Shown: positions 1 to 64,000 of the stretch, one piece after another
How positions within the stretch are numbered: position 1 is the stretch's first letter
Layout: each line of letters opens with the position of its first letter
Source: Lunularia cruciata
Lineage: Eukaryota > Streptophyta > Marchantiopsida > Lunulariales > Lunulariaceae
Length of the DNA: 64,000 bases
Reading direction: 5' to 3'
NCBI GenBank assembly: GCA_948567375.1
Contig: OX419757.1
Location: 15,266,974 to 15,330,973 of the forward strand
The notes under the pieces: model-generated
What the model was told of the DNA's origin: nothing
The model's input: the letters and a program-made list of their open reading frames with translations, nothing else
Database searches by the model: none
Position numbers and translations under genes: made by a program

Positions 1-217
1 AGCTTCTCAAGAAGCTTCCTTCTAGAAGCCGCCTACTTGGCATGCAAGCTAAGCTAGTTAGAAGCTTCTAGAAGTTACCTGCTTGGAGCGTAAGTTAACT
101 AGTTAGGAAGCTTCCCAAGAAGTTTCCTAGATGCTTTTAGAACATTCTAGGCTAATTTGGCTTATTCTCTAATTTGGTAGCCTTACTAACTACGTCGCTA
201 AACTCCATATTGTTACA
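1..217 (-). repeat. G1 3' LTR, truncated by the window edge
   Basis: The segment matches 5905-6122 closely, including the repeated GAAGCTTC/TTCTAGAA blocks and the shared terminal stretch ending TGTTACA on the plus strand. On the minus strand the LTR begins TGTAACAATATGG. The remaining half lies to the left of the window. Confidence 0.92.
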
Positions 218-232
218 TATTCCCCCACCGCT
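218..232 (-). other. G1 polypurine tract
   Basis: Read on the minus strand, a purine-rich run containing GGTGGGGGAATA sits directly against the LTR start TGTAACA. This is the expected position of the plus-strand primer of a gypsy element. Confidence 0.8.
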
Positions 233-299
233 AGTTGGTGACGTCCTCATTGCCATTGAAGTTTCAAACTCTTGGATGGCTGTTTGTGCATTTTGGAGG

Positions 300-430
300 T
301 GAGAAAGAGGTTCTCATGTGGCATCATGAAGGGGATACCCTTTCCAAGCGACCTTGTACTCTGTATGTTGTCGGCATCCTTGTTGGATGTGGCGACGGGC
401 AAGGATACGATCAACTTCATACTCCTCATG
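300..430 (-). pseudogene. G1 chromodomain
   Basis: Minus-strand translation shows EEYEVDRIL (plus positions about 401-428) followed by EYKVAWKGYP (about 330-363). These are the two conserved chromodomain blocks (start of the barrel and the V-x-W-K-G-Y core). In chromoviruses this module lies at the integrase C terminus and is known to steer insertion toward modified histones. The segment is broken: a stop follows shortly after the core, where many chromodomains have a Trp. Confidence 0.8.
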
Positions 431-503
431 ATCATTGATAGGGATAGGAGGAGGAGGAGGTTGGACTCAAGAGGAAAAGAAGAGGGTTTAGGAACAAAGG
501 GTT

Positions 504-1535
504 TCAACTTGGAAACATGAAAGACAAGATGGATGCGCATATGAGAAGGGAAGGCAAGTTGATAAGCAACAAGAGAGACAACTTGGTGACATCAAAAGGT
601 CCTATCCAATTAGGGGCAAGTTTACGAACTTGGGTATCAAGTGGGAAGGGTAGATTACTAGAGGATAGCATAACTTTATTACCAACTTCAAAGGTGAGAT
701 CACGACGATGGTGGTCCGCATATTGTTTTTGACAATTTTGAGCAACAAGGAGGTGAGATTTGGCTTGTTGGAGAGATTTAGATATGGTGGTCAAGAAGTT
801 TGAAGTATGAGGGACCTGAGATGGGGGAGGAGTAAGAAGAGAATTTGGGACAAGTGGATCTTGGCCAAAATTTAGAAAGAAAGGAGAGAATTTGGTACTT
901 GTCTATTTAGAATTGTTGTATGCAAACTCCGCAGCTGCAAGACATTCATCCCAATTGGTATGGTGAATGGTGACAAAGGCACAAAGCATATCTTCCAAGG
1001 TGTGATTTGCATGTTCAGTTTTTTCATCAGTTTGAGGATGATAGGTTGTGGACAAAGCAAGTTTGGTGCCAAGTATCTAGAAGAGGGCTTGCCAAAACTT
1101 TCTGGTGAAGCAAGGATCACGGTTGGAGATGAGTACATGTGGCATCCCATGATGCTTGAATACATTATCAAAGTAGAGTTGTGCTAAGGTTGGAGCATTT
1201 ACAATATCAACCGTTGGTGCCAAATGGATTTGCTTACTAAGCTTATCCACAAACACCACAATTGATGTGTGACCTTGTTGTGTCTTGGGCAAGGAGGTAA
1301 TGAGATCTAAGCTCACATGTTCCCAACAAGTAGTTGGAATAAGAAGTGGTTGAAGGAGTCCACTTGGCTTCTGGTTATAGGCCTTGTTGTTTTGACAACT
1401 CTCACACGATTGAACAAACTCCCAAACATCTTGTGTCATGTTGGGCCACCACCATTGGTGTTGGAGGGTACCCAAGGTCTTGTCCACTCCCATGTGACCA
1501 GCTATTGTTAGATCATGGGCTTCTTGAAGGCACAC
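504..1535 (-). pseudogene. G1 integrase (HHCC zinc finger, DDE core, C-terminal domain)
   Basis: The N-terminal part (1535-1350) has a histidine-rich start with GHMGVDKTL and the pair CESC, the HHCC zinc-binding module. The rve core follows, with LDLIT holding the first Asp, a VLISNRDP block with the second Asp, and a TEHAN block (around 1000-1030) with the Glu in another frame. The 504-794 part carries the basic C-terminal integrase domain (KVMLSSSNL, KLAPNWIGPF). At least one frameshift separates core and C-terminal parts. It lies between RNase H and the chromodomain, as expected for a chromovirus. Confidence 0.9.
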
Positions 1536-1764
1536 AAGTCAGTATCACCTTTGGTTGGAAGATAGATCCGGTCCGTATGGAATAAAAGGCCTTCCCTGCA
1601 AGAGAAGATGTTGTACTCCTTGTCGCCTACTGTCAAACGACCATGTACCATTTGGAAGAAGGGATCTTGTTGTAGAGCTGACCGAAACTTGTTATGGACC
1701 TTGGATCAAGTGACACTATTGTAATTGCTGCCGTGATGAGAGGAAGAGACTTCAAATCAGGTCG

Positions 1765-2400
1765 TCATGATAGAGCATCAAGGATGACATGGAAGTGACC
1801 TGGTTTGTACTCAAGTTTGATGTCAAAAAAATGGAGTTGCTCTTCCCATTGATGATGTTGACTCTTCATGTGTTCCAAGTGTAAGGTCTGCAATAATGGC
1901 TTTTGATCAGTTTGCATGATCACTTGTTTCTCCAAGAGATAATGTCTCCATACCTTGGTGGCATATACCATTGCAAGTTGTTCTTGATCTCAAGTAGAGT
2001 AATTTCTTTCAGCTGTATTGAGTTAGCAAGACACAAAGGCAATGAGATGTGGTCCATCTGGGAATTCCTATTGCAACACAACTCCAATTGCAAAATTAGA
2101 AGCATCAAAATCAACCACACAAGGTAGTTGAGGATCATATGGTTGAAGAATGGGTCTTGAAGACACCATATGCTTTAACTTCTGGAATGCTTCTTCATGC
2201 TTGTGGTCCATTGGAAGCTCGAGTTCCTTCCCAAGAGGTCAATCAATGGTGCAGCAACATGAGCATAATAGTGGATGAATCATCGGTAAAAAGTGGCCAA
2301 TCCATTGAATGCTTGTACTTTTGTAGCATCCTTTGGGGTAGGCCAATCAGTAATGACCTTGATTTTCTCTTGTTCCATCTTGATCCCCTCTAAGGAGATC
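1765..2400 (-). pseudogene. G1 RNase H
   Basis: Minus-strand translation gives a block with YATKVWRHYLLEK and MQTDQKPL, followed by a WEEQLHFFDIKLEYKPG segment. These are typical of the gypsy RNase H domain. The upstream part (around 1970-2130), which should hold the FDASN-type first catalytic Asp, lies in another frame, so at least one frameshift is present. It is contiguous with RT on the right and the integrase zinc finger on the left. Confidence 0.87.
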
Positions 2401-2429
2401 TTATGACCCAAGAAGGTAACCTCCTTTTG

Positions 2430-3204
2430 CCAAAAGGCACACTTCTACTTCTTATAGTAAAATTTCCATTATTGTAGTTGTCTTAGGACTTCTCGCACAT
2501 GATTTATGTGTTGTGCCTTTGTCTTACTATAGATTAAGATATCATCCAAGAACACTACTATGGACCGATCCAATAGTTCATCCAACACCCGATGCATCCA
2601 TGAAGACTATTGGAGCATTAATGAGTCCAAAGGGTAGAACTCTCCACTCAAAATGCCCATACCTTGTGCGAAAGGCAATCTTTTGCACATTCTCTCTATC
2701 CATAGGAATTTGCCAATAGCCGCTACAAAGATCCAACTTGGAAAAGTAGCATGCTCCACTTAGTTGATCAAGCAAGTCATCAATTGGAGGCAAGGGATAT
2801 GCATTCTTCATGGTTTGCTTATTGAGCCCATGGTAATCAATACAAAAATGAAGTCCTCCATCCTTCTTTGGAACAAATAGTACCGGTGCTCCCCAAGAAG
2901 AGGTACTATGTCGTATGAAGTCCTTCTCCAACAACTCTGTAAGTGTTGTTTGAAACTCCTCCAACTCCTTTGGTGAGAGCCGATAGATCAGTCTACTCAC
3001 TGGAGTACTCCTTGGCAATAACTTGATCTTGAAAGGCATACCTCGATCGGAGGGTAATTCCTTTGGCAGATCATCCGGAAACACGTCCACAAACTCTTGA
3101 ACTATCCAATCAACCATTGCTTGATGAGGCTCTTGGCCCTCCTCAGATTGATCTTGTGCAATTGGCTTGATCCACACCGTGAATACATACTTATCTTCCT
3201 CCAA
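2430..3204 (-). pseudogene. G1 reverse transcriptase
   Basis: A 208-residue open stretch (2578-3204) contains the RT palm and fingers. Landmarks are [22 protein letters not shown], the substrate-binding block [13 protein letters not shown] (normally DLRSGY) and the LPFGLINAP block. The catalytic FLDD box lies just outside that frame at about 2542-2553, so a frameshift separates it. It lies between the protease-RT linker and RNase H. Confidence 0.93.
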
Positions 3205-3370
3205 AGCTTGCTCTATGGTTTCTTTACTAAAAAACTTCCCTTCTAAGGACTCATCTCTCTTCCAAGCTTGCTCTATGGTTGCCTTCCTAGCAAACTTCCC
3301 ATCTTGGGACTCATCTTCCTTCCAGGTTTACTCTATGGTTACCTTCCCAACAAACTTCCCATCTTGGGAC
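3201..3370 (-). repeat. Three tandem units of about 57 bp in the G1 protease-RT linker
   Basis: Three near-copies of a unit reading GCTTGCTCTATGGTT then CAAACTTCCCATCTTGGGAC on the plus strand. The period is a multiple of three. On the minus strand each unit encodes about 19 residues of the type EQAWKxDESxxGKF, so the array expands a charged spacer without breaking the frame. Solo LTR L1 begins exactly at its distal edge. Confidence 0.8.
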
Positions 3371-4062
3371 TATAACACCCATTTGTGCATGTGTGTGGTA
3401 TTGTGATATTTAGCTTGGTATTACAAGTACTTAAGAGATATTATTTATATAGAGATAAAGGATGGTTCTATATTAGTCATGGTTAGCTAAAGTTAGTCAT
3501 AGCTAAGATAGATGGGACCTTACTTTAGAGGAAGTAGAAAAGATAAGCACTACTATTTTGGATTTTAGTGTGTTGACTTGGTATTATTCCTAGGTGTTTG
3601 GCTTTGAGGAAAGAGTTGAGAACTCTTGGGCCCGCAAGCCTTTTTGTTTTGGATTCTTCTTTAGTCCAAGGATAGCCCATGTGAAGGAATCCTTGACTTA
3701 GTGGTTGGGTCAAGATAAGACCACATGCTTAGGGGAATATGCCCATGTGAATGGATATTCCTTTCTACTTTTTGACTTTACTTGACTTTTAGTCTAGTAA
3801 CTTGAGTTACTATGGTAATTAGTAACTTTGGTACGTAACTATTTCACAAGTATATAAACAAGGGGTGAGGAGGTACTCATCATCCTTTAGTTTGCAACTA
3901 TCTCTCTCTCATTAAGTTCTCTAGTGAGCAATGTCTTGAGTCTTGGAGTGTTAGCCTTGGAGGAGTATGATGGAGTTGGGGTTCCTTGCCTTCTTAGTCC
4001 ATGGTGCGCTACCATAATAGCCATCAGAGGTTCATCCTGAGTGAGAGACATGCCGGCTCACA
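3371..4062 (+). repeat. Solo LTR L1 inserted in G1
   Basis: The 692-bp unit starts TATAACACCC (TGTAACACCC in copy L3) and ends GGCTCACA. It is almost identical to L3 (56371-57062) and clearly related to L2 (50686-51373). A TATA-like box (TATATAAAC, near 3850) and a pyrimidine-rich stretch after it fit an LTR promoter. No second LTR or internal region is present, so it is a solo LTR left by recombination. The flanks GGAC and AGAC could be a 4-bp duplication with one change. It splits the G1 frame between protease and RT. Confidence 0.85.
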
Positions 4063-4149
4063 AGACTGACTATTCTTAGGTGTCTTACTCAGAGGTGCCA
4101 GACAACCTAATCGGAAATTCCTACCTTGGTATTGTACTTGAATTTGTCA

Positions 4150-4503
4150 TCAGGTCCAATCCAATTGAACCTTATGACGTTCAAGCCAAGGTAGACCCAA
4201 AACGATATCATAGTGTAGAGGTGCCACCACAAACCTCATACACTCCAAATACTCCTTCCCAATCTTGAGGGTAACAAGATGCAAGGTGTGGAATGCAAAA
4301 CTCTTTCCACCATCCGCCATCATCAAACTACTTCCAATCATTGGCTTGATAGGAATACCCAATTCCTTTGCTACTTGCATAGATATGCAATTCTTCAAAC
4401 TTCCAAAATCAACCAAAATCCTACAACCCCCATTAGATATCATACCTTGCAAGTGAAGCAAACTTGCATAGGTCGAGCCTTCAATCCCATTAGAACTAAT
4501 CAA
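4150..4503 (-). pseudogene. G1 aspartic protease
   Basis: The 117-residue stretch has the retropepsin order: the active-site region ILVDFGSLKNCI (normally V-D-S-G-A/S, here DFGS, so the catalytic loop is altered), a hydrophobic central part, and the C-terminal VLGLPWLERHKVQLDW block typical of plant gypsy proteases. It lies just downstream of the gag zinc-knuckle region. L1 now separates it from RT. Confidence 0.85.
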
Positions 4504-4519
4504 GCTCCTAGTAGGCGGC

Positions 4520-5560
4520 TCAAAATCTCCTACTCAGATTCTTCATTTCCCTGATCATTCTATTCCACAAACTCCATCCGGGCAACTTGTTGAGGTCGCC
4601 CATTCCTAAGTGGACATTCAGCAATGCGATGTCCAACTTGGCAACAATAAAAGGAACCTCTATTTTATTGCAATATTTCTTTATCCGCTGTACCAAGTGG
4701 TCTTCGTTGGACAGTATCAATCTCCATTGGTACCGGTTCTTCCACTCGTGCGTAATGTACTGATAGGCTTTGTGTAGGTTGAGGTCAAGACCAAGTTGTC
4801 GCAACCAAGGAATCAAAATGCTCAACCAATTGCATGGATTCTTTTATGTTTTGTGGCTCTTGCATGGTCACCTCCAATTTGGTTTGTGACTTCAATCCTC
4901 GCACAAATCGATCCAAAACTTCATCTTCTTAGATATTTGGAATTTACATGATGATGTTCCAAAATTATGTGATGTAGCTTCTTACTGAGCCAATTTGCTT
5001 TAATTCCACCAATTTATCTTGTGCGGCTTGGGTGGCATTTATAGTTTGAAATCAACCAAGTATTGCATCCTTGAATTCTGCCCATGTCAAAATTGGTGTA
5101 ACAATTTGTCATTTAGCTTGTTCCACTCTGAATCGCCACCAAAGTTTTGTCACACCATCCAATTAGCTAAAAGCCAAGAGAATTTGTTTCTGCTCATCTT
5201 GAAGATTGGTGGCTTCAAAGTAACATTCGTAGTCAAACACAAAATTCTCCATCGTGCCCGAAAGATTCTTGCTTTCAAACACCTTGGGTTTCAGAAATCA
5301 AATGTGATCTTCTCCATCTCAAACTGGCACTCTCTCTATATGTTCTTATTGTTGTTGGTCCAACAATCGAGTAAGATGCTCAATTTGTTGTTGCATTGCA
5401 AGGATAACATCCGGTATTACCGCCATAGCTACTACTCCATTCCACTACACTCAATTTATCTAATTGATTAACACATAGATACAACACATCCACAGTTCTC
5501 CATAAGTTACAACCGGAAGTATCAAGGGTTCCTCAAACACGGTGATCATATGCAAAAAAT
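4520..5560 (-). pseudogene. G1 gag with zinc-knuckle-like segment
   Basis: Around 4610-4660 one minus-strand frame reads YCCQVGHRIAEC, a degenerate CCHC knuckle of the nucleocapsid. Upstream (4700-5470) is a capsid-like region broken by several stops and frameshifts, recognisable mainly by position between primer site and protease. No long open frame survives. Confidence 0.65.
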
Positions 5561-5684
5561 CCTACCCAAAGCGCAAGGTGATGAATTGTGTGAAACAATG
5601 CTTGGGTACTATCTGGACATGAAAATCCCAATGGTTTGGCAGAAGTGGATTTGGTGGTCCATTAATTCCATCCATCCCATTCTT

Positions 5685-5696
5685 ACTCTGATACCA
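5685..5696 (-). other. G1 primer-binding site (initiator Met tRNA type)
   Basis: The minus strand reads TGGTATCAGAGT one base after the LTR end. It matches the usual plant retrotransposon primer site TGGTATCAGAGC in 11 of 12 positions. Confidence 0.9.
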
Positions 5697-5697
5697 A

Positions 5698-6122
5698 TGT
5701 AAAAGACCAAGATTGAGGAGAGAAATAGGAGAATGGAAACTCACATTGGAATGCTTGAATGAGGGAAATCTCCAAATGCCTAGCATGAGCTTTGGCTTTA
5801 GTATTTGTAGGTAGCATACAAAGCCCTTGAGAAGCTTCTCAAGAAGCTTCCTTGAGCTGTTTTCTTAGAGTGCAAGCCAAGTTAACTAGGAAGCTTCTCA
5901 AGAAGCTTCCTTCTAGAAGTTGCCTACTTGGTGTGAAAGCTAAGCTAGTTAGAAGCTTCTAGAAGCTTCCTTCTAGAAGTTACTTGCTTGGGGTGCAAGT
6001 TAAATAGTTAGGAAGCTTCCTAAGAAGCTTCCTAGATGCTTTTAGAATATTTTAGGCTAATTTGGCTTAATCTCTACTTTGGTAGCCTTACTAACTACGT
6101 CGCTAAACTCCATATTGTTACA
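5698..6122 (-). repeat. G1 5' LTR with dense heat-shock-element-like blocks
   Basis: This 425-bp LTR begins TGTAACAATATGG on the minus strand and ends CTTTTACA beside the primer site. Between about 5826 and 6030 it holds repeated inverted nGAAn units. The clearest is GAAGCTTCTAGAAGCTTC at 5952-5969, four contiguous alternating GAA/TTC units, the form bound by heat shock factor. Further blocks lie near 5829, 5890 and 6015. They fall in the likely U3 region, upstream of an AT-rich TATA-like stretch near 5795-5810. Confidence 0.88.
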
Positions 6123-6273
6123 TGATCTAAGTTGAGTTGAGTTGAGAGTTGTAAACAATCTGATTCATTGTGGCACTTTAGAGTCTATGTATGACTTATG
6201 TGTGAGTTGTGCTTCTATAGTGTATGATATTGACAACAATGTATGTTGTGTAGCAATGAATACACGCACGATA
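6123..6273 (+). repeat. M4: fragment of an M-family 3' end (B tail plus terminal module A)
   Basis: Positions 6123-6168 match the end of module B (repeated GAGTTGAGTTGAG, then CAATCTGATT). Positions 6169-6273 match module A from TGTGGCACTTTAG to CGCACGATA. Unrelated LTR sequence begins immediately afterwards, so module A ends the insertion here, as in M1 and M2. G1 inserted into this copy and separated it from its left part. Confidence 0.85.
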
Positions 6274-6275
6274 AT

Positions 6276-6608
6276 GAGTTTGGGCTTTGGTACTTGTACT
6301 TATACAATGCTCTTGAGGAGCTTTCTTCTCAAAGCTATCTTCTTGGATTGCCAACCAAGCTACACAAGAATCTTCTATGGAAGCTCCTTTTAGAAGTCAT
6401 CTACTTGGCATACAAGCTAAGCTAGCTATTAACTTGGCGAACAAGGTATCCAATCCTTGGAAGGTACCTACAAGCTTCCCATAAAGAAGCTTCATTGGTG
6501 ATTATTGGTCATACCTAAAATATTTGTAGAATTCCTAGTCATTTTTTGGACTTATTTTATTGACTCATTAGCCTTTACTAACTCATTTGCTAATTTCATA
6601 TTAGTATA
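6276..6608 (-). repeat. Degenerate G1-type LTR in minus orientation
   Basis: The segment is alignable with the G1 LTR in the same orientation: the 'ATGAG.TTTGG' start, CTTGAGGAGCTT, 'CATACAAGCTAAGCTAGC' and the final GCCTTACTAACTC stretch. It is heavily mutated, and the heat-shock-like blocks are largely lost. It adjoins plus-strand G2 internal sequence, so its orientation is opposite to that expected for a 5' LTR of G2. It may belong to another copy or have been inverted. Confidence 0.6.
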
Positions 6609-6609
6609 A

Positions 6610-9021
6610 TTGTAAAATTAGCTTTGGAGGAAAATATTTGTGTTTTTGTGGCATGGATCAAACTTTTTTTACAATGGGACTAGAGTGATGATCAAAAACT
6701 AATGATTGATTAGATAGTTCAAGAGTTTATAGATGTGTTTCCATATGATCTTCTAAAAGAATTACCCCTTGATCAAGCTATTTCTTGGTAAAACTCTAGT
6801 GAGAAGACCAATCAATAAACTCTTTCCAAAGTAGCTAGAGGTACTTTGAACAACACTAACAAAGTTGTTGGAGAAGGACTTAATACAACATAATACATCT
6901 CCTTGGAGAGCAACAATACTCTTTGTACCAAAAAAGGATGGAGGACTTTGATTCCATATTGACTACCATAGCCTTAATAACAAGCCCTGAATAATGCATA
7001 TCTCTTGCCTCTAATTAATGACTTGTTGGATCAATTACATGGAGAATAATACTTCTCAAAGTTAGATCTTTGAAGCAACTATTGGCATATTCACATTGAT
7101 AGGGAAGATCTGCAAAAGACTATCTTTTGCACAAGGTATGGGTATTTTAATGGAGAGTTTCACCTTTTGGATTCCCTATTGCTCTGGCAATACATCAAGT
7201 GTTGGAAAGACTATTGGATTGATACATGATGGTGTACTTGGATGATATTTTAATCTACAATAAGATGGAGGTAGAACACAAGAATCATATATGAGGACTC
7301 TTAAGATGACCACGCTAGTGGAAGTTCTATTACAAGAAGTCATAGTGTGCTTTTTGGTAGAAAGAGATAACCCTCTTGGGTCATAATGTCACATAAGAAG
7401 AGATCAAGATGAAAGAGGAGGAAATCAAGGCCATTATTTGTTTTCTACTCCTAAGAATGCAATAGAAGTTTGGGCATTTAATGGATTGGCAAGTTTTTAC
7501 TACTTTTTCACCCACTATTATGTTCATATGGCCACAAAATTGACAAATCTCTTGGGAAAGACATGAATCTTCAAATGGATCACCAAGAACAAAGAAGAAT
7601 TCAAGACATTTAATCATATGGTGTCTTTTAAACCCATCTTCCAACCATATGATCCTCAACTACATTGTATGGTTGATTTTGATGCTTCTAACTTTACCAT
7701 TGGAACTATATTGCAAAGAGATTCTAAATGAATAACATTCTATTGCCTTTGTGTCTTGCCAAATAACACAAAAAAAAGAATTACTCTCCTTGGATTGAGA
7801 GCAACTAGCAATAGTTTATGCCACAAAGGTATTGAGACATTATCTTTTGGAGGAAACAAGTGATCATGCAAATCGATGAGAATTCTTTGTTTGTAGACCT
7901 TATATCTGGAGTACATAAAGAATAGCATCATTGATGGGAAGGAAAATTACAATTTTTTGACATCAAGCTTGAGTACAAACTTGACAAGTTCGTTGTCATT
8001 CTTGATGGTCTATCACAATGACCTAATTTGAAGACTCTTTGTGAATATCCATTAATAGTAGTTATAACCATGGTTTCAACCAACTCAAAGATACATATAA
8101 TCTTTACAACACAACTCCTTCTTTTGAATGGTGCAAAGTCATCTTGCAGCACATAACAATGAATATAACACTTTTTCTTTCAAGGAGGCTTTTCTCTTTT
8201 GTTAGAATTGGATCTATGGTCCAACTATGGGTCACCTCCAACATGTGTGGTTTTAATAGGCCCATGTCTTACCAATCACTGGTCACCTAAGTGTGGACAA
8301 AACCTTGAGTACTCTCAAATGTCAATGGTGGTAGCCAAACAAGGCATGAAGAGATTTCAGAGTTTATTTGATCTTGTGAGAGTTGCTTATGTAACAAGAC
8401 TAGCAACTCAAAACCAAGTGGACTATTTTAACCACTTCCCGTTCCAATTTCCCAATGGGAAAATGTTAGTCCTGACCTCATCACATCCTTGCCCAAGACA
8501 GATCAAGGCCATGCTGCCATTGTGATGTTTTTTAATACATTTAACAAGTAGATTCCATAGCATTCACCATAGATATCACGGATGCTCCAACACTAGCCAA
8601 GATCAAGGACAATATAGTAATATGGAGTTAGAAGATAAGTTAGTAGAGGCTAATGAATTTTACATCATGATCTTCTGCAATGCACTTTCTAGTAATATGC
8701 AAATCCATCATTTCTTTCATGTTTCAAAGGTCAAACCATTTGTTTCTAACCCCTCTTCCTTTTCCATGCATGTCCAACTCCCTCCTCATTCCATCCTTAT
8801 CAACAATCATAATAAATATGAATTTGATCATAAACTTGCATGTCATGATATCCAACATGGCCACCAACAACACATTGAACATAAGGTCCTCTAATAAGGA
8901 TATTTCTCTTCACAATTCCATAAGATAGACTCTTTCTCATCCCCAAAATGCATAAATGGCCATACAAGAGTTTAAATGTTCCATGGTAACATTGATATCA
9001 CCAACTAGTAGTGAGGAAATA
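6610..9021 (+). pseudogene. G2: decayed chromovirus pol (RT, RNase H, integrase, chromodomain)
   Basis: This plus-strand relative of G1 has no long open frame. Landmarks in order: a protease-RT linker end like VQEFIDVFP (about 6715-6745); YLDD of RT at 7235-7246; RNase H similarity at 7660-8030; integrase similarity with GHLS-like and D-containing segments (about 8250-8560); and a chromodomain remnant KYEFDHKLACHD to IEHKVL (8815-8890). Gag and protease are missing. It is much more diverged than G1, so an older insertion of the same lineage. Confidence 0.82.
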
Positions 9022-9230
9022 TGTAATAATATATAGTTAGCAAAGGCTAACAATTTAGTAGAATAAGCCATATATAGCTAGGAACTATAAGAATGTTCTA
9101 TAAGTGTCTAAGAAGCTTCTTGATAAAATAGGAAGTACCTCATGTAACTCATATTGAGCACACCAAAAAAGACATATGTCACCTCAATAGAACATAACAT
9201 TGGAAGTAATCTTGTCTAGGTTCAATTCAA
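9022..9230 (+). repeat. G2 3' LTR remnant
   Basis: It begins TGTAATAATATATAG after the purine run GTGAGGAAATA, parallel to TGTAACAATATGGAG of the G1 LTR, and continues with a similar GCTAAC segment and an AAGAAGCTTCTTG block. The right end is uncertain. Confidence 0.6.
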
Positions 9231-12200
9231 ATCTTGCTAGGCCTATTTCACCAACAAGATCATGTCTTCAATCCAAGCTTCTTGTCCTTGTACCATATAG
9301 TGAATTGCATCAACTATGTGCTCAAGTGCAGGTGAAATACTCTTTGTGAATAGCTCTTGTTTTGATATATTTGAATATGGAGACTGGTCATTCATGCTAG
9401 GAGTAGGAGATCTATCCTTAGAAACCATCACTCTAAATAGTACAAGCAAAGGTTGTGAATGAATGAAGGATTTCACCTTTGGTTGTGGAACAAAGGAACT
9501 TGGAGACTTCTCTAGAATAGATGATCTCATGTGATTGGGAAGTCAAATCAACTTTAATCAACTCATAGATAAATCAGCTCTAATTCTTTGTATTCTAAAC
9601 TTTTGAGAGTGAAGGATTTTGCTTTTAGATGTAGAATAGAAGACTTAGAGACTTTGCTAAAACTTATGGTCTTGTGAGGTTGGGAAGTCAGATAAGTCAA
9701 ATCAGCTCCAATTCTTTGTATGTGACTTTTCAGTCTGAACATCTATGGCCTTTTAGGTGCTAAAAGTTATTCAACCCTCATAGAAATCAAATCAAATCAA
9801 TCCTTTGTGCAGTTGGAATCCGATTAAAGCACTTCTCTATCATGGTTCACCACCAAAGCCATTAGCTTTTTTCCATGTCACTATGGTAGGGGGTAGGATC
9901 GGACTAGGAAGAAGTAGGAAGTCACTCCTCCACCATTGCATGCCATGGTGAAATCAGCTCTAATGTAATACTATGTACTCTAATTTCTTAGATTTTCACT
10001 TCACTTGTTGGTGCTTCACTCTTCAATGCTAACGTTCAGTTCTTGAAGTTCTAAGTCTCTTTTAGGTGCTAGAATTTTTGGGGACTCAAAAGCACAATCC
10101 ATAAGAAGAAAGTTAGGTTAACCTATTTTGAGGGTTTTCCATATATAAGGTTTGATTCTAGTTGTGTTGTTGCTTTTGAGTAGAGAGATTAAGAAGTCTT
10201 TGGCTTTGGCATCTTGCCATCTGGATTTGAGTGAGTAGGCCAAACTCCAAAATTCAATCACTAGGGTTGGGTTGAATATGATTCCTTCTATAGATATAGA
10301 GAGACTGGCCGTGAACCAACCATATACCCAACACAAATAAATTCCAATGCCACCACAACACCTCAATAATCTTACATGGATATGGATGTTTTGGAGAATA
10401 ACCATTCAAAGAGCAAATCTAAGGGATCCAATAGCAGATCTGTAGATGAGATAGGGACAGAGTAGTTAGAGCACATTTTGCCATGTGAGAAGTACAAGGT
10501 AGCTTTTGCTTCTATTGGTAAGATAAATTTGTATACATTTGGCAGTTCTACCCTTGTGGCTAAAGTGGAGAGTGAAGATGAGGAATATGACTATGACTTG
10601 TCCCCTTTGAGGTACCATGTCCCACCTATAAGTTTTAAATTTGTATGGTTTCTTTGTAAGGATTGTAAATGGTAAACAAAACATGAATTAGGAGAAACGA
10701 CAAGATGAAATATCTTTGTAGGAAAATATTATGCAAATGCTAAGAAATATCTTGGAATAGCTATAGATTGTATGACAAAGCTAAAATTTCCATCCTGTAT
10801 TTTCCATCATCTCTAAAAAACCTAATAAAACTTTTTATGTTTTAATGCACATGGTTGGTACATTGATCTTCAATCGTACCTTACAAGCAGGTAAGGTAAG
10901 TGAATTCTCATATATGTGGACATCAAAGGTGATCCATATTTTACTATTGCACAACTTAGTCGAGACTGACATCGTCTTTTGATTTGGAAAATGGTCTATC
11001 CGATCAATTGCAAGTTATATCGAAAAATCTTTTTGAAGACCTAGGTTGTCAATCTCATAGGAGATGGGCTAATAATTATTCATGAATTAGAATACAATGT
11101 TGCAATTGCATTGTCATCCTCTTCCAGGTTATCTTCAAGGATAACATAGTAGTGTTTTTCACAACCATCGGGTCTGGAGCATCAAATAATCACTATCAAA
11201 TTAGTGTGTGTAAAATTGTTCCTACATTGAAGAAGACTATTCCTAGATTAGGAAAACTGAAATGAAGCTGCTATTTTAAGTAACTTGGAGTTGCGACCTC
11301 AAGTACGGTCAAATCGGTATATATTCCAGAGACAGTCAAGCAAATTCACGCTCTTCATGTCGGACTCCCATAATTGAGTCCAAATACCTCGACTCATGAG
11401 ATAAGGTCACCTTCTGACCTACCCAGTTGAGGAGAAATATGTAATGTTAAGTTATTCATAGGCCAGACATTTACTTACAGAAGTATTTGTGTAAGTACCT
11501 ATTTTCCGATTTGTATTCGTTTACACAGGAAACTAGTTTATCATAGAGCATCTATCGAGTAACTCAGTACTATTGGCTAAACCGCATCTCAAATTGCTGA
11601 GAGAAGGTGAAATTGATCGATTGGTCCAATGAAGAGACTCATCCAGTGCAAGTATTGCCATTGCTGGCCAGTATCACCAGTAAATACAGGTAACGGACAT
11701 GAGCTCGAGCCGCGTGAGTCTTAAATCACTCATCCATCTCATCTGTCTTAAATCATCAACGAACTATTAGGCTCCACATTGCGGCTGTGGCAGCTAGGAA
11801 TTCTGATATTCACGTTTGAATTAAACATGTAACAATTCTCATTCTTTTACCTCAGAAATGGTGCCCCAAAATTTCTATTACTTCTCTGTGCCAGATCACC
11901 AACCTGCAAACGATGGCAACTATTCTGTCAATTTCCCTCCACATTCTGATTTCTAACCATACATAGTTTTGAGTGCCTTTCCTAGGGAATAGGGATTTGG
12001 ATGTCAACGGATTTTAAGGCACATCCAGATCTGTCTACGCTCTTAACTTCCCTACCTGTGCTGACATTAACTACCCATGGTGCCATTTCATGCTCTGGCA
12101 TTTGCAACTCATGTATATTTCTTGCCAGTCTTACAAATGTAAACGCTAGTTTCAATCGAAATGCATGACCAAATGAAACCGAAGTCGACAACGCTGTCAG

Positions 12201-13700
12201 TCAGGGATGTGCTGTACAAATTACAGTAGTTTTGAGGATGTTGCAAGTTACTACTTTTACCTCTTATGTTTTATCCTTATATGGTCTGATGGGGTCTTCC
12301 CATCCTTATTGTCATACTACGCGCCGCCTTTTTCCTTACTCAAACTAATTAAGAGTACGACAATCTACTTGAACTCCTAACATTCCCAAAACATTGGAGT
12401 CTAAAGTCCCTCGAAGCAAGTTAAGAGATGATGTGCTGTACTTTCCTCGACCGTTGAACTTTCAAGATGTCGACCGATTCTTCGTCCAAGTCATGTCAAG
12501 GTGCTACAAATTGAAGCTTTTTGAGTCCGGAGTCGTTCCTGAAGGCCCGACATCAAACTAGCTACAAACTCCCCAAGTCGAGCCTAGATGAGACATAACC
12601 TGTGAAGTTGTAATTCCTTATGAGGATCTGCCTAAATATAGGTAGACGAATCCGGTCACATTTATCTAAGTTCCTAGTCTTATTAACAAAATTTGAAGTT
12701 ATTCGATTCAGGATCTAGAAGATTTTTGGATCTTATGTCGTACTTAAATAGTTCTAATTGAAGGTATAGCCAACGTAAAATAACTTTAACCTCCATTGTT
12801 TATTGAAAATGATAGAGTAGGTCAAGAAGAGATACAGGCTACTTCGCATTACTTGCATGCCTGCTACTTAACTCAGCCCTAAACTACCACTAAATCTGAT
12901 CCATATAGGAGAGACTTCACAACGTACACTTCAGTTTTAAATAGAAATTAACGTGGTCTCGCTTTGTTTATACCTCGTGTTATTAGCTACTAGAGACCAA
13001 CTGCAGATTTTAATGCAGATATGACATGTTATAACATGTCAAGAAGTGAACGGAAGCAGGACTATATATATATATATATCTGCACTATCCTCAAAAATTA
13101 AATTCCAGACCTCGAGTCAACCTTCCAAGGAAAATCCATACACGAGAGATATTCCCTATCATTTCTGTATACCGGATGGACAAAGAGGAAAAGGATTAAG
13201 GATAAGAAGACCGACACAAATTGAATCCAACTTGGTGAGACGTTTTGTAAATTCTTCATTGCAAATTAGGGCATTAGTAAATTGGTAATGCTTTAAGATC
13301 ACCCAAGTGCAATGTGATATACAGGTGCACAAAGAGAACAAGGAGAAATCAAAGCGAACCAAGCAGGGAAAAGTTCTCAATGTTCAGACAACATCACTTT
13401 GATTTCCCGCTAAATTCCTCGTGTGTGCCTTATAGTGCGATCCCAAGTTCTCCCGGTTCACATAACATAACTTTGATTCTCCACTCAATTCTTCCATCTT
13501 TTGACTTGTCTCCAAGATTCTTTCTTGAATACTCTCAATAACATTCGGGAAGGTGACACAAGACCGTAAGGTAAGGTCAATGTAGTCCATCTGCTGTAAC
13601 ACCTGAACCGTCAGTTGCTAAGGGAATCAGACTACCACTAAGGATTATGCCAACAAGTTATTCCTTTGTATTATATAATATCCTAGTAGGACCGGCATCC
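9231..13700. other. Stretch without a recognisable gene
   Basis: About 4.5 kb with only short open stretches, for example a 95-residue one on the minus strand at 9243-9530 that I do not recognise. 9540-9780 contains loosely repeated phrases around AAATCAGCTCTAATTCTTTG. From about 11000 to 13640 the DNA keeps more CG dinucleotides than the transposon-filled neighbours and has no repeat similarity that I can see. It could be low-copy host sequence or a decayed gene with short exons, but I see no splice-consistent coding series. A short TA run lies at about 13062-13079. Confidence 0.5.
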
Positions 13701-13702
13701 TC

Positions 13703-13815
13703 TGGCCACAATATAAATAAACTGCTTTGAGAGCTTCGTACATTGAAAACTTTGTATCCTCCGGACACAATATAAATAAACTGCCGTGAGAGCTTTGTTC
13801 ATTGAGAACTTTGCA
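13703..13815. repeat. Two tandem units of about 61 bp
   Basis: Two near-identical units contain ACAATATAAATAAACTGC, then GAGAGCTT and ATTGA(A/G)AACTTTG. The copies differ at a few positions. Confidence 0.8.
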
Positions 13816-14350
13816 ACATGTAATGGAGCCAATGTACAAAATAGTACTCCAAAAGAAAGGGGATAAGAATACAAGGCACAAACAAGTGCAACAGGACAGA
13901 AGAGCAACTTTGACAACTTGTGGTGGCATAGTGGCTGTACAATAGAGGAGTCTTGACACCATAGAATGTACAGAAAAATGGGATCAAGGAGTGGATCTTA
14001 TCTATAGCTGAGCAAAGAGAACATAATAATGTTGGCCAAGAGATGATATTAAAGGCATTGGATGCATCAACTTGGACCACTATCCAATCTGGTTGAATGT
14101 CCTAGGATTCCCAAATGCCTGCAATCACTATCTCACAACCCTTGGAGTAGCCACAATAAACTAATGAGGAGACAAGAAGGAAGAAAAAGATTGGTGTAAC
14201 TGTAAGTAGATAATGTGAAATACTAAATGCAAAAAACACATCTCCATAGCAATGGGGCACACTCTTGAGGTCTCCTTTGCAAGAGCAAGGAGATAAGCGG
14301 CTCCAAACAGATGAGTTGCTCCAAGGGGCATATGACCAAAGGGCATACAA
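13799..14350 (-). pseudogene. LINE-type (non-LTR) reverse transcriptase fragment
   Basis: Minus-strand frames give LGATHLFGAAYLLALAKE (about 14330-14277), a CPIAMEMCFLHL block, SFSSFLSPH then VYCGYSKGCEIV, and VQVDASNAFNIIS (about 14079-14040). Together they follow the order of non-LTR RT fingers and palm, with the catalytic-region Asp in the DASNAFN block. Frame changes occur near 14100 and 14160. No endonuclease domain or 3' tail was recognised. I know this RT type from plants and algae, but cannot name the clade from sequence alone. Confidence 0.7.
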
Positions 14351-14794
14351 AATACAAAAAGAAGAGGAAAAGTTGAATCTAGAGCATCAAGGGATAGGCA
14401 ATCCTATTGGTGCTCAAAAACCAGCCCAAATGGCACACCTATTGAGACACATGGAGAGTGGAGGAGAGCATGTGCAAAGCAAGACTCTATCAACTATAAC
14501 TCCTCATCTTGTTGATAATCATGGAGGAATAAAGGAAGGTAGATGTAGGGTTTTTAGGGCTGATAGAGTCTTAAGGGAGAAGAGTGTTGGCCGGTAGGAT
14601 GAGAGCACTTGGGTTGCATGCTTGTACTCCTCTACTTGACCTAACATCAAGGATTAATGGGGGTAATAATGCTTTGGAGGTAGGGTATGGGGATGTGAAG
14701 ACTCTACAATCCACCTGGTTGCGACTTGGGCCTTAATGGTGTACTCCTCATGGATTCCTACTCAATCTCCTCTCAAGAAACTATGAATCCAAGA
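14351..14794. other. Unassigned DNA between the LINE fragment and element P
   Basis: An open stretch on the plus strand (14265-14597) is most likely the opposite strand of LINE-related sequence. Nothing else is recognised. The last four bases of the flank (GGTA, 14795-14798) form the left target-site duplication of element P. Confidence 0.45.
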
Positions 14795-14798
14795 GGTA
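14795..14798 (+). other. Target-site duplication GGTA, left end of element P
   Basis: GGTA directly precedes the terminal TGTCACGCC of P. The same four bases follow the terminal CGACA of M2 on the minus strand (plus TACC, 31165-31168). This supports P and M2 as halves of one insertion. Confidence 0.7.
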
Positions 14799-15248
14799 TG
14801 TCACGCCATTTGTAGTTCCGCATCTAGCTGCTCGGACACTGGAGTTCCAGTGATAGTAGTTAGAGTTATTCTAGTAGTTTCTTAGGGACTACTTTCCGAT
14901 AGTCTGATTTGGTGTTTGGGGTACTGACTTCATGGTGGGGCCCACCGTCACTTTGCACCGTTTGCACCGTCAAGTGTGCCGTCAGCGGGACCGTTAGGGT
15001 TCCAATGCTAGCTCGAGTCCAGGGGAGTATAGTTTTGAAGTGAGCTCCAGAGAGCTCACTTCTCTGATGTTGAGCCTTCAAGTTCCTGGCTATGGTGGAC
15101 AGAGGCCAGCGAGCGTCACCTGGATTCTCTATGCTTGAGTGGGTGTGGCTTGACTGTAATCAGTGCCCAGTTGTTGGCAGTTTATAGAGTGACAGATCAA
15201 GTACTGATCTGAGTTGAGTTGAGTTGAAAGTGTTAAGCAATCTGATTA
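14799..15248 (+). repeat. Module B at the 5' end of P
   Basis: 450 bp from TGTCACGCCATTTGTAG to CAATCTGATTA. It matches 31906-32355 (M2) closely, and 43308-43753 and 55547-55989 (M1) and 62025-62440 (M5) more distantly. Unlike in a usual LTR element, module A does not precede it: unrelated flank lies directly to the left. Confidence 0.88.
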
Positions 15249-16589
15249 CATCAGAGAAGTGAAGTCAGGGGGAAATCGGGTGCAGGAACGTTGAGTGTTG
15301 GTGGTATCTCCAAGCTCGGTGGATCGTGGTAGCTCGATTCAAGTTTTGTGTTTCCCTAGTGTGTAGAAGCTCGTTCAGTTGATGCAAATTTGGTAGTTAG
15401 GCGGATGGTGTGCGGAAGCGCTGGCCAAATTTTGAGCAAAGAAGGAGCAATTTTTGAGCAGTGTTGTGATTTTGAGCTCAAAAGGTGAAGGCAGGACCAA
15501 TTTGCTACGAGTTGGGCTCAGAAAGTCAAATTGAAGGTGGAGTTGGGAAGCTCTTCTCATGAAATTGTGATTTGGAAAAACCCGTTTTGTCAATTTGGCT
15601 CGAGTGGAAAGTTAGCAGGGGATTTTGCGAACATCTATCTTTAGGGTTTATGTCAGATTTTACATCAGACTCACGTCAGATTTTGGGCCAAAATTGGAGG
15701 AGTTTTGCTGTTTGGCCAGATTTGGAGAAGTTTCGCTAGTTTGGAGGAGTTTCGCAGATTTGGAGAAGTTTCGCCAATTTTGGAGGAGGTTTGAAGTGGC
15801 AACAAGAAAGGCCTCATTTGGCTGAATTTCGGTGTTTAGAGGCTTCGAGGCATAGGGCTGTGGGCTATGAGAGGCTACAAAGGGCCAGCAAGCCAGCTTG
15901 CTGGCGTGAGGCTAGCTAGTTTAGGGTAGATCTTGGTCATTGGTTGGCAAAATTTGCCTTTCTTGCTAGATTGTGCGCAATAGGGTTTGACCCCTAGATC
16001 TCTTGTTACTAGACTGGTGCCCTAGCCAACTGGTCCATCCTCACTTGTTGTCCTAGTGACTGTGCCACTATTATCTATACACATGTAGCTTTGGCTAGGA
16101 GAGGCAGTTTGATCCCATTCTTGGTGATCTTGGTAGCTTAGGACTTAGATACGAACTGCTCTTATGTCAAATGCCAAATGGTGGCAGAGTCAGTCCCGTG
16201 TTGTGTTATGAGATGGAGGGTTTTCGTTTAGATTTCTTGTGATTGGATCCCCTCCATTCTCTACTTCATGTTTGTGCACCATGTTTGTGTGAGGTGCCCT
16301 GACTTTTGAGTGTTGGTGCTCTGGTGTGCTCTTGGTGGTGAGGCTGGAGTGATGACCAGTCAGACTACCTTTGTTTCTCTCCGGTGAGGCAGGAAGTGAT
16401 GACCTACAGACCGTGAGAGTGTGTGTTATGATGGCAGGTTACATGTTGCCTTTCCCCTAGTGTAGTTATCTCGGTTAGAGTTACATTAGTGGGTGGTGTC
16501 TAGTTGGTGTTGGCACTTGGTGGGGCACTTGCGGTTGTGACTTGCGGTTGCAGTTGGTGGTTCGGGTTTGCTGTTGCAGTTACGTGGTC
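15249..16589 (+). other. P leader between module B and gag
   Basis: About 1.3 kb of non-coding leader conserved in M1 (54660-55546), M2 (about 31648-31905) and M5 (62441 onward). It starts CATCAGAGAAGTGAAGTC. The ATCAGAG core could be a weak match to an initiator-Met tRNA primer site, but the usual TGG start is absent, so the primer is unresolved. Repeated TTTGGAGGAGTTTCGC-like phrases occur at 15690-15790. No frame is open across it. Confidence 0.7.
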
Positions 16590-18263
16590 ATGACGGAGTT
16601 CTTTGGAGATTCCAGAGGAGTAAGCCCTACAGTACGCAGTGGGTTTACTCGGAGTGGTGCTCGGTATCAGCCTGTATCTCAGGTCCCAGTGAGGGAGGAG
16701 ATTGACTCTGAGTTGGAGTTTGACACAGGAGTTGATTCAATTGAGAGCGCACTTGGTGTGTCCGCACCATTGTTGTGAGACATGGACGAGATTTATGGGG
16801 CCTCCAAAGGCCCTAGGCGTTACTCTGGTACAGTGGGTACCATTGAGTTGGATGACTTCATCCAGGAGTTTGATAGTTGGTGTGATCTGCAGTAGATGCG
16901 GAACCCGACTTTGTTCGCACCCTTCATGGCATGGAAGGGGTTGTTTCAGCATCTGGAGGGTCCGCCGATGGATGACTACCATGAGTTCAGGAGAGCTCAT
17001 TTGGAGGAGATTGAGTTATGGAGATAGTATTGGTCTCCACACTATGTCTCCATCACTTTAGGCTCGGTGGCCAGGAGTAGATCGGCTGTACCTACGAGTT
17101 CTAGCTCAAGTAGTGTGGGTGGAGCTAGTGGAGGTGCACTAGCTGGAGATAGTGCTACTACGAGTGGAGGTACTGCTACAGGAGGTGGTGTGGTACCGGG
17201 GTTTAACCCCATGGTGGAGTTCTTTCTATGTTTGAGGCAGAGCTACCAAGGAGTGCGGACTGACAAGCTGAGGAGCTTGCAGGAGTTCTAGCAGAAGGCT
17301 AGAAAGAGCCTACGTGAGGCATATACTTGCATGAGGCGGCTGATCAGTTTCACTCAGGGAGTTACTGAGGCCCAGGCAGTCCAGTTTTGGTATGGGATAC
17401 TGGACAGGGAGTTGCGACATAGAGTTCGTGATGCTACGTCGTTGCAGGCTACTTCGCCCACTTTGGCAGTAGTCTTTGGTTTGGTTGAGCGTATTGAGCT
17501 CAACATGGTGGAGGAGAGAGTGGTGACAGCTGGATTTGGTAGAGAGACCTCATCCACGGTTGTGACTTCTTCTAGAGTGCAGCAGAGTGCACCACGCCCA
17601 GTTGGTTTTTGAGGACAGGGTGGACAGCCCAGATCCTATGGAGCGAGTGGAGGGCCTAGTGGAGTTAGACCCTTACCCTCATTTTTGGGTCAGCAGCAGC
17701 CATTGAGTGGTGGTGTTGCTTGTTGGACTTGTGGTGGACCTCACCATAGGAGAGAGTGTACTCAGGGCAGCGGACCTGATACCTCTGGTGCATCACATCC
17801 AGCATAGAGGCAGTGTGAGCATTGCCACAAATTTGGTCACACTAGTGACCGGTGCTTTGACCTACACCCGGAGTTACGGAGTGGTAGGGCTGCTATGGCA
17901 GGTAGTAGAGGAGCTCCAGTTCATGGAGGACGAGGTGGTAGAGGTGGTGGTAGAGGATCTACACCTAGTAGGGGTGCAGTACCTACCCTTACTTCTGACA
18001 CAGCTATGGTTACTTGGATTGAGCAGTTGGAGCAGAGATTGGCTAGTATGGCTATTGCTCAGAGGAGATCAGATTCGGGTGCTGAGGCTTCCACCTCATA
18101 TGCTGGTGATAGAGATGCTTTGGACTTCATGTGCGGAGCAGCACAAGTGGATGCATCTGCAGCAGTGACTAGGACTGCAGTACGTGCTGTAGAGCCTAGA
18201 GGAGCATCAGTGCAGTTGGACCCACAGAGAGGAGAGGTTGGGAAACAGGTCAGACTTCCCTAG
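16590..18263 (+). pseudogene. P gag polyprotein (capsid and two zinc knuckles)
   Basis: The likely start is ATG at 16590 (MTEFFGDSRG). The frame (third frame of the plus strand) runs through a capsid-like region with FAPFMAWKGLFQHLEG (about 16915), a Ser/Gly-rich spacer (17080-17200), a helical block with MRRLISFTQGVTEAQA, and two CCHC knuckles: CWTCGGPHHRREC (17718-17756, CX2CX3HX4C) and CEHCHKFGHTSDRC (17814-17855, canonical CX2CX4HX4C). An Arg/Gly-rich tract follows the knuckles (about 17900-17990). Stops: TGA 16776, TAG near 16893, TAG near 17025, TAG near 17290, TGA near 17610, one near 17805, and TAG near 18262. The same frame resumes after each. Confidence 0.88.
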
Positions 18264-18689
18264 TCTTTCACGCTATCTGAGGCATTATAGACAACATCCA
18301 TGGTTCCTAGACGTCCCAGTGCAGGTGTGGTAGGTTGTGATGGAGTACCTGATGGAGTACCTGCTAGTCAGCCACCTGCTACTACACAGACTGAGTCTAG
18401 CATGATGTTGGGGGCGGCTCAGCTGATTATGCGGCATCCTTTGTTTTCAGCTAGTGACATGTTTACATTGGGAGTTGACCCAGCCCCAATGTTCCGGTTG
18501 ACTGCCACGTTGTGTGAGAGTAGGGATGGTGCAGTTTCTACTACTAGAGCAGAGGTGGTTGGTAGTGGAGCTGACTTGGTTGAGGAGCATAGGATCCGTT
18601 CAGCGACCAGTGGTTTATGGCAGGCAGCAGCGGCTAGACTGGAGGAGTTGCCAGCTAGACCGGCCTTTCAAAGAGCGCGGTTTACACCT

Positions 18690-19270
18690 GGTGTTGTCCT
18701 ATTGGATAACCAGAGGGGGATTTTTGTTTGGTGGGACCTTCAGGGAAGGTCTATACACCACAAAGAGTCTTGTTAGACTCTGGTGCGAGCCCCTTATGTT
18801 GGGGAAGGCTGTAGTTGTCAGTCTGGAGTTACGGAAGACCGATGTAGAGAGGTGTCCATTTTAGATCCAGACATCTCTTGGTGGTGGTTCGACACAGTAC
18901 ATCACACGTGGAGAGCTCGTTGTCCAGGTTCAGCCTGGTCATCCGACTGATAGCTCGGTGGTGAGATCTCAGGCTATTGCGACGATAGCTGAGTCATATG
19001 ATGTGCTAGTTGGGGGAGCAGTGTTATACCCTATGGGTTTCAGCATTGACTATTGGGAGGAGACAACCTCTTATAGACCTGGTTGGCAGTCTGGTGAGGG
19101 ACGGGTATGTCGCCTACCAGTACGCTTCAAAAGTGGCAGTCTTGGCTCACTACAGTCCGGGACCATGGCAGCATCAGTTTTAGCTTTCAGCGGTGCAGTT
19201 ACTTGGCCTGGTGACTTGTTGGAGGGGAACGCCCATGCAGAGGATACTCCAGTACCAAAGGAGATCAGTT
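18690..19270 (+). pseudogene. P aspartic protease region
   Basis: Around 18768-18800 the plus strand encodes VLLDSGASPL, the retropepsin active-site loop with the catalytic Asp intact, and a change of frame follows within the next codons. Downstream frame 1 carries LGKAVVVSLELRKTDVERCPF, an in-frame TAG (M1 has CAG here), then LVGGAVLYPMGFSIDYWEE, resembling the C-terminal part of gypsy proteases. A linker without recognised domain runs to the methyltransferase. In M1 the matching active-site loop is mutated (DFSA). Confidence 0.8.
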
Positions 19271-19281
19271 GACTTTGGAGT

Positions 19282-20576
19282 ATGAGTGGGATTGTTCCAT
19301 CCACCTTGGATGTTCCATTGTGGAGTTCAGAGGAGGCATTGCAGCAACATGCAGATCAGTTGGTGCAGCAGGCTTGGAGTGGAGCCTTCGTACCATCAGG
19401 GGATGAGTGTGAGGATGAGCCTCCAGAGGCAATTGCTTTGACATCTCTGGATACCACACTCATTGCTTGGCAGTATCCAGTAGAGGGGATATGTCTATTG
19501 GAGTTGTTTGGTGGGATTAGCACCGGACTAGCTGCGGTGTTACAAGCGGGTATACGAGTACAGAGGTACTTGTACGTAGAGAGAGATGAGACTGCTAGGC
19601 GAGTCTCTCTACATCATGTGGCACACTTGGCCTATCGGTATCCAGAGTGATTACCAATGTCAACAGTCAGAGGTTACCAGAAGGTCTTACCAAGAGACAT
19701 TTCCTTACTGGGGGCGCATGACCTAGAGAGACATGGGCCTGTTCACTTGGTGATTTCTGGATGGCCATGTCAGGGACATACACGTGGGGGCCGTGGTTTG
19801 GGTCTTCAGGATCCTCGTTCTGGTGTGTTTTGGGAGATGTTACGGATATTACGACATCTCTAGGTTCATCAGTCTATTTCTCCAGCTTACCTTTTGGAGA
19901 ACGTTCCTTTGTTGGGTGATTCTCGCACTAGAGTGGTGGCGAGTACACATCAGGTCCATTCTTGGATGGGACCTGATGTATTGTTAGATGCAGCTAGAGT
20001 GGGATCACGGGCTCATCGTCTTTGTCTTTGGTGGACGAACCTCTTACCCAGAGAGGTTCTACAGCGTAGTTATGATGGGATTCAGCGACTAGACCACATT
20101 CTTGTTGATGATATCTTGGATGCTAGACATCAATCTCAAACAGTGGTAGTGGCTGATAGGTCACCTATGGCAGTGGTGAACCTAGTTGGATAGCTTAGAG
20201 CTGCATTTCCCACACTCATGAGTTTCCCAGGCTCTCATGCTTTTTGAGAGGGAGGACCTGGACTTGTTTGGACTCACAGTTACAGCAGTTGGTGGAGCCC
20301 AATGCTGATGAGAGAGAGCGGGCGATGGGTTTTCGCACCGGTATTACCGCTGTTCCAGTAGTGTCAAAGGCATCCAGATGTCAGGTGTTAGGTCAGGCTA
20401 TGGACCTGAACTGTTTGACCTGGATTGTGAGCCTTGGCTTGGCAGAGCAGCATAGGATGCGCTTGATAGGCATCACCACTCGGACACTTGTGAGCCCTGT
20501 GCCTATCGAGACAATTCAGGCACATGCTGGGGGCGATGGACCGAGGGAAATGGTATTCTTGGGACACATCCAGTAG
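19282..20576 (+). pseudogene. P C5-cytosine DNA methyltransferase domain
   Basis: The domain would transfer a methyl group from S-adenosylmethionine to cytosine C5. Motifs in canonical order: I, LELFGGISTGLAAVLQAG (about 19495-19552, SAM binding); II/III, YLYVERDETARRV; IV, SGWPCQ with the catalytic Cys codon at 19768-19770; VI, LLENVPL with the Glu codon at 19897-19899; VIII, RAHRLCLWWTNL (about 20005-20040); IX, RERAMGF (about 20312-20332); X, LGQAMDLNCLTWIV (about 20390-20431). The order I to X excludes the rearranged plant DRM type. The short target-recognition part and the helix after motif X resemble the DNMT3 group, although the motif IV tripeptide is PCQ and not PCN. Stops TGA 19648-19650 and TAG 19861-19863 and a frame change near 20240 inactivate this copy; all recognised catalytic residues are still present. 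Confidence 0.92.
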
Positions 20577-21050
20577 CTACTAGGGAGAGTGGTCTACTTG
20601 GAGTCCATCCAGGTGAGCATGGGCTACTTGGATTACACCCTTGGTCCACATGGGATGCAGCTAGAGGACGTGTGGAGCTTGCAGCCAGAGTGGAGGGAGT
20701 TTTTCACACAGAGGTTGGGACCTCTAGTGGTTGGGAGCATGACACTATTGCTCCCAAGGGCCCAGTGTAGCAGCCAGTCAGTACGTCTTCCACTCCTACT
20801 ACAGTTGCAGAGGATACTTGGGAGCCAGATCTTGGACCCAAGCTTACTGGAGAGGAAAGACGGAGGGTTTGGAGGTTCTTGAGGAGTCACACAAGTTGTT
20901 TTGCCTTCAGTATGAAGGATTTGGGTGCTCTAAAGGGACTTGGTATATGGATTGAGCTGACTAGCAACACACCAGTTTTCTGACATCCTTATTGATATAG
21001 TGATATGGAGAGGACATTGATTTAGAGCCGGAGTAGTGATCTTTTTGAGG
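20577..21050 (+). pseudogene. P linker between methyltransferase and RT
   Basis: About 470 bp with no recognised domain. It keeps similarity to M1 (about 46730-46930, minus). The reading frame must change here, because motif IX-X lies in the third plus frame and RT in the second. Confidence 0.6.
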
Positions 21051-21055
21051 CTGGT

Positions 21056-21640
21056 TTGGTGGAGATTTCACATGGAGAGTATGCATCAGCGATAGTGATG
21101 CCAGCCAAGAAGGATATGCATGGCAACTATACAGATAGGCGGATGTGTGGAGATTACCGTCCTATCAACCGACAAACCAGGGCTGATCGGTATGCCATGC
21201 CTACACCGGAGGAGATTTTTGATGCGATTGGGCATGCAAAGGTCTTCAGTACTTTGGATCTTTGAGCGGGATATCATCAGTTGCCGATCAGGGAGGAGGA
21301 TAAGTCCAAGACAACATTTTGGGCTATTGATCCTCACGGCAAGGATGTGTTATATCAGTGGAGGTTCTTACCATTTGGGTTGAAGAACGCTCCCGCTGAG
21401 TTCCAGAGGGTCATGGATAAGATCCTAGCTGGATTGGATTTTGCTCGGAGCTATATTGATGACATTTTGGTTTATAGCACTACTGTGGAGGAGCATGAGA
21501 GACAGTTGTTGGAGGTGTTTGAGAGGTTGAGATCTCATGGACTCAAACTACATCCTGGGAAGTGTAGGTTCTTCCACGAGCAGGTTGAGTATTTGGGTCA
21601 CATTATCTACCCCGGAGGACTTGGTGTCTAGCAGACCAAG
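21056..21640 (+). pseudogene. P reverse transcriptase
   Basis: Gypsy-type RT in the second plus frame. Landmarks: SAIVMPAKKDMHGNYT, MCGDYRPINRQT, FSTLDL followed by TGA (21263-21265) where an Arg is expected in the DLRAGYHQ block, LPFGLKNAPAEFQ, and the catalytic SYIDDIL (about 21450-21470), intact here but changed to YIDG in M1. Ends with VEYLGHII and a TAG at 21629-21631 where M1 has CAA. It directly follows the methyltransferase-RT linker and runs into RNase H. Confidence 0.95.
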
Positions 21641-22270
21641 GTGGAGGCTATTGCACGTATTCCTTGGCCTACGGATGTGAGCAGAGTGCAAGCATTCCTT
21701 GGGTTGGCAAACTTCTATCGCCGCTATGTTAGAGGATTTAGTGCCATTGCCAAGGCCTTGACGAAGCTGACCAAGCTTACACAAGAGTGGTGTTGGGGAG
21801 ATGAGCAAGAGATAGCTTTTGTAGAGCTCAAGGAGAGGTTGACATCTGCTCCTATTTTGAGGAGACCGATCAAGGGATGACCATTTCAGGTTCACACTGA
21901 TTGGAGTATGTTGGGGCTTGGAGCGGTGCTCACCTAGCATGATGATGAGGAGAAGGAGTTTGTGGTGGCCTATGCTAGTCGCTCCAACAATTCAGTGAAG
22001 GCAAAGTATAGTTCATATGAGAGAGAGTGCTTGGCAGCAGTTTGGGCAGTAGCACATTTCCGATGTTACCTATTTGGTAACCCCTTCACTCTCATCACTG
22101 ATCATCAGCCGCTGAAGTGGTTGATGGAGTCCGACAAGCTTTCAGGGAAGCTTGCACGATGGGCTCTGATTTTACAACAGTATGATTTCACGGTTGTTCA
22201 CAGACCTGGAGTGGTGAACCGTGATGCAGATGGGTTGAGTAGAAACCCAGGTCCCAGCCAGCAGGATCAG
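21641..22270 (+). pseudogene. P RNase H
   Basis: Same frame as RT. The connection domain IPWPTDVSRVQAFLGLANFY is followed by the RNase H start FQVHTDWSMLGLGAVL (first catalytic Asp present), YSSYERECLAAVWAV (catalytic Glu), LITDHQPLKWL (Asp) and VNRDADGLSRNP (final Asp). Stops: TGA at 21878-21880 and a TAG near 21934, where M1 keeps CAA or CAG in the phrase LTQHDDEEKEF. Confidence 0.95.
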
Positions 22271-22539
22271 ACCGGAGCATGTTGGCATGGTGAGATAGAT
22301 GAGGAGATGGTGCCAAGTTGGCATGCATCGGCCTTTCTGTGTATATTTGCAGAGACTTTGGTGGTATCTCTCTCAGCGCATACAGGAGGAGTTATTGAGG
22401 TCATAGATCCAAAGAGTGAAGATATTGGTACAGTTCAGCGAGACATTCATGATGATGTCTTAGTGATGGACTATCTTTGCACTGGTGTTGTGGGTGGCAC
22501 AGTTGGGGCCAAGGAGAGAGACCGTGTTCTTCAGCGAGC

Positions 22540-22932
22540 CTGACGGTTCAGATTGGAGGGTAGACACCTTTTGCGTGTATGGGAGGATGGTAGAGTGCGA
22601 GTAGTACCACTTCCATCACAGAGACCACAGTTGGTCCGTCATGCTCATGAGGAGCTAGGACATTTTGGAGTAAAGCGTACATATAGCTTACTTCAGAGTC
22701 ATTATTGGTGGCGCGGTATGCAGACCAAGGTACAGTAGTGTGTTGCCAGATGTATAGTTTGTGACCGAGTTAGAGCATCATTCAATGCTCCTACACCACA
22801 ATTACACCCATTACCTATCATGGGATTGGGTTACCGTTAGAGTTTGGACTTTGCCGGACCTTTATCGTTGACTGTGAGACATCATTGGTATGTTTTGGTG
22901 ATGGTGGAGCAATTCTCCAAGTGGATTGAGTG
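22540..22932 (+). pseudogene. P integrase, N-terminal half only
   Basis: It contains the HHCC zinc module (HAHEELGHFGVKRT, then CVARCIVCDR), the GP-Y-type spacer and SLDFAGP with the first catalytic Asp (about 22850). Similarity to M1 ends after EQFSKWIE (about 22930). The rest, with LTDQGTEF and AERVV (second Asp and Glu), is absent here but present at 33304-33590 on the other strand. Stops: TGA 22541-22543, TAG 22736-22738, TAG near 22838. Confidence 0.9.
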
Positions 22933-23449
22933 TTACAATATGGTGGAAAATATGTAGGTTTGCAACTTCTAGGTTATTCCAATGCAGATTGAGGAGGTTG
23001 TAAAGAAAAATGTTGTTCAATTGGTGGTTTTGCATTCACAATGAGTAGAGCTACAAGGACCTGGTCAAGCAAGAAATAATTTATTTTTTCCATTTCATTA
23101 ATGGATGCAAAGTATGCCACTACATATGTAGCTACCAAGGATGCCCAAAAGCTTGAATAGTATTCTTCAATTTGTCTATGTGTTTTGCAAGGATCAAGTT
23201 ATATTTTGCTTGCTAGTTTATCTTCAAATCTCTATTAGTGTAAATCTCATAGAGTAATTCTAGGTAACTTAGGGAAAAGTTATAGGCAACCTCCACAATA
23301 CCCATAATCCTTATACAACCTAATTGTGCAGCCAAGCGCCTCCTCATAGTCCATTTTGTCAAGCTTATTGATTGTAATTAGAAGCTTGAAACATTATCAT
23401 ATGTAATGTAATTCTCAATTTATTAATACTCACTAGTGCATAGATTTAG
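22933..23449. other. Unassigned DNA to the right of the P breakpoint
   Basis: No similarity to the M family after about 22932. AT-rich, no open frame of note. If the inversion model is right, this is the far end of the inverted segment. Confidence 0.5.
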
Positions 23450-23990
23450 CATCCCATTGTTATATAAAGATCAAGGTGCTCTAATTTTCTATAGTTGTCC
23501 AAAGTAGCAAGAGTGCTTTGTGCATATTTCCGTCATGCTTAAGAACATCTAACTCTTCTAAACTGCCCAATTGTGGTGGTATGCGACCCATGAACTTGTC
23601 CTTAGATACATATCAAGCTATTGCAACCTGGAGCAATTTGTGAATGCAACAGGAATGTTGTCAATTAACGTTTTGCCCCTTAAAGAGAAGATCATGTGGT
23701 TTTCCAAGCTGCCTAATTATGGTTGCATCCATCTTGTGAAGGTGTTTTGTAGATAGCCTTATAATCTCCAACCTTTAGCAAATTTTGGATGGAACAAAAA
23801 TACTACCTATAAGTGTATTTTGCTCCACAAAAAAATGTTCTAAATCTGCCAAAGTGCCCAACTATGGTGGTAATGTGCCTATGAGTTTGTAATTTGGCAG
23901 GTCTATAAACTTCACATGGAGCACTTTTCCACCAAGATAGGAATGGTGAATGTAGTTTTATTTCCACAAAGACAAGACCCTCAACTATTG
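23450..23990 (-). pseudogene. LRR receptor-like pseudogene fragment
   Basis: Minus-strand translation gives leucine-rich-repeat phrases: NIPVAFTNCSRLQ, KFMGRIPPQLGSLEELDVL (about 23600-23550) and KLIGTLPP with LGTLADLEHF (about 23890-23840). They fit the plant extracellular LRR pattern of about 24 residues with G-x-I-P-P. Stops and frameshifts interrupt every repeat. It is related in style to the LRR pseudogene at 58150-60140. Confidence 0.65.
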
Positions 23991-24763
23991 CAAACTACTT
24001 AAGTTGAAAAATATCATTTCTTGTATAGTAGTTATGAGACAAATTGAGTATTCTTATTCAACAATAGCTTAAATACACTTCAAAATTAAACTTTGAAGTA
24101 TATTTTTTGGAAGATTGAGGTATTAAGGTGAAAATTGAGAGCAAACCAAGGAGTATATACCACCTTGTATACTACTTAAGATGACATTCAAATGTGATCC
24201 AAAAGTAAATCACAACCTATACCTTTCTACAAGCATGATGCTTTCTCTCTAGTTTGATCTAAGTTCATCTCTAGAATCCTATCATCCCATTATGATCCTA
24301 ATAATGTTAGACTAGCTTGAAGGTACATATGATGTGTGAAATTCCTCACTTGCCAAAAATGGTGCACAATTGGGACTACAATTGGGAGTCGAAGATGTCT
24401 CACTCATATTTTATCTCACATGGTCTTGCAATATTTATATCTATAATAGACTTGGTTTCCAATGTGATCCTGAGCATTAGTAGTAGTTGGATTTTGATGT
24501 TACCAACAAATAAACAGATATGCGTTTGGCATACATGTAGCTATTTTGGAGCAATATAAACAAGCATTGGGCATATGGTAGTGTTGCTCAATTTTGCTTA
24601 ATTTTTGTGGATGGGCGATGTGCATTTTGTAGTGTTGCTCAATTTCATGGTTATATTTTGAAGATTTCACAAAAGGTGCTGATGTTAGGCTATGTCTAAG
24701 ATTGGAGGTAATTTAAGGTATAATGGGGAGGAGCTTTGTCAATTTTGTTGTTCTAAGGCACTT

Positions 24764-25545
24764 ATGAAACCCATTGGAAATAGTCAAAAGTTAAGGGCTG
24801 GCTTTGTGGTTCAATATGCTATAGGTGAATTACTAAAGGGATGATATTTAATGTCTATCTTTAGAAAAACATTCTAGCATTTCTAGCATTCTTTGAATGG
24901 TGCAAATGATGTCAATGGTGATGATAATGGAGTAGAGCATATCTTCTTATTACTTGTGTTGACATTGACCTTTGCAATGTTCCATTTAGGTATAGCATAG
25001 TATAGCAATTTGGATCAAGGATGAGAATTTGGACTTTCATTTTTTCCACATTGATTTGATCATGTTTGGTCTTTTTGATATTTTAGGTTCTCCAATACAC
25101 AATTTTCTTAGGGTTTCTAGCCCTAATATTTTCTGCAAGAAATGCTCATGTTTTGGAAGCATTTTTAAGGCATCACATTAATCAACTTATCTAGAAGGAG
25201 GAAAGAAAAGACAAAAAGTAGTGCAAAAATTTTGTGAAAAATTCATAAGCAAGAGAAAGAATATGAAGCCTATTAGAAATAGTTTAGGAAGTTAAGTGTG
25301 GGCTTTGTGATTTAATATGCTAAAGGGGAAAAATTATTAGGGGATGAGATTTAGTGTTCAGCTTGGTCAAAATGTTCTAGCATTCTTGGAATGGTGTAGA
25401 TGATGGTAGTGGTGATGATAGAGGTGGTGGGAGTGATGATGATGGAGAAGAGCATATCTCCTTACTAGTTATGTTGAAAACTAGCCTTTGAAATGTTCCA
25501 TTAGGTTATTGTATAGCAATTTGGATCAAGGATGATAATCTAGAC
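24764..25545. repeat. Dispersed direct duplication of about 280 bp (two copies)
   Basis: The segment 24764-25040 recurs at about 25264-25545 with scattered changes. Shared phrases include GGCTTTGTG, 'GAGCATATCTCCTTA/TCTTCTTA' and ATAGCAATTTGGATCAAGGATGA. The intervening 220 bp is not repeated. Confidence 0.75.
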
Positions 25546-26462
25546 TTTAATGTATTTTATAGTAGTATATCCTCTTTGGTCTTCTTGCTAAGGTGGCAAT
25601 CTAGCTCAATATGTATGTAATCTATTCTTGCACTCTAATCCCATTTTCCTATATCTTCTCTTCATTCCTCCATCTGATATGTTTACCTAGGTGGTGTTAT
25701 GGGAGAAAATGAGCCCTCCTCTCAAAATAGGAATCCATGCTCATAAGGAGGCTATTTAACACAAAAGTATTGCAAGTGCTAATTTGGAGATATATGGCTC
25801 TAACTAGCTCTCTTTATATGAGTTAAAAATATCAATCTCTTGGGTCATGAGTCAATTGTTACCAAGTAGTTCTTAATAGAATATTCTTGGTGAAAACATT
25901 TCAAACTATTAGACATTGTGTACAACTTATTTGTCATCATGCAAGCAATGGTGATTGGAGATGAGTTTTATGAAATACAATACTTGTTGCCATGAAACTA
26001 TAGTACTTTTATAGATGTCCTTATGTTGGTTGAATCCTGTATATACTCCCCGCACTAAAAATTTATTTTTTTCATATATGTCCTTATTGGTGTTCAACTC
26101 TATAAATTATCATGCTCCATAGGATTCTATGAGAAAAAAAAGTAGAAGATATGAAATCTAAAGATAAAAGGTGATAGAAAAGTAGTGAGACAAAGCAAAA
26201 AGATAGCTTAATGTTATCAAGTAATAAAGATCAAGTCAATGATGGAGGATATACTACTAATGTGCAATTTAATATGAGGACAAAGAGTTTAATTGTGATT
26301 TCTAAGCATGTTTATACAGATACTTTGATGTTCTACATACATCTGTGAGGATAGATTTGTAAGTTACTTTGTCTCCTACATGTAGACACACTTTTCCATC
26401 TAGCTCTTTCTTTCAAGCTAGTGATCAGACATATAAATGTGTATATATAGTTGAAATTTCAT

Positions 26463-27080
26463 GCATACAATTTCTTTGACTTAAGTATTCATGCATACAA
26501 GTGAAAATTTTTCAATGTTTGAAGTATTTAAATGTCATGTAGATGCTATAGTGTTTTCATCTTATAATTGAGAATGAGGTCTTGAAGGATGTCCAAAAGA
26601 AAGAATTATACATTTTTCTATAGTTTCTTCCAAAATCATGATTGAAAATCCACAAATATTGAACACATGGGAATGATACACAAGAGATGATCTTGGCAAG
26701 GATACTAGGGCCAAAAAAGACAGAATTGTTGACATTTAGAATTTAGAGTGGGTTTACAATATTTAAGAGTGAGGAGAGGATATTTGAGAATGAGATTTTA
26801 TCTTTCTCTGACTTAATTATTCATGCATACAACTGACTATTCTTTGTGTTTAAAGTATTCAACTGCCATGCAAATGTTGTTGTGTTCTCACCTTATATTT
26901 GAGAGTGAGGAAGCATATAACTTTTCTATGCTTGATGTTTTTAGATAAGCTGACCTAGTTTGTTTGTATTTGAAATATCTTGATGACATGCGGATGTTAT
27001 ATTGTTCTCATCTTATATTTGAGAGTAAGGAAGCTAACCACTTTTATATGTTTGAAGTATTTAGATGAACTGACCATATT
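26463..27080. repeat. Degenerate repeat units around a CTTATATTTGAGAGTGAGG phrase
   Basis: At least three diverged units share TTTGAAGTATTTA, TGTTGT/ATTGTTCTCA and CTTATATTTGAGAGT(G/A)AGGAAGC at about 26510-26580, 26850-26930 and 26975-27065. Confidence 0.65.
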
Positions 27081-29014
27081 TGTGCATGTGGACATCTCAA
27101 TTAATTGGTTTCAAGATTACACATGTGGTTTTGCCACTCAAAATTGAAACACCTTGACTCAATTGAACTCTTCAACTAAGCAGCACTAATAGGTTAGTCA
27201 TCCAACACTATACTTTACGTGGACATGCTTTGCAATATTTGTAGCAAAAAAGTAGTCAAACTTTTATTGCTTCTCTATGACTAGGACTTAGCCTAATGTT
27301 GGGACTATAATGAAGTCTATAAATACACAATAGGTTTGTGGACTTGAAATTGAAATAATCCACACTAGGATATTTCTTGGAATTGTCTTTGCTAAATTGA
27401 TAAAACCAAAAACTTACAATACAAGGTGAAGTTTCTCAAGGAATCAAAAAGAATAATTCTCCCTCTACATCCAAGGCCAAGAGTAAATTGTACACCTTAT
27501 AGGTTGGACCTTACCTTTGACCTCTCTTATCCTCAAGCATGGAATAATACAAGAGTTTATCAATTCAACCAACTCAAGGCACACACTATGTACCTTCCCC
27601 AAGTGGCTTTGCAAGAAGGTTAGTTCTTTTTCTGTTCTCTACTATTGGTATTTGTAGCTATTAGTGGCCAAGAGTGAAGATCACACAATCTGAATGGTAT
27701 ACACCTAGACATTTTATATGGGATTTTAACTCCCACTCTTATCCCAATCATTTTTTACTTGACAAATGAGTCTAAACATATGTCAACCTCTAACAATTTA
27801 TCTTAATTTTTTCACTAGCTTTGAGTACCCTCTCCCTTGAAAGATACACACATAAATTTTGATCACGACCAAAGAGAACTTGAACCTCAAGAATTGATAT
27901 TTTCAAGTAAATATGAGACTTGAGGATTGATACTTATTCAAGTATAGAGTATAAATGGATGAATAATCTAGGAAAACTAATCAAAAAATCAATATAGAAA
28001 CATCAGTTATTGGATAACATTAAAACTAAACTTCCTCCAACCAATTTTTAGTTTGCAATGAAACACAACAATATGGAAGTCACAATTACTTCTTTATATC
28101 ATAAATAATTTTGCTTAGTATTCAAATTTATGTCATTTGAATGTGTTATTTCTATATCTTTGTATATTAAACTTTATTTTATTGCTTTTGTTTTATGAAA
28201 CATAGGCTACTCAAGAGGTACGTAAAGACACACCCATTTCCGGCTATAGATACTTGGATGAAGCTCAAAACTAAAGAAAGAAGATTATTCTATGTCAAGT
28301 TTGGGTGAATAGGAGTGAATTGAGTGCTAGATGGAAATATTTTATTAAACACAAGGATTTGAAATTTGAAGAGATTGTGATGTTTCACCTTCAGAAGCAT
28401 TGTATCTTCAAGGTAGGTAAATCACTTATCTTAATGATAGATTATTTCACAACTTAGATACTATACAATGAACATACATCTTATATGATCCATTTTGCAC
28501 ACATATACCATGAAGAAGAATGATACCTCTACTTGGAAGTTAAATATTGATGTCCTAAAGTTCTAATGTATTATTTTGACATTATAACTCACTTCAAGAG
28601 AAATTAGACTATGACCTTGTTCAACATCCATACATATACTACTATTGCTTAGATAGTTCAATAATAACATGGATTGATATTTTTTCATCTTCATAGAAAT
28701 ATATACAAATGAGGGTTTATCTTGTTCAAGAAGCATATCCTTGGTTTAGCCGCTTTGGTCTATTATGTTTATAGATATACTGGTATTTCATAAGATTCAA
28801 AATAATTTTGGAGCTGAGTAATCTTGTTCCTCCTTACCTAGCTCTAGAGCAAATAGACATTTTTACTTGAATCCATATGAAAAAGTTCCACTTGATCCCA
28901 TGATCTTGATAGAATTTTGTGAGACACCAGGTCTAAGAAGAAATAGTGTCAACTAAAACATGATGGAATAGATTTACATTTGTACACAAAAAAAATTATT
29001 TGGATAATATACTG

Positions 29015-29018
<4 letters not shown>

Positions 29019-29083
<65 letters not shown>
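29019..29083. repeat. (AT)n microsatellite
   Basis: About 64 bp of almost uninterrupted AT dinucleotides. The open reading frame across it (Tyr-Ile repeats) is an artefact of the microsatellite. Confidence 0.97.
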
Positions 29084-29090
<7 letters not shown>

Positions 29091-30477
29091 GTTTTAAGTG
29101 TGTGTTATCAAAGATAATAGGAAAGAACTCCAAACTCAAAAATCAAAGCATAGGACTCAAAGGACTCAAGATAGGAAACAGAAAAAGACAAAGCACTTCA
29201 AGTCAAACTTCTATATTCTAATATTTCTGTTGTCAAGTCAAATGATATTCAAGAAAAAGTACTAAAACATCTATTGTAGATGGAAAATGTTGAGCAAGCT
29301 TAGAATGGATTTTTGTGTATTGGAAGAAGACGCTATAGACTTAAGATTTTTTTTTTACACTTACCAAGGGAAGGAGTGCAGATTTGGATAATAATAATTC
29401 AATAATAATATCCATAATATTCAAGGTTTGGCCCTATTTTACCTCTTATGTCTCATCTTGGTATGTTATATTGTATGATTTAAAATTACTTTCATGAAAA
29501 AATAATGAAGATCCCTTATATAAGAAAGGTCCATATGACCATGTAAAGTTCTCACATGCCGTGGAAGCCCAAAAGTGGTACTATCAATCTTCCAACTAGC
29601 TTCTATTATAACTAGCTATAAGAATATTCCCCTTTTCTCTTACCACGTGGAACTGTACTGGTTGTAGAAATTTTATTTGCAAGACTATAAGCACAATTTC
29701 TTCACAACTACCATCATGATCCTCATCAAGACTAGTTCAAACTCTCAACTCAATTCAAGGTAGCTTTTGCTCAATCATATGTCTTGTAGTTCCTACCTTT
29801 TAAGGTGTTGAGTGCTTGGAAAGATGCTTCTAGGACCTTGCACAATTGATCAAGAAACACCTCCACATCTTCTCTTGTTACCAAAATAACATTAAGGTAT
29901 GAACAAGAGTTTCACATACATTAAAGAGTATGAACAAGAGTATTAAAGATTATGAACAAGAGTTGCACACACATTAATTTGGCCACACTACTTTGCAATT
30001 ACTATATTGTTATGACAATTTCCTTGGAGCTATTATATACTCTTTAAGTGGACTTTAATGATGGAATTTGTGTTTTGCAGGACTTCTCTAGCACTTTGGT
30101 CTACAAAGGAGTATTTAGTTGCTTTTGTTTGATGTGTTGAATCAAAGAACAATAATTGAGACACAAACTGCTTGAAAGATAGCCATGGCCATCATTGATA
30201 TCAGAGTAAAGAGACAACAAAGACAATAAGGTCAATCAGTAATCAAGATGGGACCAGCTTGGGAGAAAGCCCAAGATGATTATGATATAGAGTACAAATA
30301 CAGTTAGGCAAGTATTGAGACAAGATGTGATTTGGAGACATTGATGCTTGATTACCGTGTTAAAAAGGCATTAAGTGAATCTAATAGATCTAACAAATAG
30401 TGGTGCAATTGCCAAAAATAGGGCAATTAGCTCAATAGCTTGGGCTCATGAGTGTAAAGGCATCAATTTCTACTATA

Positions 30478-30620
30478 TAGTTCATGCTCAATGAGCTTTG
30501 AGAGTTCACTTTCAATATATCACAAGTTCATGCTCAATTAGCATAGGGAGTGAACTTTCAATATATCACAAGTTCATGCTCAATTAGCATAGGGATTACA
30601 CTTTCAATATATCACGAGTC
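30478..30620. repeat. Three units of about 56 bp
   Basis: The unit AGTTCATGCTCAATTAGC then CTTTCAATATATCAC occurs three times in tandem with small changes. Confidence 0.85.
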
Positions 30621-31080
30621 ATTTGTTGGCTTGTGCATAGATATTGGTTCAATGTTAGTAAGGAACTAGCATTGGGAGAATTTTGGTGTTAGTAAGTTCT
30701 TGTACTATAGTGTCCTAGAACTAGATGATTCTTCTATCCAATGTTTATTTTATAGGAAGAGGGTAGTTGGGATCAAGATCAAGCATTGATAGCACATATA
30801 ACCAAAGAAACCACACTACAAGGAGTCTATTCGAACCGCTTCCTAGATCCACCATCACAGACTTCATTAGCATGTGTATGGGTTTGGGCATTCATACACT
30901 ACTACCAAGGATGAATGGTTGCACCTACTTGAGGATGGGACTTTGGATGTAAAGGGAGATCTGTGGTGGTTGCAAATAGGCAATTCTCACATGCTCCCTC
31001 CTACTACATGCTATTTAGGTTGTTGACTAGAGGAGAGATGTCTTCACTTGGACGTTATTTGCCCTTTTCCCTAATGGACA

Positions 31081-31160
31081 TTACTCCTTCTAGCCCATGG
31101 GGATGCTTCAGGCCACTGTGTTACTCCTTCTAGCCCATGGGGATGCTTCAGGCCACTGTG
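31081..31160. repeat. Perfect 40-bp tandem duplication beside the M2 end
   Basis: 31081-31120 and 31121-31160 are identical, starting TTACTCCTTCTAGCCC and ending GGCCACTGTG. The repeat ends 4 bp before the target-site duplication that borders M2. Confidence 0.95.
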
Positions 31161-31164
31161 AGAC

Positions 31165-31168
31165 TACC
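31165..31168 (-). other. Target-site duplication (GGTA on minus strand), outer end of M2
   Basis: Immediately after the terminal CGACA of M2 read on the minus strand. Identical to 14795-14798 beside P. Confidence 0.7.
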
Positions 31169-31273
31169 TGTCGTGCGTATATACATCACTACACAACATA
31201 CATCACTGTCAACATCATACACTATAGAAGCACAACTCACACATAAGTCATACATAGACTCTAAAGTGCCACA
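31169..31273 (-). repeat. Terminal module A of M2
   Basis: 105 bp from TGTGGCACTTTAGAGTC to CGCACGACA on the minus strand. It is preceded by GATTAT of module B and followed at once by flanking DNA. Confidence 0.9.
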
Positions 31274-31637
31274 ATAATCAGATTGCTTAACACTTTCAAC
31301 TCAACTCAACTCAAATCAGTACTTGATCTATCACTCTATAAATTGCCAACAATTGGGCACTGATTGCAGTCAAGCCACACCCACTCAAGCATAGAGAATC
31401 CAGGTGACACTCGCCAGCCTCTGTCCACCATAGCCAGGAACTCAAAGGCTCAACATCAGAGAAGTGAGCTCTCTAGAGCTCACTTTGAAACTATACCCCC
31501 CTGGACTCGAGCTAGCACTGGAACCCTAACGGTCCCACTGACGGCACACTCGACGGTGCAAACGGTGCAAAGTGACAGTGGGCCCCACCGTGAAGTCAGT
31601 ACCCCGAACACCAAATCAGACTATCGGAAAGTAGTCC
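31274..31637 (-). repeat. 5'-truncated module B in M2
   Basis: Matches the last 360 bp or so of module B. The join to upstream leader sequence shares the bases GGAC between leader and B, a microhomology typical of template switching or deletion. Confidence 0.82.
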
Positions 31638-31905
31638 TGCCTTCACCTTCACTCTGGTCCTGCCTTCACCTCCTGAGCTCAAAATCACAACACTGCTCAA
31701 AAATTTCTCCTTCTTTGCTCAAAATTTGGCCAGCACTTCCGCACACCATCCGCCTAACTGCCAAATCTGCATCAACTGAACAAGCTTTTGCACACTAGGG
31801 AAACACAAAACTTGAATCAAGCTACCACGATCCACTGAGCTTGGAGATACCACCAACACTCAACGTTCCTGCACCCGATTTCCCCTTGACTTCACTTCTC
31901 TGATG
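31638..31905 (-). repeat. Extra copy of the element leader between two B modules of M2
   Basis: Minus-strand CATCAGAGAAGTGAAGTC and the following sequence correspond to 15249-15500 of P. Near 31636-31671 a GGTGAAGGCAGGAC phrase is doubled. Confidence 0.85.
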
Positions 31906-32355
31906 TAATCAGATTGCTTAACACTTTCAACTCAACTCAACTCAGATCAGTACTTGATCTATCACTCTATAAACTGCCAACAACTGGGCACTGATTACAG
32001 TCAAGCCACACCCACTCAAGCATAGAGAATCCAGGTGATACTCGCCGGCCTCTGTCCACCATAGCCAAGAACTCGAAGGCTCAACATCAGAGAAGTGAGC
32101 TCTCTGGAGCTCACTTCAAAACTATACCCCCTTGGACTTGAGCTAGCACTGCAACCCTAACGGTCCCGCTGACAGCACACTCAACGGTGCAAACGGTGCA
32201 AAGTGACGGTGGGCCCCACCGTGAAGTCAATACCCCAAACACCAAATCAGACTATCGGAAAGTAGTCCCTGAGAAACTACTAGAATAACTCTAACTACTA
32301 TCATTGGAACTCTAGTGTCCGAGCAGCTAGATGCGGAACTACAAATGGCGTGACA
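31906..32355 (-). repeat. Complete module B of M2
   Basis: 450 bp from TGTCACGCC to CTGATTA on the minus strand, very close to the P copy. The bases GT separate it from the preceding module A. Confidence 0.9.
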
Positions 32356-32462
32356 ACTGTCGTGCGTATATACATCGCTACACAACATACATTGCTGTCA
32401 ACATCATACACTATAGAAGCACAACTCACACATAAGTCATACATAGACTCTAAAGTGCCACA
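32356..32462 (-). repeat. Module A of M2 next to the polypurine tract
   Basis: Starts TGTGGCAC directly after CTAGGGGGGCGAT on the minus strand, so plus-strand synthesis would be expected to start at this A module. Ends CGACAGT before module B. Confidence 0.9.
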
Positions 32463-32475
32463 ATCGCCCCCCTAG
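32463..32475 (-). other. M2 polypurine tract
   Basis: Minus-strand GGGGGGCGAT abuts module A. M1 has the related GAGGGGCAAT at the same place. Confidence 0.75.
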
Positions 32476-32631
32476 CTGGCGGTTAGGTCCCTCTAACTCC
32501 AGATAGCCATCTACTCTAAGTATATGGTATACCCTCTAATGGGCAAAGATCAAGAGGCCGGGTGCTATGGAGCCCCATCGTTAGTCGCCTTTCTGCAATT
32601 TATACCATATAAAGAATGAACTAGCTATAGG

Positions 32632-32931
32632 TCAAGTACATCTAGGACATAACCACTGTCCCTGAGGAACCACCGTTAGGGGAGGAGTCATACATGCCAT
32701 ATGCCATCCTCTCGAACAGCTATCACACACTAACATAGTAGCAGCTCCACCAGAAGAGCCACATAACATACACCTCAAGCCTGCACGTACAAGTGCCAAG
32801 CTTGGGTCCATAGTACCATCAATGTTTGGGAGGTGGCATGGCGAACAAATGCGCACATGATCCTTCCAAACAACACCATCACGTCCTTCTAACACAAGGA
32901 CTCCAGATGGCAAAACCTCGCGCACTCTCAA
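32632..32931 (-). pseudogene. PHD finger at the end of the M2 polyprotein
   Basis: The 99-residue open stretch begins with the integrase C-terminal tail (EVLPSGVLVLEGRDGVVWKDH) and ends in a C4HC3 zinc finger: CMLC, then VCDSC, GWHMAC and LCPRC. The His and the Trp two residues before the last Cys pair are in place (GQWLCPRC). PHD fingers read histone H3 tails. The position after the integrase is that of the chromodomain in chromoviruses, so I infer a targeting role. The stop follows directly, so this is the end of the polyprotein. M1 has the same finger with a one-base deletion. Confidence 0.9.
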
Positions 32932-33303
32932 GATAGTGCGGCCTGTAGAAACATCAAGTGTCGTCGGTGCTGTCTGCTGTAGATATACATAGTCACCTGG
33001 ATGAAATCAACGGATTGAGGGTCTATAACCTCCTCCTTGAATGGTAGCATAGCGTAAAGTATCTCTATGCTAAGCAATTGCCAAGTTCTCAAAGGCCATC
33101 GACATCACTCTCCAAAAGATCTCTGCCCGCTGAGAACATGCGCTCATCTATACATTGGGGTCATCCAAGTCCAAAACTATAGTAACATCTCGACGAATGG
33201 CTGCAGGTAAATCTGGATCTCGTCCATAGAGTAGAAAGTATGGAGAGAAGGATGCTAAGGAGGCTTGCCGGCTGAACCGATAGCCCATGGCCAACCAAGG
33301 TAA

Positions 33304-33590
33304 CTAGAGATCCCAATCTCCCAAGTAGCCTCTTTGCAAACCATACTTTTGCAATCCTCTCTTCACCGTCTGAACCACTCTCTCTGCTAAGCCATCTGCC
33401 TCAGGGTGATCTCGGGATGTAGTACGATGATCAATCAAAGCCTTGTCACACAAGACCTGAAACTCTCCCAAGAACTCTGTACCCTGATCAGTCAAAACCT
33501 CAGCTGGTGCACCAAAATGACTAAGAACTCGATCCAGGAACGAGTAAGCTATCCCTTCACTAGACTTGTCAGGAAGTGCCACCAACCAAG
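33304..33590 (-). pseudogene. M2 integrase catalytic core, second half
   Basis: Open stretch of 93 residues with VLTDQGTEFLGEF (second catalytic Asp) and RDHPEADGLAERVVQ (catalytic Glu, about 34-35 residues later), the standard DDE integrase core of Ty3/gypsy. The first Asp block is missing because similarity to M1 stops at about 33590, beside unrelated DNA. Between 33304 and 32931 the integrase C-terminal region continues in changing frames. Confidence 0.92.
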
Positions 33591-33808
33591 TCCTTCATCC
33601 CTTGCAAGTAATAGAATACTTGCTTCAGTCTCTTCCAATGCAAAATACATAGATGAATCATGTATTGAGCAAAATTATAACAAGAAAATGAAATATCATA
33701 CCTTGTACCGTTTGCTCATTACAATAAAGAACCAATGACCTTTTGGTAAAGTTTCACTCCATCTATGTTGTCATAAAATTAAGTTAAGGGGATACCTTGC
33801 CTTAGCCT

Positions 33809-34250
33809 TGCATGAATTGATTACCATCACCTTGTGGGATGCTATTGTGGGACTCCTTCTAAGGGAATTAACTTTGAGAAGACAAAAAATTCCAACTGGT
33901 CATAATTTCTTCTCTACATCTCTATTTTCCATGAATTTGGTGACTTTGAAAAGCACTCAAGAATATGCTTCTAAGGAGATGAAGCACGCCTTGTTTAGAC
34001 CAAAATTCATGGAGAGATCAGCTTTCATGTGAATCACTTAGCCTTGCAAGAACTAATTGCTAGGCGCTTTGTGGGACATCTTTTATAGGAATTAACTCCA
34101 TGAAGACAAGAACATTCAATTGGTTATAACTTCTCCTCTACACCTCTATTTGCCATGATTTTTGGTGACTATGGAAAGCTCTCAAGAAGCCACTTTTGAA
34201 TCGATTAAGCACACCTTGTTTAGAAAGAAAATTGCCTCAACATGAACTGC
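33809..34250. repeat. Two diverged tandem units of about 230 bp
   Basis: Both units contain GAATTAACT, 'CAA.TGGT.ATAA.TTCT.CTCTACA' and AGCAC(G/A)CCTTGTTTAGA in the same order. First copy about 33809-34030, second about 34045-34250. Confidence 0.75.
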
Positions 34251-34439
34251 TCTTATGTTAGCCAATAGATCAGCCCGTAGTAGAGTAGTCCTTAGTAGCC
34301 CGTATTAGCTAGTAGATCAGCCTATAGTAGCATGTAGTAAGCCCTTTGTTCAATCCTTAGTTCAACCTTAATACAACACAAAATTTTAGAACTTGAGAGA
34401 AATTATATTGAAACATATTTGAAGTTATCTTTTAATGAG

Positions 34440-35700
34440 TAGGCAATCCACTTCATGACAATGTCAAGCAACTTGTCATTTTGATGCTCATTGAGGTGAC
34501 CTTTCTTGATCAATGATGTGACTACCTTTGCATTTGCATCCCAAACTCCTTCAACTTTTGAGAAAGATACTTGCCTTGGCTAAGCAATATGGGACCAACT
34601 ACCTTATTTCATAGGAAGTTGATGCCAAGGAAGTGATTGAGTTTGCCAAGATCTTTCATTTGATAATGTTCATGTAACTCTTCTTTGTATGTAGTGAGAA
34701 TTTCAAAATTCTTACCTTCAATTAGCACATCATCCATATAGACAATGAGAATTAGTGATATAGACAATGAAAACTAATGCTAAATCACCCACATAAATCA
34801 AGTGCAAGCAAAGGTTTGATTGTGAATGTTGCCAACCAAGATCTAAGAGCAATGAATCCAAATCCTAGTTCCATCCTTTGTTGGCTTGCTTCAAACCATA
34901 CAATGGCTTCAATAGTCACAATACTTTACCCTTGTGTTTAGATGGAGCATCTAAACCCTCTAGGATTCTCATGTAGATGTTCTCCTCTTTTCTCTCCATT
35001 CAAGTAGGTTGTAACAACATCAAGTTGCAATGCATTCCATCTAAGTGTAGCCATAATTGCAACAAATATGAAAAATTTTCATAAGACAAGCTAAAGGTGC
35101 AAATGGTTTTTGATAGTCAATACCTTCTACTTAAGAGTAACCATTTGCTAATAGGCATGCTTTGAATTGATCAAATGTACCATCACTTGCAAACTTCTTA
35201 TGAAATACTCATTTGCAATCTATCACTCTTTGATCATTGGGTAGATTTCCAAATTCCCACCATGCCATGCTCCTTCAAAGAATTTGCTAGTAGGAATGCT
35301 TTGAATTGATCAAACATACCATCACTTGCAAACTTCTTATGAAATACTCATTTGCAATCTATCACTCTTTGATCATTGGGTAGATTTCCAAATTCCCACC
35401 ATGCCATGCTCCTTCAAAGAATTAAGCTCTTCCTTCATGGAAAGTTCTCACTCCTTGCTACATGATGAGCTCATAACTTATTGGATAGTCTTTGGATCGG
35501 ATTCAATATCAACAACATGGATGACATCTACAACCTCAATTGGAAGATTAGTGTCTCCTTGCATAAACTCATTGTCTCCTTCCCATAGTGTATGACATTG
35601 TCTTCTATCAAGGAAGTGATTGAATCCAATTATTGTTCTATCCTACTTGCTGTCGGCTTACTTTAGACTATACAATCTAGTTAATAGCTGGAATACTTTC
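34440..35700 (-). pseudogene. C1 reverse transcriptase
   Basis: The catalytic YMDD box lies at about 34728-34739, inside a frame reading IVYMDDVLIEGKN, followed by a KDLGKLNHFLGI block, both typical of copia RT. Upstream (35158-35430) a duplicated segment and several stops break the frame. Confidence 0.82.
35158..35430. repeat. Near-identical tandem duplication of about 140 bp inside C1 RT
   Basis: The block from GCTTTGAATTGATCAAA to CCTTCAAAGAATT occurs twice with only three or four differences, so it arose after the element had mostly decayed. Confidence 0.9.
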
Positions 35701-36299
35701 CCCTTGTATCAAAAAGAACATCTAACCTCTTTTATGATGTTTGTTGGATCAACACCACCTATGTTATGGGATTGTAATCATGGTGCTTCTACTTTATTTT
35801 GCTAGATAGGTTCTCCAGTTTCATCTCTTGTTGATAGATTTGTGACAAGTTCTTCAATTCTTGATTCTTCATGAACTTGTGGTTCCAAACTCTATATCTT
35901 GTTCTCCAACCTTGAATGTTGGAATAAATAATCTGCAACATTATCCAATTTACCCTCCATTTCTCCATCTTTTCATGGAGATTTAGCAAACATCATATAT
36001 GCATAAACATCAAGAAAAACCATTTCTCTACTTATAAGGACTTGCTTGGTTTCAAGTTCAAAGACTTCATACCTCTTGGCTACTTCTCAATATCCAACAA
36101 AAGCATTGATCAAAGCTTTGCGTCAAGCTTTTGATCAACACTTTTCCTTTGGAATATGAAACCAAGATAGACAACCAATTAGTGAGCATAAGAGAGCATG
36201 AGTTCTTTTACCATTGAAGGCTTCATGCAATGTACCACCAAATCTTACTAGTGGCAACTAGTGGCAACTAGTTGCAAGTCCATGTCACAAACTTAGTTG

Positions 36300-36990
36300 C
36301 AAAAGCCCAATAATAGCAACTCAATTTTGCAGCTTCAAGGAGTGTGCATACTTTTCAAAGATTGTGTGCATGTTCTCATCTAGACAATCTCATGTGTGTA
36401 AGTTGGAGTCATCATATGTTGAATGCCTTTGGCTTTGAAATGTACATGAAGCTTTTGGTTCAAAAATTATGTGCCTTGATCTATGAGAAAAGCCATCACC
36501 TTTCTACCTATTCTTATCTGAAATTTTGCCTCCTAGATCTTGTAGGCAACTGGAAGTTGATCCTTAAACCGCAAAATGGCTAAACTAGTATATCCAAAAT
36601 ATTCATCTATCCATGCAACTAACCATTTGGTGCCACCAAAGCTAGTGGTATTAAAGTATCCAAGATCTGACACTACTACATCAAGAATGCCATTTTCATG
36701 CTTATGTTTATTTGGAAAGGTTGTTGGTGTGCCTTACCAACAATGCACAACTCACAAGTAGGTATGTTACCCTTCTCTCCTTTGATGGTCAATTTATCAA
36801 CTACCCCTAAATATTTGGCTTCACATATTGCATGCATTGATGGATGTGCTAATACTCAATGCCATTCTATAAGTATATGACCAAAATTACTTGTATTTTC
36901 TATAATCATAATCTCCTTAATCTTACAAGGCAAAAGGTAGGCTTTACCATTCAGTTTATTGCATATGAAGGTATCTTCTAACAATAATAT
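36300..36990 (-). pseudogene. C1 integrase
   Basis: Minus-strand frames show FLIDQGT and LHVHFKAKGIQHMMTPTYTHE, corresponding to the copia integrase blocks around the second catalytic Asp and the region before the Glu. Frameshifts and stops are frequent. Confidence 0.65.
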
Positions 36991-37010
36991 CCAATCAACT
37001 CCAATTCCAT

Positions 37011-37298
37011 CTAAGTTGAACCTGCAATCCTTCTACATAATGTTGTTATAGATAGAAGTGTATCACATGCTCTAAGAACCCAATGTACATCCTTGATGAT
37101 GACAAAAAAATATTCACCCTTGAGATCCAAGATCCTAAGATGGATCTCAATTGAGCCTCTGGATTCACTTACATTTTCATTATAACCTTGAAGTTGGCCT
37201 ATTGCATTCTTGAAGTTGTGGCATTTTCTTTTATCTCCTTGGATGTGTACATTGGTTGCACAATCAATGCAAACATACTCTGATGTTTGATTAAACAA
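37011..37298 (-). pseudogene. C1 copia protease
   Basis: CIDCATNVHIQGDK matches the copia active-site block (usually DSGATNHI; here DCAT and NVHI, both altered). It is followed by RGSIEIHLR, FVIIKDVHWVLRACDTLLSI, the conserved C-terminal part of the copia protease/pre-integrase region. Positioned between gag knuckle and integrase. Confidence 0.88.
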
Positions 37299-37389
37299 TG
37301 CAATCTACGTTAAGATTCATGCCCAACTTCTTGAGTTGATAACACGTTAGTAACAATAGCGCTTGCCTTGTTTTTGTTTGACATAGAGC

Positions 37390-38450
37390 ATTTTGGATCT
37401 ATATTCCAATGCTCTTTTTTTCCACAAATTCTACAAGTACTCTTGGACTTGTCAATCTTGGGGTTTTGCTTCACATGATTTGGAAAGAGCTAAGATTGGA
37501 GTGATTATTCTCTCCTTCTTTGGTGTCTATTCCTCAAGGAGTATCAAGCATACTACATCTTCTATAATCTCATCTCACTTTCTAGACCCTAATGACTATA
37601 TCAAGGAATCCTAGGATTCTAATAGTGCATTCAATACAAAGAAGGCCATACTTTGCTTGCTTATCTTCCCTCCGGCTTCAGATACTGATCTCTAAAGTCA
37701 AAGATTTGGCAAAGGAACCCTTCCATTGACTCACCATCTATGTTATGGCTATTGTAGAGCTTTTTTGCAAGAAAAGCTCAATCATGACACATATAGGTTT
37801 ATGTATCTTAGCTAATTTGTCCCACATTTCCATCATTGTGTCACATTTGTGTATTTGGATACGCTACAAAGCTCTAACATTAAGGACAATTTTCATGCAA
37901 GCTTCCAATTCCTCTACCTCCCATTTCTCTCTCCCTTTCTCACTAGCTTACTAGTATCTAAACATTGTGATGACCTATCTAAATATTAGTATAATTACCA
38001 AGAACTCAAAAATAATGCATCATAAAACTCTAGGTCATGTAGTTCTTCTCATTGAGATGATCAATGCATTGATTGTTGGATGATGAAGTTGAAGCAATCA
38101 TTTTTAGAATTGGACTTTAACAAGGAATAGATAATTGCACCACAATAAGGTGTAAAATACTCTAATGAATCCAGCAAAATCACCCTTGCAAAGGAAGCCT
38201 TTGACCTAATGTGGTCACTCAATTCTTAAGAAGAGGAAACTCTACAAAGAGGAAGTCTACACCTAGTAAAATGTGAACCCTTACAGATATAACAAAGAGT
38301 ATACCCTAATCCCAATTCACCAAAAACCTTCTAGCAAGCTTGTTGCTTGATCATGGAAAACAATCACGACTACTTTGTCACAAAAATTGATCAAATGTTG
38401 TCACAACACTCTAATATCATGTTGCAAATTCAAGATAAGGCTTATATTTA
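37390..38450 (-). pseudogene. C1 gag
   Basis: A zinc knuckle CRICGKKEHW with a downstream Cys lies at about 37395-37440 on the minus strand. Upstream sequence is gag-like by position only and full of stops. Confidence 0.65.
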
Positions 38451-38459
38451 TTTTCTATT

Positions 38460-39580
38460 TGGTTGTGGATTATCACTCAAGATTGCAAGTCCTCTTACCT
38501 TTTTATTGTACCCTTGATATTTTGGCTCATGGCTTGTCCAAGGAGGAATAGACTTGTATGATATACTATTTTTTATCTATCCATATATGCTGCACTTATA
38601 GGTTAATATGCACTAGCATAAGTAATGCTTAGATTCCCATGTAGAGGAGCTCTACTTATGGGTTTATTTCTATAGTTGTCAATACAACAATTGTGTTTAA
38701 GCCTAGATATAAACTGCACCAATTCCAATCTACTTTGTGAATTTCTAACTAGAAGTCTCATACCACATGGTTGTGGACTTGGTCATGGAGATAGAACCTA
38801 CATCAATTTGTTGAGATATTTAAGAGTTGAAGAGATAACAAAGGGCACATTAGAAGATAAGACATCCAACACGCAATGGGATGCCATTCAATTTGTAGGT
38901 TGTGATACAATAAACATGGAAAAAGGTTCAAATCTTTTAAGATCTCATGACAAAGAGAAGTTGTGAGGTTCCATGTGGAGCTTTAACAAGAAATATGAAT
39001 GTTACATCAACTCAAATTGGATATTTCTTGACAAAGCTTTATATAGAACCTCAAGCACAAAAATGACAATTCTTGAGGGAATGGTCTATAAACCATATAT
39101 TTTACTCATTTCAATCTTAATAACATTGTAGTTGAAACTCACCATGGCCAATAAGAATGTGGAAAAACTTCATATATTAATCTTGATATTAGTCAAAACC
39201 TAGGAAACAAGAACGTTTGTTCTTGCAAGAGTTATTGAGAGAATCAAAGAGTAAAGTTACTTGGACTTTTGTATCTTGGACTCCAAATTGTAATTCTAAA
39301 ACTGCACAAACATGTCATGCTTTTTGGACTCAAGATGGTCCTACCTCAAAAACATATTCAAACAAAACTTAAATCAAAGTATTGATGTAGGTCAAGATTT
39401 TGATTGGAGATTTGGGAGTTCACCTCCTCAACTAAAAACTGAGTGACATGAGTCCCTGACTGGAAGGAAATAAGTTGTGACTTCTTTTTGTACTAAGTGT
39501 GTTGCACTTCACTTTGCTCATTATTGTCCTTCCAAGTACTAGATCTTTGAACAATTCAATTAGAAGTCCTTAAGGAGTTG
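38460..39580. other. Unassigned DNA between C1 gag and the C2 3' LTR
   Basis: Expected to hold the C1 5' LTR, but no boundary or second copy could be recognised. A 96-residue open stretch at 38676-38966 has no recognised motif. Confidence 0.4.
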
Positions 39581-40001
39581 TGTTAGAATATATGTACTTT
39601 GACTTCTATCAAAATTGTAGTAAATATTGATGCAAATCTATGAAGCATTTACAACATACAAGGAATGCAAAAAGTTATACAAAGCACTTTTGTTTGTTTC
39701 CCCATATTGCAAATCTAGTCACATGAAGTGAGGAATGGAAAACTTGAAGGCTAGTATGCATGTTCTAAGTTAGTGAAAACCTTGGTTGTGTTGCTTGGCC
39801 TTGCTTCTCTAAACTGTTGCTCACACATCCTATTGCTCAAGCTTCTTGACTATGCTATTCACATTTTGATGGAATGAATTACCTACTCTCTCAAAGGTAA
39901 AACCTAAATACTTTAACACTAATATTGCTATTGGGTCTTAAGTGTTATGTACAAAATCTAATACATATAGTTTAGGTACATACTATATCAATGTACTACC
40001 A
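39581..40001 (-). repeat. C2 3' LTR
   Basis: Homologous to 57724-58162. Shared phrases: ATTGATGCAAATCTAT, 'GGCCTTGCTTCTC.AAACTG', CTCACACATCCTA, GATGGAATGAA and ACTATATCAAT. On the minus strand it starts TGGTAGTACATTG. The left end (TGTTAGAATATATG) is less certain. Confidence 0.8.
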
Positions 40002-40159
40002 TCTGAAATCTACTTTCAAATCTCTCACCCATTGAAGAAATGGTAGTACTCCGATCAAATTGTAAACATATGAAACTTAACTCCTTGTAAAGCTTTTGAG
40101 AAAATATCTAAAATTTGTTGTTTGTGTTGATGTAGCTAAAACAGATTTCATGTTTCTCT

Positions 40160-40600
40160 CATTGCTCTTGCACATAATGATATTGGATCTCTATATGGTT
40201 GGTTCTCTTGTGAAACTTTGGGTCATACACTAGCTTGATAACACTATGATTGTTGTTGTTGTAAACCCAAGTTGAACCAAATTTTAATACCTTAAGTGAC
40301 TTGTAGAGCATATTGCTTCTTTGCCAGCTGAACATGTTATGTACCATGCCTTTGTGTTAGAAGTGACAATTCACTGTTATTGTTGGTTGCTCCAAGATAG
40401 TGGTCTACCATTCATCATGAATGTGAAACCACTATGTAATTTTCTCTTATTTAAGTCACCTGCAAAATCAGCATCACAATATCCAGCTAATGTTTTAGCA
40501 ATACCATAACCTCCATTAAATTCTACACCATGATCCAATGTACCTTTGAGATACTTGAAATTTCTTTCTTGCTTCCTAGAGTTGAGATGAAGCATTAGAA
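40160..40600 (-). pseudogene. C2 RNase H
   Basis: The minus strand reads KYLKGTLDHGVEF, then GYCDADFAGDLNKRKLHSGFTFMMNG and PLSWSNQQ, the textbook copia RNase H N-terminal block (Y-x-D-A-D-x-A-G-D-x-x-x-R-x-S-x-x-G). The C-terminal part near 40160-40350 is in another frame. Confidence 0.92.
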
Positions 40601-41500
40601 TTGAACCTTGCTATTATGCTAAAATCATAAGCTATGTCATATCTTGTACCTATCATAGCACACATTTGACATCCTATTGCTTCTTTGTATGATGCTCTAA
40701 TTGGTTCTAGATCTTCTAGTTGTAATCTAATATTTGGATTTGCATGAGTAGCAAGTGGATATACATCTCCAAGATTGAACCTTTTGATAATTAGTTTTAC
40801 ATATCCTTCTTGAGTCAATCAAATTCTGAGATTTTCTCTATCATGAAAAGTATAATGTCCTATATAGCACAATACTTCTACATATGTAACTTCAAAATCT
40901 CTACCAAGGTGATGGTAGCAATGTGGATTTATCTTGTCCCACAAATTAATCCATTACCTACAAATCTAGTGATAATTTTACTCCAAATCTATAATACATA
41001 CAAGGATTAGAAAGTGATGATTGCAACACATACATCACTAGGAAGGCATCAAAATTTCTGTTCCAATTCCTTAAGGCTTGCTTCAAGCCATAAAGACTCT
41101 TCAGAAATCTGCAAATACTCTTGTCCTTTTTAGCTTCTATGTATCCTTGTAGTTGCTCCATGTAAATTTTCTCATGCAAATCTCCTTTAAGACAAGTTGT
41201 CTTGATGTCAAATTGAGCTATCTCCATGTCTTCTGCTGCAGCTAGTGAAAGAATAGATATGATGGAATCAAACTTGACTATTGGGAAAAAGGTCTCCTCA
41301 TAGTCTATTCTTGCAAGCTATGAATATCCCTTGGCTACAAGTCTAGCCTTGTGCCTTGAGATGTTACCCATAGCATCAAGCTTGGTCTTATAAACCCACT
41401 TAAATTTTATTTCTTTTCTCCCTTTAGGCAAGTTGTTAATTTCCAAGTCTTGTTCTACTTCAATGACTTGAATTCCTCATCCATAACCTTCACCCACTAA
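40576..41500 (-). pseudogene. C2 reverse transcriptase
   Basis: The fingers/palm block reads QFDIKTTCLKGDLHEKIYMEQLQGY and ICRFLKSLYGLKQALRNWN (40958-41227). Downstream 40576-40818 holds the region after the catalytic box. The YVDD-type box near 40930 is not preserved. Confidence 0.88.
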
Positions 41501-41859
41501 TGTGATTGCGCTACATCTTGGAAATGAATAGGAGCTCAATCAACATTTCTTCCCTCAATCTTAGTTGCAACAATGCAAGTATAAGATTTCTTATTGTAAT
41601 CCTATTCACCAAGTCTTTGTACTGGTCTTCTCATTCTCACACTTCTATGATTTGCTCCAAATTGATTGGTTGAAGTTGAGCTCATTTACAAATTGAGTTC
41701 TTAATTTCACTGACTTTATCTTGAAGTACATAGATGTTAGTCTCACTTGTTGATTGCTTTGTTTCCTACTCAATAGAAGCTTGTGAGAACTCTCCATCAA
41801 CTTCTATCTTATCAATACTCATTCTAGCCATGGCTTGCTTTCAATCTTCCTCTAGAAGA

Positions 41860-42800
41860 TAATATATATCTAAGTTCAACATTTGAAACTAACAATGATC
41901 AGGTTACTCCTCTCTAAACATGACATTCTTACTCTCATATATCTTATTCTTCTTTTGATCCCACAATCTAAAGGCTTTGGATTTTGAACTATATCCAACA
42001 AAAAGCATCTCTTGTCTGTTTGAACCAAAACTTCTTTCTTTGACCTTTTGGTGTGTACACAAAATTGAGCAACCAAAAGTTCTCACATGTGCAATTGTTA
42101 GCTTTGTTCCATGCCAAAGTTTGTAAGGAGTTTCCTAAAAATCTACTAAAAACTCTATTCAAGACATGTGTAGCAGCTTCCACTACTTTTGCACACAACT
42201 CTCTAGGTAGCTTGTTGGGAAGCAACATGCTTCTTGTTGCTTCAAACAGTATTCTATGATATCTCTTTAAGATATGCTTTTGATCATGAGAGTAAGGTGT
42301 TGTAAGTTCATGGAATATCTAACACTATGTAAAAAAAACAACAAAATATTTTCTAGTGTATTCACCTCCTCTATGATATTTTCTTTTCTTGATCTTCACT
42401 CCATATTGAGTTTCTACATATGTGTTAAGTTGTTTGAAGCAAGAGAGAGTTTCTAAACTCACTTTCAAAAAAAATACAAAGCTGAAACCATTAGTATCAT
42501 CCTTAATATCTTGATCCTCCTATTGAGCTCACACTCATAGGACCACAAATATTTTTATGAAAGAACTCTCCAACCTTGTACTTGCTTTTGCTATCATTAA
42601 GCTTTTCAAAGGGTAATATATATATTGCTTTCCTAAAGCATACAAGAAGGAATTTTGTCTACCATGCTCTTCTAGTTTCAAATAGAGACCCTCTACTAGT
42701 CCTTCTCTCTCCATCTTCCTAATGTATACAAGATTGAGATGACAAAGTCTTTGGTGTAAAAGTTCAATATCTCACTTTTAATTTTTTTTTTTTGCTTTTT
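41860..42800 (-). pseudogene. C2 integrase C-terminal half
   Basis: RTFGCSILCTHQK, MLFVGYSSKSKAFRLWD and ESKNVMF (41904-42086) are the classic copia integrase C-terminal blocks. KLPRELCAKVVEAATHVLNR (about 42170-42228) precedes them. Upstream to 42800 only fragments remain. Confidence 0.88.
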
Positions 42801-42849
42801 TTTAGCTTCTCATTCTCCTCATCACTTGTAAGAATAGATTTTGCTTGGA

Positions 42850-43198
42850 AAATGTTACCTATCTTGGTAAATCTGATCTAAAGTTTGTAGAGCTTTGAGT
42901 TGCGTACACCCTCCATCACCACTACTCTATCTTTTTCTATGTACCAACCCACTTTGGTGTAGGTGGTTTGAATACCTTTTTCCATTGTTTGACCAATGCT
43001 TAATAAGTTGCACTTCAATTCCAAACTATAAAGAACTCATTTGATGGCTCCTTCTTGTCTTCTTGCACCAAGCTTACAAGAAATGTTTCCCACTCCAAAA
43101 ATCCAAACTTTTTGATTCTCAACAACATACATGGATTAGGTTCCTTCTTCAATCTTCTTGAAATCTTGGAATCCCTCTTGTCTATCATCTTCTCTAAA
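42850..43198 (-). pseudogene. C2 protease region at the M1 insertion site
   Basis: One minus-strand frame reads KCNLLSIGQTMEKG (about 43016-42980), the copia protease/pre-integrase landmark. The N-terminal part up to 43198 is where M1 inserted. On the other side of M1, at 55994, gag sequence resumes. Confidence 0.75.
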
Positions 43199-43202
43199 GC
43201 TC
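43199..43202 (+). other. Target-site duplication GCTC, left of M1
   Basis: Identical to 55990-55993 at the right end of M1. Confidence 0.85.
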
Positions 43203-43307
43203 TATTGTGCATATATACATCACTACACAACATACACCATTGTCAACATCACACACTGTAGAAGCACAACTCACACATAAGTCATACATGGACTCTAAAG
43301 TGCCACA
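43203..43307 (-). repeat. Terminal module A of M1
   Basis: 105 bp from TGTGGCACTTTAG to GCACAATA (GCACGACA in M2). It directly follows GCTTAT of module B and is directly followed by the target duplication. Confidence 0.9.
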
Positions 43308-43753
43308 ATAAGCAGTTTGGTTACACAACTCAAATCACACTCAATCAGATCAGTATTTGATCTGTCACTCAATGATCTGCCAACAATTGAGCACTTATTA
43401 CAGTCAAGCCACACCCACTCTAGCTAAGAGACTATGGTGATGCCCGCCGGCTTTCTGTCCACTCTAGCCAAGAACTTGAAGGCTCAACAATAGAGAGGTG
43501 AGCTCTCTAGAGCTGCACTCCCAGGGTATACTTCTGATTGACCTAGGTCTCACACCAACAGTCCCTCTAATGGGACACCCAATGATGCAAACGGTGCAAG
43601 TGATAGTGAGCGCCACCATGTAGTCAATACCCAAAACACAAAATCTGATTTACAAAAAGTAGTCTCTAAGTAACTGCCAAAATACCTCTGACTACTATCA
43701 TTACTACTCTAGTGTTTGAGCAATCTAGATGCAAAGCTACAAATGGTGTGACA
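43308..43753 (-). repeat. 3' module B of M1
   Basis: 446 bp from TGTCACACC on the minus strand, lying between two A modules. Homologous to 55547-55989 and to the B modules of P and M2. Confidence 0.9.
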
Positions 43754-43860
43754 ATTTTTGTGCGTATATACCTCGCTACACGACATACATCATTGTCAAC
43801 ATCACACTCTATAGAAGCACAACTCGCATATAAGTCATACATGGACTCTAAAGTGCCACA
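43754..43860 (-). repeat. Module A of M1 next to the polypurine tract
   Basis: 107 bp starting TGTGGCAC after the purine run GAGGGGCAAT (43861-43870). It ends CGCACAAAAAT before module B. Confidence 0.9.
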
Positions 43861-44110
43861 ATTGCCCCTCTAGCTAGCGGTTAGGTCCCTCTAGCTCCAG
43901 ATAGCCATCTACTCTAAGTATATGGTATACCCTATGGTGGGCAAAAGATCAAGAGGCCAGGTGCTATCGAGCCCCATTGTTAGTTGCCTATCTACAATGT
44001 ATACCATATGAAGGATGAACTAGCTATAGGTCAAATACATTTAGGACATAACCATTGTCCTTGAAGAACCATCATGAGGGGAGGAGTCATACATACCACA
44101 TGCCATCCCT

Positions 44111-44326
44111 TCAAACAACTATCACATACTTAGTAGCAACTCCACCAGAAGAGCCACATAACATACACCTCAAGCCTGCACTTACAAGTGCCAAGCTTGG
44201 GTCCATAATACCATCAATGTTTGGGAGGTGGCATGGCGTACAATTGCGCATATGATCCTTCCAAACAATACCATCATGTCCTTCCAACATAAGGACTCTA
44301 GATGGCAAAACCTTGCCCACTCTCAA
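44111..44326 (-). pseudogene. M1 PHD finger, frameshifted
   Basis: Very similar to the M2 finger through LRCMLCGSSGG, after which a small deletion shifts the frame. The remaining Cys/His codons are still found downstream in another frame (44110-44050). The tail before it (HLPNIDGIMDPSLAL) matches M2. This confirms that the finger belongs to the family. Confidence 0.85.
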
Positions 44327-44558
44327 GATAGTGTGGCATGTAGAAACATCAAGTGTTGTTGGTGCTATCTACTATAGATATACATAGTCACATGGATGAA
44401 ATTGACGGATCAAGGATCTATAACCTCCTCCTCATCAAATGGTAGCATAAAGTAAGGTATCCCTATGTTGAGCAATTGCCAAGTTCTCAAAAGCCATTGG
44501 CATAACTCTTCAAAAGATCTCTGCCCATTGAAAACATGCGCTCACTCATATATCTGGA

Positions 44559-45370
44559 TCATCCAAGTCCAAGACTATAGTAGCATCTTGATGAATGGTT
44601 GTAGGTAAATCTGGATCTTGTCCAGAGAGTAGAAAGTAAGGAGAGAAGGATGCTAAGGATGCTTGCCGCTTGAACTGATAGCCCAATCAAGGTAATTAGA
44701 GATCCCAATCTCCCAAGTGGCCTCTCTACAAACCATACTTTTGCAATCCTCTCTTCACTGTTTGAACCACTCTCTTTGCTAAGCCATCTACCAAGGTGAT
44801 CTTGAGAGGTAGTACAATGATCAATCAAAGCCTTGTCACACAAGACTTGAAACTCCCTCAAGAACTTTGTACCCTGATCAGTCAAAACCTCAATTGGTGC
44901 ACCAAAATGACTGAGAACCCAATCCCAGAACAAATAAGCCGTCCCTTCACAAGACTTGTCAAGATGTGCCACTAACTCAGTCCACTTGGAGAAGGGCTCC
45001 ACCATCACTAAAACATATCAATGATGTCTCATAATCAAAGGTAAAGGTCCAACAAAGTCCAAACTCCAATGGTAATCCAATCCCATGATAGGTAATGGGT
45101 GTAACTATGGTGTAGGAGCATTGAATGATGCTCTAGCTTGATCACAAACCACACATATGGCAACAAACTATTGTACATCGGTCTACATACCGCACCACCA
45201 ATAATGAATCTAGAGTAAGCTATATGTATGCTTTACTCCAAAAGGTCCTAGCTCCTCATGAGCATGACATACCAACTATAGTCTCTAAGATGGAAGTGCT
45301 AAAACTCTCACTCTACCATCCTCACATACATGCAAAAGGTGTCTACTCTCCAATCTGAACTGCCTAGCTT
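44559..45370 (-). pseudogene. M1 integrase
   Basis: Contains the FSKWTELVAHLDKS block continuous across the point where P and M2 are broken, then VLTDQGTKFLREF with the second Asp (Glu of TEF changed to Lys), and a DHCTTSQDHL stretch with a frameshift before the catalytic Glu. The HHCC region lies near 45200-45350. Confidence 0.88.
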
Positions 45371-45659
45371 GCTGAAGGACACAACCTCTCTCCTTGGCCC
45401 CAATTGTGCCACCCACAACACCAATGCAAAGATAGTCCACCACTAAGACATCATCATGAATATCTTGCTGAACTATACCACTATCTCCTCTCTCTCTCTA
45501 GATTTGTGACCTCAATAACTCCTCTTGTATGCACTAAGAGAGATACCACCAAAGCCTTAGAAAATATACAGAGAAAGGCAGATGCATGCCAACCTGGCAT
45601 CATCTCCTCATCTGTTTCACCATGCCAACATACTCTAGTCTGATCTTGCTAGTTGGGAC

Positions 45660-46250
45660 ATGGGTTTCTACTCAACCCATCTGTGTCACGATTTACCACT
45701 CTAAGTCTATGAATAATTGTGAAATCATACCCCTATAAAATCAAAGCCCATCGTCCAAGCTTCCCTAAAAGATTGTTGGACTCCATCAACTACTTTAGTG
45801 GCTGATGATCAATGATGAGAGTAAAGTGGTTACCAAATAGGTAACATTGGAAATGTGCTACTGCCCAAACTACTACAAAGCACTCCCCCTCATATGAACT
45901 ATACTTTGCCTCTGCTGAATTATTGGAGCGACTAGCATAGGCTACCACAAACTCCTTCTCCTCATCATCATGTTGGGTAAGCACTACTCCAAGCTCCAAC
46001 ATACTCCAATCAGTGTGAACTTGAAATGGTCATCCTTTGATTGATCTCCTCAAAATAGGAGTAGATGTCAACTTCTCCTTGAGCTCTACAAAAGCTCTCT
46101 CTACTCATCTTCCCAACACCACTTTTGTGTAATCTTGGTCAGCTTCATCAAGGCCCTAGCAATGGCACTAAATCCTCTAACATAGTGGAGATAGAAGTTT
46201 GCTAACCCAAGGAATGCTTGCACTATGCTCACATCCATAGGTCAAGGAAT
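45660..46250 (-). pseudogene. M1 RNase H
   Basis: VVLTQHDDEEKEFVVAYASRSNN, YSSYEGECFVVVWAV and LIIDHQPLK are open at 45790-46002. The upstream connection domain (FLGLANFYLHYVRG-like) lies at about 46150-46220. At the site where P has TAG in LT*HDD, M1 reads CAA. Confidence 0.9.
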
Positions 46251-46299
46251 ATGTGCAATAACCTCCACCTTGGTCTGTTGAACACCAAGTCCTCCAAGG

Positions 46300-46725
46300 T
46301 AGATAGTGTGACCCAAATATTCAACTTGCTCATGGAAGAACTTACACTTCCCATATGTAATTTGAGTCCATGAGATCTCAATCTCTCAAACACCTCCAAC
46401 AACTATCTCTCATGCTCCTCCATAGTAGTGCTAAAGACCAAAATACCATCAATATAGCACCAAGCAAAATCCAATCCAGCTAGGATCCTATTCATGACCC
46501 TTTGGAACTCAACAAGACCATTCTTTAACCCAAATGGTAAGAACCTCTACTGACGTAACACATCCTTGTCGTGAAGATCAATAGCCCAGAATGATGTCTT
46601 GGACTTATCCTCCTCTATGATCGGCAACTAATGATATCTTGCTTAAAGATCCAAAGTACTAAAGACCTATGCATGCCCGATTGCATCAAAGATCTAATGT
46701 CATGCCCCCGAATACTAGAGTTCCC
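46300..46725 (-). pseudogene. M1 reverse transcriptase
   Basis: Recognisable by alignment to P: LPFGLK region near 46530, and the catalytic box at about 46440-46455, which reads YIDG in place of YIDD, removing the second catalytic Asp. Many stops. Confidence 0.82.
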
Positions 46726-46989
46726 AACCTTTGTGTGAAAAGCTCCCTCCACTTTGGCTACAAGCTAGACCACACGTCCTCTAGTAGCATCCTAAGCAAA
46801 CCAAGGGTGTAATCCAAGTAGCCCATGCTCACTTGGATGGACTCTCAGTAGACCACTCTCCCTAGTAGCTAATTGTTGTGTCCCAAGAATACTATGTTCA
46901 CTTGGTCCATCACCTCCAACATGTGCCTAAATTGTCTCAATAGGTACAAGGCTCACAAGTGTTTGAGTGGTGATGCCTATCAAGCGCAT

Positions 46990-48180
46990 CCTACACTACT
47001 TTGCCAAGCCAAAGCTCAAACAGTTCAGGTCCATAGCCTAATCTAACACTTGACGCCTGGATACTTTTGACATTGTTGGAACAATGGTAATACTAGTGCA
47101 AAAACCCATTGCCCACTCTTTTTCATCCGCACTAGGCTCCACCAACTATTGTAACTATGAGTCCCAAACAAGTCCAAGACCTCCCTCTCAAAAAGCATGA
47201 GAACTTGGGAAACTCATAAGTGTAGGAGAAGCGGCTCTAGGCTGCCCAACTAAGTTCACCACTACCATAGGTGACCTATCAGCCACTACCACTGTTTGAG
47301 ACTGACGCCCAACATCCAAGATGTCATCAACAATGATGTGGTCTAGTCGCTGAATCCCGTTGTAAGCACACTATAGAACCTCTCTAGGTAAGAGGTTCAT
47401 CTACCAAAGACAAAGACGATGAACCCGTGATCCCACTATGGCTGGATCTATCAATATAGCAGGTCCTATCCAAGAATGGACCTGATGTGTACTCACCACC
47501 ACTCTGGTATGAGAATCACCTATCAATGGAACATTCTCCAAAATGTAAGTGGGAGAAATGGACTGATGAACCTAGAGATGTTATGGTATCCATAACATCT
47601 CCCAAAACACACCAAAACAAGGATCCTAAAGACCCAAACCTTGGCCAACACATGTATGTCTCTAACATGACCATCCAGAAATCACCAAATGAACAAGTCC
47701 ATGTCGCTCTAGATCATGTGCTCCTAGTAAGGAAATGTTTACTAGTAGGGCCTTTGGGTAACCCCTGATTGCTGACATCGATAATAACTCAAGATACCAA
47801 TAGTCCAAGTGTGCCATATGATGGATCAAGACTCGCCTAGCAGTCTCATCTCTCTCCATATACCAGTACCTCTATACTCATATACCTACTTGTAATACCG
47901 CAACTAGTCCAGTGCTAATCCCACCAAACAACTCCAATAGATATACTCCCTCTATTAGATATTGCCAAGCAATGAATGTGGTATCTAGAGGTGTCAAGGT
48001 AATCAAATCTAGAGGCTCATCCTCACATTGGTCTCATGGTGGTATAAAGGCTCCACTCTAAGCCTACTACACCAATTGATCTGCTTGCTACTACAATGCC
48101 TCCTCTGAACTCTACAAAGAAATATCCAAGGTGGATGGAACAATCCCACTTGTACTCCAAATCCAAGTGATCTCCTTTGG
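46990..48180 (-). pseudogene. M1 C5-cytosine methyltransferase domain
   Basis: Same motif order as in P. Motif I region (ELFGGIS) lies at about 47920-47940, followed by the MERDETARRVLIHHMAHL block. Motif IV reads SGWSC then TAG (about 47660-47685), so the catalytic tripeptide PCQ has become SC-stop. ENV-type motif VI lies near 47530-47545, motif IX near 47100-47130 and motif X near 47005-47045. The stop that P has after YRYPE is absent here: M1 reads straight through (YLELLSMSAIRGYPKALL), which shows that the intact frame was continuous. Confidence 0.9.
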
Positions 48181-48279
48181 TATTGGAGTATCCTTTGCAT
48201 GGGTGTTCCCCTCCAATAACTCACCAAGCCAAGTAATAGAATCACTAAAAGTTGAAACTAAAGCCGCCATGGTCACGGA

Positions 48280-49020
48280 CTATAGTGAGCCAAGACTGCT
48301 ACTACTGAAGCATACTAGCAGGCAACATACTCGTCCCTCACCAGACTGCCAACCTGATCTATAAGAGGATGTCTCCTCCCAACAGTCGATATTAAAACCA
48401 ATGGGGTATAATAATACTGCTCTCTCAACTAGCACATCATATAACTCAACTATTGTTGCAATAGCCTGAGCTCTCACCATTGAGCTATCAGTCAAGTGAC
48501 CAGGCTGAACATGGACAACAAGCTCCCCTTGTGTGATGTATTGTGATGAACCACCACCTAGAGATTTCCAGATCTGAAACGGACACCTCTCTACATTGGT
48601 CTTCCATAACTCTAGACCAACAATTGCAGCCTTTCCCAACATAAGCGATTGTGCACTAAAGTCTAATAAGACTCTCTATGGTGTATAGACTTTCCCTGAA
48701 GGTCCTACCAAACAAAAAATCCCCCTTTGGTTATCCAATAAAACAACACCAAGTGTGAACCGCACTCTCTCAAAGGCCGGTCTAGCTGGCAACTCCTCCA
48801 ATCTAGCCGCTACTACATGCCATAAACCATTGGTTGTTAAGCGGATCCCATGTTCCTCAACCAAGTCAGCTCCACTATCAACCACCTTTGCTCCAATAGT
48901 AGGAACCACATCATCACAACTCTCACAAAGCATGGTAGCCAATCTGAACATTAGGGCTGGGTCAACTCCCAATGTGCACATGTCATTGGCTGAAAATAAA
49001 AGATAGTGCATAGTCAACTA
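48280..49020 (-). pseudogene. M1 protease and preceding linker
   Basis: The segment with LARPAFERVRFTLGVVLLDNQRGIF (48676-49017) precedes the active-site loop, here VLLDFSA at about 48655-48680 instead of DSGA, so Ser-Gly of the catalytic loop is lost. Then LGKAAIVGLELWKTNVERCPFQIW, where P has a TAG after CPF. Confidence 0.82.
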
Positions 49021-50685
49021 AGCCGCTCCCAACATTGTGCTAGACTCAATCTGTGTGGTAGCAAGTAGCTGACTAGTAGGTAGTCCATCATGCAGTCCAT
49101 CATGCACCCCATCACCACCTACCACACCTGCACTAGGACATTTAGGAGCCATAGATGATGCCTGTGGAGCCTCAAAGAGAGTGAAAGGCTAGGGAAGTCT
49201 GACCTATCTTCCAACCTCTCCTCTCTATGGGTCCAACTCCACTGATGCTCCTCTAGGCTCTATAGCATGTATTGCACTCCTAGTCATTGCTATAGATGCA
49301 TCTACTTGTGCTACTCCGTGCATAAAGTCCAAAACATCTCTATCACCAGCATATGAGGTGGAAGCCTCAGCACTCGAATCTAATCTCCTCTAAGCAATGG
49401 CCATACTAGCCAAGCTTTACTCCAACTGCTCAATTGGAGTAGTCATGGCTATATCAAAAGTAAGGGCATGTACTGCACCTCTACCAGGTGTGGATCCTCT
49501 ACCACTTCGTCCTCCATGAACTAGGGCTCCTTTACTACCTGCCATAGTAGCCTTACAACTCCATAACTCCGAGTGTAGGTCAAAGCATCGGTCACTAGAG
49601 TGACCATATCTATGACAACGCTCACACTATCTCTATGCTGGCTGTGATGCACTAGAGGTATAAGGTCCATTGCCCTAAGTGCACTCTCTCTTGTGATGAG
49701 GTCCACCACAAGTCCAACAAGCAACAACACTACTCACTAGCTGTCGTTGACCCAAAAATGAAGGTAAGGGTCTAACTACAATAGGCCCTCCACTCACTCC
49801 ATAGGACCTAGGCTGTCCACCCTATCCTCAAAAGCCAACTAGATGTGGTGCACTTTGCTGCACTCTAGAAGAAGTCACAGTTGTGGATGAGGTCTTCCTA
49901 CCAAATCCAAATGTCACCACTCTCTCTTCCACCATATTGAGCTCAACATGCTCAACCAAACCAAAGACCACTGCCAAAGTGGGTGAAGTAGCCTATAACA
50001 ACGTAGCATCACAAACTCTACTTCATAACTCCCTTTCCAATATTTTGTACCAAAATTGGACTGCTTGGGCCTCAATAACTCCTTGAGTGAAACTGATCAT
50101 CCGCCTCATGTGAGTGTATGAATTGCGTACGCTCTTTCCAACGCTAGAACTCCTACAAGCTCCTCAACTTGTCAGTATGCACTCTCTAGTAATTATGCCT
50201 CAAACACTAGAAGAACTCCACCATAGGGTTAACCCTTGGTACCACACCACCTCCTATAGTGGTACCTCCACTCGTAGTAGCAAAATCTCCAGCTAGTGCA
50301 CCTCCACTAGCTCCACTAGCTCCACCAATGCTACTTGAGCTAGAACTTGTCTGATACTGCCGATCTACTCTTGGCAACTACGCTTGAAGTGATAGAGATA
50401 TAGTTCAAAGACCAATATTGTCTTCATAACTCAATCTCCTCCATATGAGCTCTCTTGAACTCATGGTAATTGTAGATTAGTGGACCGTCCAAACGTTGAA
50501 ACAAGTCCTTCCATGCCATGAAGAATGTATACAAAGTTGGGTTCTGCATCTACCACAGATCACACTAATTATCAAACTATTGGATGAAGTTATCCAACTC
50601 AATGGTACTCATTATATTAGAGTAATGCCTAGGGCCTTTGGAGGCCCCATAAATCTTGTCTATGTCCCACAACAATAGTGCGGAC
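49020..50685 (-). pseudogene. M1 gag, zinc knuckles and capsid
   Basis: The CWTCGGPHHKREC-type knuckle lies at about 49680-49720 and the second knuckle at about 49580-49640. The capsid segment with MKQ/WKDLFQRL-like sequence lies near 50490-50520. Several stops. Two of them (TAG near 50550 and near 50146) coincide with TAG codons at 16893 and 17290 of P. L2 splits the N-terminal part, which resumes at 51374-51550. Confidence 0.82.
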
Positions 50686-51373
50686 TATAACACCCATTTG
50701 TGCATGTGTGTGGTATTGTAATATTTAGATTGGTATAACAAGTACTTGAGAGGTATTATTTATATAGATAAAGGATGGTTCTACATTTTTCATGATTAGT
50801 TGAAGTTAATCATAGCTAAGATAGAAGGGACCTTACTTTAGAGAAAGTGGAAAAGATGAGCACCACTATTTTGGATTCTAATGTGTTAACTTGGTATTAT
50901 TCCTAGGTGTTTGTCTTTGAGGAAAGAATTAAGAACTCTTGGGCTTGCAAGCCTTTTTGTTTTGGATTCTTCTATAGTCCAAGGATAGCCCATGTGAAGG
51001 AATCCTTGACTTAGTTTTTGGGTCAAGATAAGATCACATACTTAGTGGAATATGCCCATGTGGATGAATATTCCTTTATACATTTTGACTTTACTTGACT
51101 TTTAGCCTAGTAACTTGAGTTACTTTGGTAAATAGTAGCTTTAGTGCAACTACTTCACAAGTATATAAACAAGGGATGAGGAGATACTCATCATCTTTTC
51201 ATTTGCAACTATCTCTCTCTCATTGAGTTCTCTAGTGAGCAATGTCTTGAGTCTTGGAGTGTTAGCCTTCGAGGAGTATGATGGAGTTGGGGTTCTTTGC
51301 CTTCTTAGTCCATGGTGCATTACCATAATAGCCATCAAAGGTTCATCTTGAATGAGAGACAGGCCGACTCACA
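50686..51373 (+). repeat. Solo LTR L2 inserted in M1 gag
   Basis: 688 bp, same family as L1 and L3 but more diverged from them. Comparison with uninterrupted P shows that the bases GAC of the target are present on both sides (left GGAC, right TGAC), a short duplication. M1 homology resumes exactly after CTCACAT. Confidence 0.87.
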
Positions 51374-51550
51374 TGACACACCAAGTGCACTCTCAATTGA
51401 ATCAGCTCTTGGGTCAAACTCTAACTCAGAGTCAATCTCCTCCCTCATTGGGACATGAGATACAAGCTCATACCGAGCACCACTCCAATTAAACCCACCA
51501 TGTACTATAAAGTTATCTCCTCTAGAATCCTAAAATAACTCCATTGTGAC

Positions 51551-54500
51551 AAGTAATCGCTGTCGAGGGGATCGGATGGTCTCAAGAGTGCGCCGGGCAC
51601 CTAGCTGCTCATGCTTAGGTTATCCTATTCACTGAAGAGTTAGAAGTTCCCTTGCAGTTTATCGCAGGCTTTGTTCTTTCATATGATTGCAGTTTCCTCC
51701 ATGTAATAGAGCAGCTGCCTATAGTTGCTCCTATCTGCATGCTCTTCTTAGGACTGTTTGGTAGGATTTCTTGGGTTAACGCTGAACCTAATGTATCACT
51801 ACAGCGTGTTCATGTTTGTTAAGCTTTGGGTTGAGGTTTATGGCTCTGGTGGGGTCTGTTTGGCAGGTCACAAGGTATGGCTAGACCCAATCCAGGCAAA
51901 TAGATCAATGCTTTGAGCTGGCTACACATACCGAACTAGAAGCCGAGAATGAAGTCCTTCTTCATGGCCCTATTCATAATTCTCAAATACAACATTCATC
52001 CATGAGAATCGCACAGCTTTCAACACACCCTCATCTCACTATTTACAAATCCACTTGGGAAATAATCAGTTCCAAGTAACACACTAAACTCACCTAAGTC
52101 ACCTATGACTGTCAAATAAGCAAAAGGAAGGAACAATAACAGCCAAATTCAAAGTTGGTCTCCAACATGTTCTCTCTCACTTGCATGTTAATTCAAAGCA
52201 GTCCAACTGTGAACAATTTCTCTATTCCTCTACCACATCAAGGTCTAAGGGTCTTGTCGCAGTCAATGTCTATAGCTCAGATTGGAGACAATGCATAAGC
52301 TTTTGTCACAGCAAAGTCCAAGCTCCTGACGTACCCAGATCTCCGCTCAGGCCAGACCAAACCTGCTTTAGGGATTTCTCCTTCTCTTACCTCTCTGCCC
52401 AGCCAAATGCAACTCTGAGTTGTCTTCTCTTCATCCCATGCTGGTCACTTCTCTACGGGGCAAAACTCCTGAACCATGAACTCCTTCCCCTTTGTTTCCT
52501 TCGTGAGAGTTTCCTTTTGCAACTCCTGCAGCCTACCCTTTAGACCTGCAAAAATTCCCTTTCCAATTCTGTCCTTCAACACTCTATCAACATTTTTACA
52601 CAGAAATCTCTCTTCTCCAGTCCTGTTCTCACATTTGTGAGAGTTTCCTTTTGCTACTCCTGCAGCCTGCACTTCAGACCTGCAAAAATTTCTCTTCTCC
52701 CAAGCACTTCTTCTCCTGCACATTGTTCATTCCTTCAAGAAGAAACACTTCTCTCCCCTGCACTCTCAAGCCCTAACAGTCCTTGCGAAAACTTTCTCTG
52801 CTCCCCAAGCACTTCCTTTCTTGCACATTTTTCATTCCTTTGAGAAGAAACACTTTCTCTCCCCTGCACTCTCAAGCCCCAACAGTCCCTGTGAAAACTT
52901 TCTCTTCTCCCCAAGCACTTCCTTTCTAGCATATTGTTCATTCCTTTGAGAAGAAACACTTTCTCTCCCCTGCACTCTCAAGCACTAACAATCCTTGCAA
53001 AAAATTTCTCTTCTCCCCAAGCACTTCCTTTCCAACACATTGTTCATTCCTTCAAGAAGAAAACCTTTCTCTCTCTTGCACTCTCAAGCCCTAACAGTCC
53101 TTGCAAAAATTGCACTCTCCTGTCCAAGCACTTCCTCTCCTGCACATTGTTCATTCCTTCGAAAGGTAAACCTTTCTCTCCCCTGCACTCTCAAGCACTA
53201 ACAGTCCCTGCAAAAATTGCACTCTCCTGTCCAAGCACTTCTTCTCCTGCACATTGTTCATTCCTTTGAGAGAAAACCCTTTTTCTCCCCTGCACTCTCA
53301 AGCACTAATAGTCCCTGCGAAAATTGCACTCTCCTGTCCCAACACTTCCTCTCCTGCACATTGCTCATTCCTTCAAGAGAAAACCCTTTTTCTCCCCTGC
53401 ACTCTCAAGCACTAATAGTCCCTACGAAAATTGCTCTTCTGTCCCAGCACTTCCTCTCTTGCACATTGTTCATTCCTTTGAGAGAAAACCTTTCTCTCCC
53501 CTGCACTCTCAAGCCCTAACAATCCCTGCAAAAATTGCACTCTCTTGTCCAAGCACTTCCTCTCCTGCACATTGTTCATTCCTTTGAGAGAAAACCCTTT
53601 CTCTCCCCTGCACTCTCAAGCACTAACAGTCCTTGCAAAAATTGCACTCTCCTGTCCAAGCACTTCCTCTCCTGCACATTGTTCATTCCTTTGAGAGAAA
53701 AACCTTTCTCTCCCCTACACTCTCAAGCACTAACAGTCCATGCGAAAATTGCACTCTCCTGTCCAAGCACTTCCTCTCTTGCACATTGTTCATTCCTTTG
53801 AGAGAAAACCCTTTTTCTCCCCTGCACTCTCAAGCACTAATAGTCCCTGCAAAAATTGCACTCTCCTGTCCCAGCACTTCCTCTCCTGCACATTGTTCAT
53901 TCCTTCAAGAGAAAACCCTTTTTCTCCCCTGCACTCTCAAGCACTAACAGTCCCTGTGAAAATTGCTCTTCTGTCCCAACACTTCCTCTCCTGCACATTG
54001 TTCATTCCTTCGAGAGAAAACCTTTCTCTCCCTTGCACTCTCAAGCCCTAACAGTCCCTGCAAAAATTGCACTCTCTTGTCCAAGCACTTCCTCTCTAGC
54101 ACATTGTTCATTCCTTCAAGAGAAAACCCTTTCTCTCCCCTGCACTCTCAAGCACTAACAGTCCTTGCAAAAATTGCACTCTACTGTCCAAGCATTTCCT
54201 CTCCTGCACATTGTTCATTCCTTTGAGAGAAAAACCTTTTTCTCCCTTGCACTCTCAAGCACTAACAGTCCATGCTAAAATTTTCTCTTCCCCCAAGCCT
54301 TTCATTGTCACAACTCCTCTAAAGCCTCCCAAGTATTTCCAACTCTAAGACTCCTTTTTGCTCCTCCTCTAAGGCAAATACTCTTTCATTCCAATAACAT
54401 AAAACAGAACCTGAGCTAGTGTAACCCCACATTATTTCTTGGCTCAAGCCACATTAAAAGACTCCTTGAGCTAATAACACCATAAATTTTGTTGGCTTCA

Positions 54501-54653
54501 CAATAATATAGGAATTATCTTCTGTAGCAAGGTAGCATAAAACTATACGTGAGACATATTGACATAAATCCATGTTCCTTACAACAACTAGAAGAGAAAA
54601 AGAAAATTTATCACACCAAAAGCCTCAAGGGTACACGTGGGCTATTTTCCCGA
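51551..54653. mobile_element. 3.1-kb insert of unknown class in M1
   Basis: Comparison with P (16560-16620) shows that M1 is interrupted after TGAC (51547-51550) and resumes with TGAC at 54654-54657, so 51551-54653 is an insertion with a probable 4-bp duplication. Its ends (AAGTAATCGC and TTTTCCCGA) are neither TG/CA nor an evident inverted repeat. The left 1 kb (51551-52500) is unique-looking. The right part is a satellite array. No coding domain is seen. Confidence 0.7.
52497..54300. repeat. Satellite array, about 106-bp units
   Basis: From about 52700 some fifteen copies recur at 102-107 bp. Landmarks per unit: TGCACATTGTTCATTCCTT, GAGAGAAAACC, 'CTCCCCTGCACTCTCAAGC' and CAAGCACTTCCTC. The plus strand is pyrimidine-rich and has few stops, giving long overlapping open frames. 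The unit length is not a multiple of three and the same peptide appears in rotating frames, so I judge it non-coding. A related larger duplication precedes it at 52497-52690. Confidence 0.93.
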
Positions 54654-54659
54654 TGACAC

Positions 54660-55546
54660 CGCCAACCGCCAACAACAAACTGCAAGTACCCCACCAAGTG
54701 GCAACACCACCAACCAAGCACCACCAAGTGCCAACCCTAATAGAACACTTCCCTTTAATGTAACTCTAGTTGAGGTAACTGCACTAGGGGAATGGGTGAC
54801 CTGTAACCTACCATCACAACATGCACTCTCACGGTCTGCATGTCATCACTTCTTGCTTCACCAAAGAGAAACATAGATAGTTTGATTGGTCATCACTCCA
54901 GCCTTACTATCAAGAGCACACCAAAGCACCAATGCTCTAAATTCAGGGCACCTCACACAAACACGGTGCACAAATAGGAAGTAGAGAATGGAGAGGGTCC
55001 AATCACAAGAAGGCTAAATAAAATCTTTCCTTCTCATAAAGCAACACCGGATTGACTATACCACCATTTGGCATTTGATATAATCGGAGTACTTATCTAC
55101 TTCTTGAGTTATGAGGATCACCAAAGAATGGGATCAAAGTTCTCTTTGCCAAAATCTGACATAAACCCTTTGCAAAATTAGACATAAATCCCTAAATTTG
55201 TCTGACCACTAAATCTTCTACTAACTCTTGACTCGAGCTAAATTGGAAAATTTGGTTTAGTCCAATCTCTAATTCATGAGAGTGGGTTCCCAACTCCACC
55301 TCAATTTCACTTTTGGAGCTCAATTGACGCTAAATTGATCTTGTGTTCAAATCCTGAGCTCAAAATCACAACTAATGCTTGAAATCAACTCTCTCTAGCT
55401 CCAAATTTGGCCAGCGCTTCCGCACACAATCACTTCCAAGGAAATCAGAACTACGATCAAGGTACCACTATCCACCAAGCTTGGAGATGCAATCACCACC
55501 CTTAGTTCTTGCATCCAATTTTTGCCTAACTCTCACTTCTCTATTG
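54660..55546 (-). other. M1 leader
   Basis: Aligns with 15249-16560 of P in inverse order, with conserved phrases such as ATGGGATCAAAG and GCTTCCGCACAC. The part next to module B begins CAATAGAGAAGTGAGAG on the minus strand. Non-coding. Confidence 0.75.
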
Positions 55547-55989
55547 TAATCAACTCAAATCACACTCAATTAGATCAGTACTTGGTCTGTCACTCAATGA
55601 TCTGCCAAAAATTGGGCACTAATTACAGTCAAGCCACACCCACTCTAGCTAAGAGACTTGAAGTGACGCTCACCGGCTTTCTGTCCATTCTAGCCAAGAA
55701 CTCAAAGGCTCAACAATAAAGAAGTGAGCTCTCTGGAGTTGCACTCCCAAGGTATACTCCTGATTTTGACCTACGTCTCACACCAATGGTCCCACTGATG
55801 GCACACCTAACGATACAAACGGTGCAAGTGATAATAGGACACCATGTAATCAGTACCCAAAACACAAAATCTGACTAATTGAAAGTAATCTATGAGTAAT
55901 TGCCAAAATACCTCTAACTACTATCACTACTACTCACTACTACTCTAGTGTCCAAGCAATCTAGATGCAAAGCTAGAAATGGAGTGATA
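55547..55989 (-). repeat. 5' module B of M1
   Basis: About 443 bp, starting TATCACTCC (TGTCACGCC in P) and ending TTGATTA before the leader. No module A lies outside it: copia sequence and the GCTC duplication begin at 55990. Confidence 0.88.
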
Positions 55990-55993
55990 GCTC
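55990..55993 (+). other. Target-site duplication GCTC, right of M1
   Basis: Matches 43199-43202. Confidence 0.85.
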
Positions 55994-57720
55994 CTCTCTT
56001 AGCATACCAAACATCATTGTCTAGATGATTGATACTTGTAGTAGTGCTTAAACTAGCAATAAATGCAATACTTGGTGTTGTTAGAGCATTGGATTTACTT
56101 CTAGGATTAGCTATATTATATGGCTTTCTTCTTGGTTTTGCTTACCTTTGCATTCTCTTGCCCAATGCACCTTCTTTCCACATTTTTTATAGCTTGTTCT
56201 CTTCTTTAATTCAAAGATGCCGATCTTCTTTTGAGTCCCATGATTGTTACTACCTCTAATGCTTCTTCTATAGATAGTAGGAAATGCTCTCTCAATTGAA
56301 CTCTCTTCTCCACATGTGTTCAAGTTTCTTCCTTGAGCAGTCTTCTAGTGAGTCTCTTGATAATTTGCTTTGTAACACCCATTTGTGCATGTGTGTGGTA
56401 TTGTGATATTTAGCTTGTTATTATAAGTACTTAAGAGATATTATTTATATAGAGATAAAGGATGGTTCTATATTAGTCATGGTTAGCTAAAGTTAATCAT
56501 AGCTAAGATAGAGGGGACCTTACTTTAGAGGAAGTAGAAAAGATGAGCACCACTATTTTGGATTTTAGTGTGTTGACTTGGTATTATTCCTAGGTGTTTG
56601 GCTTGGAGGAAAGAGTTGAGAACTCTTGGGCCCGCAAGCCTTTTTGTTTTGGATTCTTCTTTAGTCCAAGGATAGCCCATGTGAAGGAATCCTTGACTTA
56701 GTGGTTGGGTCAAGATAAGACCACATGCTTAGGGTAATATGCCTATATGAATGGATATTCCTTTCTACTTTTTGACTTTTCTTGACTTTTAGTCTAGTAA
56801 CTTGAGTTACTATGATAATTAGTAACTTTGGTACGTAACTATTTCACAAGTATATAAACAAGGGGTGAGGAGGTACTCATCATCCTTTCATTTGCAACTA
56901 TCTCTCTCTCATTGAGTTCTCTAGTGAGCAATGTCTTGAGTCTTGGAGTGTTAGCCTTGGAGGAGTATGATGGAGTTCGGGTTCCTTGCCTTCTTAGTCC
57001 ATGGTGCGCTACCATAATAGCCATCAGAGGTTCATCCTGAGTGAGAGACAGGCCGGCTCACAGCTTCTCCTCAAGTATAGTATCCCATGCAGTTATTTTA
57101 TGGTGATAAGTTTATGGTAAACTATGAATAATCCTGGTGATGATAGAGGAATCATCTATTCTAACACCAAGGTTACTTAATTGACTAGAGAGAGTTTATA
57201 CTTGGCTAATAAGACCCTTTATTTCTTCTCCCAATTTCATTTACATTTGAAATTTGAAAGAATCTCTGTTAGAGAAAGTCCTTGTTCTCTAAAGCATATT
57301 GCTTGTGTAACGCAATCAATATACTACACATCTTGTTTGTAATTTTACAATTGAACAGTCTATGTAAATACTTCTCTTCTATGGCTACACATAAGTACAT
57401 TTATGCAACATCATTCTTTCTATGCCAATTGGTCTCTTCTCCATTTGCTATAGATTGTTTTGTAGTTACTATCCCGTCAACGATCCCTTTAAGTCTCTTT
57501 AAATTGAAGATGATCATCATCTAGAATTTCCAAATCAAGAAATTCTTTCCATTGAATTGATTAATGTGTGCTATATCTCTCACATCACTCCTTGTTCACA
57601 ATGTGTCCCAATCTACTCTCCTATCTAAAAGGTCTCTTCTAGTTTCTCAATGTCTTTGAAATCTTATGACAAGAGTAATCTTCTATCACTCTTGATATAC
57701 TTGGGAAACTTGTACCCATA
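55994..57720 (-). pseudogene. C2 gag, interrupted by L3
   Basis: A knuckle-like block, YKKCGKKVHWAREC, with the first Cys lost, lies at about 56135-56180, followed by a Lys-rich tail. Gag sequence continues right of L3 (57063-57720), again only in fragments. It borders the M1 insertion on its left. Confidence 0.75.
56371..57062 (+). repeat. Solo LTR L3 inserted in C2 gag
   Basis: 692 bp from TGTAACACCC to GGCTCACA, flanked on both sides by GCTT, a perfect 4-bp duplication. Nearly identical to L1, so the two are recent relative to their hosts. TATA-like box near 56850. Confidence 0.9.
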
Positions 57721-57723
57721 ACT

Positions 57724-58162
57724 TGTTGAAAATCATCATAAACATCGATGCAAATCTATACAGCATTTATAACAGACAAGGAACTCAAAAAGGTATACAA
57801 AGCATTTCTGCAGATTTTATGTTATTGCAAATGTAACCGCATGAAATGAAGAATGGAATACCTACACCCTCGTATGTAGACTTTAAGCTAATGAAAACTT
57901 GTGTTGTCTGGCCTTGCTTCTCCAAACTGCTACTCACACATCCTACCACAAAAGCTATTTAACTATGTTGGTAGCATCTTGATGGAATGAACTACTTGCT
58001 CTCTCAAAGATAAGACCTAAATACTTTAACATTAATGCTGCTGTGGTGCTAGGTGCAATATACAAACCCTAACACCTATAGTATAGATACATGCTATATC
58101 AATACACATGTATAGTATAGATACACGCTATATCAATACACATGGACTGCCATGGACTACCA
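57724..58162 (-). repeat. C2 5' LTR
   Basis: Homologous to 39581-40001. It contains a small internal tandem duplication (ATAGTATAGATACA/CGCTATATCAATACACATG, 58077-58142) not present in the other LTR. Confidence 0.8.
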
Positions 58163-60140
58163 ATACTTTCAACTCAAGAGGAAACATAACAAGATTCTGG
58201 TATTTGCCGGGAACAGTTTCACCGGAAGCATTCCTATCTCATTAGTGAACTGCTCGAGGTTGCAGAAAGTAGGCCTGTCTAGAAACAACTTCATAGTCCA
58301 CGCACCATCAGAACTGGGCACTTCTGAAGTATTTGAGATTCATCTCTTTGGAGGTAACTTAATAAACTTACAGGTAAATTTCCGTCTCACACGGGAGCTG
58401 CTCCAGTTGGGGACGATTATCTTAGCCAACTACAGCTTCATGGAACACATTCCATCCCATCTAGGATATTTGAAAAGAGTTTTAGCCTTGTCATTGTGAC
58501 GAAATACTCTTATAAGCAACATTCTGATAGCGTTGGAAAATTGCTCCCAGTTGAATCTGCTTGATCTGTCGAAGAACAAGATCGGCCACGGACCAGCACA
58601 GCACAGCACAGTGTCAGTTTGAAGGAGCTGACGTGCTTATCCTTGGAAAATATACTTCAAGGGAGCATTCGTGCTTTACTAGGAAACTATTCAAAGTTTG
58701 GAGCGCCTTGATTTGTCTCATAACAAATTCACAGAACCCCTACCATCTGAACTTTGTAAATTGGAGAAATTGATCGACTTGTCCGTTGTTGGCAGGAGCA
58801 TTGCCGTCATAACCTGGCAAGCCAAAGGGGTTAATGTCTTTGTTGGTGTCTGTGAATGGTCTGCCAGGCAGCATTCCTGACTAATTGGGGAACTTTACAA
58901 AGTTAGAGATCCTCAACTTCGCCCACAACAAATTTACAGGAACATGCCATCAGCACTGGAACTTTGAAGGAGTTGATGCTGCTGTCAGTCTATACTAATT
59001 TACTTACAGGCAGCATTCCTGAGTCCTTGGTGAACTGCACCAATTTAGAGACGCTTGACTTCTCCCACAACAGACTTACAGCACTTGCCTTCAGAGCTTG
59101 GAAATTTGAAGAGGTTGATGCAGCGTCGGTGTATAATGATTCACTAGCAGGGAGGATTCCTTCTCCATTGGGGAAGTGCACCAAGCTGCAGTCTGAAGGA
59201 TTCGGTGAAAGAAAATACTCTTACAGTTTCTGGTAACATTCCTTCTTCATTGTAATTGATAAACTCCCCACACTTAGATCACTTTGATTGATCTTAAGGA
59301 CACATGCACCCTGAACTTGGTAGTGTAGAACAACTGACATCTTTGTGTATTACTAGCAACAACGATTTGACACGACCATCGGCTGAGCAACTTGGCAATG
59401 CGGAGAAGTTGCCGTCCTTGTTGGTGTCCTGAAGCAACCTATCAGATAGAATTCCTCAATCCATTCGGAAACAGCTCCAGGTTAGAGGAACTGAATTTCG
59501 CCAATAAGAGCTTTACAGGGCAGGTGACACCATAGCTTGGAAATGTAAGGAGTTCGATTGTGCTATTGTTGTGGGGAATTCACTTGCAGGCAATTTTCCT
59601 GCTTACTGGGAAGATGCACCAAGCTGCAGAAGCTTGACCTTTCTAAAAACAACTTCGTACGCCAGATTACGTCACAGCTGGGTCTTTTTGTGTGAACCAG
59701 AATACATTTACAGGCACCATTCCTGATTCACTGGGAAACTGCTCCCGGCTAGAGACTGTGGACTTCTCTGGCAACCACTTCACTGGAAGTACACCGCCAC
59801 AGGTGGACGATTCCTGGTACGCGAGAGAACAACTTCACAGGCAACACTCCCGAGAGCGTGTGCAGATGCTCAAAGACAAAAACGCTTTATTTGGGTGGTA
59901 ATCAACTCGAAGGAGATGTGCAACATGTATGGGCAACCTGTCACATCTTTATCTTCTTGACATCGCAGGCAACAGAATTCAAGGACAGATACCAGGTAGC
60001 TCTGAGCAGCTTCGGTTGTTGTAAGGACCCTGATTTAGTGTCAAACAATTCTCCAGCTCAATTCCTGAGTCCCTCGAAAATCATTCGTAGGTACAACAAC
60101 AATCCCTCCTGGACGAAAATCAACTGTCTGGCATAATCCC
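58150..60140 (+). pseudogene. LRR receptor-like pseudogene
   Basis: At least ten plant-type extracellular leucine-rich repeats (consensus L-x-x-L-x-L-x-x-N-x-x-x-G-x-I-P-x-x-L-G-N) occur in sequence, such as FTGSIPISLVNCSRLQ, NLLTGSIPESLVNCTNLETLDFSHN and FTGTIPDSLGNCSRLETVDFSGNHFTGS. Frameshifts or stops interrupt nearly every second repeat. No transmembrane segment or kinase domain was found downstream, so either it is truncated or those parts are lost. The DNA keeps more CG dinucleotides than the neighbouring transposons. C2 lies directly at its left edge. Confidence 0.85.
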
Positions 60141-62024
60141 TGACCAATGCGTAGTGCTATTTGATTTTCCGTTTTACGAATGCGAAAGTGAGAAAGGCGA
60201 CCGCCTAGAAAACACGAAGGATGGAAGGATGGGAAGACCTCATCAAGCCTTTCTTCCAACTGGTGAGACAAAATAATTAAAATGGGTCGAAGTATCGATA
60301 TGGGACATCTCCAATAATATCGATATGAGACATCTAAGATTTCAGAGCTATGCAAGTCGCGAAAGCAGTAAAGAGGTTTCATGTAACCCTCAGGGTTGTT
60401 ATCGGCCAAGGGTTAACGTTCGTTTAGTATATAACAGATTAGTAAAAGTGACAATCATATTGTATTACTAATTATATTTTTAATATTTTTAATTTTATTA
60501 TTCAAAATAATAAATTTTAAATGATGCTTCAATTTGCACTTCGTAATAAGAATTACCTCCTCAGAAAGGAAAATTTATAACGAGTTCCTTTGCAAGAGTC
60601 TTTTATTTAAGAAATATTACCTTAAATTAAAGTAATCAATAGGCATTCGTTGCCAAAAATATAAGAGGGAATAATAATTTCTTAATAAATTGCTTTATTT
60701 AACATTTTTTCCATGTATCTCTTTCTTCAACTACTAGAAAAAGTTTCAAGAAAACACCAACTAGTCCAAAAATTTGTAGATTCTATTATACAACATTGAA
60801 TTAACATATTTTATGAACTCTTTTCTAAATATATGTGTAAATATAGGATTTGATTTCCATAAATTTTGTAATCTTTCATGGCCTTAAAGCTAGATTATTC
60901 CAACCAAGCATGTAAACCACAAGTATAAATATAATGACTAAATCTTAATGGCTTTGTGGCCATCAACCAAAATCAAGTTTGAGTAGAGATCTTTTCTTTC
61001 TCCAAAAACATACTCTTTAGCAATATAAAGACTCATTGATTAAACATTGGGCTAAATATGAACCATAGTATTAACCACTCATATAATAGAGCTAGAAGAA
61101 TCAGGAGGATAAATAGTAGTATCCAATGTTTTATAGAGATTACTTCTGCCAAATGTTTTAAGAAACATAGAATGCCTAAAAATATTTACACAAGTATAAT
61201 ATGCTCTTCTTTAGATCCAAAATAAATTGAATAGTTTGATCTTCCTTCTTTTGAGTGCTTGACTTCAAAGTAAGCTTTCAAGCTAACAAAATTTGAGTTA
61301 AGTTATCCTTTTCTCTCAAAGAATTATAGAAGTAGTTTCATAGAGGTTGCCAAAAAGATGGAATGATGATTCATTAATTTGTTATCTATGTCTTACACAT
61401 TTGAATCTATGAATTTTTGGTTGAATGTGATGTAATCAAAAAGATTTTCAAGTAAAGTTGTATATTGCAATAATAAGTTGAAATCCCAAGTTTTGTGAGT
61501 ATTGTAACTTTTAGTTTGGGATTGTATGATGTCTTATCACCATTTATCAAGGTGAGTAAAGAAATGAAATCCTAGTTGAAATAGGAACCTAAAAGGTTTA
61601 ATATGCATGATGATTTATATCTAAAATTCATTATGCATATTAAACCTTTTAGGTTCCTATTTCAACTAAATTAACAAGTTAACATTCAATTAAAACCAAC
61701 CAAATCATAAAAGTTACTACTTTAGAAGATAATAATTAAGTTTTATAAACATGATATAACCTTTCTTGGCACTCCAACTACATAATCTAATTCCAACTTT
61801 AAGCTAAAAATAATCATTGTACATAACAAATCAATGTTTGTAAGGAATCTTCATATGTTTAAACAATCTGATCTACATTTTATTATCTAATCAAATATGT
61901 ACCACAAGGATCCTTAGCTTCAACATTTGATTTGTAGTAATCATATGCTTCTTGCATAATAGAGCTATTTGGAAGATTATACAATTCAATATTTGGTATT
62001 TGCTTATAATGCCCTTTGAAAAGA
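60141..62024. other. AT-rich stretch without a recognisable gene
   Basis: 60141-60420 is a CG-containing tail of the LRR region with an open stretch of 122 residues on the minus strand that I cannot identify. From 60430 the DNA is very AT-rich with no open frame. It contains the perfect hairpin at 61574-61667. Confidence 0.6.
61574..61667. repeat. Perfect inverted repeat, 35-bp arms and 24-bp loop
   Basis: 61574-61608 is the exact reverse complement of 61633-61667 (left arm begins AGTTGAAATAGGAACC). The arms carry no mismatch over 35 bp. A transcript would fold into a long hairpin. Confidence 0.97.
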
Positions 62025-64000
62025 TGTTACTACATTTACAACGACGAAGCTAGTTTGTTCATACGTTGGAGTGATAGTTTTGGCAGTTAGAGTTATATTA
62101 GTAGTTGCTCAAAGACTACTTAGTGGTGGCCAGGTATTGTGTTAGGACTATTGATCACATCATTGGACCTACCATCACTTGCATCATTTGTATTGTCAAA
62201 TGGGCCATCATCAACACATTTAGGGCTAGAGACCCAAGTTGAATAGAAAAGTTTACCTTCAAAATGTAGCTCCAATGAGCTCACTTCTTTGATATTTAGC
62301 CTTTGAGTTCTTGACTATGGTGGACAAAGGCCAGCAAGCATCACCTAGAGTCTCTTAGCTAGAGTGATTGTAGCATAATTGTAATCAATTCCTATTGTAG
62401 ATTGAGTTCTAATCCGAGTTGAGTGTGAATTGAATTGATAACATCGGAGAACTAAGGTCAAGGAGAAATTGGGTGCAAGAATTGAAGGCATTGGTGGTAT
62501 CTCCAAGCTTGGTGAGATTGTTGGTATCTATGGTCTCAAGTTTTCTTTTAGTTGTGTGGATTGGGTGAAAAAGCCATGCTTGATTTGTTGCAAATTTGAC
62601 AACAAGATAGATGATGTGTTGTAATACTCCGAGGACAAGAGAAGAGAGAAAACAAGATTACACACTCAACATTTGGTGCCCCAAAGGAGCACCTTCTCTT
62701 TATTATATAGACAAAGAGGATCTCTTCCAAGGAAGCTCCACCATAGGATTAGGCACATAGATAGGTGACATGTCAGCAAGCTCCACCCTTGGATTACTTA
62801 CTTGGATGGATGACATGTCAGTCTAGGTCCTATCTAGTTGGTCAAGCAAGCTTTCAACGGAGGAAATCTTTTAGAGAATCTTCATGTAGGAGTCTCAGAA
62901 TCACGTAAGGTACCATTAGAAAGCTCTCCATGAAAAAAACCAAGGGGGAAGAAAGGCAAGCCTTTCCTCAATTGGGGGGAATCTTTATATTTTCAAGGCC
63001 TAATTCATCCGTTTAGGCCTTCAAAATTGCCTTCAAAGATTTTAGGCATATTTTGGTTCCTACTCTATTAGTAGAAGTCCCCTTTTGGTGATACCCTTCT
63101 GATCTGTTTAGTCCATCATGTGTAACATCCTTCTAGATGTTATCAAACCAATTCTATGTCTAGCTATTGGTTCTAAGGTTCTCAAGTCTATTTTGGTTTC
63201 TGCTCTATTAGTAGAAGTACTCTTTTGGTGATACTTCTATCTGATCTATTTTGACCATCATGTATAACATCATTCTAGATGTTACCAAACCGAATTTCAC
63301 ATCTAGATCATATGGCTAGATCTTGGTATTACATGTGCAAAAGTACTAGCCAAATTTCTCAATATTGAATCACTTTGAGACAAAGAATGTTTCGATTTGA
63401 GTCCAAGGAGGTGAATCAAGGTAGATTTTATGAAAATCAAGCCCAATGTGAAAAATTTGAGAACCCATCTACTTGAATTAGGGATTTGGACGTTGCTTGG
63501 GTCTTCTTGAATTACCCTAACTAGTGCTCAAGTTGGTGGAGGTTAACCAAATTTGGAGAGGGTTCAAATTGGCAAGAAGAAATGTCTTATTTGGTTGAAT
63601 TTTAGTGTTTAAACTTAAAGGCAGATTTGAGAACCCATCTCCCAAATTAGGGATTTGAATTTTGCATGAATTGCCTTAGTTAGTTATTGAGTTGGTGGAG
63701 GTTAGCCAGATTTGGAGAGGGTTCAAATTGGCAAGAAGAAATGCCTCATTTGGCTAATTTTTGATGTTTAGAGGCTTCAAGGCATAGGGTTATGGCTAGA
63801 GAGGCTAGCAAACTAGCCAATTTAGTTAAGTTTTTGGTAGTTGTATGGCAAGATCTATCCATCCTCAAGATTGTGTGCAACAGGGTTTGAACCCTAGATC
63901 TCTTGTTCTTAGACTAGTGCCTTAGCCAATTTGTCCATCTTCACTTACAGTCCTAATGATTGGTAGACTAACATGTAGCTTTGGCTAGGAGAGAACTCTT
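62025..64000 (+). mobile_element. M5: 5' end of a further M-family element
   Basis: Module B (62025-62440, start TGTTACTAC, diverged) is followed by leader sequence that matches P: GGGTGCAAGAATTGAAGG, GGTATCTCCAAGCT, then after a solo LTR the parts equivalent to 15420-16110, ending at the window edge with CATGTAGCTTTGGCTAGGAGAG. Coding parts lie outside the window. As in P and M1, B is not preceded by module A. Confidence 0.8.
62620..63333 (+). repeat. Solo LTR in the M5 leader
   Basis: 714 bp with 8-bp terminal inverted repeats TGTAATAC/GTATTACA. Flanks TGTGT and TGTGC fit a 5-bp duplication with one change; the uninterrupted P sequence has GGTGTGCGG at this point. It contains a TATA-like box (near 62700) and two tandem units of about 122 bp (63048-63170 and 63183-63303) around CTCTATTAGTAGAAGT and TTTTGGTGATAC. 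Different family from L1-L3. Confidence 0.85.

Follow-up and report, generated by a model that had tools for sequence, protein, structure and literature searches.

Architecture of the Two Insertions

The window, i.e., the whole stretch of 64,000 nucleotides of Lunularia cruciata DNA analyzed here, holds an element which, judged by its coding content, is a Ty3/Gypsy retrotransposon with a DNMT3-like methyltransferase, a DDE integrase, and a PHD finger; the evidence base of this work, all within the window, consists of two full insertions plus an additional left and an additional right end. The first full copy, M1, lies on the minus strand, and self-comparison of the window together with direct reading gave the order B1, leader, internal region, polypurine tract, A2, B2, A3. 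Module B1 (55547–55989) forms the integrated 5′ end and starts with TATCACTCC, a decayed TGTCACGCC; the leader and internal region (43862–55532) end in the polypurine tract and are followed by A2 (43756–43861), B2 (43309–43753), and A3 (43203–43308), which provides the integrated 3′ end GCACAATA. Decayed methylase, RT, RNase H, and integrase regions and a PHD remnant make up the internal region. The preliminary description of this DNA had fixed both ends of M1 by a 4-bp duplication inside a copia element, and this reading holds: direct reading and joining of the flanks place GAGC at 55990–55993 on the 5′ side and at 43199–43202 on the 3′ side, both on the minus strand, and the two flanks in the host copia, minus one GAGC, are continuous in a single frame of 111 codons. 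Both flanks were chosen as open stretches, and for stretches so preselected one in three pairs would agree in frame by chance; the joined copia flanks thus support an empty site for M1, short of proof.

The leader of M1 contains a tandem array of ≈ 107-bp units (52700–54371), for which self-comparison of the window found no counterpart in P, the 5′ part of the second insertion. The same comparison revealed a 690-bp repeat in three copies, at 3373–4062, at 50688–51373 inside M1, and at 56373–57062, which probably derive from a copia family as its solo or terminal repeats; a small offset scan around the copy inside M1 detected no duplication of 5–6 bp.

The second insertion has been inverted apart into P (14799–22931, plus strand) and M2 (33593–31165, minus strand), which are complementary parts of one element. 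P begins with module B1 (14799–15248), starting TGTCACGCC, and continues through leader, gag-like region, DNMT, RT, RNase H, and the first part of the integrase (15263–22931) up to the inversion breakpoint. M2 holds the remaining integrase, the PHD finger, a 3′ non-coding stretch, and the polypurine tract (32464–33593), followed by A2 (32358–32463), B2 with ≈ 250 nt of leader (31655–32355), a partial B that sets in near B position 90 (31275–31638), which is joined to A3 at 31266–31281, and A3 itself (31169–31274), forming the integrated 3′ end CGCACGACA. The 3′ repeat of M2 (31169–32355, minus strand) is hence irregular, reading A-gt-B, ≈ 250 nt of leader including a copy of the primer binding site (PBS; 31892–31905), partial B, and A. 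Open reading frame 2 (ORF2) of a diverged relative, L001, maps with residues 7–722 to P and with residues 716–1030 to M2; comparison with M1 shows that the two breakpoints abut within ≈ 2 bases; and GGTA flanks both outer ends, at 14795–14798 (plus strand, 5′ side) and 31165–31168 (minus strand, 3′ side). From this complementary coverage, the abutting breakpoints, and the shared duplication it follows that P and M2 represent a single second insertion, not two copies. The breakpoints themselves, 22931 and 33593, lie inside the integrase gene; a TA-repeat palindrome was noted at 29004–29089.

Two partial copies, both on the plus strand, complete the inventory. M5 (62033–62544) consists of a decayed B1 and the start of the leader, its beginning at ≈ 62033 having been placed by eye and its blastn match running from 62268, and a fragment at 6119–6273 comprises the final ≈ 48 nt of B, followed by A3, and ends with CGCACGATA. 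Left ends start with B in 3/3 cases seen (M1, P, and M5, the last placed by eye), right ends terminate in A in 3/3 (M1, M2, and the 6119 fragment), 4-bp target duplications (GAGC, GGTA) are present in both testable insertions, and both full copies have B at the left and A-B-A at the right. The layout B-internal-A-B-A flanked by 4 bp is thus confirmed in two independent insertions. Of the recurrence of these ends in further copies, as claimed earlier, the starts of P and M5 with B and the termination of M2 in A stand, with P and M2 now counted as one copy. No copy of the form A-B-internal-A-B was found by self-comparison of the window. The reading of the element as one with an ordinary LTR of composition B-A was ruled out by M1, P, and M5, where B1 has no A following it. 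Between M1 and M5, open pieces at 58116–60133 (plus strand) resemble, by eye, a decayed leucine-rich-repeat gene.

Coding Content and Relatives

Pfam searches with pieces of the window identified RT (4.2e-26), RNase H (1.9e-27), a PHD finger (9e-12), a C-5 DNA methylase piece in P (7.2e-5), and the integrase core in M1 (2.6e-7) and M2 (5.8e-6), with the two integrase pieces scoring 31.3 and 26.9 bits against the curated cut-off of 32.6 bits, which is exceeded by L001. This relative (contig CADCWO010000201.1) is a Gypsy-DNMT3-PHD element of eukaryotic type that was deposited as part of a cyanobacterial metagenome-assembled genome, which holds other Gypsy-like contigs too; it is 63% identical to the window element in the PHD region. 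Its two open frames contain a DNA methylase (6.8e-12), RT, RNase H, H2C2, the integrase core (1.1e-13), and PHD (4.3e-10), next to a protease match that is weak and falls below the cut-off (7.8e-4). Among solved (PDB) structures, DNMT3A/3B came out best with the methylase piece of L001 (6e-8), and the integrases of Ty3 and foamy virus did so with the integrase piece. The order RT-RNase H-integrase with a DDE integrase is that of Ty3/Gypsy LTR retrotransposons, and no tyrosine recombinase was detected by Pfam in the 20 pieces of the window that were scanned at E values up to 1, or in the two ORFs of L001 (E up to 0.01). The earlier assignment of a split-direct-repeat element with DDE integrase was borne out by self-comparison, direct reading, and Pfam.

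Relatives of the PHD part, among the best 120 of 212, include proteins from Marchantia, Calypogeia, and Sphagnum. For ORF2, with 8000 candidates scored, the best 120 of 1599 include proteins from Calypogeia, Riccia, Marchantia, Closterium, Klebsormidium, and Haematococcus; an arachnid and a plant of the daisy family are represented as well, by generic Gypsy proteins. Judged from these relatives, the host of the element is probably a bryophyte-like plant. In viral contigs, no relatives were found with one query or with two L001 pieces; 18 loci returned there by a second query, with 26–29% identity over ≈ 90–100 integrase residues, were judged unrelated and left out of every count. On the DNA level, a 38-nt non-coding stretch at 32555–32591 (minus strand), located between the PHD stop codon and the polypurine tract, is 89% identical to L001 6749–6786, among the highest DNA identities between the two elements.

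Repeat Boundaries and Predicted Self-Priming

Immediately downstream of B in P, a stretch of 14 nt (15249–15262) is perfectly complementary, at 14/14 positions, to an arm inside B (15056–15069), a match reached by 0/2000 letter shuffles and 0/2000 dinucleotide shuffles. The corresponding site of M1 directly after B1 (55533–55546) carries two changes relative to P, which are mirrored by partner changes in the arm (55714–55727), such that pairing is preserved; after one further change per B copy, 13 Watson-Crick pairs and one G-T pair are left with B1, and 13/14 with B2. The longest exact match of M1 is 10, and 40/2000 shuffles get there, which was counted against the reading favored below. The site after B is predicted to be a self-priming PBS, and the arm of M1 would mark the RNA 5′ end. 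A box at 55751–55757, GTATACC, which we take to be TATA-like, lies 30 nt above the arm of M1, and its counterpart in P is GTATAG at 15027; such GTATAG/GTATAC boxes occur 29–30 nt above the arm in P, in M2, in both M1 copies, and in L001. In L001, the box lies 30 nt above a 13-nt primer arm of its own, and a PBS is present; its arms at 7239 and 7415 have 13 exact bases in common, reached by 0/2000 shuffles, a post hoc control on arms picked by scanning (7 inverted pairs).

A tRNA-type PBS was sought with four motifs typical of tRNA priming against the leaders of M1, P, and L001; the best fits had 2–5 mismatches in 12–14 positions, and none was at a repeat end, so that a PBS of this type is not proposed. 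Likewise, TGGTGGCAGAGTCAGTCC near 16179 was ruled out as a PBS, as it adjoins no repeat end.

By sequence, PBS and polypurine tract are thus located where the internal region meets the repeats. Since the polypurine tract immediately precedes A and the self-priming site directly follows B, the repeat of reverse transcription is A-gt-B; the preliminary description had expected A-B repeats from a polypurine tract against A and a leader after B, and the positions of PBS, arm, and polypurine tract agree. The A-gt-B repeat starts with TTG in the window and in L001, and ends with GATTA in P and M2, not with CA.

Joints and the Putative Integrase Site

The integrated outer ends are the two halves of the palindrome GACA-gt-TGTC, which is internal to the repeat. 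In M2, it is found at the A2/B2 joint (32352–32361, minus strand), so that the GT reported there between A and B could be verified, and it is considered the candidate integrase site. L001 also has a polypurine tract, a 105-nt A, and CACGACA-gc-TGTCACG. The inner B-A joint, located at 43300–43315 in M1, reads CTGATTA-TTGTGGCAC in M2 and CTGCTTA-TTGTGGCAC in M1, and it corresponds to the end of an A-gt-B repeat joined to the start of another, without loss. Counted on the negative side were one extra base at the B-A joint of the 6119 fragment, the decay of the GACA half at the inner A/B joint of M1, and an unrelated GACA-NN-TGTCA in the window at 9171.

Comparison of the modules gave 377/435 and 437/456 identical positions for B1 versus B2 within elements, and 74–79% for B between elements (333/436 to 346/441 in full-length comparisons), the likeness within and the lower values between elements being as predicted by strand transfer of the LTR type. 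For module A, A3 of M1 matches A3 of M2 at 104/113 positions and its own A2 at 98/111, which, if anything, favors inheritance of A3 by copying and was counted against the reading favored below; A3 of M2 is about equally near to both (105/113, 104/113).

A Proposed Permuted Intermediate and Its Alternatives

We favor, with reasonable though limited confidence, LTR-type self-primed copying with A-gt-B repeats, followed by integration that looks as though it had started from a permuted DNA, in the simplest case a circle with two repeats. The RNA would start in B1 at the primer arm and end in or after B2, and its folded 5′ end would prime minus-strand synthesis. The ends of the resulting linear A-B-internal-A-B cDNA would then be joined to each other to give the putative two-repeat circle, or some other permuted intermediate would be opened at the internal site. 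The DDE integrase would cut GACA-gY-TGTC in the 5′ repeat, with loss of the 2-nt spacer, and insert B-internal-A-B-A. Exactly this order results if A-B-internal-A-B is closed end to end and then cut at the site within its 5′ repeat, and the inserted product retains the TATA-like box, the start site, and both copies of B, so that recopying is possible in principle. A permuted or circular intermediate, as envisaged in the preliminary description, is supported and has gained in strength through the self-priming site and the B-A joint; the circle as such stays putative. Counted against the opening of a circle are the irregular 3′ repeat of M2 and the mirror isomer B-A-B-internal-A, which would be expected if either site of the circle were cut and is absent from the window. 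On the supporting side, the L001 contig is circular as assembled, with a 127-bp end overlap and a single A-B, and 0/5 other Gypsy-bearing contigs tested in its assembly, mostly shorter pieces and thus a weak control, are circular end to end; the circularity of L001 may represent assembly-graph collapse of the repeats. Whether a streptophyte Gypsy lineage uses a retroviral-type DDE integrase to insert circular cDNA by cutting palindromic GACA-gY-TGTC sites inside the repeats, and not at the cDNA ends, we regard as an evenly balanced question.

A rather unlikely alternative is a DIRS/PAT-like route, in which the full RNA including A3 would be copied, the inner A2-gt-B2 would splint A3 to B1 into a circle, and the DDE integrase would open the new joint. 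The order of the repeats is the same as in split-direct-repeat elements according to the available text of PMC4157794 and PMC3266345, the B-A joint is near-constant, and A3 of M1 is nearest to A3 of M2, all as such splinting would have it. The similarity of B1 and B2 within elements speaks against it, as does the coincidence of the repeat boundaries with polypurine tract and self-priming site, which is explained by LTR-type transfer and not needed for a splint. An identical integrated product would arise, without any circle, if linear concatemers or strand-displaced cDNA were cut at GACA-gY-TGTC sites within them; this route is decidedly improbable, with two cuts required at a spacing of exactly one unit plus one repeat, and with no multimers seen in self-comparison of the window. 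That ordinary A-B-internal-A-B copies were rarely rearranged, as the restriction to two full copies in one window might suggest, is scarcely credible in view of two independent insertions with common ends, joint, and 4-bp duplication, the internal palindrome kept in L001, and a charophyte Gypsy-Dnmt3 described with the same repeat order in the available text of PMC5890265.

The favored reading, self-primed LTR-type copying followed by integration from permuted DNA, would, if true, separate the end of reverse transcription from the start of integration, two points that the usual account of LTR elements treats as one, and it would provide an example from nature of a DDE integrase integrating at a circle joint. 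In the retrovirus literature of the 1980s, the palindromic joint of the two-LTR circle was held to be the integrase substrate, a model since abandoned for retroviruses. The palindromic substrate is the likeness to the element discussed here; the difference is that the candidate site in the window lies within the repeat and away from the ends of the cDNA.

Relation to Known Elements

Target duplications of plant Ty3/Gypsy elements comprise 4 or 5 bp, according to the passages available from PMC6317226. The 4-bp duplication in the window matches Ty3/Gypsy LTR retrotransposons; the lack of an identical full repeat at both integrated ends does not. Self-priming is known from Tf1/sushi and Tcn1, described in the same passages as Gypsy chromoviruses with ordinary LTRs; the likeness is a primer site complementary to the element itself and not to a tRNA, here judged by complementarity, whereas the window element differs in its permuted ends and in having PHD instead of a C-terminal chromodomain. 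With PAT/Ngaro elements of DIRS order it shares the split direct repeats and the internal copy of the joined ends; according to the available parts of PMC4157794 and PMC3266345, however, those elements employ a tyrosine recombinase, and the integration model for DIRS1-like elements involves no target duplication, in contrast to the DDE integrase and 4-bp duplication found here. This comparison points to two unrelated recombinases as able to give rise to split direct repeats.

The layout had been introduced as one not known before, a claim which has to be withdrawn: the legend to Fig. 4 of de Mendoza et al. (2018, PMC5890265) already attributes the repeat structure of DIRS elements, together with typical Gypsy domains, to KnitGypsy-Dnmt3 of Klebsormidium nitens, and split direct repeats in a Gypsy element with DDE integrase are not unprecedented. 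In the literature searched, which consisted largely of open-access passages, this is the only such element, none being described in the portions available of PMC8775202, PMC11673190, PMC12477816, PMC4157794, PMC3266345, and PMC6317226. The window element agrees with the text of the legend in its Gypsy domains, the DNMT3-like domain in Pol, and the DIRS-like repeat order; as for KnitGypsy-Dnmt3 itself, the accessible text of PMC5890265 describes neither its ends and target duplications nor an integrase site, a primer, or a mechanism, and the term PHD is absent from the main text. The insertions analyzed here make the unexplained remark of 2018 on DIRS-like repeats in a Gypsy testable. Three K. 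nitens proteins were found among the best 120 of 1599 relatives of L001 ORF2, to which they are 46–48% identical over ≈ 70% of its length; neither a methylase nor PHD is listed for them, and assigning them to KnitGypsy-Dnmt3 would be conjectural. The putative kinship of the window element with KnitGypsy-Dnmt3 is thus based on domain make-up and the described layout.
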